From the NCBI GenBank assembly GCA_022843125.1, contig JALHOG010000016.1, positions 1-64,000 on the forward strand: a stretch of DNA of 64,000 nt, given 5' to 3'. The notes beneath the pieces were generated by a model. The model saw nothing but the letters and a program-made list of their open reading frames with translations. It did not search any database and had not been told where the DNA came from. This document shows, piece by piece, positions 1 to 64,000 of this stretch. The first letter of the stretch is position 1. Each line of letters opens with the position of its first letter. The translations under genes were made by a program, and so were the position numbers. The DNA is from Ilumatobacteraceae bacterium (GTDB taxonomy: Bacteria > Actinomycetota > Acidimicrobiia > Acidimicrobiales > Ilumatobacteraceae).

Positions 1-6
1 CGGGGT

Positions 7-366
7 TCAGGCCGCGGCGGCGCCGAGGGTGACCGCCGCGACGGCCAGGAGGAGGATGACGCCGTCGGCGGCGATCCCGGCGCGCTGTTCAGGGCCACCG
101 GCGCGTCGCCGGACCACGATTGCGCCGACCATCAGTACGACCACCCCGATCGCTGCGAGCATGCCCACCGGCTTGAGCCAGATGCCGGCGACGAAGCCGG
201 CGACGAGCACCATCTCGGCTGCACCGATCGCCTTCCACCGTTCGGGCGCGACGTGGAGGCTGTCGCGGATGGTCAGTGATGAGGCGGCGCCGGCGAGCTT
301 GCCGCCGCCGGTGGTGAGCAGGAGCGCACCGAGCAGCACGGACAGGACGATGTGAGCGACGTTCAT
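7..366 (-). CDS. DoxX-like small integral membrane protein
   Basis: This 119-residue protein is almost entirely hydrophobic, with four likely membrane helices at about residues 3-22, 46-62, 66-86 and 99-118. A Gly-Gly-Gly-Lys-Leu motif follows helix 1, as is common in the DoxX/DoxX-like family. The ATG at 366 is preceded by GAAAGG. It lies 41 bases downstream of the SDR gene on the same strand and is probably co-transcribed with it. DoxX-like proteins are inner-membrane proteins, sometimes linked to quinone or thiol redox, but the role here is not known. Confidence 0.75.
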   Translation of the reverse strand: MNVAHIVLSVLLGALLLTTGGGKLAGAASSLTIRDSLHVAPERWKAIGAAEMVLVAGFVAGIWLKPVGMLAAIGVVVLMVGAIVVRRRAGGPEQRAGIAADGVILLLAVAAVTLGAAAA

Positions 367-407
367 GGTGAGAACCTTTCGATGCGTGAGTCGGGATCCG
401 GAGACGG

Positions 408-1232
408 TCAGCCGTTCGCCGCGATGGCGATGGACTTCCACTCGTCCCAGGCTGCGAGCCGGGCCTGGTAGACGCCGGGGACGATCTTGGTGGGCAGGGT
501 GCCGAACAGGACGCGCAACGGGGGCTGCTCGCTGTCGACGACGGTGAGCAGCGCGGCGGCCGCGGCTGCGGGGCTGCCGACCATGCTGGGCGGCATGTGC
601 TTCGACTGCTCGGCGCTCGCCGCGCGCAAGGGGTCGTACTGCGGGAGCGGTGCGGCGTGGACGGCGCTCGGGCCGGCCCACTCGGTGCCGAACGGGCCCG
701 GCTCGACGAGGGTCACCTTGATGCCGAACTGGGCGACCTCCTGGGCGAGCGACTCGCTGAGCGCCTCGACCCCCCACTTCGACGCGTGGTAGCCGCCGAG
801 GTTCGGGAACGCAGCGACACCCCCGACGCTCGAGATCTGCACGATGTGCCCGGAGCCCTGTTCGCGCAACACCGGCAGCACGGCCTGCGTGACGTGCAGG
901 ACGCCGAACAGGTTGACCTCGAGTTGCTCACGCAGCTGCTCGGGCGTGATCTCCTCGATGGTGCCGAACAACCCGTAGCCGGCGTTGTTGACGACGACGT
1001 CGATCCGGCCCAACGCGGCGGTGGCCTGCTCGACGACGGCGAACGCCTGCTCGCGGTCGGTGACGTCGAGGGAGAGCGGGACGACATGGTCACCGAACTC
1101 GTCGACGAGGTCGGCGAGCACTTTCGGGTCACGCGCGGTCGCAGCCACTCGGTCGCCGCGCTGCGCAGCGGCGCGGGTGAACTCGCGGCCGAAACCTCGG
1201 CCGGCTCCGGTGATCAACCAGTTCTTGCTCAT
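408..1232 (-). CDS. Short-chain dehydrogenase/reductase (classical SDR)
   Basis: The protein is 274 residues. The Rossmann nucleotide-binding motif TGAGRGFG is at residues 8-15, NNAG at 82-85, catalytic Ser at 134/135 and the YxxxK pair at Tyr148/Lys152, so it should be an active NAD(P)H-dependent alcohol or ketone oxidoreductase. Its substrate cannot be read from sequence. It is divergent from a TetR regulator across 94 bases that hold an imperfect palindrome, and the DoxX-like gene follows it. The likely arrangement is a TetR-controlled SDR-DoxX unit. Confidence 0.9.
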   Translation of the reverse strand: MSKNWLITGAGRGFGREFTRAAAQRGDRVAATARDPKVLADLVDEFGDHVVPLSLDVTDREQAFAVVEQATAALGRIDVVVNNAGYGLFGTIEEITPEQLREQLEVNLFGVLHVTQAVLPVLREQGSGHIVQISSVGGVAAFPNLGGYHASKWGVEALSESLAQEVAQFGIKVTLVEPGPFGTEWAGPSAVHAAPLPQYDPLRAASAEQSKHMPPSMVGSPAAAAAALLTVVDSEQPPLRVLFGTLPTKIVPGVYQARLAAWDEWKSIAIAANG

Positions 1233-1283
1233 GCGTGCTCCTGTGGTGTCGGGGGTGGAACGGAGAACACTCTATGCCAAACA

Positions 1284-1320
1284 TGACACCAAGTGCCACT
1301 TTCGCCCGGGTGTGTACCCT
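1284..1320. promoter_or_regulatory. Shared operator/promoter between SDR and TetR genes
   Basis: TGACAC-CAA-GTGCCA (1284-1298) is an inverted repeat with 5 of 6 arm positions matching. It covers the place where the -35 region of the tetR-like gene should lie. TACCCT at 1315-1320 is a TANNNT -10 box exactly 6 bases before the ATG at 1327, which suggests a leaderless mRNA. On the other strand TAGAGT is a possible -10 for the SDR gene. Autoregulation and SDR control by this TetR is inferred. Confidence 0.45.
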
Positions 1321-1326
1321 GATCGC

Positions 1327-1962
1327 ATGGCCGACATGACCGCTGCACATGAGACGGAGCCCGCCGGGGCACCGTCCCTGCGCGAGCGAACCCGGCGGGC
1401 CGTACACGGCGAACTGCTCGACGTCGCCCAGCGGCTGTTCGTCGAGCACGGCTACGAGGCCACGACGGTCGACCAGATCGCGACCGCGGCAGGGATGTCC
1501 AAGCGCAGCTTCTTCCGCTACTTCGCAACCAAGGAGGAGCTCGTCCTCAGCAAGTACGAGCGCACCGGCGAGGATCTCGCGGCCGCACTGCGGGCCCGTC
1601 CCGGCGACGAGCCCCTGTGGCGGTCGTTGAGATTCGTGTTCGACGTCGTCGTCGACTACGCCGCCGATCCGCACCGAGCCGCGGCGATGGCCGATCTCGA
1701 GCGGGTCATCGCTGCGTCCGAGTCGCTGCGCGGTGCCTACCTCGCCCGGATCGACCGCATGCAACGAGACCTCGCCGAGATCGCGCGGATCCGTTCGCAG
1801 GAGACCGAGCGGCCGTGGGGCGACGACGATCCGGCACCGCGCGCCGTGGTGGGTGCCGCGTTCGCCTGTTTCGCCGCGGCGAGTGCGACCGCCGCGCGGA
1901 CCGGCGCCGACCTGGGTGCCGTGCTCGACGACGCGATGTCAGCGGTGTCGCCGCTGCACTGA
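1327..1962 (+). CDS. TetR/AcrR-family transcriptional regulator
   Basis: This 211-residue protein has an N-terminal TetR helix-turn-helix at about residues 46-66 (TTVDQIATAAGMSKRSFFRYF). The helical C-terminal ligand domain matches no specific subfamily that I recognise. I chose the ATG at 1327 because it lies 6 bases after a TACCCT -10 box and the HTH then falls at the usual distance from the N terminus. Being divergent from the SDR-DoxX unit, it is the likely local repressor. It converges on the P450 gene with a 14-base gap. Confidence 0.9.
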   Translation: MADMTAAHETEPAGAPSLRERTRRAVHGELLDVAQRLFVEHGYEATTVDQIATAAGMSKRSFFRYFATKEELVLSKYERTGEDLAAALRARPGDEPLWRSLRFVFDVVVDYAADPHRAAAMADLERVIAASESLRGAYLARIDRMQRDLAEIARIRSQETERPWGDDDPAPRAVVGAAFACFAAASATAARTGADLGAVLDDAMSAVSPLH

Positions 1963-1976
1963 CTCGTGGCCGTGGG

Positions 1977-3233
1977 TCAGCGGGAGCCGGCGACGCCGGC
2001 ATCCCACGAGAGCGGGATCGAGTCGAAGCCGAGCGCGAGGCCGGCGTGTGGGCGCGCCTGCATCCCCTCGGTGATGCGGTAGGGCGGTAGCCGCCGGTGC
2101 ATCTCCTCCATGGTGACCGTGAGCATTCGGCGCGCGAGGTGCAGGCCCAGACACCGATGCGGCCCGGCACCGAACGCGAGGTGACGGTTGACCGTCCGCT
2201 CGGGATCGAGCACGTCGGCGTTCGGGAACACGGCATGATCGCGACCGACCGCCGACGACGCCCAGCCGATCCGCTCGCCCGCCAGCATGCGGACCCCGTG
2301 GAACTCGGTGTCCTCCGCCACGACGCGTCCGTTGTTGACCGTGCCGTACATCCGGAGGCATTCCTCCACGGCACCTGGGATCAGCGCGGGATCGTCGCGT
2401 ACGCGCTGCTGGTCATCCTGGTGCGTGGCCATGTGCCAGAACTGGAACGAGAGGTGCGCGGTGGTCGTATCGAGGCTGGCCATCCACAGCAGGAAGCCGA
2501 TGCCGAGTGCGTCGCTCGGGTCGATCGGCTCGCCCTGGACGGTCGAGTTGACCACCGCGCTCATCAGGTCGTCCTGCGGGTCGCGCAGGCAGCGCTCGAC
2601 GAGTTCGCTGAGCGCTCCGATGATCTTCCCGGCGGCCTCGCCGCGTACCGGATCGGCGCCGCGGAACAGGTCGTGGTTCCACTCGACGTACTCGGGGCCG
2701 CGCTCGGCGGGCAGCCCGAACATGCGGGTGAACGCCAATGCGGGCACCCGCTCGGCGAGCGACAGCACGATGTCGGTCTGGCCCTGGTCGGCGAAGTCGT
2801 CGATCGAGGTGACCACGGTGTCGACGAGGAACTGATGGTTGTCGTCCATCACCTTCGTCGAGAACAGCGGGGTGAGCAGCCGCTTGTAGTGCTCGTGGTC
2901 GGGTGCGTCGAGCACCACCGGGATCAGCTTGAAGGGCAGCACGCTCGAGAGGTCCGGCGTTCCGGGCTCGGTGATGCCGCCGGCGAGCGACCGGCTGCTG
3001 AACAGGTCGTGCCGCTGGTAGATCTCGCGGACGAGGTCGAGCCCGCCCGCCCACCAGATCTTCAGGTACGGGTTGTAGACGATGCCGCCTTTGTCGAGCA
3101 CCCGCTGCTGCAGCCGTTCGAGCGCACCGAACATGTCGGTCTGGATCTCGTCGCCCCAGAGATCGAACGGCTCGACGAGCTCGGGCGGTACGTGTGCGGG
3201 CAGGTCGTCCTGCGTCCACTCGGATGCGTGCAT
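1977..3233 (-). CDS. Cytochrome P450
   Basis: This 418-residue soluble bacterial P450 has the heme-thiolate loop FGAGPHRCLG with Cys361, the K-helix ExxR (Glu291-Arg294) and the I-helix oxygen-activation motif ASLDTT (252-257), where Ala-Ser replaces the more usual Ala-Gly. It should hydroxylate a hydrophobic substrate using ferredoxin and ferredoxin reductase, neither of which is encoded next to it. A GAGGG ribosome site precedes the ATG. The isochorismatase-fold gene is 45 bases upstream on the same strand, so the two may form an operon. Confidence 0.93.
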   Translation of the reverse strand: MHASEWTQDDLPAHVPPELVEPFDLWGDEIQTDMFGALERLQQRVLDKGGIVYNPYLKIWWAGGLDLVREIYQRHDLFSSRSLAGGITEPGTPDLSSVLPFKLIPVVLDAPDHEHYKRLLTPLFSTKVMDDNHQFLVDTVVTSIDDFADQGQTDIVLSLAERVPALAFTRMFGLPAERGPEYVEWNHDLFRGADPVRGEAAGKIIGALSELVERCLRDPQDDLMSAVVNSTVQGEPIDPSDALGIGFLLWMASLDTTTAHLSFQFWHMATHQDDQQRVRDDPALIPGAVEECLRMYGTVNNGRVVAEDTEFHGVRMLAGERIGWASSAVGRDHAVFPNADVLDPERTVNRHLAFGAGPHRCLGLHLARRMLTVTMEEMHRRLPPYRITEGMQARPHAGLALGFDSIPLSWDAGVAGSR

Positions 3234-3278
3234 GTCGTTCGACCCTCTCTCTTCACGGATTGGACAGCTGGCGGTCGG

Positions 3279-3848
3279 TCAACGCTCGGGTCGCACCGGC
3301 CCGAGGAGCCCGATGATCTCGTCGGCGGTGATCAACTCCGCGATCTTCCAGAGGCCGATCCAACTCGGCGTCTCGGTCGGCCGGGTGAGCACATCGTGCA
3401 TCTGCGGGTCGGGGTCGGAACAGCCGTCGGTGACGACGATCGTGCGGAACCCGACGTCGAACGCCCACCGGGTGGTCGAGAGCACGGTGCCGCTCGTCGC
3501 GACTCCCATGAGCACGAGCGTGTCCCGCCCCGATTGCCGCAGCCAGAGATCGAGGCCCGTCGAGGCGAACGCGCCGATGCGGTCCTTCAGGAAGCGTGCG
3601 TCTCCCGGCGCGGGTCGGATCGGCGGGTAGAAGTCGACCGCCTCGTCGAGCGGCCGGCCGTGATCGACCATCATCGACGGCGTCACGTGGCCGATCGCGC
3701 AGCCGGCGGCCCGGGCCACGTCGACGACCCGTGCCGCGACGTCGCCGGGCGCGAACCCGTCGGACGCGTAGTGCTGCAGGATCGGGGTGAGGAAGTCGAG
3801 CGCGAGCACCGCCGTGCGGCTCGGGTCGATCGCCGCCGTGTCGCTCAT
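3279..3848 (-). CDS. Isochorismatase-fold hydrolase lacking the catalytic cysteine
   Basis: With the ATG at 3848 (AGGA upstream) the protein is 189 residues; a GTG at 3911 would add 21. Asp18 in VLALDF and Lys88 in FLKDR match two members of the Asp-Lys-Cys triad of isochorismatase/nicotinamidase-type cysteine hydrolases. The nucleophile motif reads VATSGTVLST, so the expected Cys is Thr121. That suggests a non-hydrolytic or altered function. It lies upstream of the P450 gene and is divergent from the DUF7064-like gene. Confidence 0.8.
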   Translation of the reverse strand: MSDTAAIDPSRTAVLALDFLTPILQHYASDGFAPGDVAARVVDVARAAGCAIGHVTPSMMVDHGRPLDEAVDFYPPIRPAPGDARFLKDRIGAFASTGLDLWLRQSGRDTLVLMGVATSGTVLSTTRWAFDVGFRTIVVTDGCSDPDPQMHDVLTRPTETPSWIGLWKIAELITADEIIGLLGPVRPER

Positions 3849-3985
3849 CGGGCATCGGTCCTGGGCACTCGTGCATCGTCGCGCGGGCAGCGACGCACCG
3901 TCCGGTCTCACTTGGACAACCCGGGCTCAGGGTCCCGCCGACGCGGCAATCTGGTGTGGGGTGGTCCGGTGAGAAGGGTGAAGAC

Positions 3986-4975
3986 ATGGCACAGGTGATG
4001 AACGTCCCGGGGCATGCGGAGCCGATCGGCTTCGAGCCCGTCGACGAAGGGCCGCACGAGCCGCTACCCGACCGGCTCTGGCAGGAGAGCACGTGGGTGT
4101 ACTGGGGCGACGGCGCCGGCACCGGCGGGGTGGTGCACGTCAGCCAGGAGCCCAACAATGATCTCGGCACCGTGTTCGCGTCGGCGTTCGCAGGTGGTGC
4201 CGCTTACCGGCGGTTGAGCGGGCCGCTCGAGCTCGCGACGCCGCTGCGCGACGCCGGCGGGCACGGCGCCGGCGGTTACAGCATCCGCCACGAGGGCGGT
4301 TCGAGCGCGATCCGGGCGGTCGACGAGGACCTCGAGATCGACCTCGTGTTCCGCGACGCCCTGCCGTACCCGTCGATGCTCGCGGTGTTCCCGGCGATCG
4401 GCGATCCAGCGAAGGTCGTCACCAGCACGTCGTACCAGTCGCCGGGCTCGGTCAGCGGCACGGTGCGCCTCGGTGGGCAGACGTTCACGGTCGACGCCAT
4501 GGCGCAGCGTGGGCACAGCTGGGGCATCCGCGACTATCCCGTGCTCCTCGGCCGTGGATCGCGGTTCGTCACCGGCGGCGTGCCCGACGGGCCGACGTTC
4601 TTCGCGTACGGCGCAGCGCGAACCGACGGCCTCGTCGTGCGCATCGGCTGCGTGCAGGACGCAGGGCGCATCCTGTACGCCCGAGCCGTGAAGATCGTCG
4701 TCGAGTTCGACCTCGACGGCGCGACTGCGCTGGGCGGCCGTGTCGAGCTCGACTGCGGCGACGCCGGCCACTACGTGTTCCGCAGCGAGGTGGAGAACTG
4801 CAACCAGTTCTTCATGCACGAGGTCAACTTCAGCGTGTGCTTCGGCCCGGCGACACTCGACGGCCATGCCGGCGTGGGCTGGACCGCGTGGGAGATCCAG
4901 AACGGGGTCCCGCATCCGGATCCGGCCAACCGGACCTACCTCGGCGGCTACACCCGCGACGGGCTCCAGTCGTGA
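3986..4975 (+). CDS. DUF7065/DUF7064-like protein (CrtC-like beta fold)
   Basis: This 329-residue protein starts at an ATG with GAGAAGG 8 bases upstream. The pattern of an N-terminal WGDG...VVHVSQEPNND segment followed by a GHSWGIRDY motif near residue 175 resembles the DUF7065/DUF7064 pair found beside CoA-dependent catabolic genes in actinobacteria, which is distantly like hydroxyneurosporene-synthase (CrtC) folds. I know no established reaction. It is followed after 88 bases by an amidohydrolase that has its own -10 box. Confidence 0.6.
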   Translation: MAQVMNVPGHAEPIGFEPVDEGPHEPLPDRLWQESTWVYWGDGAGTGGVVHVSQEPNNDLGTVFASAFAGGAAYRRLSGPLELATPLRDAGGHGAGGYSIRHEGGSSAIRAVDEDLEIDLVFRDALPYPSMLAVFPAIGDPAKVVTSTSYQSPGSVSGTVRLGGQTFTVDAMAQRGHSWGIRDYPVLLGRGSRFVTGGVPDGPTFFAYGAARTDGLVVRIGCVQDAGRILYARAVKIVVEFDLDGATALGGRVELDCGDAGHYVFRSEVENCNQFFMHEVNFSVCFGPATLDGHAGVGWTAWEIQNGVPHPDPANRTYLGGYTRDGLQS

Positions 4976-5063
4976 CGGGCGCAGCCGGCGCCGGAACGGC
5001 ATTCCCGGCGGTTGATGGCCGCTCCGCTGCGCCGTGGGGATCTGCGTCCGTAGGGTGTGTGAG

Positions 5064-6134
5064 ATGAGTGAACTGATCCGCGTCCATTCGGCCGACTCCC
5101 ACCTGATGGAGCCCGACGATCTGTGGCTGCAGGCACTGCCGGGCGACCTCGGTCAGCGCGCGCCACGCGTCGAGACCGACGGCACCTACGAGTTCGTCTA
5201 CGTCGACGGCGAGCGCATGTCCCGGATGCTGAACTCGTTCGCCGAGCAGTTCCGTCCGCCAGGGGCGACCGATCTCGTCCAGCGCCTCGAGGACCTCGAC
5301 GGCGAGGGCGTGGTGGCTCAGTTGGCCTTCCCGTCGCGCGGCTTCTGGATCTGCGGGATTTCCGACCGCGACCTCCATCGCGCCTGTGCCGAGGCCTACA
5401 ACGACTGGGCCGTCGACGAGGTCATCGCCCGCACCGATCGTGTGTTGCCGGCGGCCATCGTCTCCACGATCGACATCGATGACGCGATCGCCGAGGTCCA
5501 CCGCGCCGACTCACTCGGGTTCCAAGCGATCTACATGCCCACGTCGGTCCCGGTCGGCATGGAGTTCGGGCTCGAACGGTGGCACCCGCTGTGGGGAGCG
5601 GTCGAGGAGACGGGCATGGTCCTGGCGTTCCACATCGGAACGGGCACCAACAACGTCGTGTACCGCGGGCCCGGTGGGGCTGTCGTCAACTACTGGGAGA
5701 CGTGCGTGCCCGGCCAGCGGGTCGTCACGCATCTCGTCGCCGGCGGCGCGCTCGACCGCCACCCCGATCTGAAGGTGCTGATCGCCGAGGGCGGCGCGTC
5801 ATGGGTGCCGGCGCTCGCCGACCGGCTCGACGAGGCGTACCGCCAGCACGGCCCGCTCGTGCAGCCCAAGCTGTCGATGCTGCCCAGCGAGCTCATCTAC
5901 CGCCAGGTGTACACCTCGTTCCAGCACGATGTCAGCGCCGTTCCAGCGGTCGAGGCCATGGGCTACCAGAACGTCATGTGGGGCGACGACTACCCGCACC
6001 TCGAGGGGACCTACGGTCACACACAGGAGACACTGCACACGCTGTTCGACGGCGCGAACGCCGACACCGTGCGCAAGATGACCATCGAGAACTTCGAGCA
6101 CCTCTTCGACGTGCCGGCTCTCGCGCCCGTCTGA
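5064..6134 (+). CDS. Amidohydrolase-2 family metal-dependent hydrolase/decarboxylase
   Basis: This 356-residue protein has the N-terminal metal motif ADSHLMEPDDLW (Asp11, His13), then FHIGTGTN, an LDRHPDLKVLIAEGG strand and the C-terminal WGDDYPHLEGT motif. It belongs to the family of ACMSD-like decarboxylases and cyclic hydrolases common in actinobacterial ring degradation. It is a close paralogue of the protein at 30836-31960; both carry GTYGHTQ-[EK]-TLH. The ATG at 5064 lies 7 bases after TAGGGT (5051-5056), consistent with leaderless expression. Confidence 0.85.
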   Translation: MSELIRVHSADSHLMEPDDLWLQALPGDLGQRAPRVETDGTYEFVYVDGERMSRMLNSFAEQFRPPGATDLVQRLEDLDGEGVVAQLAFPSRGFWICGISDRDLHRACAEAYNDWAVDEVIARTDRVLPAAIVSTIDIDDAIAEVHRADSLGFQAIYMPTSVPVGMEFGLERWHPLWGAVEETGMVLAFHIGTGTNNVVYRGPGGAVVNYWETCVPGQRVVTHLVAGGALDRHPDLKVLIAEGGASWVPALADRLDEAYRQHGPLVQPKLSMLPSELIYRQVYTSFQHDVSAVPAVEAMGYQNVMWGDDYPHLEGTYGHTQETLHTLFDGANADTVRKMTIENFEHLFDVPALAPV

Positions 6135-6162
6135 CGCATCGGCCGGAACACGCCGGCTGCGC

Positions 6163-6975
6163 TCAGACCTTGGTCGCCCCCATGTCGGCCGGGATCTGGC
6201 TGGCCGTGATGACCGCCGCCTCGTCGCTCGCGAGGAAGAGCACGAGGTCGGCGATCTGAGCGGCGGACGCGATCATGGGTTCGCCGAGCGTCGACGCGAA
6301 CGAAGCCGCATAACTCGGGTGCTGCTCGAACAACTGGAACACCGAATGGTCGGTGCCCATCGGCGTGTCGACCCCCCATGGATGCACGGTGTTGACGCGG
6401 ATGTTGTACGGGCCGAGCTCGATCGCTGCGGCGTTGCACAAGCCGACGAGCCCGTGCTTCGCCGTCGAGTAGTGGGCCTGGGCCGGGAGCGCCTTCAGGC
6501 CTGCGACCGAGCTGATGATCACGATCGATCCGCCGCGCCCGCCTTCGATCATGTGTGGGGCGGCCGCCCGCAGGGTCTTCCACACGCCCGTGAGGTTGAT
6601 GTCGATCATCGTCTGCCACTGCGACTCGGGCATCTCCCAGAACCGACCCCAGTTGCTGATGCCGGCGTTGGCGACGACGATGTCGAGGCCGCCGAACTCG
6701 CGGGCGCCGTCGGCGCACAACGACTCGAGCGCTGCGAGGTCTCGCACGTCCGCGATCCGAGAGAGGATGCGACGTCCGGTCTGCTCGACGAGGCGGGCCG
6801 TCTCGTCGAGATCGTCCGGCGTTGCGGACGGGTACTTGTTGTCGGGCGTGACGGGCGCGCAGATGTCGGCGGCGATGATGTCGGCCCCCTCGGCTGCCAT
6901 CCGGACGCAGTGCTCGCGCCCTTGGCCGCGAGCGGCTCCGGTGATGAGCGCCACCTTCCCGTCCAGACGTCCCAT
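6163..6975 (-). CDS. Mycofactocin-coupled SDR family oxidoreductase
   Basis: The 270-residue protein has TGAARGQG at residues 13-20, ANAG, and a YxxxK pair in HYSTAK. It also has the long insertion after beta-2 (DICAPV...YPSATPDDLDET) that marks the mycofactocin-associated SDR subfamily. Members hold NAD non-exchangeably and pass electrons to the peptide-derived cofactor mycofactocin. The ATG follows GGAAGGGG. It lies 104 bases downstream of an acyl-CoA ligase on the same strand. The mycofactocin biosynthesis genes themselves are not in the window. Confidence 0.88.
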   Translation of the reverse strand: MGRLDGKVALITGAARGQGREHCVRMAAEGADIIAADICAPVTPDNKYPSATPDDLDETARLVEQTGRRILSRIADVRDLAALESLCADGAREFGGLDIVVANAGISNWGRFWEMPESQWQTMIDINLTGVWKTLRAAAPHMIEGGRGGSIVIISSVAGLKALPAQAHYSTAKHGLVGLCNAAAIELGPYNIRVNTVHPWGVDTPMGTDHSVFQLFEQHPSYAASFASTLGEPMIASAAQIADLVLFLASDEAAVITASQIPADMGATKV

Positions 6976-7079
6976 CGCAGTCCCCTTCCCCCGTGGGCGC
7001 CCCCGGCGCCATCGAATTCTTTGTGCTGTTTACCACACGGGAGTCAGCGACGCTCGGGCGGCGTCGCCCACGTCCGGGT

Positions 7080-8618
7080 TCAGTCGGCTCGCCAGACCCG
7101 GTCGCCGTCGAGGAGTTCGACCAGACCCACACGACGAACCTTGCCGTTCGGGGTCTTCGGCAGGTCGTGCACGACGCCGACGTACGCCGGGCGCATGTAG
7201 CGCGGCAGGCGGTCGGTGAGACGAGCGGCGAGTTCCGACGGGTCGAGGTCGCATCCCGGTGCGGCTACGGCGAGCACGGCGACGTCCTGACCGCTGACCG
7301 GCGACGACACGCCGAACACCGCGCACTGGGCGACGTCGGGCTCGGCGATCACCGCGTCCTCGACAGCCGTGGACGAGATGTTCTCGCCGAAACGCCTGAT
7401 GGTGTCGCCCATGCGGTCGACGAACTCGAAGGCGCCGTCGGCTCGTCGTCGCACGGCGTCGCCGGTCCGGTACCAGCCGTCCGCGACGGCCTGGGCCGTC
7501 CGTTCGGGCTGGTTCAGGTACTCGACGAGCATCAAGCGACGGTCGGGCGGTCGAATCCAGAGCTCTCCGACCTCGCCGTCGGGCAGGTCGTCCCCCTCGG
7601 CGCCGACCACACGAGCGTCGTAGCCCGTGCGCGTCCAGCCGATGACGTCGGCGGTGCCCGGGCCGATGTCGGTATTGGCGATCGGGAAGCCGACCTCGGT
7701 CGAGCCGTAGAAGCTCATTCCGGCGGTGCCGAATCGGTCGATGAAGCGCAGCCCTTCCGCGCCGACACGTCCGAGCAGCGTGATCCGCAGCGGGTTGTCG
7801 GCGTCGTCCGGTTGCTCCGGTTGGGCGAGGAGCAGCGACGCGACGGCGGCGACCGTGGTCGTCGTGCAACCGTGCGTACGGATGTCGTGCCAGAACGCGT
7901 CGAGACTGAAGCGTTCGCGCACGACGACGCGGGCCCCCGCGTCGACCATCGAGATCACCGGCGAGCGGCCGGTGACGTGGAACACCGGCCACGGCGCGTA
8001 GGCCGCGTCGGCGGCCGACAGGCGCGATCGCGGGATGCGGTCGATGATCGCTGCCATCTGGCCCCAGGAGATCACGACCCCCTTCGCCGGCCCGGTCGTC
8101 CCCGAGGTGTAGATCACGCACGAGATGTCGTCCGGCTCCGGCAGCGCGTCGACGACCAGCGGTTCGTGGGCGGCGGTCGGCGGGTCGCTCTCCGGGGCTT
8201 CGACGATGTCGAGATCGTGTGCTCGTGCTGATGCTGCGAGGGTTGCGACGTACTGCGGCCGGGTCAGGCAGACCCGCACGCCGGCATCGCTCAGCACGTG
8301 GTCGAGGAACGACCCGCGCAGCTCCGGGTTGATCGGTACCTCGAACGCGCCCAGGAGACCGGCGCCGATCCACGCGGCGTACGCGTCGATCGACGACGGC
8401 AGCACGGTGCCGACGCGGTCGCCGCGCCGGACGCCGCGTTCGTGGAGCAGCCGCGCCCACCGGCGCGACTCGTCCCAGAACTCGCCGTAACTGACGGCGC
8501 GGCCCGAACCGGCTTCGGTCAGGAACGGCCGATCGGGGTCGCGCCGGGCCCAGGCGGCCAACTGCCGAGGCAGGACGTTGGCCGGGTCGAGCGCGAGCGG
8601 GACGGGCGGCTCGACCAT
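7080..8618 (-). CDS. AMP-dependent acyl-CoA ligase
   Basis: This 512-residue class I adenylate-forming enzyme has the P-loop-like IYTSGTTGPAKG at about residues 168-179, the YGSTE motif, the hinge region WYRTGDAV, and C-terminal LPKTPNGKVRR with the adenylation lysine. It should activate a carboxylic acid to its CoA thioester; the acid is unknown. The ATG at 8618 is 6 bases from a minus-strand TACCGT -10 box (8625-8630). It probably heads a unit with the mycofactocin-type SDR downstream. Confidence 0.92.
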   Translation of the reverse strand: MVEPPVPLALDPANVLPRQLAAWARRDPDRPFLTEAGSGRAVSYGEFWDESRRWARLLHERGVRRGDRVGTVLPSSIDAYAAWIGAGLLGAFEVPINPELRGSFLDHVLSDAGVRVCLTRPQYVATLAASARAHDLDIVEAPESDPPTAAHEPLVVDALPEPDDISCVIYTSGTTGPAKGVVISWGQMAAIIDRIPRSRLSAADAAYAPWPVFHVTGRSPVISMVDAGARVVVRERFSLDAFWHDIRTHGCTTTTVAAVASLLLAQPEQPDDADNPLRITLLGRVGAEGLRFIDRFGTAGMSFYGSTEVGFPIANTDIGPGTADVIGWTRTGYDARVVGAEGDDLPDGEVGELWIRPPDRRLMLVEYLNQPERTAQAVADGWYRTGDAVRRRADGAFEFVDRMGDTIRRFGENISSTAVEDAVIAEPDVAQCAVFGVSSPVSGQDVAVLAVAAPGCDLDPSELAARLTDRLPRYMRPAYVGVVHDLPKTPNGKVRRVGLVELLDGDRVWRAD

Positions 8619-8624
8619 CTCGAC

Positions 8625-8695
8625 ACGGTAGGTCGTCGTCGTCGCGCACAGCGCAATCGATTGTCACCCTTTCCACATGATGAGTACACTCATCA
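8625..8695. promoter_or_regulatory. Divergent promoter with perfect 18-bp palindrome
   Basis: On the plus strand TTGTCA (8661-8666) and TACACT (8685-8690), separated by 18 bases, form a promoter for the acyl-CoA dehydrogenase gene. The palindrome TGATGAGTACACTCATCA (8678-8695) has two perfect 8-bp arms and sits over the -10 box, as a repressor operator would. A second small palindrome, CAATCGATTG (8654-8663), touches the -35. On the minus strand TACCGT (8625-8630) is the -10 of the ligase. The cognate regulator is unknown. Confidence 0.6.
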
Positions 8696-8799
8696 CCGCA
8701 ACCCCGCGGCACGGGCCCGACCCGAGCTGATCGCATGCGTCACGTCCCTCGAGTGCACCACATGTCACCGGACCGGCGCCGAGCCTGGAAGTGACAGAG

Positions 8800-10002
8800 A
8801 TGGACGAAGTGACCTTCTTGGACGAGGCCCGACGGTTTCTCGACCAGCACGCGACGGTGCGTGTCGACGACAGCCTCGCGTGGGGCAACGGTGACGACCG
8901 GGTCGGCGGCCGCCGTGCCCGCTCGTCGGAAGCGGTGCTCGAGGAGGTCGCCACGGCGAAGCGGTGGAAGGCGTTGGAGTTCGACGCCGGCTTCGGCTGG
9001 ATCACCGGGCCCGTCGAGTACGGCGGGCGCGGGTTGTCCGCGGGGCACGATCGTCTCTACAAAGAGCTCAGGTCCGGATACGACGTCCCCGATCTGGCGT
9101 CGTTCACGATCAGCCTGGGGATGGTGTGCCCCACGCTCATCGCCCACGGCACCGACGAGGTCCGCGATCGCTACGTTCGCCGACTGCACCGCGGCGAGCT
9201 GATCGCCTGCCAACTCTTCAGCGAACCGGGCGCCGGGTCCGACCTGGCGAGCGTCGCCACCCGTGCAGTCCGCGACGGCGACGAGTGGGTCGTCGACGGA
9301 CAGAAGGTGTGGACCTCCGGGGCGCACTACACCGACATCGGCGAGGTCCTCTGCCGTACCGATCCCGACGCACCGAAGCACAAGGGGTTGACCGCGTTCG
9401 TCGTCGACATGAAGGCACCCGGTGTCACGATCCGGCCTCTGAAGATGATGAATGGGGGCGCCGAGTTCAACGAGGTGTTCCTCGACGGTGTCCGGATCCA
9501 CGACAGCCATCGCCTCGGTGCGGTCGACGACGGGTGGCGCACGGCCCTGACGACGCTGATGAGCGAGCGTTCGCTCGGCGCCGGACGCGACGTCTTCGGG
9601 GTCGAGCGCGCGATCGAGATGCTGCGGCTCGCGATCGTGCATCTCGGGCTGGCCGACGATCCGATCGTCCGACAGCGCTTCGCCGAGGTCTACATCATGG
9701 CCAAGACGATCGGGTACAACGGGCTGCGGGCCGACGAACGCCGGCGTGCGGGGGTGCCGCCGGGCCCGCTCGAGTCGATCTTCAAGCTCGCGAACACCAA
9801 CACGCTGACGGCGATCGCGTCGCTGGCCTCGCACGTGGTCGGTGTCGCGATGACCGCCGACTCCGGGGCATGGGGCACCTTCAGCTGGTCCGAGTTCGTG
9901 TCGTCGACGCCCGGCACGCGAATCGCGGCGGGCACCGACGAGATCATGCGCAACATCCTCGGCGAGCGCGTGCTCGGCCTCCCGAAAGAACCGGTCGGGT
10001 GA
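8800..10002 (+). CDS. Acyl-CoA dehydrogenase (FadE-like)
   Basis: This 400-residue flavoprotein has the FAD/substrate motif CQLFSEPGAGSDLAS, then VDGQKVWTSGA, and the C-terminal GTRIAAGTDEIMRNILGERVLGLP segment typical of acyl-CoA dehydrogenases. I chose the ATG at 8800 because GGAAG ends 8 bases upstream; a GTG at 8791 would have no usable spacing. It overlaps the next gene, an acyl-CoA ligase, by GTGA, so the two are translationally coupled. The likely role is alpha,beta-dehydrogenation of the acyl-CoA that the ligase makes. Confidence 0.93.
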   Translation: MDEVTFLDEARRFLDQHATVRVDDSLAWGNGDDRVGGRRARSSEAVLEEVATAKRWKALEFDAGFGWITGPVEYGGRGLSAGHDRLYKELRSGYDVPDLASFTISLGMVCPTLIAHGTDEVRDRYVRRLHRGELIACQLFSEPGAGSDLASVATRAVRDGDEWVVDGQKVWTSGAHYTDIGEVLCRTDPDAPKHKGLTAFVVDMKAPGVTIRPLKMMNGGAEFNEVFLDGVRIHDSHRLGAVDDGWRTALTTLMSERSLGAGRDVFGVERAIEMLRLAIVHLGLADDPIVRQRFAEVYIMAKTIGYNGLRADERRRAGVPPGPLESIFKLANTNTLTAIASLASHVVGVAMTADSGAWGTFSWSEFVSSTPGTRIAAGTDEIMRNILGERVLGLPKEPVG

Positions 10003-11549
10003 GCGACGCGCTCGGATTCTGGCGGATCGCCGAGGCAGATCCGGACCGGTTGGCGATCGTCGACGCCGACGGGACGACGACCACGTACGGGGCATTGCTC
10101 CGCCGGTCGCGGAGTGTTGCGGCAGCGTTCGCGAAGCTCGGCATCGACCCCGGCGACCATGTCGCCTTCATGCTGCCGAACCACTCGTCGTTCTTCGAGG
10201 TGCTGCTGGCAGCGCTCGAGAGCGGCCTGGTGCTGACGCCGGTGAACTCGCACCTCGCGGCGGCGGAGGTTGCCCACGTCCTGTCCGACAGCGATGCCCG
10301 GGCGTTCGTGTCGAGCGAGAGTCTTGCTGACGTCGCGCGGAACGCGGCCGAGGCGGCCGGCATCCCTGCCGACCGACGCTTCGCCGTCGTGTCCGTCGAC
10401 GGCTTCCGCCCCTACTCGGACCTCGTCGGTCTCGACGCAGGCCCGCCGACATCCCGGCTCGCCGGTGCGACGATGATGTACACGTCGGGCACCACCGGCA
10501 AGCCCAAGGGCGTGAAGCGGGCGACGATCGGCGGCGACCCCGACGAGGTGTTCGGCGGGATCGCCGCGATCACGTGCCGCGGCTTCGGCGTTCCCGTCGG
10601 GCCACATGGTCACCTGGTGTGCGGCCCGCTCTACCACGCCGGCCCGTTCGTCGGCGCGCTCAACTCGCTCCAGGTGGGCGGCACGATCGTGCTGATGGAC
10701 AAGTGGACGCCCGAGGGGTGTCTCGCCCTCATCGAGCAGTACCGGATCGAGAGCACCCAGATGGTGCCCACCATGTTCCACCGGCTGCTCAACCTGCCCG
10801 ACGACGTCCGCGCGGCAGCCGATGTGTCGTCGATCAAGAGCGTGTTCCACACCGGTGCCCCGTGCCCCGTCGCAGTCAAGCAGCAGATGATGGACTGGTG
10901 GGGACCCGTCGTCTACGAGACGTACGGAGGGACCGAGAGCGCGGCGACCATCGCCCGACCGCAACGCTGGTTGGAGCGGCCCGGCACCGTCGGCCGTGCG
11001 ATCCACGGCGTGACCCTGCACATCCTCGATGCCGACGGCGGCGAGCTGCCGGCCGGCGAGCTGGGGGAGATCTGGATCGACTCGACGATCAGCCAGTCCG
11101 AGTACTACAAGGACGCCGAGAAGTCATCGAGCATCCGCCGAGGCCGGATGCTCACACTCGGCGACGTCGGGTATCTCGACGCGGACGGCTACCTCTTCCT
11201 GCGCGACCGCAAGATCGACATGATCATCTCCGGTGGGGCGAACATCTATCCCGCCGAGGTCGAGGCAGCGCTGCTCGCCGACGAGCGGATCGCCGACGCC
11301 ACGGTCATCGGCGTGCCCGATGACGAGTGGGGCGAGCAGGTCAAGGCGATCGTGGAACTGCGGCCCGGCATCCCGGCCGACGAGTCGATCGCTGGATCGA
11401 TCATCGCCGGGTGCCGAGAGCGGATCGCCACCTACAAGTGCCCTCGCACGGTCGACTTCGTCGATGCCCTCCCGCGCCTCCCGAACGGCAAGATCGAGAA
11501 GCGACGGCTCCGCGAGCCCTACTGGGCGGGGCGCGACAGCGCCATCTGA
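9999..11549 (+). CDS. AMP-dependent acyl-CoA synthetase
   Basis: This 516-residue protein starts at a GTG overlapping the previous stop codon by 4 bases. The adenylation motif is MMYTSGTTGKPKGV, followed by YETYGGTES, a LDADGYLFLRDRKIDMIISGGANIYPAEVE hinge (two parts, read as separate motifs) and a LPNGKIEKR C-terminal lysine motif. It closely resembles the ligase at 58320-59861; both end in REPYW. It likely activates a bulky carboxylic acid. It converges on a SnoaL-like gene 19 bases away. Confidence 0.92.
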   Translation: MSDALGFWRIAEADPDRLAIVDADGTTTTYGALLRRSRSVAAAFAKLGIDPGDHVAFMLPNHSSFFEVLLAALESGLVLTPVNSHLAAAEVAHVLSDSDARAFVSSESLADVARNAAEAAGIPADRRFAVVSVDGFRPYSDLVGLDAGPPTSRLAGATMMYTSGTTGKPKGVKRATIGGDPDEVFGGIAAITCRGFGVPVGPHGHLVCGPLYHAGPFVGALNSLQVGGTIVLMDKWTPEGCLALIEQYRIESTQMVPTMFHRLLNLPDDVRAAADVSSIKSVFHTGAPCPVAVKQQMMDWWGPVVYETYGGTESAATIARPQRWLERPGTVGRAIHGVTLHILDADGGELPAGELGEIWIDSTISQSEYYKDAEKSSSIRRGRMLTLGDVGYLDADGYLFLRDRKIDMIISGGANIYPAEVEAALLADERIADATVIGVPDDEWGEQVKAIVELRPGIPADESIAGSIIAGCRERIATYKCPRTVDFVDALPRLPNGKIEKRRLREPYWAGRDSAI

Positions 11550-11568
11550 GTTGGTGACATCGCCCGTG

Positions 11569-12060
11569 TCACGTATCGGATCCGGGTGCCTCGTCCCAGA
11601 AGCGTCGCCACGAATCCCACGAAGCCGGAAGCGCGGATGGTTCGTCGGCGAGCGTTCGGACACCGCCGGACTCGCGGTACCAGAACCTCGGCGCACGGCT
11701 CCGAAATCGCCACTGCTCGTCCTCGCGGACGTACTCGTCGTGGTATGCGAACTGGAGGATGTTCCAGACCTCGGTCGCGAGGTCCTCCTGCTCGGCCCGG
11801 CAGTAGACGACGCCGGTTGCGGAGTTCGCCGAGTGGACATCGATCACCTGCGTCCCGATCGTGTGGACGCTGCGCCCGAACCGTCGCCAGATGTGGGCGT
11901 AGAACGAACGGGCGCCGTCCGGCCCTGTTCCGTGCCGCCCGAACTCGGCGTCGGCCGAGAACAGCTCGCTGATCGACGCGACGTCACGCTGATCGAGCGC
12001 GAGCGCGTATCGATGGGTGATCGCCCGGATCTGGGCGTCGGCGAGCAGCCAGTCGTTCAT
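11569..12060 (-). CDS. SnoaL-like/NTF2-fold protein
   Basis: The protein is 163 residues with the N-terminal pattern ADAQIRAITHRYALALDQRDVASISELF-SADAEF (two halves), typical of the nuclear-transport-factor-2/SnoaL-like superfamily, whose cone-shaped pocket hosts isomerases, hydratases and dehydratases. Specific catalytic residues cannot be assigned. GGGAG lies 7 bases before the ATG. It is divergent, by only 29 bases, from a second SnoaL-like gene. Confidence 0.8.
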   Translation of the reverse strand: MNDWLLADAQIRAITHRYALALDQRDVASISELFSADAEFGRHGTGPDGARSFYAHIWRRFGRSVHTIGTQVIDVHSANSATGVVYCRAEQEDLATEVWNILQFAYHDEYVREDEQWRFRSRAPRFWYRESGGVRTLADEPSALPASWDSWRRFWDEAPGSDT

Positions 12061-12089
12061 GATTCGTCTCCCGAGAGATAGGAACTGAG

Positions 12090-12479
12090 ATGGAACCCGA
12101 CCGTGATCCCGTGGGTGCAGCCACGATCGAGCAACTCCTGGCGCGATACGCGCATGGTGTCGACGACCGTCGATTCGACGACGTCGGCCGACTGTTCGCG
12201 GTGGACGCGCGCCTCGTCGTGGGACGCCACACGTTCGCCGGCCGTGACGAGATCGTCGCCACGCTGACGGCTGCGGCTGCGTCCAGCGAGCCCGGCAAGC
12301 ACGTCTGCGCGAACGTCGACATCGAGGTGGACGGTGACCGGGCGACGGTCGCGAGCGACTTCGTGATGATCGCCGCCGACCGGACGGTCGCGAGCGCCGG
12401 CCGCTACACCGACGAACTCGCGCGAGAGAACGGCCGATGGTGCTTCACGACCCGACAGATCCGGGCGACGATCAGATAG
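12090..12479 (+). CDS. SnoaL-like/NTF2-fold protein
   Basis: This 129-residue SnoaL-like protein carries the signature TIEQLLARYAHGVDDRRFDDVGRLFAVDA and the closing ENGRWCFTTRQI strand. A good AGGA site precedes the ATG. It is divergent from the 163-residue SnoaL-like gene, so the two ribosome-binding regions and any promoters share 29 bases. Such pairs often sit in steroid or terpenoid degradation loci as small isomerase/hydratase enzymes, but the substrate is not inferable here. Confidence 0.8.
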   Translation: MEPDRDPVGAATIEQLLARYAHGVDDRRFDDVGRLFAVDARLVVGRHTFAGRDEIVATLTAAAASSEPGKHVCANVDIEVDGDRATVASDFVMIAADRTVASAGRYTDELARENGRWCFTTRQIRATIR

Positions 12480-12514
12480 CAGCGACGGAGCGATCCAAAG
12501 ACGCTATCGGTATA

Positions 12515-12531
12515 GGCGGCGCAGGGCCGCC
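12515..12531. terminator. Short GC hairpin between convergent genes
   Basis: GGCGGC-GCAGG-GCCGCC forms a 6-bp stem with a 5-base loop between the SnoaL-like gene (ends 12479) and the GntR gene (ends 12533). There is no T-run, so a terminator role is only suggested by position. Confidence 0.35.
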
Positions 12532-12532
12532 C

Positions 12533-13243
12533 TCACGACAGGTGGGCTTCGTCGGTGTACTCGCCGAGGGCATCGAGGTGGGCGCGCATGCGGTGCCGGG
12601 CAACGGCGACGTCGCCGAGCACCACGGCCTCGGCGATCGCCCGGTGCGCACGGTGGATCTCGGTCTGCAACGAGGGCACCTCGTCCGGGTTCGGGTCGGT
12701 GGCGCTGGTGGAGAGCCGGGCGAGCACGGGGACGAACAGCGCGAAGGCCTGGTTGCCGCTCAGGTTCGCGAGCAGCGTGTGGAACGTCTCGAACCCGTCG
12801 CGTGGCGCACCCGATTCGGCGTGGACGAGCTCGGCTTCCTGCTCGATGTAGTCGCGGATGCGGCGGATCTTCTCCTCGTCGATCCCGGCGAGGAGCGAAT
12901 CGAGGCACGCGAGCTCGATGGCCAGGCGGGCTTCGGCAACGTGCAACGGCTTGACGCCGCTGTAGACGAGGAACCGTTCGGCCGCGGCGACGACCGGGTC
13001 GGGGTTCGGCGCCACCACGATCAGGCCGCCGCCCGGGCCGCGGCGGGTCCTGGCCACGCCGCTCATCTCGAGGATCCGGAACGCCTCGCGGATCACCGGA
13101 CGGCTGGCGCCGAAACGCTCGGCGAGCGTCTCCTCGGAGCCGACCAGCTCCCCGACGGCGAGTTCGCGCGCGAGCACGGCGCGTTCGATCTCCGATGCGA
13201 TGCTGTCGGCACGAGTCCGGCCACGGGCTGCGCTCGGGCTCAC
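12533..13243 (-). CDS. GntR/FadR-subfamily transcriptional regulator
   Basis: This 236-residue protein has an N-terminal winged HTH (ETLAERFGASRPVIREAFRILEMSGV followed by a Gly-rich wing, GPGGG) and an all-helical FCD effector domain from about residue 85. It starts at GTG. It is divergent from the two acyl-CoA dehydrogenase pairs, which makes them its likely targets; FCD-type GntR proteins respond to organic acids or acyl-CoA. Three tandem 9-base near-repeats lie directly upstream of its start. Confidence 0.9.
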   Translation of the reverse strand: MSPSAARGRTRADSIASEIERAVLARELAVGELVGSEETLAERFGASRPVIREAFRILEMSGVARTRRGPGGGLIVVAPNPDPVVAAAERFLVYSGVKPLHVAEARLAIELACLDSLLAGIDEEKIRRIRDYIEQEAELVHAESGAPRDGFETFHTLLANLSGNQAFALFVPVLARLSTSATDPNPDEVPSLQTEIHRAHRAIAEAVVLGDVAVARHRMRAHLDALGEYTDEAHLS

Positions 13244-13270
13244 GTCTCACACTCCTGGTCGTCGCCGGGA

Positions 13271-13366
13271 ATCACGGGGATCACGGGCTTCACGGTCGTC
13301 GCTGCACGTTACCCGAGCGGCCGTGCCGCGGTGGCGTTGCGGCGATCGAGCACATTCCGTTAATCT
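13271..13366. promoter_or_regulatory. GntR/acyl-CoA dehydrogenase intergenic control region
   Basis: Three tandem 9-mers, ATCACGGGG, ATCACGGGC and TTCACGGTC, occupy 13271-13297. TTGCGG (13337-13342) and TAATCT (13361-13366), 18 bases apart, form a plausible plus-strand promoter for the dehydrogenase operon. The -10 is fused to the 9-mer ATTCCGTTA (13354-13362), which recurs at 15723-15731 and 30096-30104 on the opposite strand. Confidence 0.45.
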
Positions 13367-13399
13367 TTCTCTCGGCGATGAGGGAGTGAGGGGCCACGG

Positions 13400-14590
13400 A
13401 TGTTCGACGACGATGCCGACCTGCAGGCATTCAGGCTCCGCTACCGCGAGTTCCTCCACGAGTTCGCGCCGCATGGATGGCGGGCGCACGCAACCACCAC
13501 CGATGCGACGCTGGACATCCAGCGATCGTGGCTGAGGACCTTGGCCGCACACGGATGGGCGGCACCGCACTGGCCCGCCGAGTACGGGGGAATGGACGCC
13601 ACGCTGGCCGAACAGATCGTGATGCAGCAGGAGAACTCCCGAGCGGGTGCCCCCGCCGTCACCATGTTCGGGATGGCACTCGTCCATGCTGCGGCGACGC
13701 TGCTCGAGTTCGGCTCGGAGGAGCAACGCCGGCGTCACCTGCCGCACATCCTCCAGGGCGACGAGATCTGGTGTCAGGGGTTCTCCGAGCCTGGTGCCGG
13801 GTCAGACCTCGCCGCGCTCTCGACCCGAGCGGTCCGCGACGGCGACCGGTACATCGTCAACGGGCAGAAGATCTGGTCGAGCGGCGCCGATCGGGCCGAC
13901 CGGTGCCTGCTCCTGTGCCGGACCGATCCCGACGTCCCCAAGCATCAGGGGATCACCTTCTTGCTGCTCGACCTGCGCAGCCCGGGGATCGAGATCCGAC
14001 CGATCGTCTCGCTGCTCGGCTCCGGCGAGTTCTGCGAGGTCTTCATGACCGACGTCGTCGTCCCGGTGACCGATCGGGTCGGTGAGGAGAACGAGGGCTG
14101 GCACATCTGTCAGACGACGTTGTCGACCGAACGTGGCCCGTACCTGCTCCCGGTCGTCAACAAGCTGCGCGACGAGTGCGCTGCGATGTGGACGATGGCG
14201 GAAGCCATCGGCACCGATCATGCCGCGCAGGTGGCGGCCGGCTTCCACGCCGAGGTCGCGATCCTCAGCGAGTTGATCGACCGGACGTTGCTGCAGGCCG
14301 CGTTCGGCAAGAGCGGCAACGAGTCCTCGATCCTCAAGGTGTACTACTCGGAGTTGTCGCAACGACTGACGACGGCCGCGCTCGAGATGGCAGGGCTCGA
14401 TGCCCAGCTCGCCTGGACCGAGGCGTTCGATCTGAACTCCGACACCTTCGACGGCAGTTGGGGGCTGAGCCACTACTGGAGCTGGTCGTGGACGATCGCC
14501 GGTGGCAGCAACGAGATCCAGCGCAACATCATCGGTGAGCGCGTGCTCGGGCTGCCCCGAGAGCCTCGACCCGAGGCGAGGAGGTCATGA
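13400..14590 (+). CDS. Acyl-CoA dehydrogenase, alpha-type subunit
   Basis: This 396-residue protein has the full dehydrogenase signature: CQGFSEPGAGSDLAALS, VNGQKIWSSGAD and a C-terminal GGSNEIQRNIIGERVLGLPRE. It overlaps the following shorter dehydrogenase gene at TGATG. An adjacent full-length and short acyl-CoA dehydrogenase pair matches the alpha2beta2 FadE enzymes described for steroid side-chain and ring degradation in mycobacteria and rhodococci. The ribosome site GAGGGAGTGAGGGG precedes the ATG. Confidence 0.93.
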   Translation: MFDDDADLQAFRLRYREFLHEFAPHGWRAHATTTDATLDIQRSWLRTLAAHGWAAPHWPAEYGGMDATLAEQIVMQQENSRAGAPAVTMFGMALVHAAATLLEFGSEEQRRRHLPHILQGDEIWCQGFSEPGAGSDLAALSTRAVRDGDRYIVNGQKIWSSGADRADRCLLLCRTDPDVPKHQGITFLLLDLRSPGIEIRPIVSLLGSGEFCEVFMTDVVVPVTDRVGEENEGWHICQTTLSTERGPYLLPVVNKLRDECAAMWTMAEAIGTDHAAQVAAGFHAEVAILSELIDRTLLQAAFGKSGNESSILKVYYSELSQRLTTAALEMAGLDAQLAWTEAFDLNSDTFDGSWGLSHYWSWSWTIAGGSNEIQRNIIGERVLGLPREPRPEARRS

Positions 14591-15711
14591 TGGAGCCGAA
14601 CGACGAGCTCGCCGACGAACTGCGAGCGTCCACGCGCAAGGCACTCGACGACCGGATGCCGACCTCGGTGCTCCGGGGCGTCATCGACACCGACGATCGG
14701 TTCGACCGTGGCCTGTACGCGCTCGCTGCGGACCTCGGTTGGCTCGGGCTGACGTTGCCCGAGTCGGTCGGCGGCGTCGGCGGGACGTGGCACGAGCTCG
14801 CCGTGGTGATCGAGGAACTGGGCCGTTCGATGGCGCCGCTGCCGGTCGTGTCGAGCGTGGTCCTCGGGGCGGGAGCGGTCCTGCTCGCCGGCGACGACGA
14901 CCAGCAGCAGCGGCTCCTCCCCGACCTCGCGGGCGGCCGAACGATCGCGACGGCCGCGCTCACGGCGGCGTCGGGCCGTCCGGCCGACGGGTTGACCGCT
15001 CGACTCGAGCGGCGCGACGGCGCCGTCGTGCTCAGCGGCGTCTCCGGGTTCGTCACCGATGCGCACCTCGCGACGTGGATGGTCGTCGCCGCTGTCGACG
15101 GCGCGGACGTGGGGTTGGTCGTCGTCGATGCGGCCGCGCCCGGAGTTCGCATCGAGCGCCTCGACACCACCGACGTGACGCGGCGCCTGGCGCACGTGCA
15201 CTTCGACGGCGTCGTGATCGAAGCGGTCGACGTGCTCGGAGGCGGCGACAACGTCGAGATGCGCCGCGAGCTGCTGCGCCGCGCCGGTGTCGCAATCGCC
15301 CTCGACTCGGTCGGTGGCCTCGGGCGTGTCGTCGAGACCACCGTCGAGTACGTCGCCGAACGCGAGCAGTTCGGGCGCAAGGTCGGTTCGTTCCAGGCGG
15401 TCAAGCACCACTGCGCGAACCTCCTGATCCTGAGCGAGACATCGCGCGTCGCGGCGCGAGCCGCCGCCGATGGCATCGGCGGCGCCAGGTGGCCGGAGTG
15501 GGCGGCCGTCGCGTCGTCGTACTGCGGTGACGCGTACACCGAGGCGACGCGCATCGCGGTGCAGTGCTTCGGCGGGGTCGGGTTCACGTGGGAGTACGAC
15601 ATCCACTTCTTCATGAAGCGGGCTCGCCTGAGCCAGCAGCTGTTCGGCAATCCGACACACCACCGGCAACTGCTGGTCGACGAGCTCCGGTTCGCGACGC
15701 CGGTGGGCTGA
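14590..15711 (+). CDS. Acyl-CoA dehydrogenase, beta-type subunit
   Basis: This 373-residue partner has ACAD helices and the C-terminal YDIHFFMKRA segment, but its central region lacks a clear SEPGAGSD loop, as expected for the non-catalytic or half-site beta subunit of alpha2beta2 dehydrogenases. AGGAGG is 5 bases before the ATG at 14590; an ATG at 14587 would leave only 2. It forms an operon with the alpha subunit. Heteromer formation is inferred from pairing and family precedent. Confidence 0.9.
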   Translation: MEPNDELADELRASTRKALDDRMPTSVLRGVIDTDDRFDRGLYALAADLGWLGLTLPESVGGVGGTWHELAVVIEELGRSMAPLPVVSSVVLGAGAVLLAGDDDQQQRLLPDLAGGRTIATAALTAASGRPADGLTARLERRDGAVVLSGVSGFVTDAHLATWMVVAAVDGADVGLVVVDAAAPGVRIERLDTTDVTRRLAHVHFDGVVIEAVDVLGGGDNVEMRRELLRRAGVAIALDSVGGLGRVVETTVEYVAEREQFGRKVGSFQAVKHHCANLLILSETSRVAARAAADGIGGARWPEWAAVASSYCGDAYTEATRIAVQCFGGVGFTWEYDIHFFMKRARLSQQLFGNPTHHRQLLVDELRFATPVG

Positions 15712-15722
15712 CCAAGTAGCGT

Positions 15723-15757
15723 TAACGGAATTACGACGTCCGGCACGGCACTGCCGG
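15723..15757. promoter_or_regulatory. Leader with TAACGGAAT site and hairpin
   Basis: TAACGGAAT (15723-15731) is the exact reverse complement of the site fused to the -10 box of the previous operon. Downstream, CCGGCA (15740-15745) and TGCCGG (15752-15757) can form a 6-bp hairpin ahead of the next dehydrogenase gene. Either attenuation of read-through or a separate promoter is possible. Confidence 0.35.
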
Positions 15758-15775
15758 TGGGAAACGAGGGCTGCG

Positions 15776-16909
15776 ATGCATTTCGACTTCTCTGATGACG
15801 AGCTGGCGTTCCGAAAGGAACTCAAGGAGTTCCTCGACGGTGAGCTGCCGGTCTATTTCGAGTTCTTCGACCTGCCGCCCGAGGAACGGGCCGAACGTTC
15901 GATGGCGTTCGTGCAATTGCTGTCCGAACGCGGCTGGCTGACCCCGGCGTGGCCCGTCGAGTACGGCGGGAGCGCCCAGGCGCCGTGGCAGCAGATGATC
16001 CTGGCCGAGGAGATGGTGGCGCACGGCGAGCCGCGCACCGGGCAGTACATGAACGTCAACTGGATCGGCCCCGCGATCATCCTTGCCGGCACCCCTGAGC
16101 AGAAGGCGTACCACCTCACGCGCATCAGCAAGGGCGACGTCCTGTGGTGCCAGGGCTTCTCCGAGCCCGATGCCGGGTCGGACCTCGCAGCCCTGCGCAC
16201 GACCGCCGTGCGCGACGGCGACGAGTACGTCATCAACGGGGAGAAGATCTGGACCTCGAACGCCGGCATCGCCGAGTTCTGCTTCCTCCTCGCCCGGACG
16301 AACGCCGAGGGCCGCAAGCAGGACGGCATCTCGATCTTCCTGGTGCCGGTCGCCACGCCCGGCATCGAGGTCGGCGACATCGAGTCGGTCCTCCATCCGG
16401 GAGCGTTCCACCACGTGCTGTTCACCGACGTCCGGGTGCCGGCGTCGTGCCGCCTCGGGCCCGAGAACGAAGGGTTCTCGATCGTGCGCACGCTGCTCGC
16501 CAACGAACGCACCGGCGTCGCCCGGTACCACCGCGCTGCCGGGTACCTGGACCGGATCGCCACCTGGTGCGCCGAGCGCGACCTGCTCGACGACTCCGCC
16601 GTCATCGAGACGCTCGCCAGCGCTCGGGCGGCATGCGAGGCGGCGCGCCTGCTCGTGTACCAGGTCTACGACGAGAAGACGCGAGGGCTCGACCCCGACG
16701 TCTCCGCGTGGGCATACCGAACGGCGGCCGTGCGCGCCGAGCGCGTCGTGAACGAGGCGGCGTTCACGCTGATGGGTGCCGAGGGCCTCGCGCGGCACTC
16801 GTTCGCCGACTCGCAGTTCGAGTGGGCGGTGACCGCCGGGGTCGCCGGCGGATCGTACGAGATGCAGTTGAACTCGCTCGCGCGGGTCCTGCTCGGGTCG
16901 AAGGGCTGA
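15776..16909 (+). CDS. Acyl-CoA dehydrogenase, alpha-type subunit (second pair)
   Basis: This 377-residue protein has the motifs CQGFSEPDAGSDLAALR, INGEKIWTSNAG and GVAGGSYEMQLNSLARVLLG near the C terminus. It begins MHFDFSDDELAFRKELKEFL, the usual ACAD helix 1. The 4-base gap to the next, shorter dehydrogenase gene again suggests an alpha/beta pair. With 13400-15711 this makes two heteromeric dehydrogenases in a row, perhaps for successive rounds of chain or ring oxidation. Confidence 0.93.
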   Translation: MHFDFSDDELAFRKELKEFLDGELPVYFEFFDLPPEERAERSMAFVQLLSERGWLTPAWPVEYGGSAQAPWQQMILAEEMVAHGEPRTGQYMNVNWIGPAIILAGTPEQKAYHLTRISKGDVLWCQGFSEPDAGSDLAALRTTAVRDGDEYVINGEKIWTSNAGIAEFCFLLARTNAEGRKQDGISIFLVPVATPGIEVGDIESVLHPGAFHHVLFTDVRVPASCRLGPENEGFSIVRTLLANERTGVARYHRAAGYLDRIATWCAERDLLDDSAVIETLASARAACEAARLLVYQVYDEKTRGLDPDVSAWAYRTAAVRAERVVNEAAFTLMGAEGLARHSFADSQFEWAVTAGVAGGSYEMQLNSLARVLLGSKG

Positions 16910-16913
16910 TCCG

Positions 16914-17840
16914 ATGGAGATGACGCTGTCACCCACCCAGCAGGCGGTGCTCGATGCCTGCACCACAGCCCTCGGCCGTGCCGCAGGGCCCGCTCGTGCG
17001 CGCGAGTTGCGGAGCGCGGGGGGTGCTGACGACCGACTCCTCACGCTGTTGGGCGAGGCCGGGTACCTGGATGTCGCGCTCGACGAGGAGTCGGGGCCGT
17101 TGACGGCCGTGCTGATCACCGAACTCGCTGCCAGGCACCTTGCTCTCGCTCCGGTCGGTGCGCGGTCGCTCGTGGCGCCCGCTGTCATCGCTGCTGAACA
17201 GCTCCCCGAGTTCGTCACGATCATGGACCTCGCCTTCGGTGGGCCGGTCCGGTACGCCGCGCAGAGCGAGGCACTGATCGTGCTCGACGGTCACGATGCC
17301 CGCCTGTTCACCGCGGCCGAGTACACGACGACCGCTGTCGAGACGCTGTTCGGCTATCCCCTGGCGCGCGTCGAGTTGCAGGGTGGGGGAGTCGACCTCG
17401 GCGCCGGGTCGGGTGATGTCGCCCGCCGGTGGTGGCGCGTCGCGATCGCTGCCGAGATCGCTGGCACGGCACGCGCGGCGCTCGATCTGACGATCGACCA
17501 CATGCAGGGTCGCGTCCAGTTCGGCAAGCCCCTGTCGGCCCTCCAGGCACTCCAGCACCGGGTGATCGAGACCCACGTTCTCATCGAAGGTGCCATGTGG
17601 ATGGCGCGCGAAGCCGCCTACCACGGTGCGCCGGCCGAGTCGTCGAGCTCGGCCGCGGTTGCTGCCGTCGAGGCGGCCGGCCGGACGCTGTTCGAGGTCC
17701 ACCAGCTGAGCGGTTCGATCGGCTTCACCGACGAGTACGACCTGACCTTGTCGTCGCTGCGGCTGCAGACGCTCCGCACGGAAGCCGGCGGCATGGCGGC
17801 GCACAGCCGAGCCCTTGTCGCGGGACGCTGGGGCGCGTGA
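16914..17840 (+). CDS. Acyl-CoA dehydrogenase, beta-type subunit (second pair)
   Basis: At 308 residues this is far shorter than a normal dehydrogenase (about 380). It keeps the C-terminal helical bundle (AGTARAALDLTIDHMQGRVQFGKP in two parts, then GSIGFTDEYDLTLS) but has a reduced middle beta domain, as in the beta chains of FadE heterotetramers. It should pair with the protein encoded 4 bases upstream. It is followed 34 bases later by an SMP-30-like gene on the same strand. Confidence 0.88.
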   Translation: MEMTLSPTQQAVLDACTTALGRAAGPARARELRSAGGADDRLLTLLGEAGYLDVALDEESGPLTAVLITELAARHLALAPVGARSLVAPAVIAAEQLPEFVTIMDLAFGGPVRYAAQSEALIVLDGHDARLFTAAEYTTTAVETLFGYPLARVELQGGGVDLGAGSGDVARRWWRVAIAAEIAGTARAALDLTIDHMQGRVQFGKPLSALQALQHRVIETHVLIEGAMWMAREAAYHGAPAESSSSAAVAAVEAAGRTLFEVHQLSGSIGFTDEYDLTLSSLRLQTLRTEAGGMAAHSRALVAGRWGA

Positions 17841-17874
17841 GCGGCGAGGTGCGAGCGCATCTGGTAGCGCCGTC

Positions 17875-18741
17875 ATGACCGACGTGATCGCGACCGGGTT
17901 CGGGTTGCCCGAGGGGCCGGTGTACGACGAGCTCCAGGATCGTGTTGTGCTCACCGACGCGTCGGGCGGCGGCGTCTGGGCGGTCGACCTCGAGTCGGGC
18001 GGGACGTCGTGCGTCGTCGAACACCGCCGCGGCATCGGTGGGCTCGCGCTCCACGCCGACGGCGGCTGTGTCATCTCGGGGCGCAACGTCGCGTGGAAGC
18101 GCGGCGACGAGACCGTCGTGCTGATCGAACAGCACTCGCCGTCACCCACGGCCCGGTTCAACGACCTCACGACCTCGCCCGAGGGGGGCGTGTACGTCGG
18201 CTCCATCGACTACGACCTCGGCACAGGTCGCATCAACCAGCCCGGTGACCTCTTCTACGTCGACCCCGGTGGCAACGCACGCGTGGTCGCGTCGGGGCTG
18301 GAGCTGACGAACGGGCTCGGCGTGTCGCCGGACGGCACCACGCTGTACCACGTCGACACCGGACCGCGCGTCCTGTACCGGTACGCGATCGTCGACGCCG
18401 ACGGCTCGCTCTCCGATCGCGAGGAGGTGCTGCGCTGGCCGGACTGCACGCCCGACGGGCTCGCCATCGCCGCGTCGGGCCACGTGCTCGTCGCCGTGGC
18501 GCAGCACGGGGCCTCCGGGTTCATCTCGGTCGTCGCCCCCGACGGCACCGAGGACGACCGGTGGGCCGTTCCGTACGACCACGTGACGAGCCTGTGCGTC
18601 GGTGGCCGTGACGGCCGAACCGTCTTCGTGACGGCGGGCGGGAGCGCGTCGCCCGCCGCCCGTACCGGTGCTCTCGTTCGGCTCGACCAGCAGATCGACG
18701 GCCTCCCGCGCCCGCGGGCGCAGATCCGTCGCGCGGACTGA
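17875..18741 (+). CDS. SMP-30/gluconolactonase-like beta-propeller hydrolase
   Basis: This 288-residue six-bladed propeller begins TGFGLPEGPVYDE with the metal-binding Glu of the SMP-30/gluconolactonase family. It has RFNDLTTSPEGGVYVGSID (Asn-Asp pair), LTNGLGVSPDG and CTPDGLAI repeats. The family hydrolyses sugar or other lactones with a divalent cation. In this setting it may open a lactone formed during ring degradation. The ATG at 17875 gives the standard N terminus. Confidence 0.87.
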   Translation: MTDVIATGFGLPEGPVYDELQDRVVLTDASGGGVWAVDLESGGTSCVVEHRRGIGGLALHADGGCVISGRNVAWKRGDETVVLIEQHSPSPTARFNDLTTSPEGGVYVGSIDYDLGTGRINQPGDLFYVDPGGNARVVASGLELTNGLGVSPDGTTLYHVDTGPRVLYRYAIVDADGSLSDREEVLRWPDCTPDGLAIAASGHVLVAVAQHGASGFISVVAPDGTEDDRWAVPYDHVTSLCVGGRDGRTVFVTAGGSASPAARTGALVRLDQQIDGLPRPRAQIRRAD

Positions 18742-18756
18742 GCCGGACAGGCCGGA

Positions 18757-19533
18757 TCAGACGGCCGAGTAGCCGCCGTCGAGCGAGAACTCGTCACCCG
18801 TGTGCCAACTCGATGCCTCGCTCGCGAGGTACACGGCGATGCCGCCCAACTCGGACGGCTGCCCCCAACGTCGCATCGGGATCCGACCCTGGATCTTGCG
18901 GGTCATGTCCTCGTTGCCGTCGATGCCGTCCATGAACGACGAGACGACCCACGACGGCGAAATGGTGTTGGCGCGGATGCCATGGCGCGCCAGTTCGACG
19001 GCCAGACCCCGGACCAACGAGATCACGCCGGCCTTGGCGGCGCTGTAGGACTGAGCACGCGGTACCCCGTAGTGAGCGGCGCCGCTCGACGTGGCCACCA
19101 GGCTGCCGCCGTGGCCCGCCGCCACCATCACCTTGGCCGCTTCGCGAAGGGTCACGTAGGTGCCGTCGAGAACGGTCGACATCACGGTTCGCCACTGGTC
19201 GAGCGTCGAGTCGAGGAAGGCCGGGCTGGCCTCGCTGCGCGCCGAGGCGTTCGCGAAGCAGCAGTCGAGCCTGCCGTACTCGTCGGTGATGGCGGCCATC
19301 CCGGCGACGATCTGCGACTCGTCGCCGATGTCGACCCTCCGCGCCGTGGCGGTCGCGCCGGCGGCACGGAGGGCGTCGAGCGCGGCGGCGTTCTTGTCGG
19401 TCGACCGGCCCCAGATGCACACCGTCGCGCCGGCCGCCGACACCGCCTGGGCGATGGCCAGCCCGATCCCAGAGTTGCCCCCGGTGACGAGGACGACCTT
19501 GCCGCTGAGGTCGAAGGGTGCGGCGGCGTTCAT
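18757..19533 (-). CDS. Short-chain dehydrogenase/reductase with FANAS in place of NNAG
   Basis: The protein is 258 residues, with TGGNSGIG at 17-24 and the YxxxK pair in SYSAAK. The structural NNAG motif of classical SDRs reads FANAS. It ends DGGYSAV, the usual SDR C terminus. It lies 180 bases downstream of the thiolase-like/DUF35 pair on the same strand and converges on the SMP-30 gene with a 15-base gap. The likely role is oxidation of a hydroxyacyl or alcohol intermediate. Confidence 0.9.
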   Translation of the reverse strand: MNAAAPFDLSGKVVLVTGGNSGIGLAIAQAVSAAGATVCIWGRSTDKNAAALDALRAAGATATARRVDIGDESQIVAGMAAITDEYGRLDCCFANASARSEASPAFLDSTLDQWRTVMSTVLDGTYVTLREAAKVMVAAGHGGSLVATSSGAAHYGVPRAQSYSAAKAGVISLVRGLAVELARHGIRANTISPSWVVSSFMDGIDGNEDMTRKIQGRIPMRRWGQPSELGGIAVYLASEASSWHTGDEFSLDGGYSAV

Positions 19534-19713
19534 CGAGCGCTCACTGCGGGTCCGACGGCCGGAGCGTGGAGCGGGCTCGGCCAGACGGCGCGCTCAGCAC
19601 GCCAGAACCGGCGACGGTGGATCTGATCAGGCACCCGGCCGACCGTAGTGGCCCTCCGCCGCGGGGTCCCCACGTGTCAGTTGGACGCCGAGGGTGGGCC
19701 TGACCGGCATCGA

Positions 19714-20886
19714 TCACTCGCGGTGCAGCGCGAGGCCCTGGGCGTTGTAGAAGAAGCCGCCGGCCGTGAGGAGCGTGCGGCGGGCGTCGGGCACCTGACG
19801 GACACCGGCGCGACCCTGGAGCTGGTGGATGGCCTCGCGGAGGTGACCCGAACCCTGCGTGCCCCCCTCGGAGAGGGCACCGCCGTGCGGGTTCACCGGG
19901 ACCTTCCCGTTGATCAGGATTCGGTTCTGCTCGGCGTCCCAGTTCGACTCGAGGAAGGCGCCGGCCTCGCCGCGGCCGCAGAAGCCCACGTTCTCGAGCC
20001 AGTTCAAGGTGATGATCGTGAATCCGTCGTACGGGAAGTAGACGTCGATGTCGTCGATCCAGAAGTCGCTCTTCGCCTCGAGCGCCTTCGCGACCACGTG
20101 GTGCCCGTGGTGCTCCAGCGAGACGTTCTGATCCTCGACGTTGGCGTCGACCATGCCGAGCACGGCGGCGTTGACGAGCACGGGGGAGAACGGGAGGTCG
20201 CGGGCGCGTTCGGTGGTCGTCACGATGAAGGCATCGGACCCGTCGACGGGGACGTCCATGTCGAGCAGGCAGAGGGGCCAGCGGATCATACGAGCGTTCA
20301 GGTAGTCGTCCATCGTGATCGGCTCGCGCATCGCCGCCAGCGGGTTGTCGCGGGCGTACGAGCGGTCGCTGATCGACACGAGCCCGAAGTGCTCCTTCGG
20401 GACCTGGTACTCGTGGATGTACCGCGACGCCCAGGCCGTGTAGCCGACCGGACCCCACATGGTGTCGGGGTTGCCGCCGCCGGCGATCGGCGCCAACACC
20501 CGGCGGAACGGGTCGCGCAGCGCCGAGGCGGTGAAGAACGCGTGGCGGTAGGGCACGTGGTACACCAGCACCGTGTCGCAGATGCCGGCGTGCACGGCGC
20601 TGGCGGCCATCACGACCTGGTTGACGAACGGGATCGGCGGGTTGGCCCACCAGGTGATCTCGGGGATCCCGAGCGTGTTCTGGACGTCGCCGGCGCTGAC
20701 GGTCGACGGGCCGCAGATGCCGTCGATGTCGGATGCCTTCAGGCCGCACTCTCGCAGCACCGTGGTGCACGCCTCGGCGGCGAGCGACAGGGGTGTTCGT
20801 TCGGTGTTGTGGGCGCTGAACCCGGTCGATGCCGCGCCGGCGAAGGCGACCTGGTCCTTCATGGGGTTGCGGGACGAGGTGCTCAT
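19714..20886 (-). CDS. Thiolase-fold lipid-transfer/aldolase-like protein without catalytic Cys
   Basis: This 390-residue protein has the thiolase-superfamily fold signature, but the nucleophile region reads FVNQVVMAASAV: Val92 stands where thiolases have Cys. Such Cys-less proteins (Ltp2 type) pair with DUF35 partners and act as aldolases that remove side chains from CoA thioesters in steroid catabolism. Its gene overlaps the DUF35 gene by ATGA, so a 1:1 complex is likely. The substrate is unknown. Confidence 0.85.
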   Translation of the reverse strand: MSTSSRNPMKDQVAFAGAASTGFSAHNTERTPLSLAAEACTTVLRECGLKASDIDGICGPSTVSAGDVQNTLGIPEITWWANPPIPFVNQVVMAASAVHAGICDTVLVYHVPYRHAFFTASALRDPFRRVLAPIAGGGNPDTMWGPVGYTAWASRYIHEYQVPKEHFGLVSISDRSYARDNPLAAMREPITMDDYLNARMIRWPLCLLDMDVPVDGSDAFIVTTTERARDLPFSPVLVNAAVLGMVDANVEDQNVSLEHHGHHVVAKALEAKSDFWIDDIDVYFPYDGFTIITLNWLENVGFCGRGEAGAFLESNWDAEQNRILINGKVPVNPHGGALSEGGTQGSGHLREAIHQLQGRAGVRQVPDARRTLLTAGGFFYNAQGLALHRE

Positions 20887-21332
20887 GATGCGTCACCGGT
20901 CAGCCGGAAGACGGGTGTCGGGATTCCGGCCCGGTCGATCCAGTCGAGTGTCACGCGCTCGCCGATCGCGATCTCGTCGTTCGGGCTGCCGATGATCGTC
21001 GCGGTGAACCGAAGCCCTTCCTGTTCGTCGAGCCCGACGCTGGCCACCGGATACGGCGTGGTGTAGTCGACGCCGGGTGCCGGCGGCCCTTGGTGGAGGA
21101 AGATCAGCAGGTCGATCGTGCCGTTGCCGCTGACCGCCGTCGGGACGATCGACGTCGACCAGCAGCGTGGGCAGATCGGACGCGGTGGCTGATGATAGGT
21201 GCCGCATTCACTGCACCGGTTGATCAGGAGGCGGTGCTCGATTCGACCGCGGAAGTGCTCTGCGGAGTCTCGGTCGATGCCGAGGTGGATGAACATCGAC
21301 ACGAGGTCGGTGTCAGAGATCAGTTCACTCAT
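20883..21332 (-). CDS. DUF35 zinc-ribbon/OB-fold protein
   Basis: This 149-residue protein has a zinc ribbon RCSECGTYHQPPRPICPRC (two CxxC pairs) followed by an OB fold. DUF35 proteins are obligatory partners of thiolase-like lipid-transfer proteins and help bind the acyl-CoA. The ATG at 21332 has AGGA 8 bases upstream. Its stop overlaps the start of the thiolase-like gene. It is divergent from the fused CoA-transferase. Confidence 0.9.
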   Translation of the reverse strand: MSELISDTDLVSMFIHLGIDRDSAEHFRGRIEHRLLINRCSECGTYHQPPRPICPRCWSTSIVPTAVSGNGTIDLLIFLHQGPPAPGVDYTTPYPVASVGLDEQEGLRFTATIIGSPNDEIAIGERVTLDWIDRAGIPTPVFRLTGDAS

Positions 21333-21436
21333 CGTCTCATCCTGCCAGTTCCCTCCGCCCGCCCAACCAGGCGGCCAACTGCGCCGCCCGACCGTCCCGA
21401 CCGGCTCGACGAATCGGGTCCATGTGGGCGCTGCGG

Positions 21437-21465
21437 CTGACCAACTGAAATCCGACACATACTCT
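21437..21465 (+). promoter_or_regulatory. Sigma-70-like promoter for CoA-transferase gene
   Basis: CTGACC (21437-21442) and TACTCT (21460-21465) are 17 bases apart. The transcript would start near 21472 and carry a short leader with TGGAG before the ATG at 21522. Confidence 0.4.
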
Positions 21466-21521
21466 CGGGTCACTCGCTGGCTGTCGTCTGGCCGCGCGCG
21501 TCGTCACGAAATGGAGCTCTC

Positions 21522-23795
21522 ATGGACGGGATCCTCTCGGGAATCCGCATCATCGACATGACGTTCGGTCTCGCCGGACCGGTCGCGACCCGGCTGCTGG
21601 CCGAGGCCGGCGCAGACGTCATCAAGGTGGAGCCGCCCGACGGCGACCCGACGCGGCAGCTGTCGGCGTTCGAGAGCTGGAACCGGTCCAAGCGTGGCAT
21701 CGTGCTCGACCTCGACGACCCGGGCGATCGTGGTCGGCTCGAGGAGCTGCTCGCGGATGCCGACGTGCTCGTGCACGGCCTGCGTTCCGGGGCGCGGCAG
21801 AAGCACGCGCTCGACGACGAGTCGTTGGCGCGACGATTCCCCGACCTCGTCGTGTCATCGGTGCTGGGGTACGCGCCCAACCACCCCGACGCCGACCGCC
21901 CGGGTTACGACATCCTCGTCCAGGCTCGCAGCGGCCTGATGGACGAGATGGTCGCCGCCAACGGTGGCCCGATGTTCCACCGCCTCCCCGCCGCGAGCTG
22001 GATGACCGCATACCTCACCACCGCCGGCATCCTCGCCCGCCTGATGGTCCGGGAGCGCACCGGTGAGGGCGGGCCGGTGCGGACCAGCCTCCAGCAGGGT
22101 GCCGCCGCGTTACTCATGCTCCTGTGGCACGACGGTGACAGGATCACCCCGGACATGATGACCAAGGCCGCGCTCACCAAGGAGCATCCCGGCCCCGCGT
22201 TGCTGTGCTTCCGCTGCAGCGACGGCGGCTTCGTGCAGTTCGGTGGCACCGGGTTCACCGAGGCGCCGATCCTCGTGGAGACGCTCGCCGAGATGGGCCA
22301 CTTCCTCGAGTTCGAGGGCATGCTTCCGCCGCCTGAGTTCCTCGTGCTCTACCGCGAGGCGTTCACCAAGCGCACACAGGCCGAGTGGCTGCAGGGGATG
22401 CGCGACCACGATGTCCCCTGCGAGGGCGTGCAACCGCTCGGGTCGGTCTTCCGTGACCCGCAGGTGACCGCGAACGACTACGTCATCGATGTCGACCACA
22501 GCCGGCTCGGGCCGATCCGCCAGACGCTCGCGCCGTTCCGCACCGACCCGCCGGCGCAGGTGCGCAGCGAGGCCCCGACGCTCGACGAACACCGTGGGGC
22601 GTCCTGGGTCGGCCAGCGGTCCGCCATCCGGCCCGCGGCCGAACCGACGCTCCGCCGACCGCTCGAGGGCGTCAAGGTCCTCGACTTCGGCATGTTCTTC
22701 GCCGGCCCGTTCGCGCCACTGCTGCTCGGCGACCTGGGCGCCGACGTCATCAAGGTCGAACCACTCACCGGTGACCGGATGCGTCTGAAGACGATGAACC
22801 GCATGTTCCTCGGCGCGCACCGCGGGAAGCGGTCGATCGCGATCGACCTCCAGAACCCGGCGAGCCGGCCCGTGGTCGAACGGCTCGTGCAGTGGGCCGA
22901 CGTGGTGCACCACAACATCCGGATGCGAGCCGCCGAACGGCTCCGGATCGACGACGCATCGCTGCGCGCGATCAAGCCCGATCTGGTGTACTGCCACGTC
23001 AGCTCCTACGGGCCTGTCGGCCCGAGTGCCGACCAGCCCGGTCTCGACCCGATCGCGCAGGCGGCGTCGGGCTGGCAGCTCGAGTCGGCCGCGGCAGGCG
23101 GCGCGCCGGTGTGGTACCGCTTCGCCCCGATGGACTCGCTCGCCGCCACCTCGTCGTTCGTGGCGACGATGTTCGCGCTGTACCGCAAGCAGCTCACGGG
23201 CGAGGGGTCCTTCGTGTCGGGCTCGCTGCTCGGCGCTGCGGTCGAGACCAACAGCGAGACGATGCTGCTCCGCGACTCCGACGAGTTGGCCGACTACCCG
23301 CGACTGCTGCCCGACCAGAGCGGGATCTCAGCCGGCTACCGCATCTATCCCACGGCCGACGGTGAGTGGGTCGCCGTCGCGGCGCTCGACGACCGCCGGT
23401 TGGCAGCACTCCGGTCGGCCGCCGGCGTCGGTGGCGACGACGAGATCGCCGCCGCGTTCGCCGGGCTGTCGGCGGCTGATGCGATCGGGCGTTGCGAGGC
23501 TGCCGGCTGCCCGGTCGAACTCGTCCGCCGAGACGGCGAGCAGGGGTTCTTCGGGCGTGAGCTCGGGGGTGACGCCCGCCTCGCGGTGAGCTATCCGCAC
23601 CCGACCTACGGCGAGTTCGTCCAGCCCGGCGCCTTCTGGGACTTCGACTCGCTCGAACTGCGCCTCGACTCGGCGCCCCCACAGCTCGGCCAGCACACCG
23701 GTGACGTGCTGCGCGACCTCGGCTACTCCGACGAGGAGGTCGAGGGCCTCGAGCGTGACGGCATCGTCAGCAGCCCCGACGTGCCGCACCTGTGA
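21522..23795 (+). CDS. Tandem-fused CaiB/BaiF (class III) CoA-transferase
   Basis: This 757-residue protein contains two complete class III CoA-transferase domains, about residues 1-365 and 378-757. Each opens with the family motif (LAGPVATRLLAEAGADVIKVEPP; FAGPFAPLLLGDLGADVIKVEP, here split by eye). In the second half Asp538 (PMDSLAATS) sits where the catalytic Asp of formyl-CoA transferase aligns. In the first half that position is Ser159 (PAASWMTAY). So one half may be structural. The enzyme should move CoA between carboxylic acids. A terminator hairpin follows. Confidence 0.92.
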   Translation: MDGILSGIRIIDMTFGLAGPVATRLLAEAGADVIKVEPPDGDPTRQLSAFESWNRSKRGIVLDLDDPGDRGRLEELLADADVLVHGLRSGARQKHALDDESLARRFPDLVVSSVLGYAPNHPDADRPGYDILVQARSGLMDEMVAANGGPMFHRLPAASWMTAYLTTAGILARLMVRERTGEGGPVRTSLQQGAAALLMLLWHDGDRITPDMMTKAALTKEHPGPALLCFRCSDGGFVQFGGTGFTEAPILVETLAEMGHFLEFEGMLPPPEFLVLYREAFTKRTQAEWLQGMRDHDVPCEGVQPLGSVFRDPQVTANDYVIDVDHSRLGPIRQTLAPFRTDPPAQVRSEAPTLDEHRGASWVGQRSAIRPAAEPTLRRPLEGVKVLDFGMFFAGPFAPLLLGDLGADVIKVEPLTGDRMRLKTMNRMFLGAHRGKRSIAIDLQNPASRPVVERLVQWADVVHHNIRMRAAERLRIDDASLRAIKPDLVYCHVSSYGPVGPSADQPGLDPIAQAASGWQLESAAAGGAPVWYRFAPMDSLAATSSFVATMFALYRKQLTGEGSFVSGSLLGAAVETNSETMLLRDSDELADYPRLLPDQSGISAGYRIYPTADGEWVAVAALDDRRLAALRSAAGVGGDDEIAAAFAGLSAADAIGRCEAAGCPVELVRRDGEQGFFGRELGGDARLAVSYPHPTYGEFVQPGAFWDFDSLELRLDSAPPQLGQHTGDVLRDLGYSDEEVEGLERDGIVSSPDVPHL

Positions 23796-23796
23796 T

Positions 23797-23832
23797 CGTC
23801 AGGGGCTCGTGTCGGACCGCGAGCCCCTGACG
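23797..23832. terminator. Bidirectional terminator hairpin
   Basis: CGTCAGGGGCTCG (23797-23809) and its perfect reverse complement (23820-23832) form a 13-bp stem around a 10-base loop. It lies between the convergent CoA-transferase and the 102-residue protein gene and can serve both. Confidence 0.75.
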
Positions 23833-23850
23833 GTCGTCGCAGGTCGTCGA

Positions 23851-24159
23851 TCAGTCCGAGGTCGGCAGGCGCCGGGCCGACTTCTCGACCAGCGACGTCT
23901 CGCCGACGGCGAGTGAGCCGTCCCCGGCCTTCGTCACCAGGAGCTCGAGGCCGAGCTCCTCGAGCTCGTACCGCTTGCCGAGCAGTGAGCCGCCGGCGAA
24001 CTCGGCGATGATCGCCTGCTGCTCGCCGTCGGCGCCGGCGGCGAGCATCGGGTGCCCGCCGCAGCGGAGATCGACATCGTCGCCGGCGTCGATGCGCACG
24101 ACGATCCCCTCGGTCGTGCAGGCACTGCTCCGCCAGCGGCTCCCAGTCGTCAACTTCAT
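23851..24159 (-). CDS. Conserved small protein of unknown function
   Basis: This 102-residue protein starts MKLTTGSRWRSSACTTEGIV and contains DLRCGGHPM and GKRYELEELGLELLVTKAG. I recall similar short proteins beside acyl-CoA genes in actinobacteria but no assigned function. Two Cys (C14, near C53) and a small beta-rich layout are visible. GAGAGGAAG lies about 8 bases before the ATG. It is the last gene of the thiolase-SDR operon, 31 bases after the SDR stop. Confidence 0.7.
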   Translation of the reverse strand: MKLTTGSRWRSSACTTEGIVVRIDAGDDVDLRCGGHPMLAAGADGEQQAIIAEFAGGSLLGKRYELEELGLELLVTKAGDGSLAVGETSLVEKSARRLPTSD

Positions 24160-24190
24160 GTGGCTGTCTTCCTCTCCCTCGAGGGCCGGG

Positions 24191-25108
24191 TCAGTCGATC
24201 GAGATCGATTGGTCGAAGTGCACGTCGCCCCACTTGGCTGCCTGGTCGGCGAGTTCGTCGAGCGACCAGGTGTGATCGACCTTGATCGTGTCGATGATCG
24301 TCCACGGCTGGAACAGCTGGACGGTGCCGCCGAACACGAAGAAGGTCTTGCCGCCGATCGGGCAGTCCTCGGTCGCGAGGTAGGCGACCATCGGCGAGAC
24401 GTTGCCGGGCGCCATGACGTCGAATCCGGTCTCCTCCGACTGTGCCGCGCGCTCCGCATCACGATCCTCCGACCCGGGGATGGTCGCGGTCAGCCGCGTG
24501 CGGGCCGCCGGGGCGATCGCGTTGCAGCGGACGCCGTAGCGCCACAGCTCCTTCTGGCAGATCTCGGTGAACGTCGCGATGCCCGACTTCGCTGCGCCGT
24601 AGTTCGTCTGGCCGGGGTTGCTCAGCAGACCCGACGTCGACGTGGTGTTGACGACCGATGCCTTCAACGGCGCGCCGTCCTTGGCCCGCTGGCGCCAGTA
24701 CTGCGCCGCTGCGCGCGTCGGCATGAAGTGCCCACGGAGGTGGACCCGGACGACGGCATCCCACTCATCGTCGCTCATCGAGAAGATCATGCGATCTCGC
24801 AGGATGCCGGCGTTGTTGACGAGCACGTGCAGCGCGCCGAACGTCTCGATCGCCTGCTGGACGAGCCGTCCGGCGCCGTCGGCATCCGAGATGTCGTCGT
24901 GGTTCGCGACCGCCTCGCCGCCGAACCCGCGGATCTCGGCCACGACCTCCTCAGCCGGCGACGCGTCGGCGCCGCTGCCGTCCGGGCTGCCGCCGAGGTC
25001 GTTGACGACGACGAGCGCTCCCTCCCGGGCGAACAGCAGTGCGTGCTCGCGTCCGATGCCGCGACCGGCGCCGGTGATGATGGCCACGCGGCCGTCGAGT
25101 GCTCCCAT
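24191..25108 (-). CDS. SDR family hydroxyacyl-CoA dehydrogenase-like protein
   Basis: The protein is 305 residues with TGAGRGIGREHA, NNAG, and YxxxK in TNYGAAKSG. The C-terminal extension of about 50 residues and the VNDLGGSPDGSG insert after beta-2 match the SDR group related to the dehydrogenase part of peroxisomal multifunctional enzyme 2. It probably oxidises a 3-hydroxyacyl-CoA for the thiolase encoded immediately upstream. The ATG at 25108 has AAGGAGA 7 bases upstream. Confidence 0.9.
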   Translation of the reverse strand: MGALDGRVAIITGAGRGIGREHALLFAREGALVVVNDLGGSPDGSGADASPAEEVVAEIRGFGGEAVANHDDISDADGAGRLVQQAIETFGALHVLVNNAGILRDRMIFSMSDDEWDAVVRVHLRGHFMPTRAAAQYWRQRAKDGAPLKASVVNTTSTSGLLSNPGQTNYGAAKSGIATFTEICQKELWRYGVRCNAIAPAARTRLTATIPGSEDRDAERAAQSEETGFDVMAPGNVSPMVAYLATEDCPIGGKTFFVFGGTVQLFQPWTIIDTIKVDHTWSLDELADQAAKWGDVHFDQSISID

Positions 25109-25166
25109 GATGATGTCTCCTTCTGTCCGGTGAGTTCGGTGGCGGTCGGATCGTGTGGTGTGCCGG

Positions 25167-26387
25167 TCAGGCTGCGAGGCCCGACTTCTCGAGGATGTGG
25201 ACGCCGCAGGCCGATCCGAGGCCGATGACGTGGGCGAGGCCGACCTTCGCGCCTTCGATCTGGCGCGGGCCGCCTTCTCCGCGGACGTGTTGGCACACCT
25301 CCCAGATGTTGGCGATGCCGGTCGCCGAGACCGGGTGGCCCTTGGACTGCAGACCGCCCGACACGTTGACCGGCATCCTGCCGTCGCGCCACGGTGCACC
25401 CGACTCGAAGAAGTCGACGGCGCCACCCTCCTCGCACAGCATCAGGTTGTCGTAGTGGACGAGCTCGGCGGTGGCGAAGCAGTCGTGCAACTCGACGAGA
25501 TCGAGGTCGTCGGGCCCGACGCCGGCCTGCTCGTACGCCTGCTCGGCCGCGTTGCGGGTGAGCGTGTTGATGTTCGGGAGCACCTGGCATGCCTGCTCGA
25601 ACGGGTCGCTCGTGAGGATCGACGCACTCACCTTGACGGCTCGCCGCTGCTGCTCGAGTGACAGCGTGCGGAGCTTCTCACCACTCACCACGACTGCAGC
25701 CGAGGCGCCGTCGCAGTTGGCCGAGCACATCGGCCGCGTGTTCGGGTAGGCGATCATGATGTCGTTCATGATCTGCTCGAGGGGCATCGCCTTGCTGTAG
25801 GCAGCGAGCGGGTTGAGGGTCGAGTGGCTGTGGTTCTTCTCGCTGATCCTGGCGAAGAGCTCGAACGCCGTTCCGCCGTACTGGTGGTCGTGCAGGTACT
25901 CCATGCCGATCTGGGCGAAGACGCCCGGCATCGCCTCGGTACCGATCCGCCCGTCGATCGGGCCGACCGCGCCGTACCGACCCGACGGCGTCCACTCGTG
26001 ACCGACCGACTTCTCCTGCCCGCCCGCTCCGAGCAGCCCGGCACCGGCCAGCTTCTCGACGCCGCATGCGAGCCCGATGTCGGTCTCGCCGGCCTTGACG
26101 GCCATGATCGCGGTGCGCAGCGCGGTTGCGCCCGTTGCACATGCGTTCGACACGTTGTAGGCGGGGATGCCCGTCTGGCCGATCTGCTTCTGGAGTTGCT
26201 GGGCGATGCCGGCGCTGCCCATCAGGTTGCCGGCGGCGAACACGCCGACGTCGTTCATGGTGATCCCGGCGTCGGCCAGCGCCGCCGTGATCGCCTCGGC
26301 ACCGAGGTCGACGACGTCTCGATCGGCATGCTTGCCGAACTTCGTCATCGAGATCCCGAGGATCCAGATGTCGTCACTTGCGCTCAT
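25167..26387 (-). CDS. Thiolase family protein (SCP-x-like, Cys present)
   Basis: This 406-residue protein has NACATGATAL with catalytic Cys83 and the C-terminal SKGHPVSATG motif with the thiolase His, so it is a competent thiolase. It resembles SCP-x-type thiolases that act on branched or sterol-side-chain 3-ketoacyl-CoA. A DUF35 gene lies 50 bases upstream and an SDR 58 bases downstream, all on one strand. Compare the Cys-less homologue at 19714-20886. Confidence 0.92.
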   Translation of the reverse strand: MSASDDIWILGISMTKFGKHADRDVVDLGAEAITAALADAGITMNDVGVFAAGNLMGSAGIAQQLQKQIGQTGIPAYNVSNACATGATALRTAIMAVKAGETDIGLACGVEKLAGAGLLGAGGQEKSVGHEWTPSGRYGAVGPIDGRIGTEAMPGVFAQIGMEYLHDHQYGGTAFELFARISEKNHSHSTLNPLAAYSKAMPLEQIMNDIMIAYPNTRPMCSANCDGASAAVVVSGEKLRTLSLEQQRRAVKVSASILTSDPFEQACQVLPNINTLTRNAAEQAYEQAGVGPDDLDLVELHDCFATAELVHYDNLMLCEEGGAVDFFESGAPWRDGRMPVNVSGGLQSKGHPVSATGIANIWEVCQHVRGEGGPRQIEGAKVGLAHVIGLGSACGVHILEKSGLAA

Positions 26388-26437
26388 GGTGGGACCTCAA
26401 CTTCTGTTCGATGGGTTGTCTGGGACGGGGCTGGGTG

Positions 26438-26836
26438 TCAACGGGGTTCGAAGCCGTAGTTGACGGCTTGGACGCCGTTGTCGTCGGCGCCCACGGCGAC
26501 GGTGGTGAGCCGGACCGCCATCCCGAGCGTGACGTGCTCGGGGTCGGGCGGGCAGTTGACGATGTTGCCCCGCACGCTCGTGCCGTCGCAGTCGACGAGC
26601 GCGGCGACGAAGGGCACCTCGACCCCCGGCGCGGCGAACGTGACGATCGTGAACGATCGCACGATGCCGTCGCTCGCGACGTCGACGTCGCGGAACTCCG
26701 TGGCGAAGCAACCGGCACACGCATTGCGCCGGTCGAAGTACCGCGCGCCACAGCCGGTGCACTCGTGGGCGATCAGGTGCGGTTCGGGTTCGAGGACGAG
26801 ATAGTCGACGAACGGGATCGTGGTGGCAGTGCTCAT
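26438..26836 (-). CDS. DUF35 zinc-ribbon/OB-fold protein
   Basis: This 132-residue protein has the zinc ribbon CTGCGARYFDRRNACAGC (two CxxC pairs) and an OB fold with the ending AVNYGFEPR. It should be the acyl-CoA-binding partner of the thiolase encoded just downstream. A GGAGA ribosome site precedes the ATG. It is the first gene of the operon 26836 to 23851. Confidence 0.88.
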   Translation of the reverse strand: MSTATTIPFVDYLVLEPEPHLIAHECTGCGARYFDRRNACAGCFATEFRDVDVASDGIVRSFTIVTFAAPGVEVPFVAALVDCDGTSVRGNIVNCPPDPEHVTLGMAVRLTTVAVGADDNGVQAVNYGFEPR

Positions 26837-27076
26837 GGGTCTCCTTTGGTCTCCGATGTGCGTGCCCGGGCGCTCAACGCCAGCGCCAGACGGTTCGGCA
26901 CTGTGTCGCGATGTGCGTCGCGGGCCCCGTTGCTGTGCTCGAAAGCCAGCAAGCGGTTCGACTCATCCTGCTCGACGCGACCGCCGTCGGCAGCGGTGAC
27001 GATCGCGGCTCGTACATCACGCTGGCCGAGATCGGGCCGAAGTGCTGGGCGCAGGAGGACACGTCGGGCGACCCTG
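26837..27076. other. 240-base gap without a recognisable gene
   Basis: Open frames here on both strands show no family motif, and none has a convincing start with a ribosome site. It holds the leader of the DUF35 operon. No hairpin or clear promoter hexamers were seen. Confidence 0.4.
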
Positions 27077-27913
27077 TCACCAGCCGGTGTACTCGGGAGG
27101 ACGCTTCTGGGCGAACGCCCGCATACCTTCCTTGAAGTCGTCCGAGCGCACGGCGAGCTCCTCGTGGATCGCTTCGTTCTGGAGCGCGGCCGGCAGCGTG
27201 AGTGAGAGGTTCTGGTGGAGCAGCGACCGCGCCAGACCGAGCGAGACGGTTGCACCGGCGGCGAAGTCGTTCACGACCTCGGCGACCGCTGCGTCGAATT
27301 CGCCCGGCTCGACGCACTGGCTGATCAGGCCCCACTGCGCCGCGCGTTGACCATCGACGGGCTTGCCCCGCAGGATCATCTCCTTGGCGCGCGCGAGCCC
27401 GACGAGCCTCGGGAGCAGCCAGGTGTTGCCGCTGTCGGGCGTGAAACCCTTGGTGACGAAGGGAACCCAGAACCGTGCGGTCGAATCGGCCACGACGATG
27501 TCGGCGGAGAGGGCGAGCATGTTGCCGATCCCGGCGGCCCAGCCGCGCACGGCCGAGACGATCGGCACCTGGGCCGCGTCGAGTGTGAGGATCATGTCGT
27601 GGGCGCCCGCGCCGAGGCGTCGTTGGAGGTGCCCGGTACGGGGCCGGCCCTGCTCGGCGCCCGCTGGGGCGTTCGACTGGGACAGGTCCATGCCCGAGCA
27701 GAAGTCGTCGCCGGCCGAGCCGATCACGATCACGCGCGTCACGTCGTCGTTCGAGGCGCGATCGACCGCCTCGGCTATGGTGGCCACCATCGCGGCGGTG
27801 AGTGCGTTCTTGCGCCGTGGCCGGTTCAGGGTGATCGACATCACGCCGTCGGCCTGCTCGACGAGGACGTCGTTCGTGCCGTCATCATCGGTTCGTGCAG
27901 CGCGATCATCCAC
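27077..27913 (-). CDS. Enoyl-CoA hydratase/isomerase (crotonase family)
   Basis: With the GTG at 27913 the protein is 278 residues. Crotonase motifs include ITLNRPRRKNALT, FCSGMDLS (first oxyanion-hole segment) and AVRGWAAGIGNMLALSADIV (second segment). It should hydrate or isomerise an enoyl-CoA. I prefer 27913 because TATCCT lies 7 bases upstream (27921-27926), a leaderless layout; a TTG at 27982 would add 23 atypical residues. The unit is divergent from the thioesterase. Confidence 0.88.
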   Translation of the reverse strand: MDDRAARTDDDGTNDVLVEQADGVMSITLNRPRRKNALTAAMVATIAEAVDRASNDDVTRVIVIGSAGDDFCSGMDLSQSNAPAGAEQGRPRTGHLQRRLGAGAHDMILTLDAAQVPIVSAVRGWAAGIGNMLALSADIVVADSTARFWVPFVTKGFTPDSGNTWLLPRLVGLARAKEMILRGKPVDGQRAAQWGLISQCVEPGEFDAAVAEVVNDFAAGATVSLGLARSLLHQNLSLTLPAALQNEAIHEELAVRSDDFKEGMRAFAQKRPPEYTGW

Positions 27914-28029
27914 GTCTATCAGGATACTCTTCCGATCGTCTCGGCGGGTAGTCGAAGTCGCCGCATCGTCGCCACCCGACAACCGGCCCGGTGCGATCGC
28001 TGCTCGAGGCTGGCAATAAAGTGCACTCT

Positions 28030-28110
28030 GTGATCCGGATCCTCGACGACATCCCCCGGACGCCGTCGATGAAGGTGAGCCGTCCGGGCATGCTCGAGTT
28101 GTTCACGTGA
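28030..28110 (+). pseudogene. C-terminal remnant of an acyl-CoA ligase, now a coupled leader ORF
   Basis: A 26-codon frame starting GTG at 28030 ends DDIPRTPSMKVSRPGMLELF. That matches the last segment of AMP-dependent acyl-CoA ligases (LPRTPxxKV with the adenylation lysine), but nothing else of a ligase precedes it; a stop lies in frame at 27949. Its TGA overlaps the thioesterase GTG (GTGA), as complete ligases do elsewhere in the window. TAAAGT (28017-28022) is 7 bases before its GTG, so it may still be translated. The interpretation as deletion remnant is inferred. Confidence 0.55.
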
Positions 28111-28922
28111 CGCGCCCGCTGCTGACCTTCGGCGATCTGGTGGAACTCGCCCCGAGCGGCACCGACCTGTTCACGACGGTGCGCTGCCCCGGTAGCCGTC
28201 AGCGCCTGCACGGGAGTGGGCTGCTCGTGGCAGCCGTCCTCGCCGCCGCTGCGACCATCGATGCCGAGCTGGTGCCGGCGTCGATGCACACCACCTTCCT
28301 GCGCGCGGGCCGCCCTGCGGAACCGGTCGAGCTCGCGGTCGACCGCCTCCACGACGGCCGCACGAGCCGCACCAGGGGTGTCGTCATGCGTCAGGGCGGG
28401 GTAGCGATCGCCACGTCCACCATCCGCCTGGTCGACCCGCACGACGACCAGGGCTGGCACCGCTCCTGTACGCCCGAGGTCGACGCGGAGGCGGGCGTGC
28501 CGGAACTCGCAGCCCTGGCCGACCTGTCGCTGCTGGACGGGTTCGACGTGCGCGCCGCTGCGCTCCCCGCCGATGGGCGACGCATCATCCACCCCTGCTG
28601 GATCCGCCATCAGAGTGTGCTGCCCGACGATGCGCTGCTGCATGTGTGCGTCGTCGCGTTCGTCACCGATCTCGGCGTGAGCGGCTCGGCTCGCCCTCCG
28701 GGCACGCCGCTGCGCGACCGCCTCGGGCCGGTCACGCTCGACCACTCCCTCTGGTTCCATCGCCCGGCACGCGCCGACGACTGGCTCCTGATCACGGCCG
28801 ACTCGCTCTCGGAAGCCGGCAGCCGCGCCGTGGCGCGCGGCGAGGTGTCGACCGCGAGCGGCAGCCTGGTGGCGTCGTTCACCCAGCAGGCGATGGTCGT
28901 CCCGGCACGCGGGCACCCATGA
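28107..28922 (+). CDS. Acyl-CoA thioesterase (TesB-like double hotdog)
   Basis: This 271-residue protein has the repeated hotdog pattern of TesB-type acyl-CoA thioesterases: HGSGLLVAAVLAAAATI and SMHTTFLRAGRP in the first half, TLDHSLWFHRP and ASFTQQAMV in the second. It hydrolyses acyl-CoA and may relieve CoA sequestration. The GTG start overlaps the stop of a ligase-tail remnant. Its 3' end overlaps the convergent amidohydrolase gene by 44 bases. Confidence 0.88.
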   Translation: MTRPLLTFGDLVELAPSGTDLFTTVRCPGSRQRLHGSGLLVAAVLAAAATIDAELVPASMHTTFLRAGRPAEPVELAVDRLHDGRTSRTRGVVMRQGGVAIATSTIRLVDPHDDQGWHRSCTPEVDAEAGVPELAALADLSLLDGFDVRAAALPADGRRIIHPCWIRHQSVLPDDALLHVCVVAFVTDLGVSGSARPPGTPLRDRLGPVTLDHSLWFHRPARADDWLLITADSLSEAGSRAVARGEVSTASGSLVASFTQQAMVVPARGHP

Positions 28923-30057
28923 AGTCTTCGAAGTTCTTCTCGTAGAACTTGTCGCGTGCGTCGGCCGAGATGCTGCTCGCGTCGAGGCTCCGCTCGAAGC
29001 GGGCGATCGGATTGCGGCCGCCCTCGATGTGCGGGTAGTCGGACGAGAACATGAAGATGTCGTCGCCCCCCTGGGCGATCGTCCATCCGGTGTTCTCGTG
29101 TGGGAACGGTGTGACCCGCACCTGCCGTCGCACGTAGTCGCTCAGCTTCATGTCGAGCCGCTGCAGCCGGCGCTCGTTCTTGACGAACGCGTCCATCGCC
29201 GAGTCGAGGAAGTGCATCCAGCCGGGAAGCCAGGAGGCGCCGAACTCGATGAGCCCGACGCGCAGGTCAGGGTGGTCGTGCAGCACACCGTCGATGATGA
29301 GCGCGGAGAGCGTCTCCATGATCGGGTTGGGAGTCGCGACATACTCGATCGACTTGATCGACCCGTCGCCGCCGAGGAACGACGGCTCGGGGTCGCGCCC
29401 GTTGAGGTTGTAGGTCGTGTCGGCCAGTCGCCCGGCGCCGAGGTGGAAGATCAGCGGGGTGCTCGACTCGGCCATCATCGCCCACATCGGGTCGAACCCC
29501 TGATGCGAGGGGGAGTGTCGGCGGGGGCAGTCGCCGGGCGCCTGGAGTGCGGCGCAGCCGAGCTCGATCGCCTCGGCGGCGAACTGGATCGAGCGCTCGA
29601 TGTCGGCGAGGGGGACGTAGCCGACGGGGAGCAGTCGCGGGTCGCTGGAGCAGAATTCGACCAGCGCCCGGTTGTGGGTGCGGGCCAGCGAGTAGATCAG
29701 GTCGAGGTCGTCGCCCTGTTCGGCGGTGCGCAGGTGGAAACGCATGAACGAGTCGAACACGAGCTGGCTGCGGAATCCGAGCAGATCGAGCGCACGCGAA
29801 CGCTCGACACCGTCGTACGCGCCCAGAGCGCTCCAGAGCTTGCGCTGCATCACGTCGGCTTCGGCTCGGGCCGCGAACTCGGGATCGGCCTGCGCGGCAC
29901 GCTGCGCTTCGTCGAACATCTCGACCGTCACGCCGGAGAAGCAATCGTCGCCCAGATGGCGGAGCGTGGCGGCATCGGCGAACGCCTCGTAGAAGTCAGG
30001 CGTCTCGAAGATGTGCGAGTCGGCGTCGTGATACACGCGCCCTTCGGCGTACGGCAT
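28879..30057 (-). CDS. Amidohydrolase-2 family protein
   Basis: This 392-residue protein has the N-terminal metal motif DADSHIFETP (Asp11/Asp13, His15), a LIFHLGAGRLADT motif, DLRVGLIEFGASWLPG and the C-terminal FSSDYPHIEGG. It belongs to the same decarboxylase/hydrolase family as three other proteins in the window. The ATG at 30057 is preceded by AAGGAG. The minus-strand promoter probably includes TAGAGT, fused to ATTCCGTTA (30096-30104). It overlaps the thioesterase gene 3' end. Confidence 0.87.
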   Translation of the reverse strand: MPYAEGRVYHDADSHIFETPDFYEAFADAATLRHLGDDCFSGVTVEMFDEAQRAAQADPEFAARAEADVMQRKLWSALGAYDGVERSRALDLLGFRSQLVFDSFMRFHLRTAEQGDDLDLIYSLARTHNRALVEFCSSDPRLLPVGYVPLADIERSIQFAAEAIELGCAALQAPGDCPRRHSPSHQGFDPMWAMMAESSTPLIFHLGAGRLADTTYNLNGRDPEPSFLGGDGSIKSIEYVATPNPIMETLSALIIDGVLHDHPDLRVGLIEFGASWLPGWMHFLDSAMDAFVKNERRLQRLDMKLSDYVRRQVRVTPFPHENTGWTIAQGGDDIFMFSSDYPHIEGGRNPIARFERSLDASSISADARDKFYEKNFEDFMGARVPGRPSPAG

Positions 30058-30185
30058 GTCGGCTCCTTGCACAGCGGGTGACTGAGGTGACACTCTAACG
30101 GAATGGTTCAGGGTACGGAAGTCGATCCGGCCGGAGGTCGCGAATCTGCCGCTCGGGCCGTTAAAACCGCTAAAGGAATATGTCC

Positions 30186-30224
30186 GATGATGGAAGGAAC
30201 ACGATGATGGAAGGAACACGATGA
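30186..30224 (+). repeat. Tandem 17-bp repeat encoding two chained 6-codon upstream ORFs
   Basis: GATGATGGAAGGAACAC occurs twice in tandem (30186-30202, 30203-30219) just before the cupin ATG at 30221. Each copy starts a frame Met-Met-Glu-Gly-Thr-Arg-stop. The first (30187-30207) ends inside the ATG of the second by ATGA, and the second (30204-30224) ends inside the cupin ATG by ATGA. Each copy carries GGAAGGA, a ribosome site for the next start. Confidence 0.8.
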
Positions 30225-30781
30225 ACGTCGCCACGCGGGTCGGCGCGCCCGAATCCGAAGACGACGCGATCGCGCGCACGCCCTACCAGTTGCCGCAGTC
30301 GGCAGATCTCGTCGGCGACATCGTGATCCCCGGGGCGATCGGCGATCTGGACGGGGACGATCGCACCTGGATCCCGCAGTCCGAGCACGTGTCGTTCCGC
30401 CCGCTCGTGCTGTCGGTCTCGCAGGGCTACTACGTCAACCTGCTGCGCGTGCGCAAGGCCGGCGTGCTCAGCCGCCACCGGCACACGGGCCCCGTGCACG
30501 CCGTCGTGTTGCGTGGGCGGTGGCGCTACCTCGAGCACGACTGGGTCGCGGAGACGAACACGTTCGCGTTCGAAGCCCCGGGGGAGGTCCACACCCTCGT
30601 CGTCCCGGACGACGTCGACGAGATGATCACGCTGTTCCACGTGTCCGGTGGGCTGGTCTACGTCGATCCGTTCGGTCGTCCCACCGGGTACGAGGACGCC
30701 CACACGAAGCTCGCCGCAGCGCGAGCGCACTACGAGGCGATCGGCCTCGGTGCTTCGTTCGCGGACCAGTTCGTCCGCTGA
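30221..30781 (+). CDS. Cupin, 2,4'-dihydroxyacetophenone dioxygenase-like
   Basis: The protein is 186 residues. The cupin core reads LSRHRHTGPVHAVVLRGRWR, with metal ligands likely His86, His88 and His124 (GEVHTLVV), followed by YLEHDWVAET. This pattern matches the ChrR-like cupins annotated as 2,4'-dihydroxyacetophenone dioxygenases, Fe-dependent enzymes that cleave a C-C bond in aryl ketones. The actual substrate here is not proven. An unusual tandem repeat leader precedes it, and an amidohydrolase follows with its own promoter. Confidence 0.82.
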   Translation: MNVATRVGAPESEDDAIARTPYQLPQSADLVGDIVIPGAIGDLDGDDRTWIPQSEHVSFRPLVLSVSQGYYVNLLRVRKAGVLSRHRHTGPVHAVVLRGRWRYLEHDWVAETNTFAFEAPGEVHTLVVPDDVDEMITLFHVSGGLVYVDPFGRPTGYEDAHTKLAAARAHYEAIGLGASFADQFVR

Positions 30782-30793
30782 CAGCACGACGGT

Positions 30794-30829
30794 TGAACAG
30801 TTCACTCTTCTCCGACAGTTCTCTACGAT
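30794..30829 (+). promoter_or_regulatory. Promoter and palindrome for amidohydrolase gene
   Basis: TTCACT (30801-30806) and TACGAT (30824-30829), separated by 17 bases, form a good promoter. The -10 ends 6 bases before the ATG at 30836, so the mRNA is probably leaderless. TGAACAGTTCA (30794-30804) is a perfect palindrome over the -35, and ACAGTTC recurs 18 bases later. Confidence 0.6.
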
Positions 30830-30835
30830 GTGCTC

Positions 30836-31960
30836 ATGAGCGACACGAAGATCTGGGCCCACTCCGGCGACTCGCACCTCCTCGAACCCGACGACCTCTG
30901 GCATCAGATCATGCCGAAGCAGCAGGCTGACCGGATGCCGCGCACCGAGCGCATCTCCGACTCCGAAGAGCGGGTGACCGTCGACGGCACCAGCTTCACG
31001 CGGCCGTTGCCGAAGATCTACACGCGCAAGGGGACGACCGGTGAGACGATCGCCGAGGTCTCGTCCCGTCCCCCCGGCGCCCGCGATCTCGTGCAGCGGA
31101 TGAAGGATCTGGACGAGGAGGGAATCTGGGCCGAGGTGGTCTATCAGTCGATCGGGCTGTGGTGCAGCCTGATCCAGGATCCGCAGCTCATCCGAGACGC
31201 GGCGCGCGCCGAGAACGAGTGGCTCGTGAGCGAGGTCCAGGGCCTCGCTCCCGATCGTCTGGTCCCTGCCGCCTTGATGCCCATGCTCGACGTCGCCGAC
31301 GCCGTCGCCGAGTTGCAGCACGCGGCCGACATCGGCCTGCACCTGATCAGCCTGCCCACCGGGAACCCCCCCGGCACCAAGGACTACAACGACGACTCGT
31401 GGGAGCCGCTCTGGGCAGCTGCCGACGAAGCCGGGATGGTGATCGGCTTCCACATCGGCACCGACGGGATCGACCAGGCCCGCGCGTTCGGGGGTCCGGG
31501 CGGGGCGGTCCTCAACTACGTGAACACGACGTACGGCGGGCAGTTCGTGGCGCAGAAGCTGGTGCTGTCGGGCGTGTTCGACCGGCACCCCGACCTGAAG
31601 GTGCTCATCTCGGAGGGCGGCGCCACGTGGGTGCCGTTCATCGGCGATCGGATGAACGAGGGATACCGGCAGCACTACATGTTCGTCCGTCCGCAGCTCC
31701 AGCGACTCCCGAAGGAGTACCTCTACGAGAACGTCTACGCCAGCTTCCAGCACGACGAGACGGCACCCGCGGCGATGACGGCGATGGGCTACCGGAACGT
31801 CATGTGGGGCAGCGACTATCCCCATGCCGAGGGGACGTACGGCCACACCCAGAAGACATTGCACGAGCTGTTCGACGACGTGTCGCCCGAGGTGCGCCAC
31901 CGCATCACACGCGGCGCGTTCGAGGAACTGTTCCCGCACGTCTCGGCCCCGCCGGCCTGA
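30836..31960 (+). CDS. Amidohydrolase-2 family metal-dependent hydrolase/decarboxylase
   Basis: This 374-residue protein has GDSHLLEPDDLW (Asp12, His14) at the N terminus, GFHIGTDG in the middle, FDRHPDLKVLISEGGATWVP and WGSDYPHAEGTYGHTQ. It is a close paralogue of the 5064-6134 product. It is followed after 8 bases by an SDR and then a ligase, probably one transcription unit: hydrolase, dehydrogenase, CoA ligase. The ATG at 30836 fits the leaderless promoter. Confidence 0.86.
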   Translation: MSDTKIWAHSGDSHLLEPDDLWHQIMPKQQADRMPRTERISDSEERVTVDGTSFTRPLPKIYTRKGTTGETIAEVSSRPPGARDLVQRMKDLDEEGIWAEVVYQSIGLWCSLIQDPQLIRDAARAENEWLVSEVQGLAPDRLVPAALMPMLDVADAVAELQHAADIGLHLISLPTGNPPGTKDYNDDSWEPLWAAADEAGMVIGFHIGTDGIDQARAFGGPGGAVLNYVNTTYGGQFVAQKLVLSGVFDRHPDLKVLISEGGATWVPFIGDRMNEGYRQHYMFVRPQLQRLPKEYLYENVYASFQHDETAPAAMTAMGYRNVMWGSDYPHAEGTYGHTQKTLHELFDDVSPEVRHRITRGAFEELFPHVSAPPA

Positions 31961-31968
31961 CCAGCGAC

Positions 31969-32829
31969 ATGGGGCGATCCCTCGACGGCCGCGTCGCCGT
32001 CGTCACCGGGGCCGGCCGCGGTATCGGCCGGGCGCACGCGCTCGAGCTCGCTGCACGTGGCGCGACCGTGTTGGTGAACGACATCGGCGCCGAGCTCGAC
32101 GGAACTGGATCCACCACAGAGCCTGCCGCGGCTGTTGTGGCCGAGATCGTGGCGATGGGTGGCCGCGCTGCAGCTGACACCACCGACGTCGCGTCGATCG
32201 AGGGCGGCCGCCGAGTCGTCGAGCATGCGGTCGACGCGTTCGGTGCGATCGACATCGTCGTCAACAACGCCGGCTTCGCAGCCGGGGGTGGCACCATCGC
32301 CGAGCCGCATCTCGCCGAACTCGAGGCGCTGCTCGCTGTGCATCATCTCGCCGCGCTCGGCACGATGTCGGCCGCCTTCGCTCTCATGTCGCCCGAGCGC
32401 GGCGGCCGGATCGTCAACACGGTGTCGGAGGTCGCACTCGACGCCCGGTTCGATGCCGGCCTCGGCTACAGCGTCGCCAAGGCGGCCGTGTGGTCGGCGA
32501 CGCTGGTCGCAGCCCGCGAAGGCGCCGCGCTCGGCATCACCGTCAACGCGATCTCGCCGGGCGCGCGCACGCGGATGAACGCCGACCTCCTCGATGCCGC
32601 GTTCCGCGGCGGCGCGTCCGACGGACTCGACCTCGATCCGCGCCATGTGGCGCGTGTCGTTGCGTTCCTCGTGTCCGACGAAGCGGCAGACGTCACGGGG
32701 CGCGTGTTGCACGTCGCCGGTACGGCCGTGCGCGAGTACGCCACCCAGCGCACATCGCGATCCGAGCTGGTCGACCGTGTGACCGGATGGCTCGCAGCCC
32801 GGGACGAACCCTCGGAGACATCCGCGTGA
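31969..32829 (+). CDS. SDR family oxidoreductase
   Basis: This 286-residue protein has TGAGRGIGRAHA, NNAG, and a YxxxK pair in GYSVAK. The beta-2 insert VNDIGAELDGTGS places it in the same SDR group as the product of 24191-25108, related to multifunctional-enzyme dehydrogenases. The stop codon overlaps the ligase GTG (GTGA). It likely oxidises a hydroxyl group on the compound handled by this operon. Confidence 0.9.
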   Translation: MGRSLDGRVAVVTGAGRGIGRAHALELAARGATVLVNDIGAELDGTGSTTEPAAAVVAEIVAMGGRAAADTTDVASIEGGRRVVEHAVDAFGAIDIVVNNAGFAAGGGTIAEPHLAELEALLAVHHLAALGTMSAAFALMSPERGGRIVNTVSEVALDARFDAGLGYSVAKAAVWSATLVAAREGAALGITVNAISPGARTRMNADLLDAAFRGGASDGLDLDPRHVARVVAFLVSDEAADVTGRVLHVAGTAVREYATQRTSRSELVDRVTGWLAARDEPSETSA

Positions 32830-34493
32830 CGGCGATCACGCCACCCGACTTCCTCGTCGAGCACGGGCTCGTCGGGGTTGCCCCACGGCGGATCCCGGAT
32901 GTGCCGGCGACGGTCGCGGCGCTCGTCGATCACGCCGCCGACACCTACGGCGACGCGCCGGCATTGGCCGACCGGCGCCGACGCCTCAGCTTCATCGAGC
33001 TGCGCGAGGCGGTCGACCGGGCAGCCGACGTGCTCGCCGCGACCGGCGTGCGGCCGCTCGATCGCGTCGCGATGTCGCTGCCGAACACGACCGACGCCGT
33101 GATCGGCTTCCTCGCCACGATGCGGCTCGGCGCGATCTGGGTCGGCGTCAACACCCATCTCGCTCAGCCCGAGCAGCGGTTCCTGCTGGACGACAGCGGC
33201 GCGACGACCGTCATCGCGTCTCCGGCCGCGGTGTCGGGGCTGGCGCGCGACGGGATCGCGGGCGTCGCCGTCGACGTCGATGCCGTCGCTCCCTGGTGGC
33301 TCGCGGGCTCGCCCGAGCGGCACATGGCCGAGCAGCTCGACCCCGACGGGCCGGCCGCCATCGCCTACACGAGCGGGACGACCGGTCGCCCGAAGGGCGC
33401 GGTCCACAGCCAGCACAACATGCTCCTGCCGGCGTCTGCCCTGACCCGACAGGAGCCGCTGCCGCTCGTCCAGGGGACGATCCTGCCGCTCACGATCCTC
33501 AACATGCAGGTGCTGTCGACCGTGCAGTCGTTGCTGTGCGGCGGGGTGCTCGTCCCGATCGACCGCATGGATGCCGTCGGCGTGGCCGGCTGGGTCTCGG
33601 AGTTCGGCGTGCAGCGCATGTACGTCACCCCGCCGACCGTGTACGACCTGCTCACGCGGCCCGAGATCGACCCCGCGGACATCGCGACGCTCTCGCACCT
33701 GGGCGTCGGCGGGGCGAAGTGCCCCGAGGGCCTACGCGAGCGGTACCGCGAGCGCTTCGGGCGCGACTTCGTGTTCGGGTACGGGCTCACCGAGGCGCCG
33801 ACCTCGGTCACCGGTGCGGCGCCGGCGGGCGGCCCGTCGCCCCTGGGTTCGAGCGGGGTCGAGCGCGAGCACGTCGCGGTCACCATCCGCGACGCCGATG
33901 GCGCGGTGCTCGGCGCCGACCAGGAGGGCGAGATCTGCGTCGGTGTCACGTCGGAGGGGTGGTTCGCCGGGTGCTACTCGACGATGCTCGGGTACTGGAA
34001 CCACCCCGACCGGACGTCGGAGGCGCTGCGGCACGGCGTGCTCCACACCGGCGACGTGGGCCGGATCGATGGGGAGGGGATCCTGTGGGTGCTCGACCGT
34101 CGCTCCGATCTGATCCTGCGGGGCGGCGCGAACGTCTACCCGGCTGAGGTCGAGCGCGTCGTCGAGACGTTGCCCGAGGTCGCCGAGGTGGCCGTCGTGC
34201 CACGCGAGCACGAACGACTCGGCGAGGAGGTGATCGGGGTGATCCTGCCGGCGGCCGGCACGCCGGTGGCCGGCCTCGACGCGCAGGCGCTCGCCGAGGC
34301 ATGCGGTGCGCAGCTGGCTCGGTACAAGGTGCCCGCCGAGTGGTACGCGGTCGAGCAGTTCCCGCGCAACGCGATGGGCAAGGTCGTCAAACCGGTGCTC
34401 CGGCGGTGGCTCGCGGACGGGACGTGGCCCGACGGCCTCGCCCCACCGGTGCGGATCGGACAGCCCGTCGCGGATCCGATCCAATCGGCGTGA
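32826..34493 (+). CDS. AMP-dependent acyl-CoA ligase
   Basis: The 555-residue class I adenylate-forming ligase has AYTSGTTGRPKGA, FGYGLTEAPTS, VLDRRSDLILRGGANVYPAE (hinge) and FPRNAMGKVVK at the C terminus. The start is a GTG overlapping the SDR stop. Fatty-acid or aromatic-acid activation is likely; the specificity is unknown. A promoter for the next genes begins inside its last codons. Confidence 0.92.
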   Translation: MTAITPPDFLVEHGLVGVAPRRIPDVPATVAALVDHAADTYGDAPALADRRRRLSFIELREAVDRAADVLAATGVRPLDRVAMSLPNTTDAVIGFLATMRLGAIWVGVNTHLAQPEQRFLLDDSGATTVIASPAAVSGLARDGIAGVAVDVDAVAPWWLAGSPERHMAEQLDPDGPAAIAYTSGTTGRPKGAVHSQHNMLLPASALTRQEPLPLVQGTILPLTILNMQVLSTVQSLLCGGVLVPIDRMDAVGVAGWVSEFGVQRMYVTPPTVYDLLTRPEIDPADIATLSHLGVGGAKCPEGLRERYRERFGRDFVFGYGLTEAPTSVTGAAPAGGPSPLGSSGVEREHVAVTIRDADGAVLGADQEGEICVGVTSEGWFAGCYSTMLGYWNHPDRTSEALRHGVLHTGDVGRIDGEGILWVLDRRSDLILRGGANVYPAEVERVVETLPEVAEVAVVPREHERLGEEVIGVILPAAGTPVAGLDAQALAEACGAQLARYKVPAEWYAVEQFPRNAMGKVVKPVLRRWLADGTWPDGLAPPVRIGQPVADPIQSA

Positions 34494-34541
34494 TTCGGTA
34501 CACTGAATCATGACTCGCGGCGAAAGGGTGATGAATTCATG
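34491..34541 (+). promoter_or_regulatory. Operator-promoter with a 10-codon leaderless upstream ORF
   Basis: TGATTCGGTACACTGAATCA (34491-34510) is a 20-bp palindrome with one mismatched pair. It contains the -10 box TACACT (34499-34504). Five bases on, ATG at 34510 opens a frame Met-Thr-Arg-Gly-Glu-Arg-Val-Met-Asn-Ser-stop whose TGA overlaps the epimerase ATG at 34539. The centre GTACAC is shared with the palindrome at 8678-8695. Confidence 0.55.
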
Positions 34542-35405
34542 AGGGTGCTGGTGACGGGTGGACGCGGCAAGGTCGGCCGGCATGCCGCAGCGGCCCTCTC
34601 CGCCCACGGGCATCAGGTGGTGCTGACCGACATCGTGCCGGCGAGTTACGGCCCCCAACCGCGCGGTGAGCTGCCGTACCTCCGCGCCGACCTCACCGAC
34701 TACGGCGCCACGATCGGCACGGTGATGAAGGCCGACCCCGAGGTCGTGGTGCACACGGCGGGCATCCCCGACCCGTCTCACGACGCGCCGGCGACCATCT
34801 TCGCCAACAACACGCTCGCCAACTTCCACGTCGCCGAGGCGGTGGCCCGCACGGACGTGCGCCGGCTCGTCTACCTGTCGAGCGAGACCGTGATCGGACA
34901 CATCACGGCCGAACGTCCCGTCGACCCCGACTACCTGCCGCTCGACGAGGCGCACCCGGCCCGCCCGCAGGATGCGTATGCCCTCTCGAAGTCGGTCGGC
35001 GAGTCGATCTGCGACGCGCTCGTCCGGCGCTGCGACGCGACCGCAGTGTCGATCCGACCCTCGCTCGTGCTCGCCGCCGACGACTACGCGAACTTCGTGC
35101 CGCTGCTCCGCAAGCGACCGGCCGTCGGCCGGTTCAACTGCTGGTCGTACGTCGACGTCGACGACCTTGCCGACCTGATCCGGCTCGCGGCCGAGGCCGA
35201 CACGCCCGGCCACGAGGTCGTCTACGCCGCCCAACCCGACAACCTCGCCGGGCTGCCGCTCGCCGAGCTCGTCGAGCTCGGCTGGGGCGCCGATCGTCCC
35301 GAACTGCGCCCGATCAACCGTGACGACGCGGCGGGGATCAGTTGCGCGAAAGCTCGCGAGCTGTTCGGCTGGTCACCCACGCGCTCGTGGCGGGATCGCG
35401 TGTGA
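34539..35405 (+). CDS. NAD-dependent epimerase/dehydratase (extended SDR)
   Basis: This 288-residue protein has the N-terminal Rossmann motif VTGGRGKVG (residues 5-13), YLSSETVIG and the YxxxK pair in DAYALSKSVGE. It belongs to the extended SDR family acting on nucleotide sugars or other alcohols. In this context a beta-hydroxy compound is as likely as a sugar nucleotide. The start overlaps the stop of a 10-codon leader frame. Its own stop overlaps the next GTG. Confidence 0.88.
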   Translation: MRVLVTGGRGKVGRHAAAALSAHGHQVVLTDIVPASYGPQPRGELPYLRADLTDYGATIGTVMKADPEVVVHTAGIPDPSHDAPATIFANNTLANFHVAEAVARTDVRRLVYLSSETVIGHITAERPVDPDYLPLDEAHPARPQDAYALSKSVGESICDALVRRCDATAVSIRPSLVLAADDYANFVPLLRKRPAVGRFNCWSYVDVDDLADLIRLAAEADTPGHEVVYAAQPDNLAGLPLAELVELGWGADRPELRPINRDDAAGISCAKARELFGWSPTRSWRDRV

Positions 35406-36280
35406 ACGCCGGACATGGCCCGGCGATCGGCGTCATGTTCGCCAACGGCGCCCGCAGCGCCGACCCCGAGCACGCACTGGCCCTCGCGATCGCGGCGGAG
35501 TCGGCGGGGTGCGAGTCGCTCTGGGCGGTGCAGCACGTGGTGATGCCCGTGTCGCACGCGTCGGTGTACCCGTACTCCGAGGGCGGCACGGTCCCGGGCG
35601 GTACGTCGATCGCGATCCCCGACCCGCTGGTATGGCTCGCCTGGGTCGGTGCCCACACCCAGCGGATCCTCCTGGCGACCGGCGTGCTGGTGCTCCCACA
35701 GCAGCACCCGCTCGTCGTCGCGAAGCAGGTGGCGACGCTCGACCGTCTCGTCGGTGGGCGGGTGGTGCTCGGCGTCGGAGCCGGCTGGCTGCGCGAGGAG
35801 TACACCGCGCTCGCCGCCGAGTTCGACCGGCGCGGTGGCAGGATGGACGAGGCGATCGCGGTGCTGCGGGCCGCATGGGCGGCCGGTCCGTGCGAGTTCC
35901 ACGGCGACCACATCGACATCGACCCCGTCCACGTCGAGCCGAAGCCGGCGCGGCCGGTTCCGATCGTGATCGGCGGCCACAGCCGAGCGGCCGCTCAGCG
36001 CGCCGGCCGGCTCGCCGACGGGTTCTTTCCTCTCTCGCGTCAGGGCAGCGAGCTGGCAGAGCTCGTGACGGTGGTCCGCGAGGCGGCGGTCGACGCCGGG
36101 CGCGATCCGGACGCGATCGAGATCACGGCGGAGGCTCCGCGCACCGCCGCAGACGCCGAGACCCAGGTCGTGCTGGGCGTGCGGCGGATCGTCGTCAACG
36201 CCCCGCACCGCCCGACCGCCGACCTCGGCGGAGCGATGCAGGAGCTCGTGGCGTCGGCTCGCCAGCGCGCCGCGAGCTGA
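35402..36280 (+). CDS. Luciferase-like (LLM, F420-type) oxidoreductase
   Basis: This 292-residue TIM-barrel flavin or F420 oxidoreductase shows AIAAESAGCESLWAVQHVVMP, the LATGVLVLPQQHPLVVAKQVATLDRL segment (given in parts) and GGRVVLGVGAGWLREEY, hallmarks of the actinobacterial LLM class. F420 is the probable coenzyme given those motifs. The GTG start overlaps the epimerase stop (GTGA). It ends 9 bases from the convergent NadC-like gene. Confidence 0.9.
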   Translation: MNAGHGPAIGVMFANGARSADPEHALALAIAAESAGCESLWAVQHVVMPVSHASVYPYSEGGTVPGGTSIAIPDPLVWLAWVGAHTQRILLATGVLVLPQQHPLVVAKQVATLDRLVGGRVVLGVGAGWLREEYTALAAEFDRRGGRMDEAIAVLRAAWAAGPCEFHGDHIDIDPVHVEPKPARPVPIVIGGHSRAAAQRAGRLADGFFPLSRQGSELAELVTVVREAAVDAGRDPDAIEITAEAPRTAADAETQVVLGVRRIVVNAPHRPTADLGGAMQELVASARQRAAS

Positions 36281-36289
36281 CCGGGTCGG

Positions 36290-37114
36290 TCAGCCGATCG
36301 CCGGCGGCTCGACGACGAAACGCAGGTCCCACAGGTCGGCGTCGAGCACCGCGCGCCCGACATCCACGATCGACGCCCCGGCCGCGGCCACGGCGTCGAG
36401 GTCACCCGGGCCGACGCCGCCCGCAAAGGCCACCGCGACGTCCGACCCTGCGGATCGGAGGTGTCGCACCACGGCATGGAGCGTGTCGAGGTCGCCGGTG
36501 TCGACCATCACGATTCCGCACCCCGCCTCGGCCGCTCTGAGCGCGTCGTCGACGTCCATCACCTGCACGGCCACCGGGCCGTGACCGAGCCGCCGCCCGA
36601 CCGCGACGGCCGCTGACACGCCACCGAGTTGGGTCACGACGTTCTTGTCGACGTACACGAACTCGTCGTCGAGGAGCCGGTGGCCGATGCCGGCGACGTC
36701 GAGGCCGGCGCGCAACGCGGGCTTGAGCGCAGCGGGCAGCTTCTTCCAACCCCCGCAGACGACGCGCATGCCGTCGGGGGCGGCGTGGCGGATCGAGAGC
36801 GCGGTGCGGGCGACCCCGCCGGCGAACCCGAGCACGCCGAGCACGTGGTCTTCGGCGACGGCGAGCTCCCACGCCGTGCCGGTGACCTCGACGAGCGCAG
36901 TGCCCGCTTCGACGGCGTCGCCGTCTCGACGCAGCGCCACCCACGCTCCGGCCGGGTCCGGCGCCAGGCTCGGATCGAGCAAGCCGATGCCGGCGACGGT
37001 GCCCGGCTCGGCGGCCAGGACGACACCGCGACGGATACCGGTGGCGCCGGCGAGCAGTTCCTGGGTGATTCGACGCACGGGCGCCGCCCCGGCGTCGCCC
37101 GCGTGGGCGGTCAC
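36290..37114 (-). CDS. NadC-like (quinolinate/nicotinate phosphoribosyltransferase fold) protein
   Basis: This 274-residue protein resembles quinolinate phosphoribosyltransferase. GWKKLPAALKPAL (122-134) aligns with the TRKTxPGLR region, GHRLLDDEFVYVDKN (144-158) with HRxxLxDxxLIKDN, and DVGRAVLD is near the C terminus. The Arg of the quinolinate-binding Arg-Lys-Thr is Trp123, so the acceptor may differ from quinolinate. It is the last gene of the LarA-like operon; the GTG overlaps the preceding stop. It likely makes a pyridine mononucleotide. Confidence 0.75.
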   Translation of the reverse strand: MTAHAGDAGAAPVRRITQELLAGATGIRRGVVLAAEPGTVAGIGLLDPSLAPDPAGAWVALRRDGDAVEAGTALVEVTGTAWELAVAEDHVLGVLGFAGGVARTALSIRHAAPDGMRVVCGGWKKLPAALKPALRAGLDVAGIGHRLLDDEFVYVDKNVVTQLGGVSAAVAVGRRLGHGPVAVQVMDVDDALRAAEAGCGIVMVDTGDLDTLHAVVRHLRSAGSDVAVAFAGGVGPGDLDAVAAAGASIVDVGRAVLDADLWDLRFVVEPPAIG

Positions 37115-37878
37115 ACGAGCCCGGTCGGCGGGAGCGACCGGAACTGGTCGAGGTCGTGTCCGAACAGGAGGCGGCAGCCGTCGTCGCGCAGCGATGCGAG
37201 CATCCGCATCGAATCGAGTTGCAGGTCGCGGTCGTAGGCGTGGACCGGGACCGTCATCGTGTCGAGCATGTGCCCGAAGTAGACGCAGTCGGATGTGAGT
37301 ACCACGGGGCCGGACGGCAGCTCGACCCGGAGTGCCTGATGGCCCTTGGTGTGGCCGGGGGTAGGGAGGCACACGACCGATCCATCACCGAACACGTCGT
37401 GGACGCCTTCGACCAGCTCGACGTCGTGGCCGATGTCGAAGTCGTCGGGATTGTAGATGCCCGCCTCGACCAGGCGGGGGTGATGGCCGGCCGACCACTC
37501 GTCGGCCTGCACGATGAGGCGCGCATGGGGCAGCTCTGCCGTGCCGCCGGCGTGGTCGAAGTGGAGGTGGCTGATGACCGCGATGCGGACGTCTTCGGGC
37601 CGATAGCCGGCCGCGGCGAGGCGCGCTGCGAGCTCTTCACCAGGCGTGTAGTCGATCGTCGAGGTGTCGAACACGCCGGCGATGCGGTCGGTGCCGTGCT
37701 GGAGATCGGGGTGCATGCCCGTGTCGAACACGATGACGCCCGAAGGATGTTCGACGACCCACGCCGGCACCGGGGAGATCGCCGTGTCGAACTCGCCCGT
37801 GATCTCGGCGAGCGACATCGTGAGCCGCCCGATCTCGAGTGGGACGAGCCGGGTCGCCCCCCGGTGTTCGGCGGCCAT
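37111..37878 (-). CDS. Metallo-beta-lactamase-fold hydrolase
   Basis: The 255-residue protein has the dinuclear zinc motif SHLHFDHAGG (His104, His106, Asp108, His109), TPGHTKGHQ and SDCVYFGH. It is close to the AHL-lactonase/quinone-type MBL branch, so an ester, lactone or thioester is a plausible substrate. It overlaps both neighbours by 4 bases within the LarA-like operon. Its role there, perhaps product release or phosphoester hydrolysis, is inference. Confidence 0.88.
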   Translation of the reverse strand: MAAEHRGATRLVPLEIGRLTMSLAEITGEFDTAISPVPAWVVEHPSGVIVFDTGMHPDLQHGTDRIAGVFDTSTIDYTPGEELAARLAAAGYRPEDVRIAVISHLHFDHAGGTAELPHARLIVQADEWSAGHHPRLVEAGIYNPDDFDIGHDVELVEGVHDVFGDGSVVCLPTPGHTKGHQALRVELPSGPVVLTSDCVYFGHMLDTMTVPVHAYDRDLQLDSMRMLASLRDDGCRLLFGHDLDQFRSLPPTGLV

Positions 37879-39308
37879 CAGCCCAGGCCTCGCTGCGCGA
37901 GCCATTTCGGGAGCGCGACGTCGCGGACGTGAGCCGCCACGTCGGGCGCTCTGGCGAGGAGGTGCTCGCCGAGCGCACGCGAGACGTGCAGCGCGCCCGG
38001 CGTCGAGTCGAAGACGATGACGTGGTCGACGCCGGTGGTTCGGCGGGCGGCGGCGACGGCGTCTGGGAGTGACGCCTCGATCGCTGCGCGGTCGCCGAGC
38101 CACGGCGAGCACGGGTCGCCGATCAGCCAATCGGCCGCCGGCCCTTCGACCAGGAACGTCGGGACACGGCGGGTCATCATCGTGTACGGGACGCCACCGG
38201 CCATGTAGTTCATCACCTGGGCGCGGATCGCCGGGTTGAACTCGAGGGTGAGCCCAGGGGTGTCGGGCAGTCGTGACGCGAAGCCCTTGAGCAGGGCGAG
38301 GTTGTCGAGATCGAGGAAGTCGACCTGCGCGTACATCAGGCAGTCGAACGCGATCCCGCCGCCGTAGGAGTACATGTGGCAGCCGTGGCCGTCGAACAGC
38401 GCGATCACGTCGTCGATCTCGGCCATCAGTCGCATCAACGTGCCATAGTGCCGCAGCACGTTGGCCGTGATGCGGCCGTTCAGCGCGTCGAGGTCGAGGT
38501 CGGCGTCGACGCCGATCACGCCCTCGGGTGTGGTGTCGAGCACGATCGTGCCGGCGTAGCGCTCCTGCACGAAGTCGCTCTCGAACACCGCCCTGGCGAC
38601 CATCTGACCCGTCCGCGGCCCCCACGCGAAGTGGTACGCCGAGCGGGTCTCGAGCCGGGTGTAGCCCATCCCGAACGGCTTGTGGAGCCGGTCGATCATC
38701 CGATGGAGGTAGCCCTCGCGCATCTCCGCCACATGGGTGTGGACGAAGTGGTCGGCGGTGAACAGGTCGCGGGTGAGCCAGAACGGCCCGACGCGCGTGT
38801 CGATCTCGACGCCACGACCGATCTGCGGGCACTCCTTGGCGTCGCCGAAGCGGCCCGGCAGGTCGTAGATCCGCATCCAGTCGGGGTTCTCGATGTGTCC
38901 CATCGACTCGGCGATCCGGAGCCGCACCGTGCACCCACGTGTGGCGACGAGGTGGTCCCGGGTCTCCTCGAGCATCGCCACGTAGGCGTCGCCGCACAGG
39001 AAGAAGCCGTGCGGGTTGGCGATGAGATCGACCGTCGAACCAGGGCTGATCCGGCTCCAGTCGGATCTGGTGAGCGCAGCGCGCGCCCGCTCGCGAACCG
39101 CGGTGTCGTCGGTGGGCCCGAGCGTCGGGTCGGACGACCAGATCGGGAGCGGGAGCGACGGGTCGATCGCCCGCACCGGCAGCGCCACGATGTCGTCGAG
39201 CTCGACGGCCCGCATCGCCACCACCGAGGCCGGGTCGCGACCGGTCCAGGTGCGCTGGAAGGGTGGTGGTGCGAGTGGCTCGATGAGCCCGACTGGTGCG
39301 CCGGTCAC
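37878..39308 (-). CDS. LarA-like protein B (nickel-pincer racemase superfamily, divergent)
   Basis: This 476-residue protein shows, by eye, the layout of lactate racemase LarA: IANPHGF (96-102) for the SDHTR strand, RIAESMGHIE (131-140) for the ATGFHR strand with His138 in place of His108, and Lys210-x15-His226, exactly the Lys184 to His200 spacing that holds the nickel-pincer nucleotide. The Gly-Gly-Arg before Lys is absent, and Tyr200 replaces His174. It ends LPKWLAQRGLG, like its paralogue at 41488-42885. The substrate is unknown. Confidence 0.6.
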   Translation of the reverse strand: MTGAPVGLIEPLAPPPFQRTWTGRDPASVVAMRAVELDDIVALPVRAIDPSLPLPIWSSDPTLGPTDDTAVRERARAALTRSDWSRISPGSTVDLIANPHGFFLCGDAYVAMLEETRDHLVATRGCTVRLRIAESMGHIENPDWMRIYDLPGRFGDAKECPQIGRGVEIDTRVGPFWLTRDLFTADHFVHTHVAEMREGYLHRMIDRLHKPFGMGYTRLETRSAYHFAWGPRTGQMVARAVFESDFVQERYAGTIVLDTTPEGVIGVDADLDLDALNGRITANVLRHYGTLMRLMAEIDDVIALFDGHGCHMYSYGGGIAFDCLMYAQVDFLDLDNLALLKGFASRLPDTPGLTLEFNPAIRAQVMNYMAGGVPYTMMTRRVPTFLVEGPAADWLIGDPCSPWLGDRAAIEASLPDAVAAARRTTGVDHVIVFDSTPGALHVSRALGEHLLARAPDVAAHVRDVALPKWLAQRGLG

Positions 39309-39973
39309 GGCTGACCCCCCTTCGGTGCGAACTCGCTGAAGTCGCCGCTGAGCACCCGCAGGTCGCTGTCGAGCGGGTAGTGCGAGAAGGCTTCGCGGAC
39401 GTCGTCGGCGACCTCGCCGTCGGCGAGCAGTCCGAGGGCCGTGGCCGCGATGCCGTACCACTGGAACCCTCGTGCAGGGTTGCGCGGGGCGTCGCCGTGT
39501 CCGGCGGCCGCGAGGAGTTGGAGGATCGGCTGGTGGCACAGTTCGGTGCAACCGGTGCGCGCGCCGGTGGCGAGCGACAGCGCCTCGGGGGAGTGGGCGC
39601 CGTTCAGGATCGCGGCGGCCAGCTCGGCACCGGTGGTCTCGGCGCACATGCAGATCAGCTGCTTGCTCCCGACCCCGGCGGCCATGCACAGCGCCCGGAT
39701 CTCGTCGGCGTCGGCCGAGGCCACGTCGGTGCCGACCGTGAACGGCTCGGTGAGCGGGTGCATCACGATCGCCTCGTCGGGGCAGATCTCGAGGCAGTTC
39801 TGGGCGTTGTAGCAGTCGGGTTCGGCGAGTTCGACGATGCGGCGATGGGTGCCCGCCTCGTCGGCGCGCCGGTCGCGCAGTGTGAGCGCCACGGTGGGGC
39901 AGACGTAGACGCACAGCGCGCAACCGGTACAGCGCTCGGCGATGATCTCCGCGACCATGCGGACGGTCTTCAC
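39305..39973 (-). CDS. FeS protein B: ferredoxin-like domain plus BFD-like [2Fe-2S] domain
   Basis: This 222-residue protein has a [4Fe-4S] motif C15-x2-C18-x2-C21-x3-C25, then a second motif with only three Cys (54, 60, 64), and a BFD-like set C108-x-C110-x31-C142-x3-C146. It is homologous over its length to FeS protein A (42882-43571), which has two full ferredoxin motifs. GTG start overlaps the previous stop. It probably passes electrons to, or stabilises, LarA-like protein B encoded next. Confidence 0.83.
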   Translation of the reverse strand: MKTVRMVAEIIAERCTGCALCVYVCPTVALTLRDRRADEAGTHRRIVELAEPDCYNAQNCLEICPDEAIVMHPLTEPFTVGTDVASADADEIRALCMAAGVGSKQLICMCAETTGAELAAAILNGAHSPEALSLATGARTGCTELCHQPILQLLAAAGHGDAPRNPARGFQWYGIAATALGLLADGEVADDVREAFSHYPLDSDLRVLSGDFSEFAPKGGQP

Positions 39974-40908
39974 ATCGCGCCCTTCGTGTCGTGCTGGTGC
40001 TGGTGCTGGTGACGGTCGTCGGGATGCCGGTGCTGGTCACGCCACAGGTCACGGATCGGCGCGGCGACCGCTTCGGCGATGGTGGCGGGTCCTGCGCCGG
40101 CAGCGAGCGCGGCCAGCAGCGCCGGCATCGCGGCGCGCACCTCGCGCGTGGGGCCGGGGAGTGCGACGACGATGGCGCCGCCGACATCGCCCGCGGCGAC
40201 GCGGACGTGAGGCTTCACGTGGCGACCGTGACCCACCTCGTAGGTGGCGAGCACCGCGGTCGCGATGTCGGGGGCGATCAGCTCGAGCGCTTCGATCGTT
40301 CGGTCCTTGTCTTCGGCTCCGACACCGCCGGTGGTGATGACGACACCGTGGCCGTCCTCGACGAGTCGGGCGACACGGCCGGCGATCGAGCGTTCGTCGT
40401 CGCCCACGACACCGCCGAACGACACCTCGTAGCCGGCGGCGGTTGCGATCTCGGTGATCGACTCGAGGTTGGTGTCGTGCACGCGGCCGTCCTGCACCTC
40501 ACCGCCGGTCGACACGACGGCGATCCGGCGGGCGATGTAGGCACGCAGGTTGGCGTCGAGCGCGGTCGCCGCGGTGACGACCTCGTCGGCCTGCTCGCGC
40601 GGGACGCCGAGCACGCCGAGCACGCCGCGACTGTGGACGTCGGCGTCGTCGGCCACGGTGATCCCGGCGACAGCCCCGACGGCAGCCAGGAGATCGCCGG
40701 AGCGGCCGACGATGTCTTCGAGCCGCACCCGGCGGCTCACGAGGTCGAGTACCAGATGATCGCCACGGACGTCGGTGACGAACACCTCGTCGATGCCGAC
40801 GTTGAGCGCCCGTGCCGCGGCGGCAGCGACGTCGGGCAGCCGGGCGCCGTCGGTGGTGACCCCGGTGAGCCAGAGCTCGCTCTTGTCGAACAGGTCGAGC
40901 TCAGGCAT
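39970..40908 (-). CDS. MoCF/CinA-fold nucleotide-binding protein with His-rich C-terminal tail
   Basis: In this 312-residue protein, residues 128-260 form a molybdopterin-binding/MoaB-CinA-type domain: VVSTGGEV, DTNLES, TTGGVGAEDKDRTIEAL and LPGPTREV. The N-terminal 125 residues are not recognised. The tail 292-306 has six His (293, 295, 300, 302, 304, 306), like nickel-storage tails of HypB or UreE. CinA-type MoCF domains can split ADP-ribose or dinucleotide pyrophosphates. A role in metal loading or in trimming a pyridine dinucleotide is inferred. Confidence 0.8.
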   Translation of the reverse strand: MPELDLFDKSELWLTGVTTDGARLPDVAAAAARALNVGIDEVFVTDVRGDHLVLDLVSRRVRLEDIVGRSGDLLAAVGAVAGITVADDADVHSRGVLGVLGVPREQADEVVTAATALDANLRAYIARRIAVVSTGGEVQDGRVHDTNLESITEIATAAGYEVSFGGVVGDDERSIAGRVARLVEDGHGVVITTGGVGAEDKDRTIEALELIAPDIATAVLATYEVGHGRHVKPHVRVAAGDVGGAIVVALPGPTREVRAAMPALLAALAAGAGPATIAEAVAAPIRDLWRDQHRHPDDRHQHQHQHDTKGAM

Positions 40909-41491
40909 GGTGGGCCATCGCATCCACGGACGGGACAAGCGCGTAGAGGCTGGCGACGGCAGTTCGACATGGTGCCGGAACGGTCCGCGGTGGGCGCCGC
41001 CCACCGGCCACGGTGAACCGGATCTGCGTGGACGACACCGGCGGCACGTCGACCGCCAGCCACCCGACACCGTCGATCCGATCGACCCCGCCCACCGCGT
41101 CGCCGCGCCGGGGCACGGCCCACAGGTGGGCGCCGGCGAGGCGGTTGCGTGCGTCCCACCGATCGAGGTGGCGGGCGCTGTCGCTACCGAACACGACGTG
41201 GACCTCGTGACCTCCGGCTCGCAGGTCGGCCACCGCGCCTGCCAGCCCGCCACCGAGCCCGATCTCCGCGGCTTCGTGCAACTGCGGATCGTCGGCGGTC
41301 GCGCGGCGGACCAACTCCTGGCGGTCCCGGTATGACGCGACCGGGGCGGCCCGATGGCGATGGCCGGGATCGACGAGCAGGACGCCGTGGCTCGCTTCGA
41401 GCGCAACGAGCGCGCCCCGGATCAACGTCAGGTGCCCGTGGTGCACCGGATCGAACGTGCCGCCGAGCAGGACCACCTGACCGTCGGTCAT
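40901..41491 (-). CDS. NadD-like nicotinate-nucleotide adenylyltransferase family protein
   Basis: This 196-residue nucleotidyltransferase has the GGTFDPVHHGH signature (residues 10-20), a FGSDSARHLDRW segment matching the NadD GxDxxxxxxxW region, and the C-terminal VSSTQIR motif. NadD joins nicotinate mononucleotide to AMP, giving nicotinic acid adenine dinucleotide. It overlaps its upstream neighbour by ATGA and its downstream neighbour by 8 bases. As a second copy beside LarA-like genes it is probably dedicated to cofactor synthesis. Confidence 0.8.
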   Translation of the reverse strand: MTDGQVVLLGGTFDPVHHGHLTLIRGALVALEASHGVLLVDPGHRHRAAPVASYRDRQELVRRATADDPQLHEAAEIGLGGGLAGAVADLRAGGHEVHVVFGSDSARHLDRWDARNRLAGAHLWAVPRRGDAVGGVDRIDGVGWLAVDVPPVSSTQIRFTVAGGRRPPRTVPAPCRTAVASLYALVPSVDAMAHHA

Positions 41492-42885
41492 GCGAGACCT
41501 CGCTGGGCGAGCCACTTCGGCAGCAGGACCTGCTCGACCTCCCGGTCGACCGCCGGGGCCCGCTCACGGAGCACGTCGGCCATGGATTCGTTGCAGGTGA
41601 TGTGCCCGTAGCTGCCGTCGAACACGATCACGCGATCGGTGCCGCCCCTGGTGCATGCCATCTCGATGCCCTGCGCGACGTCGTCGACGACTGTCGCGCG
41701 ATCGATCAGGAGCGGGTTCGTCGGGTCTTCCCGCCACAGCTGCGCCTGATCGTCGCCGACGATGTACATCGGGCTGCTGAACGGCATCGTGACGTAGGGG
41801 ATGCCGGCGCCGACCCACGCCTGGTTGACGACGATGCCGCGCAGCGACTTGTTCCGTGTGAAGTTGACCGAGTTGCCGGGCTCCTGCAGGAAGCCCGCGA
41901 CGACGGGCACGTCGAGATCGAACGAGTCGTGGTGGTTGGTGAGCAGGACCCCGAAGATGATGCCGCCGGCGTGGAGGTAGTAGCCCCACCGGCCACCGTC
42001 CCAGACGGCGACGCAGTCACCGATCTCGGCGAAGAGGCGCTGCATGCGGCCGTAGGTGGCGAGGTGTCCGGCGGTGATCCGGCGATCGATCGCGTAGAGA
42101 TCGTCGGTGGCATCGACGCCGATCACGCCGGCGGGCGAGGTGCGCAACACCGATGAGAACGTGTAGCGGGCCTGGACGTAGGCGGAGTCGAACAGGGCGC
42201 GGGGGATGATGCTGCCGCTCCGGTTGCCGAACAGCGAGTGGTACACCGAGCGTGTCTCGAAGCGCGCATACGACATGCAGAACGACTTGAACGACTTGTA
42301 CAGCAGCCGGTTGAAGTACATCTCGCGCGGGTCGTCGTAGTAGGCGTGGATGAAGAAGTCGGCATCGAACGCTCGCTGCACGAGGTACATCGGCCCGATC
42401 GCCGTGTCGACCTCGACGCCACGGTCGAACGGCCCGAGACCCTTGACCTTGCCGTCGAACGCCTCGTCGAAGCCGAAGTGATCGCGGACCTCATCGGCTT
42501 CCTGGAAGCCGCGGTAGATGGCGAGCCGGAGGCGCACGTCGCGGCAGCCGGTGCGCTCGACCACGACCTCGCGGATGGTCTTCACCATCTCGGCGTACGG
42601 CAGGCCGCCCATCAGCCCGAATCCGTGCTCGGAGGCGAGGATGTTGACGCTCGAGTCGGCCGTGATCTTCGACATGTCGACATCGGCCAGCGCGGCACGG
42701 GTCGTGGCCCGCACGATGTCGAGATCGGCGGCGTCGCCCTGCGTGATCGGGGCGTCGAAGCTCGGGAACAACTCGGTGACGCTCACCGACGTCATCGACG
42801 GCAGCATCGCGACGTGCGGGCGTGGCTCGGGGCCGTACTCGGACGGCATGAACGCCGGCGGGAGCAGTGCGGGTCCGTGGTTCAT
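41488..42885 (-). CDS. LarA-like protein A (nickel-pincer racemase superfamily, divergent)
   Basis: This 465-residue paralogue of the 37878-39308 product has NILASEHGF (81-89) for the LarA SDHTR strand, RLAIYRGFQE for the ATGFHR strand (no His), and Lys200-x15-His216, the same spacing as LarA Lys184/His200. Tyr190 lies 10 residues before the Lys, where LarA has His174. Both paralogues share ARFETRSVYH/TRLETRSAYH and end LPKWLAQRGL. It overlaps FeS protein A by ATGA, so they likely form a complex. Confidence 0.6.
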   Translation of the reverse strand: MNHGPALLPPAFMPSEYGPEPRPHVAMLPSMTSVSVTELFPSFDAPITQGDAADLDIVRATTRAALADVDMSKITADSSVNILASEHGFGLMGGLPYAEMVKTIREVVVERTGCRDVRLRLAIYRGFQEADEVRDHFGFDEAFDGKVKGLGPFDRGVEVDTAIGPMYLVQRAFDADFFIHAYYDDPREMYFNRLLYKSFKSFCMSYARFETRSVYHSLFGNRSGSIIPRALFDSAYVQARYTFSSVLRTSPAGVIGVDATDDLYAIDRRITAGHLATYGRMQRLFAEIGDCVAVWDGGRWGYYLHAGGIIFGVLLTNHHDSFDLDVPVVAGFLQEPGNSVNFTRNKSLRGIVVNQAWVGAGIPYVTMPFSSPMYIVGDDQAQLWREDPTNPLLIDRATVVDDVAQGIEMACTRGGTDRVIVFDGSYGHITCNESMADVLRERAPAVDREVEQVLLPKWLAQRGLA

Positions 42886-43571
42886 GAAGCGTCCTTGCGT
42901 CCTGTCGTCAGCGCGTCGATGCGTGCCCGGCGATGGGCTTCCGGGTCGTCGGGTCGGGCCGGCGGGGTGAACGCCGGCAGCGGGCCGTATCGCTGTGTTG
43001 GATCGAAGACCAGACGGTCCTCGTCGATGAAGGCGTCGGGGTAGGCGGCGCGGGCGGCGTCGGAGACGTCCCACAGCGCGATGGTGCACGGGTACCAGCG
43101 GTGGCCCTTGGGCGTCGAGACGTCGGCGCCCGCCGCCTGGAGCAGTCGCAGCGCCGGCGCCACGCAGTAGATGCCGCACCCCGACCGCATCCCGGTCATC
43201 TCGGAGACCTCGTCGAGGTTGCTCGCGCCCTTGACGATCGCTGCCGCGATCTCCGATGCCGGCGTCAACGTGCAGACGCACACCGAGATGGCGGCGTCGA
43301 GCCCGGCACGATCGAGCAGCGCCGTCACCTCCGCCTCGTCGACCTCGTCCGGTCGCACCGTCTTGACCAGTGGCTCGGCGCGCTCGGTCATCCACATGAT
43401 GTCCTCGGGGCACCGGTCGACGCAGCGCCCGCAACCGATGCACAGCGGGTCGTCGATGACCGCCTTGCGATCGACCATCGTGATCGCCCCACTCGGGCAC
43501 ACGAGGTCGCAGAGCTTGCAGCCGGTACACGGATCGGCATCGAGCTCGGCGTAGAACCTGATGGACGCCAT
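42882..43571 (-). CDS. FeS protein A: two [4Fe-4S] motifs plus BFD-like [2Fe-2S] domain
   Basis: This 229-residue protein has two ferredoxin motifs (C15/C18/C21/C25 and C44/C47/C50/C54) and a BFD-like set C98-x-C100-x31-C132-x3-C136 with the same spacing as FeS protein B. A Trp-Tyr-containing C-terminal region (RWYPCTIALWD) also matches. AAAGGA precedes the ATG. It is translated just after the aldo-keto reductase gene (13-base gap) and overlaps LarA-like A by ATGA. Confidence 0.85.
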   Translation of the reverse strand: MASIRFYAELDADPCTGCKLCDLVCPSGAITMVDRKAVIDDPLCIGCGRCVDRCPEDIMWMTERAEPLVKTVRPDEVDEAEVTALLDRAGLDAAISVCVCTLTPASEIAAAIVKGASNLDEVSEMTGMRSGCGIYCVAPALRLLQAAGADVSTPKGHRWYPCTIALWDVSDAARAAYPDAFIDEDRLVFDPTQRYGPLPAFTPPARPDDPEAHRRARIDALTTGRKDAS

Positions 43572-43584
43572 CACCGAGATCCTT

Positions 43585-44562
43585 TCATTGGAAGCCCACG
43601 ACCGGGTGCGGCGTGTACGGCTGCTCGAGGAGTGCGATCTCCTCGGCGGACAGTGCGACATCGACGGCTGCGACGGCGTCGTCGATGTGCTCGGGTTTGG
43701 TGGCGCCGACGATCGGCGATGTGACCCACGGCTTCGCGAGGAGCCACGCCATCGCGATCTGCGCCCGGGGCAGGCCGCGAGCCGCAGCCACGCCCGCGAC
43801 CGCTTCGACGATCGTGCGGTCGCTGGCCGAGGTGTCGTACAGGGTCTTGCCGAACTCGTCGGACTCGGACCGGGCGGTCGCCGTATCCCAGTCGCGGGTG
43901 AGCCGCCCGCGGGCGAGTGGGCTCCAGGGCAGCACGGCGACACCCCGGTCGGCGCACAGCGGCAGCATCTCGCGTTCTTCCTCGCGGTTGAGCAGGTTGT
44001 AGTGGTTCTGCATGCTGACGAACTGGGAGATGCCCGCGAGCTCGGACGTGTAGAGCGACTTGCTGAACTGCCAGGCGAACATCGACGAAGCACCGATGTA
44101 CCGCACCTTGCCGGCGGCGACGGTGTCGTGGAGCGCCTGCAGCGTCTCCTCGATCGGCGTGCGCGGGTCCCAGCGATGGATCTGGTAGAGGTCGATGTAG
44201 TCGGTGCCGAGTCGGCGAAGGCTTGCGTCGACCTCGGTCATGATCGCCTTGCGCGACAGCCCGATCGCGTTGCGGCCCTTGCGCATCGGGCCGTGCACCT
44301 TGGTCGCGATGACGACCTCGTCGCGATTCGCGAAGTCGCGGAGTGCCCGCCCGACGATCTCCTCGCTCGACCCGAGCGAGTACACGTTGGCGGTGTCGAA
44401 GAAGTTCACGCCGGCATCGAGGGCGCGCTTGATGAAGGGGCGGCTCGCATCCTCGTCGAGCGTCCAGCTGTGCGAGCCGGCGCTCGCGTTGCCGAAGCTC
44501 ATGCAGCCGAGACAGATCCTCGACACTTCCAATCCGGTCTGTCCCAGACGGACGTACTTCAT
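43585..44562 (-). CDS. Aldo/keto reductase
   Basis: This 325-residue (beta/alpha)8 NADPH-dependent reductase has the catalytic tetrad visible as Asp-Tyr in DTANVYSLGSSE, Lys in ATKVHG and His in YQIHRWD, with the closing GATKPEHIDDAV phosphate-binding motif. It reduces an aldehyde or ketone. It overlaps the TetR gene by ATGA and precedes the FeS/LarA-like genes, so it may act on the same hydroxy/keto substrate as the LarA-like enzymes. Confidence 0.92.
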   Translation of the reverse strand: MKYVRLGQTGLEVSRICLGCMSFGNASAGSHSWTLDEDASRPFIKRALDAGVNFFDTANVYSLGSSEEIVGRALRDFANRDEVVIATKVHGPMRKGRNAIGLSRKAIMTEVDASLRRLGTDYIDLYQIHRWDPRTPIEETLQALHDTVAAGKVRYIGASSMFAWQFSKSLYTSELAGISQFVSMQNHYNLLNREEEREMLPLCADRGVAVLPWSPLARGRLTRDWDTATARSESDEFGKTLYDTSASDRTIVEAVAGVAAARGLPRAQIAMAWLLAKPWVTSPIVGATKPEHIDDAVAAVDVALSAEEIALLEQPYTPHPVVGFQ

Positions 44563-45182
44563 GCGTAGCTCCTTGTGATGGCGTGTGGTGTCGCTCCTGG
44601 CGGAACCTGCGCGATCGGCACCGCCCGGAACGCTTCACGGATCAGATCGTCGAGCGCATCGACGCCATCGGCGGGCGACCAAGCGAAGAACGCGACGCTG
44701 AGCGCCGCGATCGCGACGTTCGCGAGCGAGCGAGCATGGAGCCCCGACGCGGGTGTCCTGGGGATCCGGCTGAGCATCCACCCGGTCAGGAAGTCCTCGT
44801 ACTGGTGGGCGGCCGCCCAACCGAGCCGGGTGAGCGTCGGCGACGACGCGATGACCCGGCGCTGGCGGGCGAGATGATCGCGGTGCGCCTGCGAGTAGCC
44901 GAGGAAGAACTCCTCGAGCGACGCCCAGGCCGGCTCGTCGGTCGGCCGTTGCGCTGCGAGCTGCTCCCAGAGGTCGCGTTCGTTTGGGGCGGGGTCGAAG
45001 ATCACAGCGTCCTTCGACGCGAAGTAGTTGAAGAAGGTCCGTTTCGAGACGCCGGCCGCTTCTGCGATCGCCTCGACCGTGACGGCGTCGTAGCCGTGTC
45101 GTTCGATCAGCTCGACCGCAGCGCTACGCAGGGCGCTCCACGTCCGCACCTGGTTGCGTTCTCGGGCCCCGACCGTCGACAC
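44559..45182 (-). CDS. TetR-family regulator heading the LarA-like operon
   Basis: This 207-residue protein has the HTH AVTVEAIAEAAGVSKRTFFNYF at about residues 33-54. The GTG at 45182 is weakly supported by GGGATC upstream. It overlaps the aldo-keto reductase gene, so it is the first gene of a ten-gene unit and probably regulates itself along with the operon. The helical C-terminal domain gives no hint of ligand. The 44 bases upstream, before the GFA gene, show no clear promoter. Confidence 0.87.
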   Translation of the reverse strand: MSTVGARERNQVRTWSALRSAAVELIERHGYDAVTVEAIAEAAGVSKRTFFNYFASKDAVIFDPAPNERDLWEQLAAQRPTDEPAWASLEEFFLGYSQAHRDHLARQRRVIASSPTLTRLGWAAAHQYEDFLTGWMLSRIPRTPASGLHARSLANVAIAALSVAFFAWSPADGVDALDDLIREAFRAVPIAQVPPGATPHAITRSYA

Positions 45183-45226
45183 GATCCCATGGTCGCGCGA
45201 AGTTTGCACCGGGTGCAACAACGCGA

Positions 45227-45625
45227 TCACTCGCGATCGAGCGAGACGGCCATGTCGGGCAGCTCGACCCATGGTTGCCGGTCGACACACCACACCTCGA
45301 CGGTCGGCGCGACGGCCGACCTGTCGTCGAGCGTGCCCGCCTTCACCGCGACGATGCCCGCCGGCTGCGTCATGACCGACACGATCGGTGAACCGCAGCT
45401 GCCGCAGAACCGACGCCGGACGCAGACCTCGCCGTTCTGTCCGCGGTTCTCGTAGGTCTGCAGGTCGCCCGTGACGGTCAGCTGTGATGCACGGACCACG
45501 AGGTTGACGGAGAAGGCGCCGCCGCTCTGGCGCTGGCAGTGGTCGCAATGGCACACCGCGGTGGCGAGGAGGTCGCCGGCGATCTCGTACGTCACCGCAC
45601 CGCACAGACACCGTCCTGTTCTCAT
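45227..45625 (-). CDS. GFA/CENP-V family zinc protein
   Basis: This 132-residue protein has the GFA zinc pattern: GRCLCGAVTYE, CHCDHCQRQSGGAFS and RRFCGSCGSPI. The family includes glutathione-dependent formaldehyde-activating enzyme homologues and many proteins of unknown role. It ends 44 bases before the TetR gene and is read in the same direction, but a functional link to the operon is not evident. Confidence 0.87.
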   Translation of the reverse strand: MRTGRCLCGAVTYEIAGDLLATAVCHCDHCQRQSGGAFSVNLVVRASQLTVTGDLQTYENRGQNGEVCVRRRFCGSCGSPIVSVMTQPAGIVAVKAGTLDDRSAVAPTVEVWCVDRQPWVELPDMAVSLDRE

Positions 45626-45676
45626 CTCCCCACGGTACGCAGCGCGCGAGTGGGCCGCAGTCGGGCACCGAATGCA

Positions 45677-45710
45677 CCGCCAGACCCGGCACAGGGTGCC
45701 GATCTGGCGG
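45677..45710. other. Two-part inverted-repeat hairpin
   Basis: CCGCCAGA pairs with TCTGGCGG (45677-45684, 45703-45710), and CGGCAC pairs with GTGCCG inside it (45687-45692, 45696-45701). That is 14 base pairs interrupted by one small bulge. It lies in the leader of the GFA gene. It may be a second terminator for the acyltransferase or a leader structure. Confidence 0.5.
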
Positions 45711-45783
45711 TTCGAACCCGAGTCGGCGCGGTCTCAGTTGGCCATACGGGCCGGTACGAGCAGCCCGCGTCGGCGATGGAGAA

Positions 45784-45807
45784 CTCCCGGCGGGTGGGCG
45801 CCGGGAG
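45784..45807 (-). terminator. Terminator of the acyltransferase gene
   Basis: CTCCCGGCG and CGCCGGGAG (9-bp perfect stem, 6-base loop) lie 19-42 bases after the minus-strand stop codon at 45826. On that strand the stem is followed by TTCTCC, a weak T-rich tail. Confidence 0.65.
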
Positions 45808-45825
45808 CTTCGCCGGGCCACCGCT

Positions 45826-47190
45826 TCATCGTGTGACGAGCCGCTGATACTCGTCGAGCGCGTCGACCAGCCCCGCGGCGACAGCCCCGACATCCGGAAC
45901 GCGGGTCGGGTCGACCATGATGCCGAGATCGAGGTGCTCCCCGAGTCGCCGTGAGGTGATGTTCAGGAATCGACCCCCACCGATGATGGGCGTCGGGTGG
46001 TTGGCGAGCAGACGGCGGCCCGCGAATGTGAGTGTTGCATCGGGGCCGGGGACGTTCGACAGGCTCACGTTGCCGGGCAGCACCGCGGCGCCCGGCGGCC
46101 GTTCGGCGAACTTCGAGCGCCGGTCGCGGGCACCGAAGGGCCGGTCCGGAGCATCGAGCATCATCTCGTCCCAGGGCGTTCGCAAACGCTCGGCCGCCAT
46201 CGATGCCTGGATGGCCCTCAGGCGTTCGACCGGGTCGTCGACGTCGGTCGCGAGATGTGGGTGCAGTGCGACGATGCGATTGCCGAACGGGCCGTGCTCG
46301 GGCCGCCGGTAGCTCCGCGCGGAGTTCGCGACGATCGGTGTCTCCGGAAGGTCGTCGAGCTCGATGAGCGTGCGGCGCACGGTCGACGCTGCGATGGCGA
46401 GGAAGATGTCGTTGACCGTGCCGCCGAACGCCGCTGCGGTCGAACGGACCCGCCCGAGCGGGAGGCTGATGGCTCTGAAGGCGCGGTGCTGCGATGTGTC
46501 GCCCGACATCCGGAGCACTGGCGTGCGCGCCCTCCGGGGGAGCGAGCCGCTCTTCAGCACAGCGAGTGCCTCGTCGGCTCGTGCCCGATGGAGCGTCCGA
46601 GCCGCTTCATCGTCGGCGAAGCGCCGCTCGGCAGCGCGGAGCCACGCTGCGTCGGATGGGAGGGTGGTGTCGAACTCGCGGGGAGGGCAAGCCGGCGCCT
46701 CATCGCTGAGCAGCCGCACGATCGTCTGGAAGCCGATCCCGTCTGCCACGGCATGGTGGACCTTCAGCAGCATCGCAGACCGTCCTGCTCCGACGTCGTC
46801 GATGACGAAGCATCGGAAAGGCGGACGGCTGAGGTCGAGTCGCTCCATCGCCTGGGTTGCGACGAAGGCGTGGAGTTCGGGAGTCGTCATCGCGGCGTCG
46901 ATCGACGTCACGTGATGGTCGAGGTCGCACGATGCGACATCGACCCACGCATCCGAGTCGTATCCACCGGGTGCCTGGCGAAGCACCGAGAGCAACGGTG
47001 TGCCTGGTAGGCGCTGTGCGAGGTGCGTGCGCATCCGCTCGGAGAAGTCGGCGACATCGCGGCCGCTCTCGAACAGGAGCAGGGCGCCGATGTGCATCGG
47101 TGTTGCCTCGGTGTCCATCAGGACCATGAAGTGGTCGTCCGGTCGCAAGCGGTGGATGCCGCGATCGGGTTCGACGAGTGACTGGTGCAT
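45826..47190 (-). CDS. WS/DGAT-family O-acyltransferase
   Basis: The protein is 454 residues with the ATG at 47190; a GTG at 47205 adds five. The active-site motif HHAVADG is at 145-151, preceded by TPMHIGALLLFE and SRPPFRCFVIDD. The family makes wax esters or triacylglycerols from acyl-CoA and fatty alcohol or diacylglycerol, typical storage chemistry of actinobacteria. It is divergent from an alpha/beta hydrolase gene. Confidence 0.9.
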   Translation of the reverse strand: MHQSLVEPDRGIHRLRPDDHFMVLMDTEATPMHIGALLLFESGRDVADFSERMRTHLAQRLPGTPLLSVLRQAPGGYDSDAWVDVASCDLDHHVTSIDAAMTTPELHAFVATQAMERLDLSRPPFRCFVIDDVGAGRSAMLLKVHHAVADGIGFQTIVRLLSDEAPACPPREFDTTLPSDAAWLRAAERRFADDEAARTLHRARADEALAVLKSGSLPRRARTPVLRMSGDTSQHRAFRAISLPLGRVRSTAAAFGGTVNDIFLAIAASTVRRTLIELDDLPETPIVANSARSYRRPEHGPFGNRIVALHPHLATDVDDPVERLRAIQASMAAERLRTPWDEMMLDAPDRPFGARDRRSKFAERPPGAAVLPGNVSLSNVPGPDATLTFAGRRLLANHPTPIIGGGRFLNITSRRLGEHLDLGIMVDPTRVPDVGAVAAGLVDALDEYQRLVTR

Positions 47191-47421
47191 CCGCCGTGCT
47201 ACCACCTGTCACCGAAGCGTGCGTCTGTCTCGCAGACATCGATCCCGCTCACGAGGGTTCCTCTCTCCGGTCGGTCTTCGGTCGCCGATGCAGCGGTCAC
47301 TCTCGCCGGATCCACCGGAGCGGGAGCGATCGGTGTCCAACTGGGCGCACTTGGACGTCGGATCGCTCGGTTTGCAGTGCCAGGACTACGTTGCGCTCAG
47401 TTCGGACAGCCAGGGGGCGTC

Positions 47422-48474
47422 ATGCGACAGGTCACACTCGACATCGATGTCTCGGATGCAGCGGGGTCGGGTGAACCACTGCACACGCGGGTCACGGTCA
47501 CCCTGCCCGAACCCGATGCCGTGTCGAGCCCTCCGATCGCGTGCTTCGGCTTCCCCGGCGGGGGCTACAGCCGCGGGTACTTCCATCTCGACGTACCCGA
47601 TGCGCAGCAGGCCGACACCGCTGGCGGCCAGGCCGCGTGGCACGCCCGGCGCGGCTGGGTGTTCGTGGCCTGCGATCATCTCTGCGTCGGCGAGAGCAGC
47701 ATGCCGGTCGAGCTCGACGACGTCTCGTTCGAGGTGATGGCAGCCGTCAATGCCGCCACCGTCGAACGTGTCACCGCGCTGCTGGCGAGTGGTGAGCTCG
47801 ATCCCGGCTTCCCGCCGCTCGACGGCATCGTCCGGATCGGGATCGGACAGTCGATGGGCGGCTGCCTGTTGATCGTCCAGCAAGGGCAGCACGCCACGTT
47901 CGACGGAGTCGGCGTGCTCGGCTACAGCGCGATCCACACCGTGCTCGCGCTACCCCCGGGCACGCCGCCGATCGCGATGCCGTACCTGCCTCGTGGCACC
48001 AGGTTCAGTCTCGACGTCACGCTCGCCCGAGCGCAGGAGAACACCGGGGCGGAGCTCCCGGCCGGCGCGGCGACGGCGGCCGATCTGCCGTTCACCACGT
48101 GGGGCTTCCACATGGACGACGAGCCGCAGGACATCGTGATCGCCGACATGGTCGACTTCCCGATGCGGCGCCGGACGTCGCCGTGGCCGTCGTGGGCGTC
48201 GGCGACGCTGCCGCCGTGCAGCATCTCGATGCTGTCGCCCGGTGTGGTGGCTCCGGAGGCGGCGATGATCACCGCGCCGGTCCTCGTCGTCGCCGGCGAG
48301 CGCGACGTGGTGCCCGACCCGAAGGCCGAGCCGAAGGCGTATCAGCGCTCGTCGGACGTGACCGTGGTGGTGTGGCCGAACATGGCGCACATGCACAACT
48401 TCGCCTCCACCCGGGCGGGGTTCTGGAACCGGATCCACGTGTGGGCCGAAGGTATCGCCCGCCAGCGCGCCTGA
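47422..48474 (+). CDS. Alpha/beta-hydrolase family protein
   Basis: The protein is 350 residues. The nucleophile elbow is GQSMGG (142-147, Ser144), and the oxyanion motif GFPGGGY is near residue 43. A VVAGERDVVPDP segment carries the Asp, and the final His is in NMAHMHNF. The ATG at 47422 is preceded by CAGGGGG. It could be a lipase or esterase linked to the storage-lipid acyltransferase on the other strand, but its substrate is unknown. Confidence 0.85.
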   Translation: MRQVTLDIDVSDAAGSGEPLHTRVTVTLPEPDAVSSPPIACFGFPGGGYSRGYFHLDVPDAQQADTAGGQAAWHARRGWVFVACDHLCVGESSMPVELDDVSFEVMAAVNAATVERVTALLASGELDPGFPPLDGIVRIGIGQSMGGCLLIVQQGQHATFDGVGVLGYSAIHTVLALPPGTPPIAMPYLPRGTRFSLDVTLARAQENTGAELPAGAATAADLPFTTWGFHMDDEPQDIVIADMVDFPMRRRTSPWPSWASATLPPCSISMLSPGVVAPEAAMITAPVLVVAGERDVVPDPKAEPKAYQRSSDVTVVVWPNMAHMHNFASTRAGFWNRIHVWAEGIARQRA

Positions 48475-48588
48475 CGCCGGCGGGCGGCAGTCGGCCGCGC
48501 GGTTGGTCACCCGTTCCGACAGTCGCTCGTCGGTCGTGCACACTGAGGCGGATGGGAGCTGGGGCGCACTCACCGGACTGGTGGGAAC

Positions 48589-49416
48589 ATGGCTGACTAC
48601 GAGTGCATCGCGGTCACCCACCCGGCTCCGGGCGTCGCCCAGGTCACGCTCAACCGTCCGCAGGTCGCCAACGCGCTGAGCCCGACGCTGTTCGCCGAAC
48701 TCGCCGTTGCGTTGAAACAGATCGAACGTGACGACGACATCGGAGCGTGGGTGCTGACCGGGGCGCCGCGGCTCGACGGTCGCCCCTGGTTCAGCGCTGG
48801 AGCGGACCTGAAGGAGTTCGTCGCCGCGTCACCTGGCACCGTCGACCCCAGCGCGGTCATCGACGACATCGACGAGTCGCCCAAGCCCTCGATCGCCGCG
48901 ATCGACGGGCTGTGCACCACGGGCGCGCTCGAGCTCGCGCTGGCGTGCGACATGCGCATCGTCGCCGCCACGGCCCAGTTGTGTGACTGGCACCTCAGTC
49001 GGCTCGGAGCGGGGATCGGTGCGTGGGGCGCGGCCACACGCCTCGCCCGTCTCGTCGGTCTCCCCAAGGCAACCGAGCTGCTCCTCACGGGCGACGTGAT
49101 CGACGGAACGGAAGCGGCTCGGATCGGCCTCGCGAACCGCGTCGTGGCGTCGGCCGACCTGCTCGAATCGGCTGTTGCGCTGGCGACGACGATCGCCGGC
49201 AAGCGCTCCGAGGGGGTGCGGTTGACGATGGAGTTCCTCCATCAGCAATCGGCCCTCTCCAAGCACGATGCGTTGCGCCTCGCCGAACGGATCAGTTCGG
49301 TGATGCGGATCGATCGTCGCTTCCCGGACATGTTGGAGCGCGTCTACGAGCGAGGCGACGAGACGACCACACCCCCGACCAGCGCGCCGTCTGGCGCGCC
49401 CACCGATCCCGAGTGA
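48589..49416 (+). CDS. Enoyl-CoA hydratase/isomerase (crotonase family)
   Basis: The protein is 275 residues with VTLNRPQVANALSP, FSAGADLKEF (first oxyanion loop) and DGLCTTGALELALACD (second loop, Ala-Leu-Glu in place of the usual Gly-Gly-Gly stretch). It is followed by a 73-residue zinc ribbon and the hydantoinase-like A/B genes with gaps of 12 bases and -4, so it is the first gene of a five- or six-gene unit. Confidence 0.9.
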   Translation: MADYECIAVTHPAPGVAQVTLNRPQVANALSPTLFAELAVALKQIERDDDIGAWVLTGAPRLDGRPWFSAGADLKEFVAASPGTVDPSAVIDDIDESPKPSIAAIDGLCTTGALELALACDMRIVAATAQLCDWHLSRLGAGIGAWGAATRLARLVGLPKATELLLTGDVIDGTEAARIGLANRVVASADLLESAVALATTIAGKRSEGVRLTMEFLHQQSALSKHDALRLAERISSVMRIDRRFPDMLERVYERGDETTTPPTSAPSGAPTDPE

Positions 49417-49428
49417 GGAGATCACATC

Positions 49429-49650
49429 GTGACTGATGACGCGTGGCCGCACCCCGTTGCGGTCGTACCCAGGGAACCCGTGGAAGGGAAGTGCCCCGAG
49501 TGCGGTGGCGGTCACCTCGAGCGGTACCCGGTCCTCTCCGACGGGGGTTGGTACATGTCGGTCAAATGCCAGGAATGTCTCTGCTCGGTGGAGCGAGTCC
49601 CATGGAATCGATTGGGGTACATCATGTTGCCTGAGGACGTGATCCTGTGA
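49429..49650 (+). CDS. 73-residue zinc-ribbon protein, putative small carboxylase subunit
   Basis: This short protein has two CxxC pairs (C22/C25 and C47/C50, plus C52) around a beta-rich core WYMSVKCQECLC. It starts at GTG after GAGGAG, and its TGA overlaps the hydantoinase-A GTG. Acetone-carboxylase-type systems have a zinc-containing gamma subunit of about 165 residues; this could be a minimal counterpart. That link is based on position and the metal motif only. Confidence 0.72.
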   Translation: MTDDAWPHPVAVVPREPVEGKCPECGGGHLERYPVLSDGGWYMSVKCQECLCSVERVPWNRLGYIMLPEDVIL

Positions 49651-51680
49651 ACCGCCTCGTCGCTGTCGACGTCGGCGGAACCTTCACCGACGTCGTCGCC
49701 GTCGAGCACGGCGACACCGTCCGCATCCTGACCTCGAAGATCGCGACCGATCTCGTCGCGAGCGACACATCGGTCCTGGCTGGGGCGAAGGCCGTCGGTG
49801 TCGACCAGGCATCGGTCTTCAACCTCGCGTCGACGGCCGGCCTCAACGCCGTCATCACGCGCAAGCTGCCGAAGATCGGCGTGCTCGTCACCGAGGGCGA
49901 GCGCGACGTACTCGACGGCGGCAACGCAGGCCGCCCGGTCGAGTTCCTGACCGACCCGACGTGGCACCGCGCCTTCTCCGACCGGGCCCGCCCGCTCGTG
50001 CCGCGATACCTGCGGCGCGAGGTGCCCGAACTGCTCGACCACCACGGCGCCGTGTACCGGCCGCTCGACGAGGACGTGGTCCGCAAGCATCTCCGTGTCA
50101 TGAAGCAGTGCGGCGTCGAGGGCGTTGCGGTCAGCCTGACCCGTTCCTGGATGAACCCCGTCCACGAACTGCGGGTGCTCGAGCTCATTCGCGAGGAACT
50201 CGGTGACATCGAGTGCTGCATCTCGAGCGAGGTGTCGCCGCTGTCGCGGCCGTACCCGCGCCTCGTGTCGACGGTGGTCAACACGTTCATGCGGCTCCTC
50301 TACCTCACGTATACGGAGCGGCTCGACCGGGGGCTGCGCGAGCTCGACTTCGGCGGCTCGTTCAACTACGCGGACTGCCGCGCGATGCTCGTCCCCGCCG
50401 CGCACGCGATGGACCGGCCGTATCGGCTGGTCGCGGGTGGGCCCGCCGGCGGCACGGTGTCGAGCGCGCACTTCGGGTCGACGATCGGTGACGGCAACGT
50501 GATCTGCGTCGACGTCGGCGGCACGTCGTGCGACATCAGTGTCGTGCTCGACGGGCAGCCGTGGGTCAGCTCGACGTTCGAGCTGGAGTTCGACCTCGAG
50601 GTCAACGCGCTGTCGGTCGACATCATCACCCTCGGCGCCGGCGGCGGGAGCATCGTCAGCATGACACCCACCGGTGACATCAAGGTCGGGCCGGAGAGCG
50701 CGGGCGCGTCGCCGGGGCCGGCGTGCTACGGCAAGGGAGGCGTCGCCCCCACCACCACCGACACGGCGCTGCTCATGGGCATCCTCGACCCGGACGGGTT
50801 CGCGGGCGGTGCGATGCACCTCGATCCCGCCCTGTCGTTGCAGGCGTTCGAGCAGCTCGACACGAAGATGACGGTCGAGCAGCGCGTGTCGTACGCGTGG
50901 CGGATCGCGCTGAACAACGTCGCCGAGGGCATCTTCAACATCGCCATCCGGCGCGGCATCGACCCGCGCGACTTCTCGCTCATGGCGTTCGGTGCGGCCG
51001 GCCCGATGATGCTGCCGTCGATGCTCGACCTCGTCCCGCTCCGGCGGGTGATCGTGCCGCCGCACCCCGGGCTGTTCAGCGCGCTCGGCCTGCTCAGCTC
51101 CGATCAGGTCTTCACCGAGGAGAAGAGCATCTCGTGCAAGCTCGACGCGGCCGGAATGGCTGCGATGGAGGCCGAGTTCGCTGGGATGGAGGCGCTGCTG
51201 AAGAAGCGCCTGCCGAGCTCCGACACCGACGTCCGCTTCGAGCGCAGCTTCGACGGCCGGCTCGAGGGCCAGGGATTCGAGACGCCGTTCATCCCGGCGC
51301 CGGCGCCCGTCACGGCCGACGCGGTGGAGCCGCTCACGGCGGCGTTCCACGACGTGTACGAGGTGCGCAACGGCAACCGTTTCGCGATGCTCCCGGTCGA
51401 GGTGTTGACGGTCCGTGTGAACGCGGTGGTCCCGGCGACCAAGGTCGACTACCCGGCGATCGACGTGGCCGGACCCGACGACACGGCGGCCGGCCATCCC
51501 GTGCCACTGCGCTTCCTCGACGGGGTCGATGCCGGAGCGATGCAGTACGACCGTGCGGCCCTGCGCGCCGGCCATCGAATCACCGGACCGGCGATCATCC
51601 GCGAAGACATGTCCACGACCTTCGTCCCTGCCGGCCACGATGCCGTGGTCGGCACGTACGGCGAAATCGTCATCGAGTAG
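49647..51680 (+). CDS. Hydantoinase/oxoprolinase A-type (carboxylase beta-like) subunit
   Basis: The 677-residue protein opens LVAVDVGGTFTDVVAVEHGD, the ASKHA ATP-binding motif of HyuA/oxoprolinase/acetone-carboxylase subunits. It also has VDVGGTSCDISVV and GAGGGSI. GTG overlaps the previous stop. It works with the B subunit encoded 17 bases downstream, using ATP for ring opening or for carboxylation of a ketone. Confidence 0.92.
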   Translation: MNRLVAVDVGGTFTDVVAVEHGDTVRILTSKIATDLVASDTSVLAGAKAVGVDQASVFNLASTAGLNAVITRKLPKIGVLVTEGERDVLDGGNAGRPVEFLTDPTWHRAFSDRARPLVPRYLRREVPELLDHHGAVYRPLDEDVVRKHLRVMKQCGVEGVAVSLTRSWMNPVHELRVLELIREELGDIECCISSEVSPLSRPYPRLVSTVVNTFMRLLYLTYTERLDRGLRELDFGGSFNYADCRAMLVPAAHAMDRPYRLVAGGPAGGTVSSAHFGSTIGDGNVICVDVGGTSCDISVVLDGQPWVSSTFELEFDLEVNALSVDIITLGAGGGSIVSMTPTGDIKVGPESAGASPGPACYGKGGVAPTTTDTALLMGILDPDGFAGGAMHLDPALSLQAFEQLDTKMTVEQRVSYAWRIALNNVAEGIFNIAIRRGIDPRDFSLMAFGAAGPMMLPSMLDLVPLRRVIVPPHPGLFSALGLLSSDQVFTEEKSISCKLDAAGMAAMEAEFAGMEALLKKRLPSSDTDVRFERSFDGRLEGQGFETPFIPAPAPVTADAVEPLTAAFHDVYEVRNGNRFAMLPVEVLTVRVNAVVPATKVDYPAIDVAGPDDTAAGHPVPLRFLDGVDAGAMQYDRAALRAGHRITGPAIIREDMSTTFVPAGHDAVVGTYGEIVIE

Positions 51681-51697
51681 CTCAGGAGAACGATTCC

Positions 51698-53680
51698 ATG
51701 ACACTTGCCGAGACCTCACGCGACACAGCTCGCGACACGGTTCGCCTGCGAGACATGACCGATGCGGACTTCGTCGAGAAGTACGCATGCGAGCGCTTCA
51801 CCGCCACGGTTCTCTCGAACCGCTTCGCCTACGTGATCGACAACATCAAGGATCAGCTGCTGCGTACGGCGTTCTCGCCGATCGTCCGCGGCTCGGACTT
51901 CGCCGCCGGGCTGTCCGGCCCGCCGGAGATCGGGTGGCCCATGGCTGCGGTCAGCCAGACCGTGCCGCTCCACGTCGGGTCGATCCCCGACGCCGTGCGC
52001 ATCACGCTCGAGGAGTACGGCCTCGACGAGCTCACGAGCGGCGACCTCATCGCGTGCAACGACTACTACCGGGTCGGCACGCACCTCAACGACGTCGTGT
52101 TCATCCGCCCACTGATCCTCGACGGTCGGCTGATCGGGGCGCTCGCGTTGCGGTGCCACCAGATCGACATCGGCGGCAAGGCGCCCGGCGGCTTCCAGGC
52201 ATCCAAGATGAACCGGTTCGAGGACGGCCTCACGATCCCGCCGACGAAGCTCTTCCGCGAGGGCAAGCCGGTCAAGGAGGCGATCAAGCTCTTCTTCTCG
52301 AACACGCGGTTCGGCCCGCTGCTGTACCAGGACATGCAGACGATCAACGCCTGCTTGAAGATGGGCGAATCGTTGATCCTCGACTCGATCGAGAAGTACG
52401 GCATCGACGCCTACCTCGGCGCGATCCGCTACACCGACGACGTGTCGGCCGAGACGATGCGGATGGCGCTCGAGAAGCTGCCCGACGGCGTGTACGAGGG
52501 CGAAGAGGTGCTCGACACCGACTTCCTGCCGAACAGCCCCGAGTACCGCATCAAGATGCGGATCAACAAGCGGGGTGGACGCGCCGAGGTCGACCTCAGC
52601 GGATCGTCGGCGGCCGCCAGATCGGCGCTGAACTCGTCGTGGCCCGATGCCCGGACCGGCATCGTGCTCGGGTTGAAGTGCCTGATCGACCGGCACAGCC
52701 GCTACACGTCGGGGTCGCTGCGGCCGATCGACGTCGTGCTGCCGCAGAACTCACTCGTCAATCCCGACCCTCCCCACGCGTGCATGTACTACTTCGAGGT
52801 CGTGCTCTCGATGATCATGGCGGTGTTCAACACCTTGAACGACGCGCTCGGCGAGGACGCTGTGGCGCACGACAGTGGCCCACAGGGCATCGGCACGGTT
52901 TCGGGTGCCACCGACGACGGCATGGCCGAGATGCTGTTCAGCGGCGCCTACAAGCTCGGACCCGAGATCAACCACTCGAACACCCCGTGGGGTGGGTCCC
53001 GGTTCGGCGACGGCATGTCGTCTGCGATGACGCATCCGTTCAACGTGCGCATGTCCGCGGACGAGGCCGTCCACAACCCGACCGCGTCCCTGACCGCCGT
53101 GACGATCGGGGCCGGCATCATGCCCGACAGCGGAGGGCCCGGCAAGCATCGCGGCGGTGCGTCCCGGTACAGCGACGAGGTGTGGCTCGTCCCGACCCGG
53201 CAGTCGTCGACGAACGTCCGGATGAAGCGGCCACGGGCCGGCGTCCACGGGGGCCGGCCGGGGCGACTCGGTGGTGTGTGGCTGTGGCCGGGTGACACCA
53301 CGGCGTTCGGGTTCGACGATCGTCCGCCGGCTGCGCTGACCGGCCCCGCATACGCGCTGGCGACGCCACTGATCGGCACGCATGATCCGGTCACCCACGA
53401 GCCCGACGCGGATGGGGTCTACTTCAACAGCGAGGTCGCGGTGCCAGCCCCCGCCGGCTCGGTGGTGCGCACCATCACCAACGGCGCCGGAGGCTGGGGC
53501 GACCCGTTCACCCGTGACGTCGACAAGGTGGTCGACGACGTGCGCGACGGGTACGTCACGATCGCAGGCGCCGAGCGCGACTACGGCGTCGTGATCACCG
53601 GCGACGCCGAGTGGGACCCGGAAGGCCTCACCATCGACCTCGACGCGACGAACGCCCTGCGCGGTGCCCCTCGGTCGTGA
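51698..53680 (+). CDS. Hydantoinase/oxoprolinase B-type (carboxylase alpha-like) subunit
   Basis: The 660-residue protein has FSPIVRGSDFA, a GDLIACNDYY motif, DVVFIRPL and a Gly-rich C-terminal region with GAGGWGDPF. It is the HyuB partner. Five-membered-ring cleavage (hydantoin) and CO2 addition to acetone or acetophenone are the known activities of the family. CAGGAGA precedes the ATG. The next gene is an SDR 6 bases on. Confidence 0.92.
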   Translation: MTLAETSRDTARDTVRLRDMTDADFVEKYACERFTATVLSNRFAYVIDNIKDQLLRTAFSPIVRGSDFAAGLSGPPEIGWPMAAVSQTVPLHVGSIPDAVRITLEEYGLDELTSGDLIACNDYYRVGTHLNDVVFIRPLILDGRLIGALALRCHQIDIGGKAPGGFQASKMNRFEDGLTIPPTKLFREGKPVKEAIKLFFSNTRFGPLLYQDMQTINACLKMGESLILDSIEKYGIDAYLGAIRYTDDVSAETMRMALEKLPDGVYEGEEVLDTDFLPNSPEYRIKMRINKRGGRAEVDLSGSSAAARSALNSSWPDARTGIVLGLKCLIDRHSRYTSGSLRPIDVVLPQNSLVNPDPPHACMYYFEVVLSMIMAVFNTLNDALGEDAVAHDSGPQGIGTVSGATDDGMAEMLFSGAYKLGPEINHSNTPWGGSRFGDGMSSAMTHPFNVRMSADEAVHNPTASLTAVTIGAGIMPDSGGPGKHRGGASRYSDEVWLVPTRQSSTNVRMKRPRAGVHGGRPGRLGGVWLWPGDTTAFGFDDRPPAALTGPAYALATPLIGTHDPVTHEPDADGVYFNSEVAVPAPAGSVVRTITNGAGGWGDPFTRDVDKVVDDVRDGYVTIAGAERDYGVVITGDAEWDPEGLTIDLDATNALRGAPRS

Positions 53681-53686
53681 CCTGAC

Positions 53687-54592
53687 GTGCTCCGATTCGA
53701 TGGCGACGTCGTCGTCGTCACTGGTGGCGCGAACGGGTTGGGCCGCGCCTACGCCCTCGAGTTCGCGCGACGAGGCGCCGCAGTGCTCGTCAACGACGTC
53801 GGCTCCGCCCACAGCGACCTCGCCGTCGAGCCGGCGGCGGCGCAACGTGTGGCCGACGAGATCATCGCAGCCGGCGGTGTCGCGGCTGCCAACGACCTGT
53901 CGGTGACCTCGTTCGAGGGCGGGCAGGCGATCGTCGCCGACGCGCTCGACCGGTGGGGCCGTATCGACGTGCTGATCCACAGTGCAGGGGTCATGCGTGA
54001 CCGCACCCTTGCCCGCCTCGACCCGTCCGAACTCCACGCCGTCCTCGACGTGCACCTGTCGGGCGGGTTCCACGTGGGGCAGCCGGCGTTTCGCGCGATG
54101 AAGGAACAGCCGACCGGCGGACGGATCGTGATGACGTCGTCGACCTCGGGCTTCTTCGGGGTGTTCGGCCAGGCCGCGTACGCCGCAGCGAAGGGTGCGC
54201 TCGCCGGGATGACCCGCGTGATCGCGCTCGAGGGCGCCCGTTACTCGATCCGAGCGAATGCGCTCGTGCCCGTCGCCACGACTCGGCTCAGCCCGGATCG
54301 CGACCCGCTGTCGCCTCGCCCGCCCGAGGATGTCGCACAGTTCGTGGTCGCGCTCTGCCATCGTGACTGCGCGGCGACCGGCATGGTCTTCGCCGCCGGC
54401 GGCGGGTGGGCCGGCCGGATGGGGGTCGCGGTCGGCCAGGGCTTCGCGCAGCCCGGCGCGGCGGCCGAGGACGTGGCTGCCAACTGGGACCGCGTCACAG
54501 CGCTCGATTTCGACGAGATGGCCGACGGATTCGCGATCGGTCCGTTCATCGACGCTCAGCTCTCTGACTCGACGATCGCTCCGGACGTGTGA
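53687..54592 (+). CDS. SDR family 3-hydroxyacyl-CoA dehydrogenase-like protein
   Basis: The 301-residue protein has TGGANGLG, a HSAG motif in place of NNAG, YxxxK in AYAAAK and a VNDVGSAHSD insert. The long C-terminal tail resembles the multifunctional-enzyme dehydrogenases. It starts with GTG, 6 bases after the hydantoinase-B stop. It likely acts on the product of the carboxylase or of the enoyl-CoA hydratase in the same unit. Confidence 0.88.
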   Translation: MLRFDGDVVVVTGGANGLGRAYALEFARRGAAVLVNDVGSAHSDLAVEPAAAQRVADEIIAAGGVAAANDLSVTSFEGGQAIVADALDRWGRIDVLIHSAGVMRDRTLARLDPSELHAVLDVHLSGGFHVGQPAFRAMKEQPTGGRIVMTSSTSGFFGVFGQAAYAAAKGALAGMTRVIALEGARYSIRANALVPVATTRLSPDRDPLSPRPPEDVAQFVVALCHRDCAATGMVFAAGGGWAGRMGVAVGQGFAQPGAAAEDVAANWDRVTALDFDEMADGFAIGPFIDAQLSDSTIAPDV

Positions 54593-54630
54593 GTGCGCGC
54601 TCATCGGGCGCGGTCGGCCAAGATCACCCG

Positions 54631-55047
54631 ATGAAGCACCACCACGACCCTGCGACCCCGTCCTCGCCGTGGCACCGCCACCCGGCCGTCAGGTCTGGAG
54701 ACCAGCTCACCCGCGGCGAACGCGCCGCCGACCGCATGCGCAACGTCATGGGCTCGTGGGGGTTCGTGTTCGGGGCGCTCGTGTTCCTCGCCGGCTGGAT
54801 GATCGGGAATCGCAACGTCGGGTTCGACAAGTACCCGTTCATCCTGCTGAACCTGATCCTGTCGTGTCTCGCGGCGATGCAGGGGGCGATCCTGCTGATC
54901 GCCGCCAGGCGGGAGGATCAGATCAGCAGCGAGCTGGCTCGCCACGACTACGAGACGAACGTCGAGGCAGATCTGATCGTCAAGGAGATCCAGCAGCTCA
55001 CGCGCGAGATCCATGCGCGCACGGTGACGAGCGCTCCGCCGCCGTGA
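54631..55047 (+). CDS. DUF1003 membrane protein
   Basis: The 138-residue version begins MKHHHDPATP at 54631. A GTG at 54589 that overlaps the SDR stop would add 14 residues. It has the family signature LTRGERAADRMRNVMGSWGF, two membrane helices (about 45-65 and 75-97) and the closing REDQISSELARHDYETNVEAD. DUF1003 proteins are small inner-membrane proteins of unknown role. A link with the catabolic unit is uncertain. Confidence 0.85.
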   Translation: MKHHHDPATPSSPWHRHPAVRSGDQLTRGERAADRMRNVMGSWGFVFGALVFLAGWMIGNRNVGFDKYPFILLNLILSCLAAMQGAILLIAARREDQISSELARHDYETNVEADLIVKEIQQLTREIHARTVTSAPPP

Positions 55048-55053
55048 GCAGTG

Positions 55054-57153
55054 TCACTTCCACGTCGGGGCGAGTGGGGCGCGGGACGTGACGTCGATCG
55101 GGACTGCCGTGATCCACGGCATCGCGTTGATCGACTGACGCCGCTGCGTCAGGCTCAGCAGGTGTGACGGGTTCGGGTCGATGCAGTGGGTCATCGTCGC
55201 GACGCCCGGCCGCAACGAGGAATCGATGGCGACGGTGGTGTCGATCGCCCCATGATCGGTGCTCACGGTGATCGGGTCGCCGTCGACGAGGCCGAGCCGC
55301 TCGACGTCGGCGGGATGGACGCGGCACGGGTTCGTCATGCTGCCGGTGGCGACGCTGTTGATCGACCCCTTTGCCCGGCGCACGACGAGCCGCAACGGCG
55401 ACGTGCCCGATGCGGGTGTGTCCTCCAGCGCCGCAGCCAGTTCGGCGGCGACGTCGGGTGCCATGACGACGAAGCGCTCCGCGGCGTCGGACGCCGGCTC
55501 CGCGACCCGCACCGGTTCGAGGCCGTCGGGCGTGATGCCGGAGGGGTGACGCTGCACGTCGGCGTACGGGATCCGAGCGCGTCGCGCCGAGACGGCGAGC
55601 AGGTCGGCCGACGCGGGCTTCTCCTCGCCCGGTTCGTACGAGTTCGATCCGATGCGCAGCGGCAGGCCCATCGCCGACGCGAGGTCGTGGAAGAACTCCC
55701 AGTCCTCGACGGTGCCGGGTGGCTTCGGGAGCACGGCATCGGTCCACTGCGCGAACGGTTCGCTGTACAGGTGCTCGTACCCGCGGGTGTGGTCGGGGCG
55801 CTCCAACGACAGCGTCGGCGCGATCACGTAGTCGGCGATCGCCGCCGTCTCCGACGGGTACGGGTCGATCGTGACCAGCAGGTCGAGCGACCGCAGCGCG
55901 GCCTCGATACGAGCCGGCTCGGGGAACGCGGCCATCGGGTTCCCGCCGGCGACCACGAGCGCTCGGATGCGGCGATCGCCGCCGTCGAGGATCTCGTCGG
56001 CGAGCGAGCCCGAGGGGTACTGGCCGTAGATCGGCCCCCATCCGGTCGCGTTCGTCGGCCCGGTCTCCCACGTCCGACGCGGCCCGATCACCTGTGCGCG
56101 GCCCGGTCGTCGGTCGTCGAGCACAGCGGTGCCGAGTTGGAGGTCGCCGGCGCGAGGGAACCGGCCGCAGATGACGTTCAGCACCTGGACCATGTGTTCG
56201 GCCACGTTCGACGACGGGCCCATGTCGGGCCCGGTCCCCGACCGTGCCATGCCGCGTCGAGCACAGGCGAACAGGTGTGCCGCGGCGACGATGTCGTCGG
56301 CCTCGACGCCGCACACCGACGCGGCGACATCGGGTGTGAGCCCGCCGACCGCAACGCGGAGCTCGTCGAGGCCGTCGACCCACCGGTCGCAGAACTCACG
56401 GTCTTCCAATGTGTCGCGGAGGATGACGTGTACGAGGCTGCCGAGCAGGATCGGGTCGGTCCCCGGTACGAGTTGGAGGTGGATGTCGGCCTGCGCCGCG
56501 ACCTCGGTGCGCCGCGGGTCGATCACGAGCAGCCGCAGACCACGCCGCTTGGCGTCGCGCAGCCGGCGCGAACCGTCGTGGATCGGGAACCCGGTGAGTG
56601 CGCCACCCTGCATCGACACGAGCGGGTTCGTGCCCACGAGCACCCACACGTCGCTCTCGTCGAATCGCTGCGGGCCTGCCTCCCATGTGCCGATCCGCCC
56701 GTCGGCCACCCACTTGGCCGACTGGTCGATCGTCATCGTCGAGTACAGGCTCGTCGAACCGATGGCGCGGAACCACGCGTTCATGAACGAGTGCGTGAGC
56801 GACGCCGTGTACGACTGCGTACCGACGAAGAGTGCCACGGAGTCGGGGCCGTGTTCGGCGATCACGTCGGTCAGGCGGCCGGCGATCTCGGCCACGGCCG
56901 ACTCGTACACGGTCGGCTCGCCGGCCCGCAGCGGCTGGAGCAGCCGATCGGCACGGTGGTGGAGGTCGCCGAGGTGACGGCCCTTCGTGCAGGTGAAGCC
57001 GGCGGTCACCGGATGGCCGGGATCGCCCTTGACCCCGACCACGCGGTCGTGCTCGACCTCGACGACGAGCCCGCACAGCGGCGAGCAGAGCCGACAGAAG
57101 GTGGTGTGCTCGGTTCTGCCGGTGTGACCCTCGGCCGTCGGTTCGCCGTCCAT
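55054..57153 (-). CDS. Molybdopterin oxidoreductase (DMSO-reductase family, [4Fe-4S])
   Basis: The protein is 699 residues. The N-terminal cluster motif FCRLCSPLCG with Cys20, 23, 27 and 55 binds [4Fe-4S]. The large molybdopterin-guanine-dinucleotide body follows, with LVGTNPLVSMQ, VIDPRRTEVA and a C-terminal NPCRVHPADVERLGL region. It oxidises or reduces a small substrate; a specific assignment is not possible. Only this catalytic subunit is present. The ATG at 57153 lies 7 bases from a minus-strand TACCAT box (57161-57166). Confidence 0.9.
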   Translation of the reverse strand: MDGEPTAEGHTGRTEHTTFCRLCSPLCGLVVEVEHDRVVGVKGDPGHPVTAGFTCTKGRHLGDLHHRADRLLQPLRAGEPTVYESAVAEIAGRLTDVIAEHGPDSVALFVGTQSYTASLTHSFMNAWFRAIGSTSLYSTMTIDQSAKWVADGRIGTWEAGPQRFDESDVWVLVGTNPLVSMQGGALTGFPIHDGSRRLRDAKRRGLRLLVIDPRRTEVAAQADIHLQLVPGTDPILLGSLVHVILRDTLEDREFCDRWVDGLDELRVAVGGLTPDVAASVCGVEADDIVAAAHLFACARRGMARSGTGPDMGPSSNVAEHMVQVLNVICGRFPRAGDLQLGTAVLDDRRPGRAQVIGPRRTWETGPTNATGWGPIYGQYPSGSLADEILDGGDRRIRALVVAGGNPMAAFPEPARIEAALRSLDLLVTIDPYPSETAAIADYVIAPTLSLERPDHTRGYEHLYSEPFAQWTDAVLPKPPGTVEDWEFFHDLASAMGLPLRIGSNSYEPGEEKPASADLLAVSARRARIPYADVQRHPSGITPDGLEPVRVAEPASDAAERFVVMAPDVAAELAAALEDTPASGTSPLRLVVRRAKGSINSVATGSMTNPCRVHPADVERLGLVDGDPITVSTDHGAIDTTVAIDSSLRPGVATMTHCIDPNPSHLLSLTQRRQSINAMPWITAVPIDVTSRAPLAPTWK

Positions 57154-57160
57154 CGCCTCG

Positions 57161-57166
57161 ATGGTA
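57161..57166 (-). promoter_or_regulatory. Putative -10 box of molybdopterin oxidoreductase gene
   Basis: TACCAT on the minus strand lies 7 bases before the ATG at 57153, matching the leaderless layout seen at other unit starts in the window. No clear -35 was found. Confidence 0.35.
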
Positions 57167-57278
57167 CGAGCGAGGTGTCCATCTGAGTGCACTGTTCTCC
57201 GGCCTGCGCGCATACCGTGGGTGTGGCCATCCACCTCACGATCAGCCGACCCCGCAGGGCGGAGAGGACGTACCGACC

Positions 57279-58220
57279 ATGAGCCGCATCACGTCATCCT
57301 TCGGCTGGAAGTCGACCGCGGCCGAGGTCGCCGAGGGGCACGATCTCTCGGGCCGGCGTGCGATCGTGACGGGGGCAACGAGCGGGATCGGGATCGAGAC
57401 GGCGCGGGTGCTCGCCACATGCGGCGCCCATGTGGTCGTTGCCGGTCGCGACCTCGCCGCAGCAGACTCTCTGGTCGCGCAGATCACCGCAGCCGGCGGC
57501 GCCGCCCATGCGACCGCTCTCGATCTCGCCGACCTGCGCTCGGTCGAGGCGTTCGCCGACGCCGAGGGCGAAACGCCACTGCACCTCCTGATCAACAACG
57601 CCGGGATCATGGCCTGCCCGTTCATGCACACCGAGCAGGGCTTCGAGATGCAGGTGGGCGTCAACCACCTCGGACACTTCCACCTCACGCGGTTGCTCCT
57701 TCCGGCGCTCACCGCTGCCCGTGGGGCCCGCGTCGTCTCTGTGTCGTCGTCCGGTCATCACTGGGGCGCGTTCGACTTCGACGACCCCCACTTCGAGCGA
57801 ACGCCCTACGAGCCGTTGGTCGCGTACGGCCGGTCGAAGAGCGCGAACGCCCTGTTCGCCGTCGAGCTCGACCGGCGGCATCGCGCCGACGGAATTCGTG
57901 CGTTCTCGGTCATGCCTGGCGGGATCGTCACCAAACTCGGCCGCCACATGACCGACGACCTGCGCAAGCAGCTCGGAATCGACCCCGAGAGCGCGGCGAA
58001 GATCCGCTGGAAGTCGGTGGAGCAGGGGAGCGCGACCACGGTGTGGGCGGCGCTCGGCACCGAGTTGGACGGTGCGGGCGGGCTGTACCTGGAGGATGTG
58101 AACGAGGCGGTGCCCGGCGAACCCGGACGGTACAACGGGGTCAAGCCGTGGGCGATCGACCCCGAACTCGCCGCCCGCCTGTGGGACTGGAGCGAGGCGT
58201 CGATCGACGCGGTGTCGTGA
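57279..58220 (+). CDS. Retinol-dehydrogenase-like SDR
   Basis: This 313-residue protein has TGATSGIG, NNAGIM, SVSSSGH and YxxxK in AYGRSK, with a longer C terminus like the human retinol dehydrogenase/WWOX-type SDR group. GGAGAGGAC precedes the ATG. Oxidation or reduction of a hydrophobic alcohol is likely. It stands alone between a divergent molybdenum enzyme and an acyl-CoA ligase with its own putative promoter. Confidence 0.9.
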   Translation: MSRITSSFGWKSTAAEVAEGHDLSGRRAIVTGATSGIGIETARVLATCGAHVVVAGRDLAAADSLVAQITAAGGAAHATALDLADLRSVEAFADAEGETPLHLLINNAGIMACPFMHTEQGFEMQVGVNHLGHFHLTRLLLPALTAARGARVVSVSSSGHHWGAFDFDDPHFERTPYEPLVAYGRSKSANALFAVELDRRHRADGIRAFSVMPGGIVTKLGRHMTDDLRKQLGIDPESAAKIRWKSVEQGSATTVWAALGTELDGAGGLYLEDVNEAVPGEPGRYNGVKPWAIDPELAARLWDWSEASIDAVS

Positions 58221-58319
58221 CGCGCGACGTCACGGCGTGGGCCTCATCGAATCGCCGGGGTCCAACTGCGGCCGGCTGTCCATGCAGGCGGCTCCGCAGC
58301 CCGACGTAACGTGACGGGT

Positions 58320-59861
58320 GTGGAGACGGCACGTCCTCGCGGCTTCTGGTGGTACGCCGAGCAGGCACCCGACGACGTCGCCGTCTTCGATCCTGACGGG
58401 ACCGTCACGACGAGAGGCGAGCTACTCGCTCGGATCGAGCGAATCTCGGGCCATCTGGTCTCGGCGGGTCTGCGCCTCGACGACCGATTCGCCGTCCTCG
58501 TGCACAACTCCGTCCACTACTTCGAGTGGATGCTCGCCGGCTCGCAGCTCGGTTTGCACGCAGTGCCGATCAACCATCACCTGACCGGCGACGAGATCAG
58601 CTACATCCTCGACAACTCGTCGTCCGCCCTGCTCGTCGCAGACGCCGCGCTGGTCGATCTCGCTCGCGATGCGCTCGATCGTGTCGACGCGCCTGTCGGG
58701 CGCGTCGCGTACGGCGACTTCGCCGGCTTCGTCTCGGTCGACCGGATCATGTCCACGCCTACGACACCGATCGACGTGCGCACGGCCGGGTCGCCCATGC
58801 TCTACACCGCGGGCACGACCGGTCGCCCGAAGGGTGTGCTGTGGCCGGCGCGTGCGGGTGTGACACCGGAGATGGCGATCGCCGCCACCGAGCCGATGTT
58901 CGCGCGGCGCGGCATGTCGCTCGGTGGTGTGTCGCTGGTGTGCGGGCCGCTCTACCACGGAGCGCCGGGCGGGCAGGGAATGTTCGCGCTGCACTGGGGG
59001 CAGTCGGTGGTGCTGATGGAGCGCTGGGATTCCGAGCTCGCGCTCGAGCTCATCGAGCGACACCGGGTGACCCACGTGCAGATGGCGCCGATCCACTTCC
59101 ACCGGTTGCTGCAACTCCCGCAGGAGGTCCGGGATCGGTACGACCTGTCGTCGCTCCGGGCGGTCACCCATGCCGGCGCCGGCTGCCCGGTCGACGTCAA
59201 GCAGGCGATGATCGACTGGTTCGGGCCCGTGCTCTACGAGTACTACGCCGCGAGCGAAGGGTTCGGTACGTCGATCACCCCCACCCAGTGGCTCGAACAC
59301 CCCGGCAGCGTCGGCCACCAGTCGTCCGACGGGGCCGAGATCGCGATCGTCGACGAGTCGGGTCAGCCGGTTCCCGCCGGCGAGATCGGCACGGTCTTCC
59401 TGCGGATCCCCGGGGCCGGTGAGAGCGAGTACCTGGGCGACCCGGAGAAGACGGCCGCCAGCAGGTGGCGCGACGGCTTCCGGACGTTCGGCGACATGGG
59501 TTACCTCGACGACGGCGGGTGGCTGTTCCTCGTCGATCGCCGCGCCGACATGATCCTCAGTGGGGGTGTGAACATCTATCCGGCCGAGGTCGAGGCCCGG
59601 GTCCGGTTGCACCCGGCCGTCGAGGACGTCGCCGTGATCGGCACTCCCGACGACGAGTGGGGACAGCGCGTCCTGGCCCTGGTCGTGGTGCGCCCAGGTG
59701 TCGAACCGACCGACGACCTGGTTGCCGACCTGGCGGCGCAGTGCGAGGCCGGTCTGGCCCGTTTCAAGTGCCCGCGGACGTGGGAGTTCCGGCCCGAGTT
59801 GCCGTACTCCCCAGCCGGCAAGCTCCTTCGCCGCGAGGTCCGTGAGCCGTACTGGCGCTGA
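58320..59861 (+). CDS. AMP-dependent acyl-CoA synthetase
   Basis: The protein is 513 residues: LYTAGTTGRPKGV (Ala replaces the usual Ser after Thr), EYYAASEGFG, a FLVDRRADMILSGGVNIYPAE hinge read in parts, and SPAGKLLRRE at the C terminus. It is a close relative of the ligase at 9999-11549. The GTG at 58320 lies 7 bases after TAACGT (58307-58312); a GTG at 58311 would add three residues. A terminator-like hairpin follows at 59925. Confidence 0.9.
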   Translation: METARPRGFWWYAEQAPDDVAVFDPDGTVTTRGELLARIERISGHLVSAGLRLDDRFAVLVHNSVHYFEWMLAGSQLGLHAVPINHHLTGDEISYILDNSSSALLVADAALVDLARDALDRVDAPVGRVAYGDFAGFVSVDRIMSTPTTPIDVRTAGSPMLYTAGTTGRPKGVLWPARAGVTPEMAIAATEPMFARRGMSLGGVSLVCGPLYHGAPGGQGMFALHWGQSVVLMERWDSELALELIERHRVTHVQMAPIHFHRLLQLPQEVRDRYDLSSLRAVTHAGAGCPVDVKQAMIDWFGPVLYEYYAASEGFGTSITPTQWLEHPGSVGHQSSDGAEIAIVDESGQPVPAGEIGTVFLRIPGAGESEYLGDPEKTAASRWRDGFRTFGDMGYLDDGGWLFLVDRRADMILSGGVNIYPAEVEARVRLHPAVEDVAVIGTPDDEWGQRVLALVVVRPGVEPTDDLVADLAAQCEAGLARFKCPRTWEFRPELPYSPAGKLLRREVREPYWR

Positions 59862-59924
59862 ACCGCTTGATCTCGCGCACCGACGGTGTGCCCGATTCCG
59901 TTGAGTGATTCGGCCTTGGACCGA

Positions 59925-59939
59925 TCTTCCGGGGGAAGA
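59925..59939. terminator. Small hairpin after acyl-CoA ligase
   Basis: TCTTCC-GGG-GGAAGA forms a 6-bp stem and is followed by AGTTTC. It lies 64 bases after the ligase stop. Weak terminator evidence. Confidence 0.35.
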
Positions 59940-60074
59940 AGTTTCGCGCCATCGTGAGGCGCCTGACGGTGATCGCGGCTGCATCTGACCTGGTCAGCGC
60001 CCCGTAGCACCCCGAACCGTGCTGCTGGTGCAGTTACCCCCGGCGGCGGAGCGCGTCCCAGATCCGTCTCCGAG

Positions 60075-60104
60075 TTGACAATTGAGGACACTCTTGTGTT
60101 CAAT
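60075..60104 (+). promoter_or_regulatory. Promoter and operator of the StrR/ParB-like gene
   Basis: TTGACA (60075-60080) is a perfect -35; TTCAAT (60099-60104), 18 bases on, is a fair -10. Between them ATTGAGGACA (60081-60090) and TGTGTTCAAT (60095-60104) form an inverted repeat with 8 of 10 positions matching. That spacer dyad is a likely operator, possibly for the product itself. Confidence 0.6.
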
Positions 60105-60154
60105 CACTTCACGCTCTGCGGCCGGGGGTATCGGTCGTGCGAAGGGGGACAGCG

Positions 60155-61099
60155 ATGGCGATCACGGAGTTCGAGGCTGCGTTCGCGTGGCCCGGGGAGT
60201 CGGTCGAACAGGTCCGGCTGGCGACGTTGCCGGTCGGGCATGCCTGGCGCGCTGACGGACTCGACGAGGCGCGTATTGTCATGCTCGCCGGCTCGCTCGA
60301 TTCGACGCCGCCGATCGTGGTGAACCGTCGCGACATGACGGTTGTGGATGGCGCCCACCGGGTTGCTGCCGCTCGGCGGCGCGGTACGGGGACCCTCGCC
60401 GTGGAATGGTTCGACGGCACCGAGTTGGAGGCGTTCGCGGAGTTCCTGCACCGGAACTCGCAACGCGGTCTGCCGGTCACGCTGGCGGATCGCTGCCGAG
60501 GGGTGCAGCGGGCACTCCGGGTTCAGGCGGGCTGGTCCGATCGCCGGATCGCGCATCTGTGCGACGTGTCGCCGAAGCTCGTCGCTCGCATGCGCGGCGA
60601 TCATGCGGCGCCTGGTATCGAGAAGCGGGTCGGGCGCGACGGCCGGGCGCGGCCGGTGCGCCCGGGTGCGATGCGCGACCAGATCCTGCAGGCGCTGAAG
60701 TCGGAACCGGACGCATCGCTCCGGGTGATCGCATCGAGACTCGGCGTGTCCCCCGAGACGGTGCGGACGGTTCGTCGGGAGCTGCACGACGATGCACCGC
60801 AGGTGCCGCCGTCGAGGCTGGTCGGCGCGCTGGCCGATCTGGCGGAGCAGCGCCGATGGCTACTCCAACCGATTCCGGCGCCGGCGCCGTGGCGTGACGA
60901 CCAGGCGTTCCATTCCACCGAGGAAGGGGTGTCGTTCGTCGAATGGTTCGACGCGACCTCGGTGGACGGAGCAGAGCGACGCCTCGACGAGGTGCCGTTG
61001 AGCCGGGTCTACGAGATCGCCGACGAGGCGCGTCGCCGGGCTGCGTTCTGGTCGACGTTGGCCGACGACCTCGAACGCCGGACCCGCAACCGCCGCTGA
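60155..61099 (+). CDS. ParB-like/StrR-type transcriptional regulator
   Basis: The 314-residue protein has a ParB-N-like domain (PIVVNRRDMTVVDGAHRVAAA, residues 53-73) and two HTH regions at about 129-148 (IAHLCDVSPKLVARM) and 187-209 (LRVIASRLGVSPETVRTVRR). The layout matches StrR-type activators of antibiotic clusters, but no such cluster is in the window. AGGGGG precedes the ATG at 60155; a GTG at 60137 is possible. The leader holds a strong promoter with a dyad. Confidence 0.85.
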   Translation: MAITEFEAAFAWPGESVEQVRLATLPVGHAWRADGLDEARIVMLAGSLDSTPPIVVNRRDMTVVDGAHRVAAARRRGTGTLAVEWFDGTELEAFAEFLHRNSQRGLPVTLADRCRGVQRALRVQAGWSDRRIAHLCDVSPKLVARMRGDHAAPGIEKRVGRDGRARPVRPGAMRDQILQALKSEPDASLRVIASRLGVSPETVRTVRRELHDDAPQVPPSRLVGALADLAEQRRWLLQPIPAPAPWRDDQAFHSTEEGVSFVEWFDATSVDGAERRLDEVPLSRVYEIADEARRRAAFWSTLADDLERRTRNRR

Positions 61100-61103
61100 G
61101 CAC

Positions 61104-61119
61104 CCGGCGCGTGCGCCGG
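61104..61119. terminator. Terminator hairpin between convergent genes
   Basis: CCGGCG-CGTG-CGCCGG forms a 6-bp GC stem in the 23-base gap between the StrR/ParB-like gene and the convergent amidohydrolase. No T-run. Confidence 0.5.
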
Positions 61120-61122
61120 TGG

Positions 61123-62259
61123 TCAGACGCCGACGTGGTAGGCGGCGCGCTCGGCGGCCACGACCTCGGGCGAGGTGTGGAACAGGCGTGCGGCGTTGAA
61201 CCCCAGGATGTTGCGCTTCTGCTCGTCGGTCGCGGCCGGCGAGGCCATCACGTGGTCGACGACCTCGCTGGAGAAGGGGAACGTCCCTTCGCTGTGCGGG
61301 TAGTCGGTCGCGTACACGAAGGCATGGTCGGGCATCTCGGCCAGCGTGTGCAGGAAGCCCGGGTCGTTCTGGAACGAGCAGATCACCTGGTCGCGGACGA
61401 TGTCGCTCGGTCGCCGGCTGAGCTTGGGCGAGATCGACGGTGCATGTCCCGTGTACACCTCGTCCATCCGTTCGCCGAGCGAGAGCAACCATCCGGCGCC
61501 GCACTCGAGGAACATGATCCGGGCACCCGGGTTGCGGTCGAGCACCCCGCCACCCACGAGGGCCGCAGTCGTCTCGATCGCGTCGGCCATCTGGCGTGTG
61601 TAGTTGAACAGGGCGCCACCGGGGCCGCGCATCGCCTTCAGGTTGACCTTGCCGACCGCGGTGTGGAACAGCAGCGGGACGTCGTTCGCAGCGGCGATGG
61701 CGAAGATCTCGTCCCACGCCGGGTCGTTGTACTGGGGTGCCACGTCGAGTGGGACGCACGACATCATCGCTGCGCGGTAGCCCTTGTCGATGACCCGCTG
61801 CAGCTCGACCGCGCCGTCGTGGACGTCGATGTTGGGCACCAGCGCGACGGGGACGAGCGTGTTGCGCAGCCCGGCCACGAACTCCCACAGCCAGTCGTTG
61901 TAGATCTGACACGCCACCCGCGACGCCTCCGGGTCTTCGATGCGCGACACCAGGAGGCCGAGCGACGGGAACAGCACCTCGCCGTCGACGCCGTCGCGTT
62001 CCATGTCGGCCAGACGCAGGCCGATGTCGCGTGCGCCGCGACGGCCCTTGTCGACGCCGTCGGTGTCGGAACCGACCTTGTGGTCGAAGAAGTTCGCCGG
62101 GATCCGGTGGGCCACACGGTCGCCGATGAGCATGATCCGCATGCCGTCGTCGACCCGGGCGCTGATCGCCCAGTCCTGCAGGTGGTCGGGCATGTTCGCC
62201 GTGAACAGGTCGTTCGGCTCGGAGATGTGAGCGTCGCAGCTGAAGATGAACGGTCGCAT
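61123..62259 (-). CDS. Amidohydrolase-2 family protein
   Basis: The 378-residue protein begins FSCDAHISEPNDLF with the metal motif (Asp9, His11), then LLFHTAVGKVN, LDRNPGARIMFLECGAGW and YATDYPHSEGTFP. It is the most divergent of the four family members in the window. AAGGGGG precedes the ATG at 62259. It is followed downstream only by the convergent regulator, and an SDR gene lies 144 bases upstream on the same strand. Confidence 0.86.
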   Translation of the reverse strand: MRPFIFSCDAHISEPNDLFTANMPDHLQDWAISARVDDGMRIMLIGDRVAHRIPANFFDHKVGSDTDGVDKGRRGARDIGLRLADMERDGVDGEVLFPSLGLLVSRIEDPEASRVACQIYNDWLWEFVAGLRNTLVPVALVPNIDVHDGAVELQRVIDKGYRAAMMSCVPLDVAPQYNDPAWDEIFAIAAANDVPLLFHTAVGKVNLKAMRGPGGALFNYTRQMADAIETTAALVGGGVLDRNPGARIMFLECGAGWLLSLGERMDEVYTGHAPSISPKLSRRPSDIVRDQVICSFQNDPGFLHTLAEMPDHAFVYATDYPHSEGTFPFSSEVVDHVMASPAATDEQKRNILGFNAARLFHTSPEVVAAERAAYHVGV

Positions 62260-62403
62260 GTGGCCCCCTTGGCGTGCGGACGACCGATGGCCGGTGTCCT
62301 GGTTGCGCCAACATCGCACCGGCCGGTCGAGGCCAGAAGGGACCAAAGTCCCCGACGGCTCGGAACGCTGTTCCGCCGACGCAGCGTTCGGGCCGCCGAT
62401 CGA

Positions 62404-63297
62404 TCAGGCGGGATCCGACGGCGCTGCCATGATCCGGCTCATCTCGTACCGGCCGTCGTCCCCGTCGGGGAGTTGGTTCGCGAAGGCGTCGCGGATGGCC
62501 GCGAACCGCTCCTCGGCCAACCCGAGGACGTGGCCGTGGGTGACGATCAGGAACTCCTGACGCTCGACGCCGTGCAGGATCGCCAGGGCCACCTGCTCGG
62601 CGGGCATGCCTCGCGCCATCATCGCCCCGGTGTTGGGTGGAGCCTGCGTCGCCCCGCCGTAGGCCTCCTGGCGTCGCTCGCCCGATCGCCACAGCGTCGT
62701 CGCCACGATGCCCGGGCACACGACGCTGACGTGGACGTGGTCGGGCAACTCGCGGCGCAGCACGTCGACGTAGCCGAGCACTGCGTGCTTGCTGGCGGTG
62801 TACGCCGCGCTGCCGAGATGGGGCACGCCGAGGCTGTGTTCGGACCCGAAGAACACGAGGTGGCCCGGATGATCCTGAGCGACGAGCATGCTGCCGAACG
62901 CCCCGGCGACGGCGATCGTGCCGAGCACGTTGACGTCGAGCACCCAGCGCTGCTCGGAGATCGACGACTTCACGGCCGATCGCGGGGAGCCGACGACGCC
63001 GGCCGCGTGCACGACGAGCTCGATCGTGCCGAGCGTGCGCTGGGCGGTCGCTGCGGCAGCCTGCACAGCGTCGGGGTCGGCGACGTCACACCCGAAGCCA
63101 CCGGCGCCACCGATGTCGACGCTCGCCGCGGCGGCCGCGTCGCCGTCGATGTCGAACAGCAGGACACGGTCGCCGCGCGCCACGCAGGCCTCGGCCACGG
63201 CTCGGCCGATGCCGCTCGCGCCGCCGGTGACCACGACGCCCCGGGCTTCGGCGCGGTCGCCGGCTGGCGTCGGTGCGTCGGATGCGGTTGCGTTCAT
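62404..63297 (-). CDS. SDR family oxidoreductase
   Basis: This 297-residue protein has TGGASGIG, HAAG in place of NNAG and a YxxxK pair in AYTASK. The final third, with SGERRQEAYGG and a LIVTHGHVLGLAEERF segment, resembles the SDR group that includes 3-oxoacyl-type enzymes with C-terminal lids. It likely belongs with the amidohydrolase downstream, but spacing of 144 bases leaves room for separate promoters. Confidence 0.88.
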   Translation of the reverse strand: MNATASDAPTPAGDRAEARGVVVTGGASGIGRAVAEACVARGDRVLLFDIDGDAAAAASVDIGGAGGFGCDVADPDAVQAAAATAQRTLGTIELVVHAAGVVGSPRSAVKSSISEQRWVLDVNVLGTIAVAGAFGSMLVAQDHPGHLVFFGSEHSLGVPHLGSAAYTASKHAVLGYVDVLRRELPDHVHVSVVCPGIVATTLWRSGERRQEAYGGATQAPPNTGAMMARGMPAEQVALAILHGVERQEFLIVTHGHVLGLAEERFAAIRDAFANQLPDGDDGRYEMSRIMAAPSDPA

Positions 63298-63432
63298 GTT
63301 CGTCTGCTCCGGAGTTCGGGTGTCGTCGTTGTGTACGTGTAGGCGTGTCGGCGATCGGTGAACGCCACGCCGGGCATGCTGCCATCTCCGCACCGAGTCG
63401 GCCGACGACCTCAGTTGGTCGCCGGCCGCCGC

Positions 63433-64000
63433 TCAGTGGTCGTCGGTCTTGGTGCCGTCGGGCATCGTGATGCCGAGCTTCGCGAGGCGGGCCCGGAGGA
63501 ATACGGGCGCCGATTCGGGAATGCCCGCTTCTCTCGACGCGACCGCAGCGCCGTGCTCGTCCCACACGTGGCAGGTGTTGACGCTCTTGCGCCACATCTG
63601 GTCGTCGTTGCGGCGGGCGTCGAGGATCGGGTCGGGATGGCCGCCGAGCTTGGCTTCGGCTGCCCGCATCGACCAGAAGCACTGCATCGCGATCGGCGCC
63701 ATTGCCTGGAGCAGCGCCGTGGTGTGGGTGCATCCCCTCGGACCACCGAACAGCTCGCGGACACGGTGGGTGAACCCGCGAGCGATCGACAGACCGATGA
63801 GGTTGTCGTAGTGCGCCGTGATGGTGGGGCACTCCTCGCGGGGGTGCGACTCGAAGTGAGTGGTGACGGCCAGGATCTCGAGCCCGGGGAACGACACCTC
63901 GATCGAGACCTGCATGTGGTGCACGGTGATCGGCTCTGGATCGCGTTGGATGTAGAGGCCGGGTGGCTTCTGGTCGCGCACGGCGCCCTGGATGAGGAGC
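63433..64000 (-). CDS. DUF2889-like protein (partial, 5' end beyond window)
   Basis: The frame stays open to the right edge of the window, reading ...LLIQGAVRDQKPPGLYIQRD, so the gene starts beyond base 64000. The visible 189 residues match the DUF2889 family pattern, including HFESHPREECPTITAHYDNLIG and CTHTTALLQAMAP. Members occur in actinobacterial catabolic clusters; no reaction is known. Conserved His and Cys residues may bind a metal. Confidence 0.78.
   Translation of the reverse strand, partial: LLIQGAVRDQKPPGLYIQRDPEPITVHHMQVSIEVSFPGLEILAVTTHFESHPREECPTITAHYDNLIGLSIARGFTHRVRELFGGPRGCTHTTALLQAMAPIAMQCFWSMRAAEAKLGGHPDPILDARRNDDQMWRKSVNTCHVWDEHGAAVASREAGIPESAPVFLRARLAKLGITMPDGTKTDDH

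Follow-up and report, generated by a model that had tools for sequence, protein, structure and literature searches.

In LarA, Lys184 is the attachment point of the pincer of the nickel-pincer nucleotide (NPN), His200 is a nickel ligand, and His108 and His174 form the acid/base pair. All NPN enzymes characterised so far are, to our knowledge, isomerases. About 15% of surveyed genomes are reported to encode larB, larC and larE but no recognised larA, which raises the question of what uses the cofactor in them (PMC11796402).

The analysed window, 64,000 nucleotides of an Ilumatobacteraceae contig, encodes two paralogues on the minus strand: LA1 (476 aa, 37878..39308), defined by translation and sequence comparison, and LA2 (465 aa, 41488..42885), defined by translation, a predicted model and an alignment of 40 homologues. 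They are 39% identical in a pairwise comparison, and we use LA for both and their homologues. The initial annotation had noticed in each the Lys-x15-His spacing of LarA, with a Tyr ten residues before the Lys. The translations bear this out, with Tyr-x9-Lys and Lys-x15-His in LA1 (Tyr200, 38709-38711; Lys210, 38679-38681; His226, 38631-38633) and LA2 (Tyr190, 42316-42318; Lys200, 42286-42288; His216, 42238-42240), all on the minus strand. Neither the Lys nor the His varies among the 40 homologues (40/40 each), and position Lys+11 is Thr in 36 and Ser in 4 of them, compared with Thr in all five aligned LarA homologues. By our arithmetic, the odds of an accidental Lys/His pair at +16 are ~0.4%, given 1 invariant Lys, 2 invariant His and ~465 residues.

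The acid/base positions are more variable. GHIE in LA1 and GFQE in LA2, proposed as the surroundings of the His108 equivalent, were both read correctly, and this column contains Phe in 21, His in 9 and other residues in 10 of the 40 homologues. Invariance had been suggested as a check for Lys, His and Tyr alike; it holds for the first two and fails for the third, where Tyr (30) gives way to His (7) or Asp (3), variation of a kind named beforehand as counting against the proposal. The seven proteins with His in the Tyr column carry His-x9-Lys-x15-His, the complete LarA spacing. In this register, 25 of the 40 have neither acid/base His, the first is found in 9 and the second in 7, and only L008 has both. 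LarA-type 2-hydroxyacid racemases and epimerases have two acid/base His, and the window pair, neither member of which has both, was not placed among them. The counterpart of LarA His174 in LA2 is Tyr190 when counted from the Lys and Arg187, invariant among LA homologues, in the unforced profile alignment, a 3-residue gap deciding between them.

A fold search with the predicted LA2 model (pLDDT 86.4, pTM 0.89) returned LarA-type chains at all of ranks 1-12 (Z 16.4-19.4), with the next chain at Z 6.1. Eleven of these bear titles that name LarA or a racemase. The remaining chain, 4NAR from T. maritima, was deposited as a putative uronate isomerase, and its match to a LarA homologue has an E of 2.4e-5. 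Foldseek with the same model gave only three matches at E <=0.001, lactate and malate racemases, the best at 3.9e-9. By computation, the LA2 model thus shows the two-domain fold of LarA, and identity to LA2 suggests a LarA-type fold for LA1.

Sequence profiles by themselves do not connect LA to LarA. In hhalign, the LA profile against five LarA homologues gave a non-significant probability of 1.1-1.3%, the global mode aligned merely 32 residues, and the N-domain profile score (14.9) did not exceed those of 100 controls with shuffled columns (mean 13.6, maximum 32.8), though it did exceed that of the reversed control (11.7). None of 20 LA members matched Pfam, Lar_N (PF09861) included, at E up to 10. 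An NCBIfam scan of the window pair, run to an E of 1, gave no match for LA1 and only a 12-bit match to an unrelated family for LA2; solved structures searched by sequence yielded no match or chance matches only, and plasmid records contained no LA match. The unforced, non-significant LA/LarA alignments pair the Lys and the His with their LarA counterparts. We read the residue map from these alignments as register only, with a one-residue shift at His108 between the two and a differing register at Arg75; in one of the two, LarA Arg75 falls on Phe (36), Tyr (2) or Leu (2), never Arg, and Asp72 on Glu (22), Pro (8), His (7) or Gln (3). The apparent loss of these two residues in a non-significant alignment, together with the non-significant overall similarity, would suit a protein that has kept the LarA fold and lost NPN, with the Lys and His put to other use, as in a ferredoxin-binding scaffold or an NPN-free enzyme. 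We regard this as very unlikely, given that it is exactly a tether-type Lys and a ligand-type His that are invariant.

The distribution of NPN biosynthesis genes bears on the same question. Eight of the 40 LA genes share a locus with larB, larC and larE; these genes lie in 5 of 33 loci, three sphingomonad (L007, L009 and L010) and two mycobacterial (L004 and L005). The sphingomonad order is FdA-LA2-MogA-like-NicO-like-NadD-LarE-LarB-LarC-QPRT-like, where the NadD-type ORF of L010 was placed by separate searches, the QPRT-like gene of L007 is cut by the contig end, and the NicO-like gene has weak similarity to NicO; in L009, NCBIfam confirmed LarE, LarB and LarC. The three genes are located ~7.5 kb from LA1 in L004 and around FdA-LA2 in L005. 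LarB was found beside LarC or LarE in L004, L005, L007, L009, L010, L040, L041, L042 and L044. Of 29 distinct LA-bearing genomes tested for LarC, 28 had it and G400 showed none; LarE was present in 14 of 14. Co-occurrence of LarC with LA was kept as evidence for the family of G204 only, in which the LA carrier G204 is the one genome of 149 with LarC (the survey of the other 148 covered LarC only). It was rejected for the window's family and the phylum of G207, where it says little because LarC is widespread even without LA (109 of 200 genomes and 7 of 8 sampled genomes without an LA match, respectively). The window genome has its own larE-larB-larC on another contig and encodes another likely NPN enzyme, L021 (NPN_iso_grp_22). 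Of 14 distinct LA genomes, 7 showed no LarA scoring above the cut-off in a PF09861 search, which is no proof of LarA absence, because the window genome, among the seven, has this sub-cut-off NPN_iso_grp_22 protein. The biosynthesis genes and weakly NicO-like gene within the sphingomonad clusters, and the lack of LarC in the 148 relatives of G204, also argue against cofactor loss. Given the invariant Lys and His, the LarA-type model matches and larB, larC and larE in five loci, it is likely that LA retains NPN, as the initial annotation had supposed.

Each LA gene of the window follows a gene for a protein with a 2x[4Fe-4S] ferredoxin and a BFD-like [2Fe-2S] domain: FdA (42882..43571, minus strand, start codon chosen by us) upstream of LA2, and FdB (39305..39973, minus strand), assigned the same architecture by profile match and locus comparison, upstream of LA1, both with a 4-base overlap. 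A same-strand upstream ferredoxin-type gene accompanies all 40 LA genes, 39 of them within 200 bases, in a survey confined to LA loci; 12 Cys are retained in most aligned copies. L012 and L015 encode the ferredoxin module and a GltD-like FAD/NAD(P)H oxidoreductase as a single fusion, and L077 matches this type of fusion by tblastn only. The earlier suggestion of changed chemistry holds in outline, from the 25 homologues without an acid/base His and this constant partner; the observation behind it is real, and its overall interpretation is supported in part.

Building on what was computed directly, namely the LarA fold of LA2, the invariant Lys and His, the conserved ferredoxin-type partner gene and the LarB, LarC and LarE linkage in five loci, we consider it reasonably probable that LA forms a new branch of the LarA fold, made up of oxidoreductases that depend on NPN and are linked to ferredoxin. 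Lys200 of LA2 would tether NPN and His216 would ligate nickel, and each LA would work with its own ferredoxin-type protein, unlike known isomerases. The [4Fe-4S]/[2Fe-2S] protein would presumably relay electrons to NPN from NAD(P)H, or away from it to an acceptor, and NPN would give or take a substrate hydride in a net oxidoreduction instead of returning it to the same carbon. Isomerization or epimerization by an NPN enzyme with changed acid/base residues, its iron–sulfur protein being limited to reducing or repairing the cofactor or to aiding maturation, appears unlikely, though this reading has several points in its favour: the accessible parts of two sources report racemizations and epimerizations (PMC7583248; PMC11796402), LarA groups without His174 are described in the available text of a third (PMC12611868), the His-x9-Lys-x15-His clade persists within LA, and L008 has retained His at both positions. 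It is weakened by the presence of one iron–sulfur partner gene per LA, even with two paralogues in one cluster, since a maturation factor of general use could serve all the enzymes from a single copy, and by the partner being an NAD(P)H oxidoreductase in two loci. Even so, the ferredoxin might serve maturation, not turnover.

Other neighbours, all on the minus strand, may act on the cofactor or its precursor. MoCF (39970..40908) belongs to the MogA/MoaB family by its fold and PF00994 domain (71 bits); residues 123-273 match the MogA/MoaB fold with Z up to 16.3, preceded by an extra N-terminal region of ~120 aa, barely covered by the comparison, and followed by a His-rich C-terminal tail. A MogA-fold protein is encoded near 33 of the 40 LA genes. 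The NadD-like nucleotidyltransferase (40901..41491) scores under the NadD model cut-offs, and the divergent quinolinate-phosphoribosyltransferase-like (QPRT-like) protein (36290..37114), identified by profile matches, scores 44 bits with QRPTase_C, above the Pfam cut-off, and 74 bits with the nadC equivalog TIGR00078, below its cut-off of 198; a phosphoribosyltransferase-like protein is found near 27 of the 40. Most likely, the His-rich-tailed MogA-fold protein inserts the cofactor into LA or activates it there, and the NadD-like and QPRT-like proteins supply or modify its pyridine nucleotide precursor. The second half of LarC, its CTP-using part, was not found in three sphingomonads, so the MogA-like and QPRT-like proteins might even replace it.

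A metallo-beta-lactamase-fold hydrolase (37111..37878) overlaps both its neighbours and has a 37% identical relative in L009 and L010, where a 64% identical relative of the aldo/keto reductase just upstream of FdA (43585..44562) adjoins LA1. LA1 and LA2 probably serve two steps of one catabolic pathway. A 2-oxopent-4-enoate hydratase-like gene is present in all 7 His190 loci and in none of the others among the 30 loci compared. LA neighbour genes vary by clade and do not point to one substrate. LA might instead be non-catalytic and help to assemble or deliver NPN for another enzyme, which would fit its proximity to biosynthesis genes at five loci and to a MogA-like gene in the majority of loci. 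This is the least probable alternative: LarB, LarC and LarE make NPN in characterised systems, according to the accessible part of PMC11796402, and four LA copies in one genome and the clade-specific catabolic neighbour look like substrate diversification.

LA is a LarA-fold candidate NPN user missed by Pfam, and since three sphingomonad loci and two mycobacterial ones combine it with biosynthesis genes, it could be the missing user in those lineages. A ferredoxin-linked NPN enzyme, if true, would widen the use of this cofactor to net redox chemistry. We suggest tentatively that LA might comprise the first non-isomerase nickel-pincer enzymes, in which a dedicated ferredoxin connects NPN to NAD(P)H for net hydride catalysis and MogA-like and QPRT-like proteins may make or insert a cofactor variant. 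Among titles and abstract openings of open-access papers on NPN and LarA, on ferredoxin-linked, redox or sphingomonad LarA relatives and on lar gene clusters, none describes a branch of this kind, and the accessible part of an isoprene reductase paper mentions ordinary lactate racemases only (PMC10134865).

Compared with known systems, LA2 shares the two-domain fold of Lactiplantibacillus plantarum LarA (5HUQ; 345 residues aligned, Z 18.4, rmsd 4.1, 14% identity), and both have Lys-x15-His. Unlike LarA, most LA proteins lack the two acid/base His, none of the 20 scanned matches PF09861, and their genes have ferredoxin-type, MogA-like and QPRT-like partners. L021, a probable NPN user in the same genome, shares Lys-x15-His and is recognised by a curated NCBIfam model (410 bits, cut-off 400), whereas LA1 and LA2 are recognised by none. 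MoCF residues 123-273 share the fold of MogA/MoaB/Cnx1G and MoeA, the molybdenum cofactor adenylyltransferase and insertase; unlike these, MoCF has the extra N-terminal region and, in several copies, the His-rich tail, and in sphingomonads such genes are surrounded by nickel-cofactor genes, not molybdenum ones. The single-histidine LarA subfamily (9Q3K, 9Q3J) also lacks the His174 acid/base residue, and 9Q3K is the top VIA-align row against LA2 (Z 19.4, rmsd 4.7, 359 residues, 10% identity), tied with rows within 1. This subfamily differs from LA in having Asn at the lost His and keeping the first catalytic His, and the available text on it indicates carbohydrate metabolism and does not mention ferredoxin (PMC12611868).

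The paralogues LA1 and LA2, both encoded on the minus strand (window 39308-37878 and 42885-41488, respectively) and sharing 39% identity, lie in a run of eight successive ORFs encoding FdA, LA2, a NadD-like protein, a MogA-like protein, FdB, LA1, a metallo-beta-lactamase-fold hydrolase and a QPRT-like protein. Given the start codons chosen in this analysis, each of these ORFs overlaps the next, and an aldo/keto reductase gene is located immediately upstream. The catabolic-looking flanks of the cluster (window 28879-36280 and 45826-51680) encode two Amidohydro_2 proteins, a cupin, an SDR, an AMP-binding ligase, an NAD epimerase, a luciferase-like monooxygenase, WS/DGAT, an enoyl-CoA hydratase and hydantoinase A. 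The initial annotation held that both paralogues keep the spacing of LarA Lys184 and His200 and have Tyr in place of His174; in translation, Lys-x15-His was found in both at the residues it gave, with Tyr 10 residues ahead of the Lys. Across 40 aligned LA sequences, near duplicates included (e.g. loci L003 and L011), invariance held for the Lys and His and failed for the Tyr: Lys200 and His216 (LA2 numbering) are present in 40/40, as are Arg187 and His180, whereas position 190 is Tyr in 30, His in 7 and Asp in 3. Position 127, the candidate equivalent of LarA His108 (GHIE in LA1, GFQE in LA2), is Phe in 21, His in 9 and other residues in 10. In the midpoint-rooted tree, one deep branch comprises LA1 and seven relatives and the other contains LA2; the His190 sequences form one fully supported group, and so do the Asp190 sequences.

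No Pfam match was obtained in 20 LA members, and no credible NCBIfam match for LA1 or LA2. An AlphaFold2 model of LA2 built from a 20-sequence alignment (pLDDT 86.4, pTM 0.89) gave three Foldseek matches at E <= 0.001, all lactate/malate racemases. With VIA-align, the top 12 chains were LarA-type (Z 16.4-19.4), the twelfth, 4NAR, being titled otherwise and classed through its match to a LarA homologue; the next score drops to 6.1. Sequence profiles alone gave no significant LA-LarA link, the N-domain score falling within the range of shuffled controls, and unforced local alignments, themselves non-significant, pair Lys with Lys and His with His. Counting back from the Lys places LarA His174 at Tyr190, whereas one such unforced, non-significant profile alignment sets it opposite Arg187.

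A same-strand ferredoxin-type gene lies upstream of LA in all 40 cases, within 200 bases in 39 and about 400 bases away at L083. All seven partners searched against Pfam contain Fer4 and Fer2_BFD. When the ferredoxin-type proteins were aligned (38 rows, including three apparent chance joiners), each of 12 Cys was kept in 29 to 36 rows, a pattern that fits two [4Fe-4S] clusters and one [2Fe-2S] site; position 18 is Asp and position 47 Ala in six rows each. At L012 and L015 one protein combines the module with a GltD-like FAD/NAD(P)H oxidoreductase, and L077 resembles this fusion by tblastn.

LarC (PF01969) was detected in 28 of the 29 distinct LA genomes tested (one duplicate handle, G209, with places identical to G010, removed), the exception being G400, and LarE scored above cut-off in 15/15 handles, representing 14 distinct genomes. 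The window genome encodes larE-larB-larC on a separate contig (contig 46). The mycobacterial loci L004 and L005 hold LarB, LarC and LarE within the LA locus, about 7.5 kb from LA1 in L004. In sphingomonad loci L007, L009 and L010, LA2 shares one gene run with NicO-like (15-16 bits, short of the NicO cut-off of 27.7), NadD-type, LarE, LarB, LarC and QPRT-like genes; the L010 NadD-type copy was missed by tblastn with the window's divergent NadD and recognised through ORF comparison. Since LarC is widespread in the window's family (109/200 genomes) and in the phylum of G207, a Desulfomonilaceae genome carrying L014 (7/8 sampled genomes without an LA match), the evidence is limited to physical linkage and the sphingomonad case, where G204, which carries L009, is the only one of its family's 149 genomes with LarC. 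The sphingomonad LarC genes (L009:2228-2911, L010:2208-2891, L007:6287-6952) match the 375-position LarC model over no more than its first 234-235 positions and are followed directly by the QPRT-like gene; no second LarC part was reported elsewhere in these genomes.

Within 5 kb and on the same strand, a MogA/MoaB-fold protein gene accompanies 33/40 LA genes and a QPRT-like gene 27/40; some misses are near contig or stretch ends, those at L012 and L088 not. Residues 123-273 of the MogA-like protein match MogA/MoaB/Cnx1G (Z up to 16.3), with residues 1-120 barely covered. Several copies have His-rich C-terminal tails, which are also found in some nickel chaperones. The QPRT-like protein (window 36290-37114) scores far under the nadC cut-off. 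G-x-x-Lys-Lys and Tyr-x-x-Lys-Asn are invariant in the window copy and 21 relatives (22/22 aligned rows), and the family is possibly a nucleotide-binding or cofactor-modifying protein rather than NadC.

The genome scan yielded 13 LA loci, in Acidimicrobiaceae, Mycobacterium, sphingomonads, deltaproteobacteria and one Thermoproteota archaeon. Counting the central genome of each search, the family occurs in 3/200 genomes of the window's family, 8/396 of its phylum, 10/345 of G207's phylum and 1/300 of the archaeal phylum, the one being the central genome itself. One 8.9 Mb genome, G436, carries four copies (at L071 and L072 on contig 141 and at L088), three of them within about 14 kb. On contig 10 of the window genome, the protein at L021:1216-2481 matches NCBIfam NPN_iso_grp_22 (410 bits, cut-off 400) and has Lys-x15-His, yet falls under the Pfam Lar_N cut-off; it is likely a second NPN enzyme of this genome.

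All seven His190-clade loci encode a 2-oxopent-4-enoate hydratase-like protein, the L012 copy scoring 318 bits against a 409-bit cut-off. Next to the His190-clade LA of L015 (L015:12271-14177) are acetaldehyde dehydrogenase and 4-hydroxy-2-oxovalerate aldolase genes, both above NCBIfam cut-offs and both encoding lower meta-cleavage pathway enzymes. Asp190 loci contain MaoC-like and SMP-30-like genes, together with CoA ligase and ABC transporter genes identified by eye; sphingomonad LA1 neighbours encode a thioesterase, an old-yellow-enzyme-type oxidoreductase and an aldo/keto reductase and, by eye, a hydratase and an acyl-CoA dehydrogenase. The neighbouring genes thus vary between clades; they point to catabolic roles for LA, with several distinct acids or CoA thioesters being broken down.

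The simplest account is that LA is a LarA-fold branch that would retain NPN and trade electrons with its own dedicated iron-sulfur protein. No description of a ferredoxin-linked LarA-fold branch was found in the titles and abstract openings of open-access papers listed for NPN/LarA, for ferredoxin-linked, redox or sphingomonad LarA relatives, and for lar clusters. For LarA homologues without a catalytic His, reactions of other kinds had already been proposed in a 2020 superfamily paper (PMC7583248).
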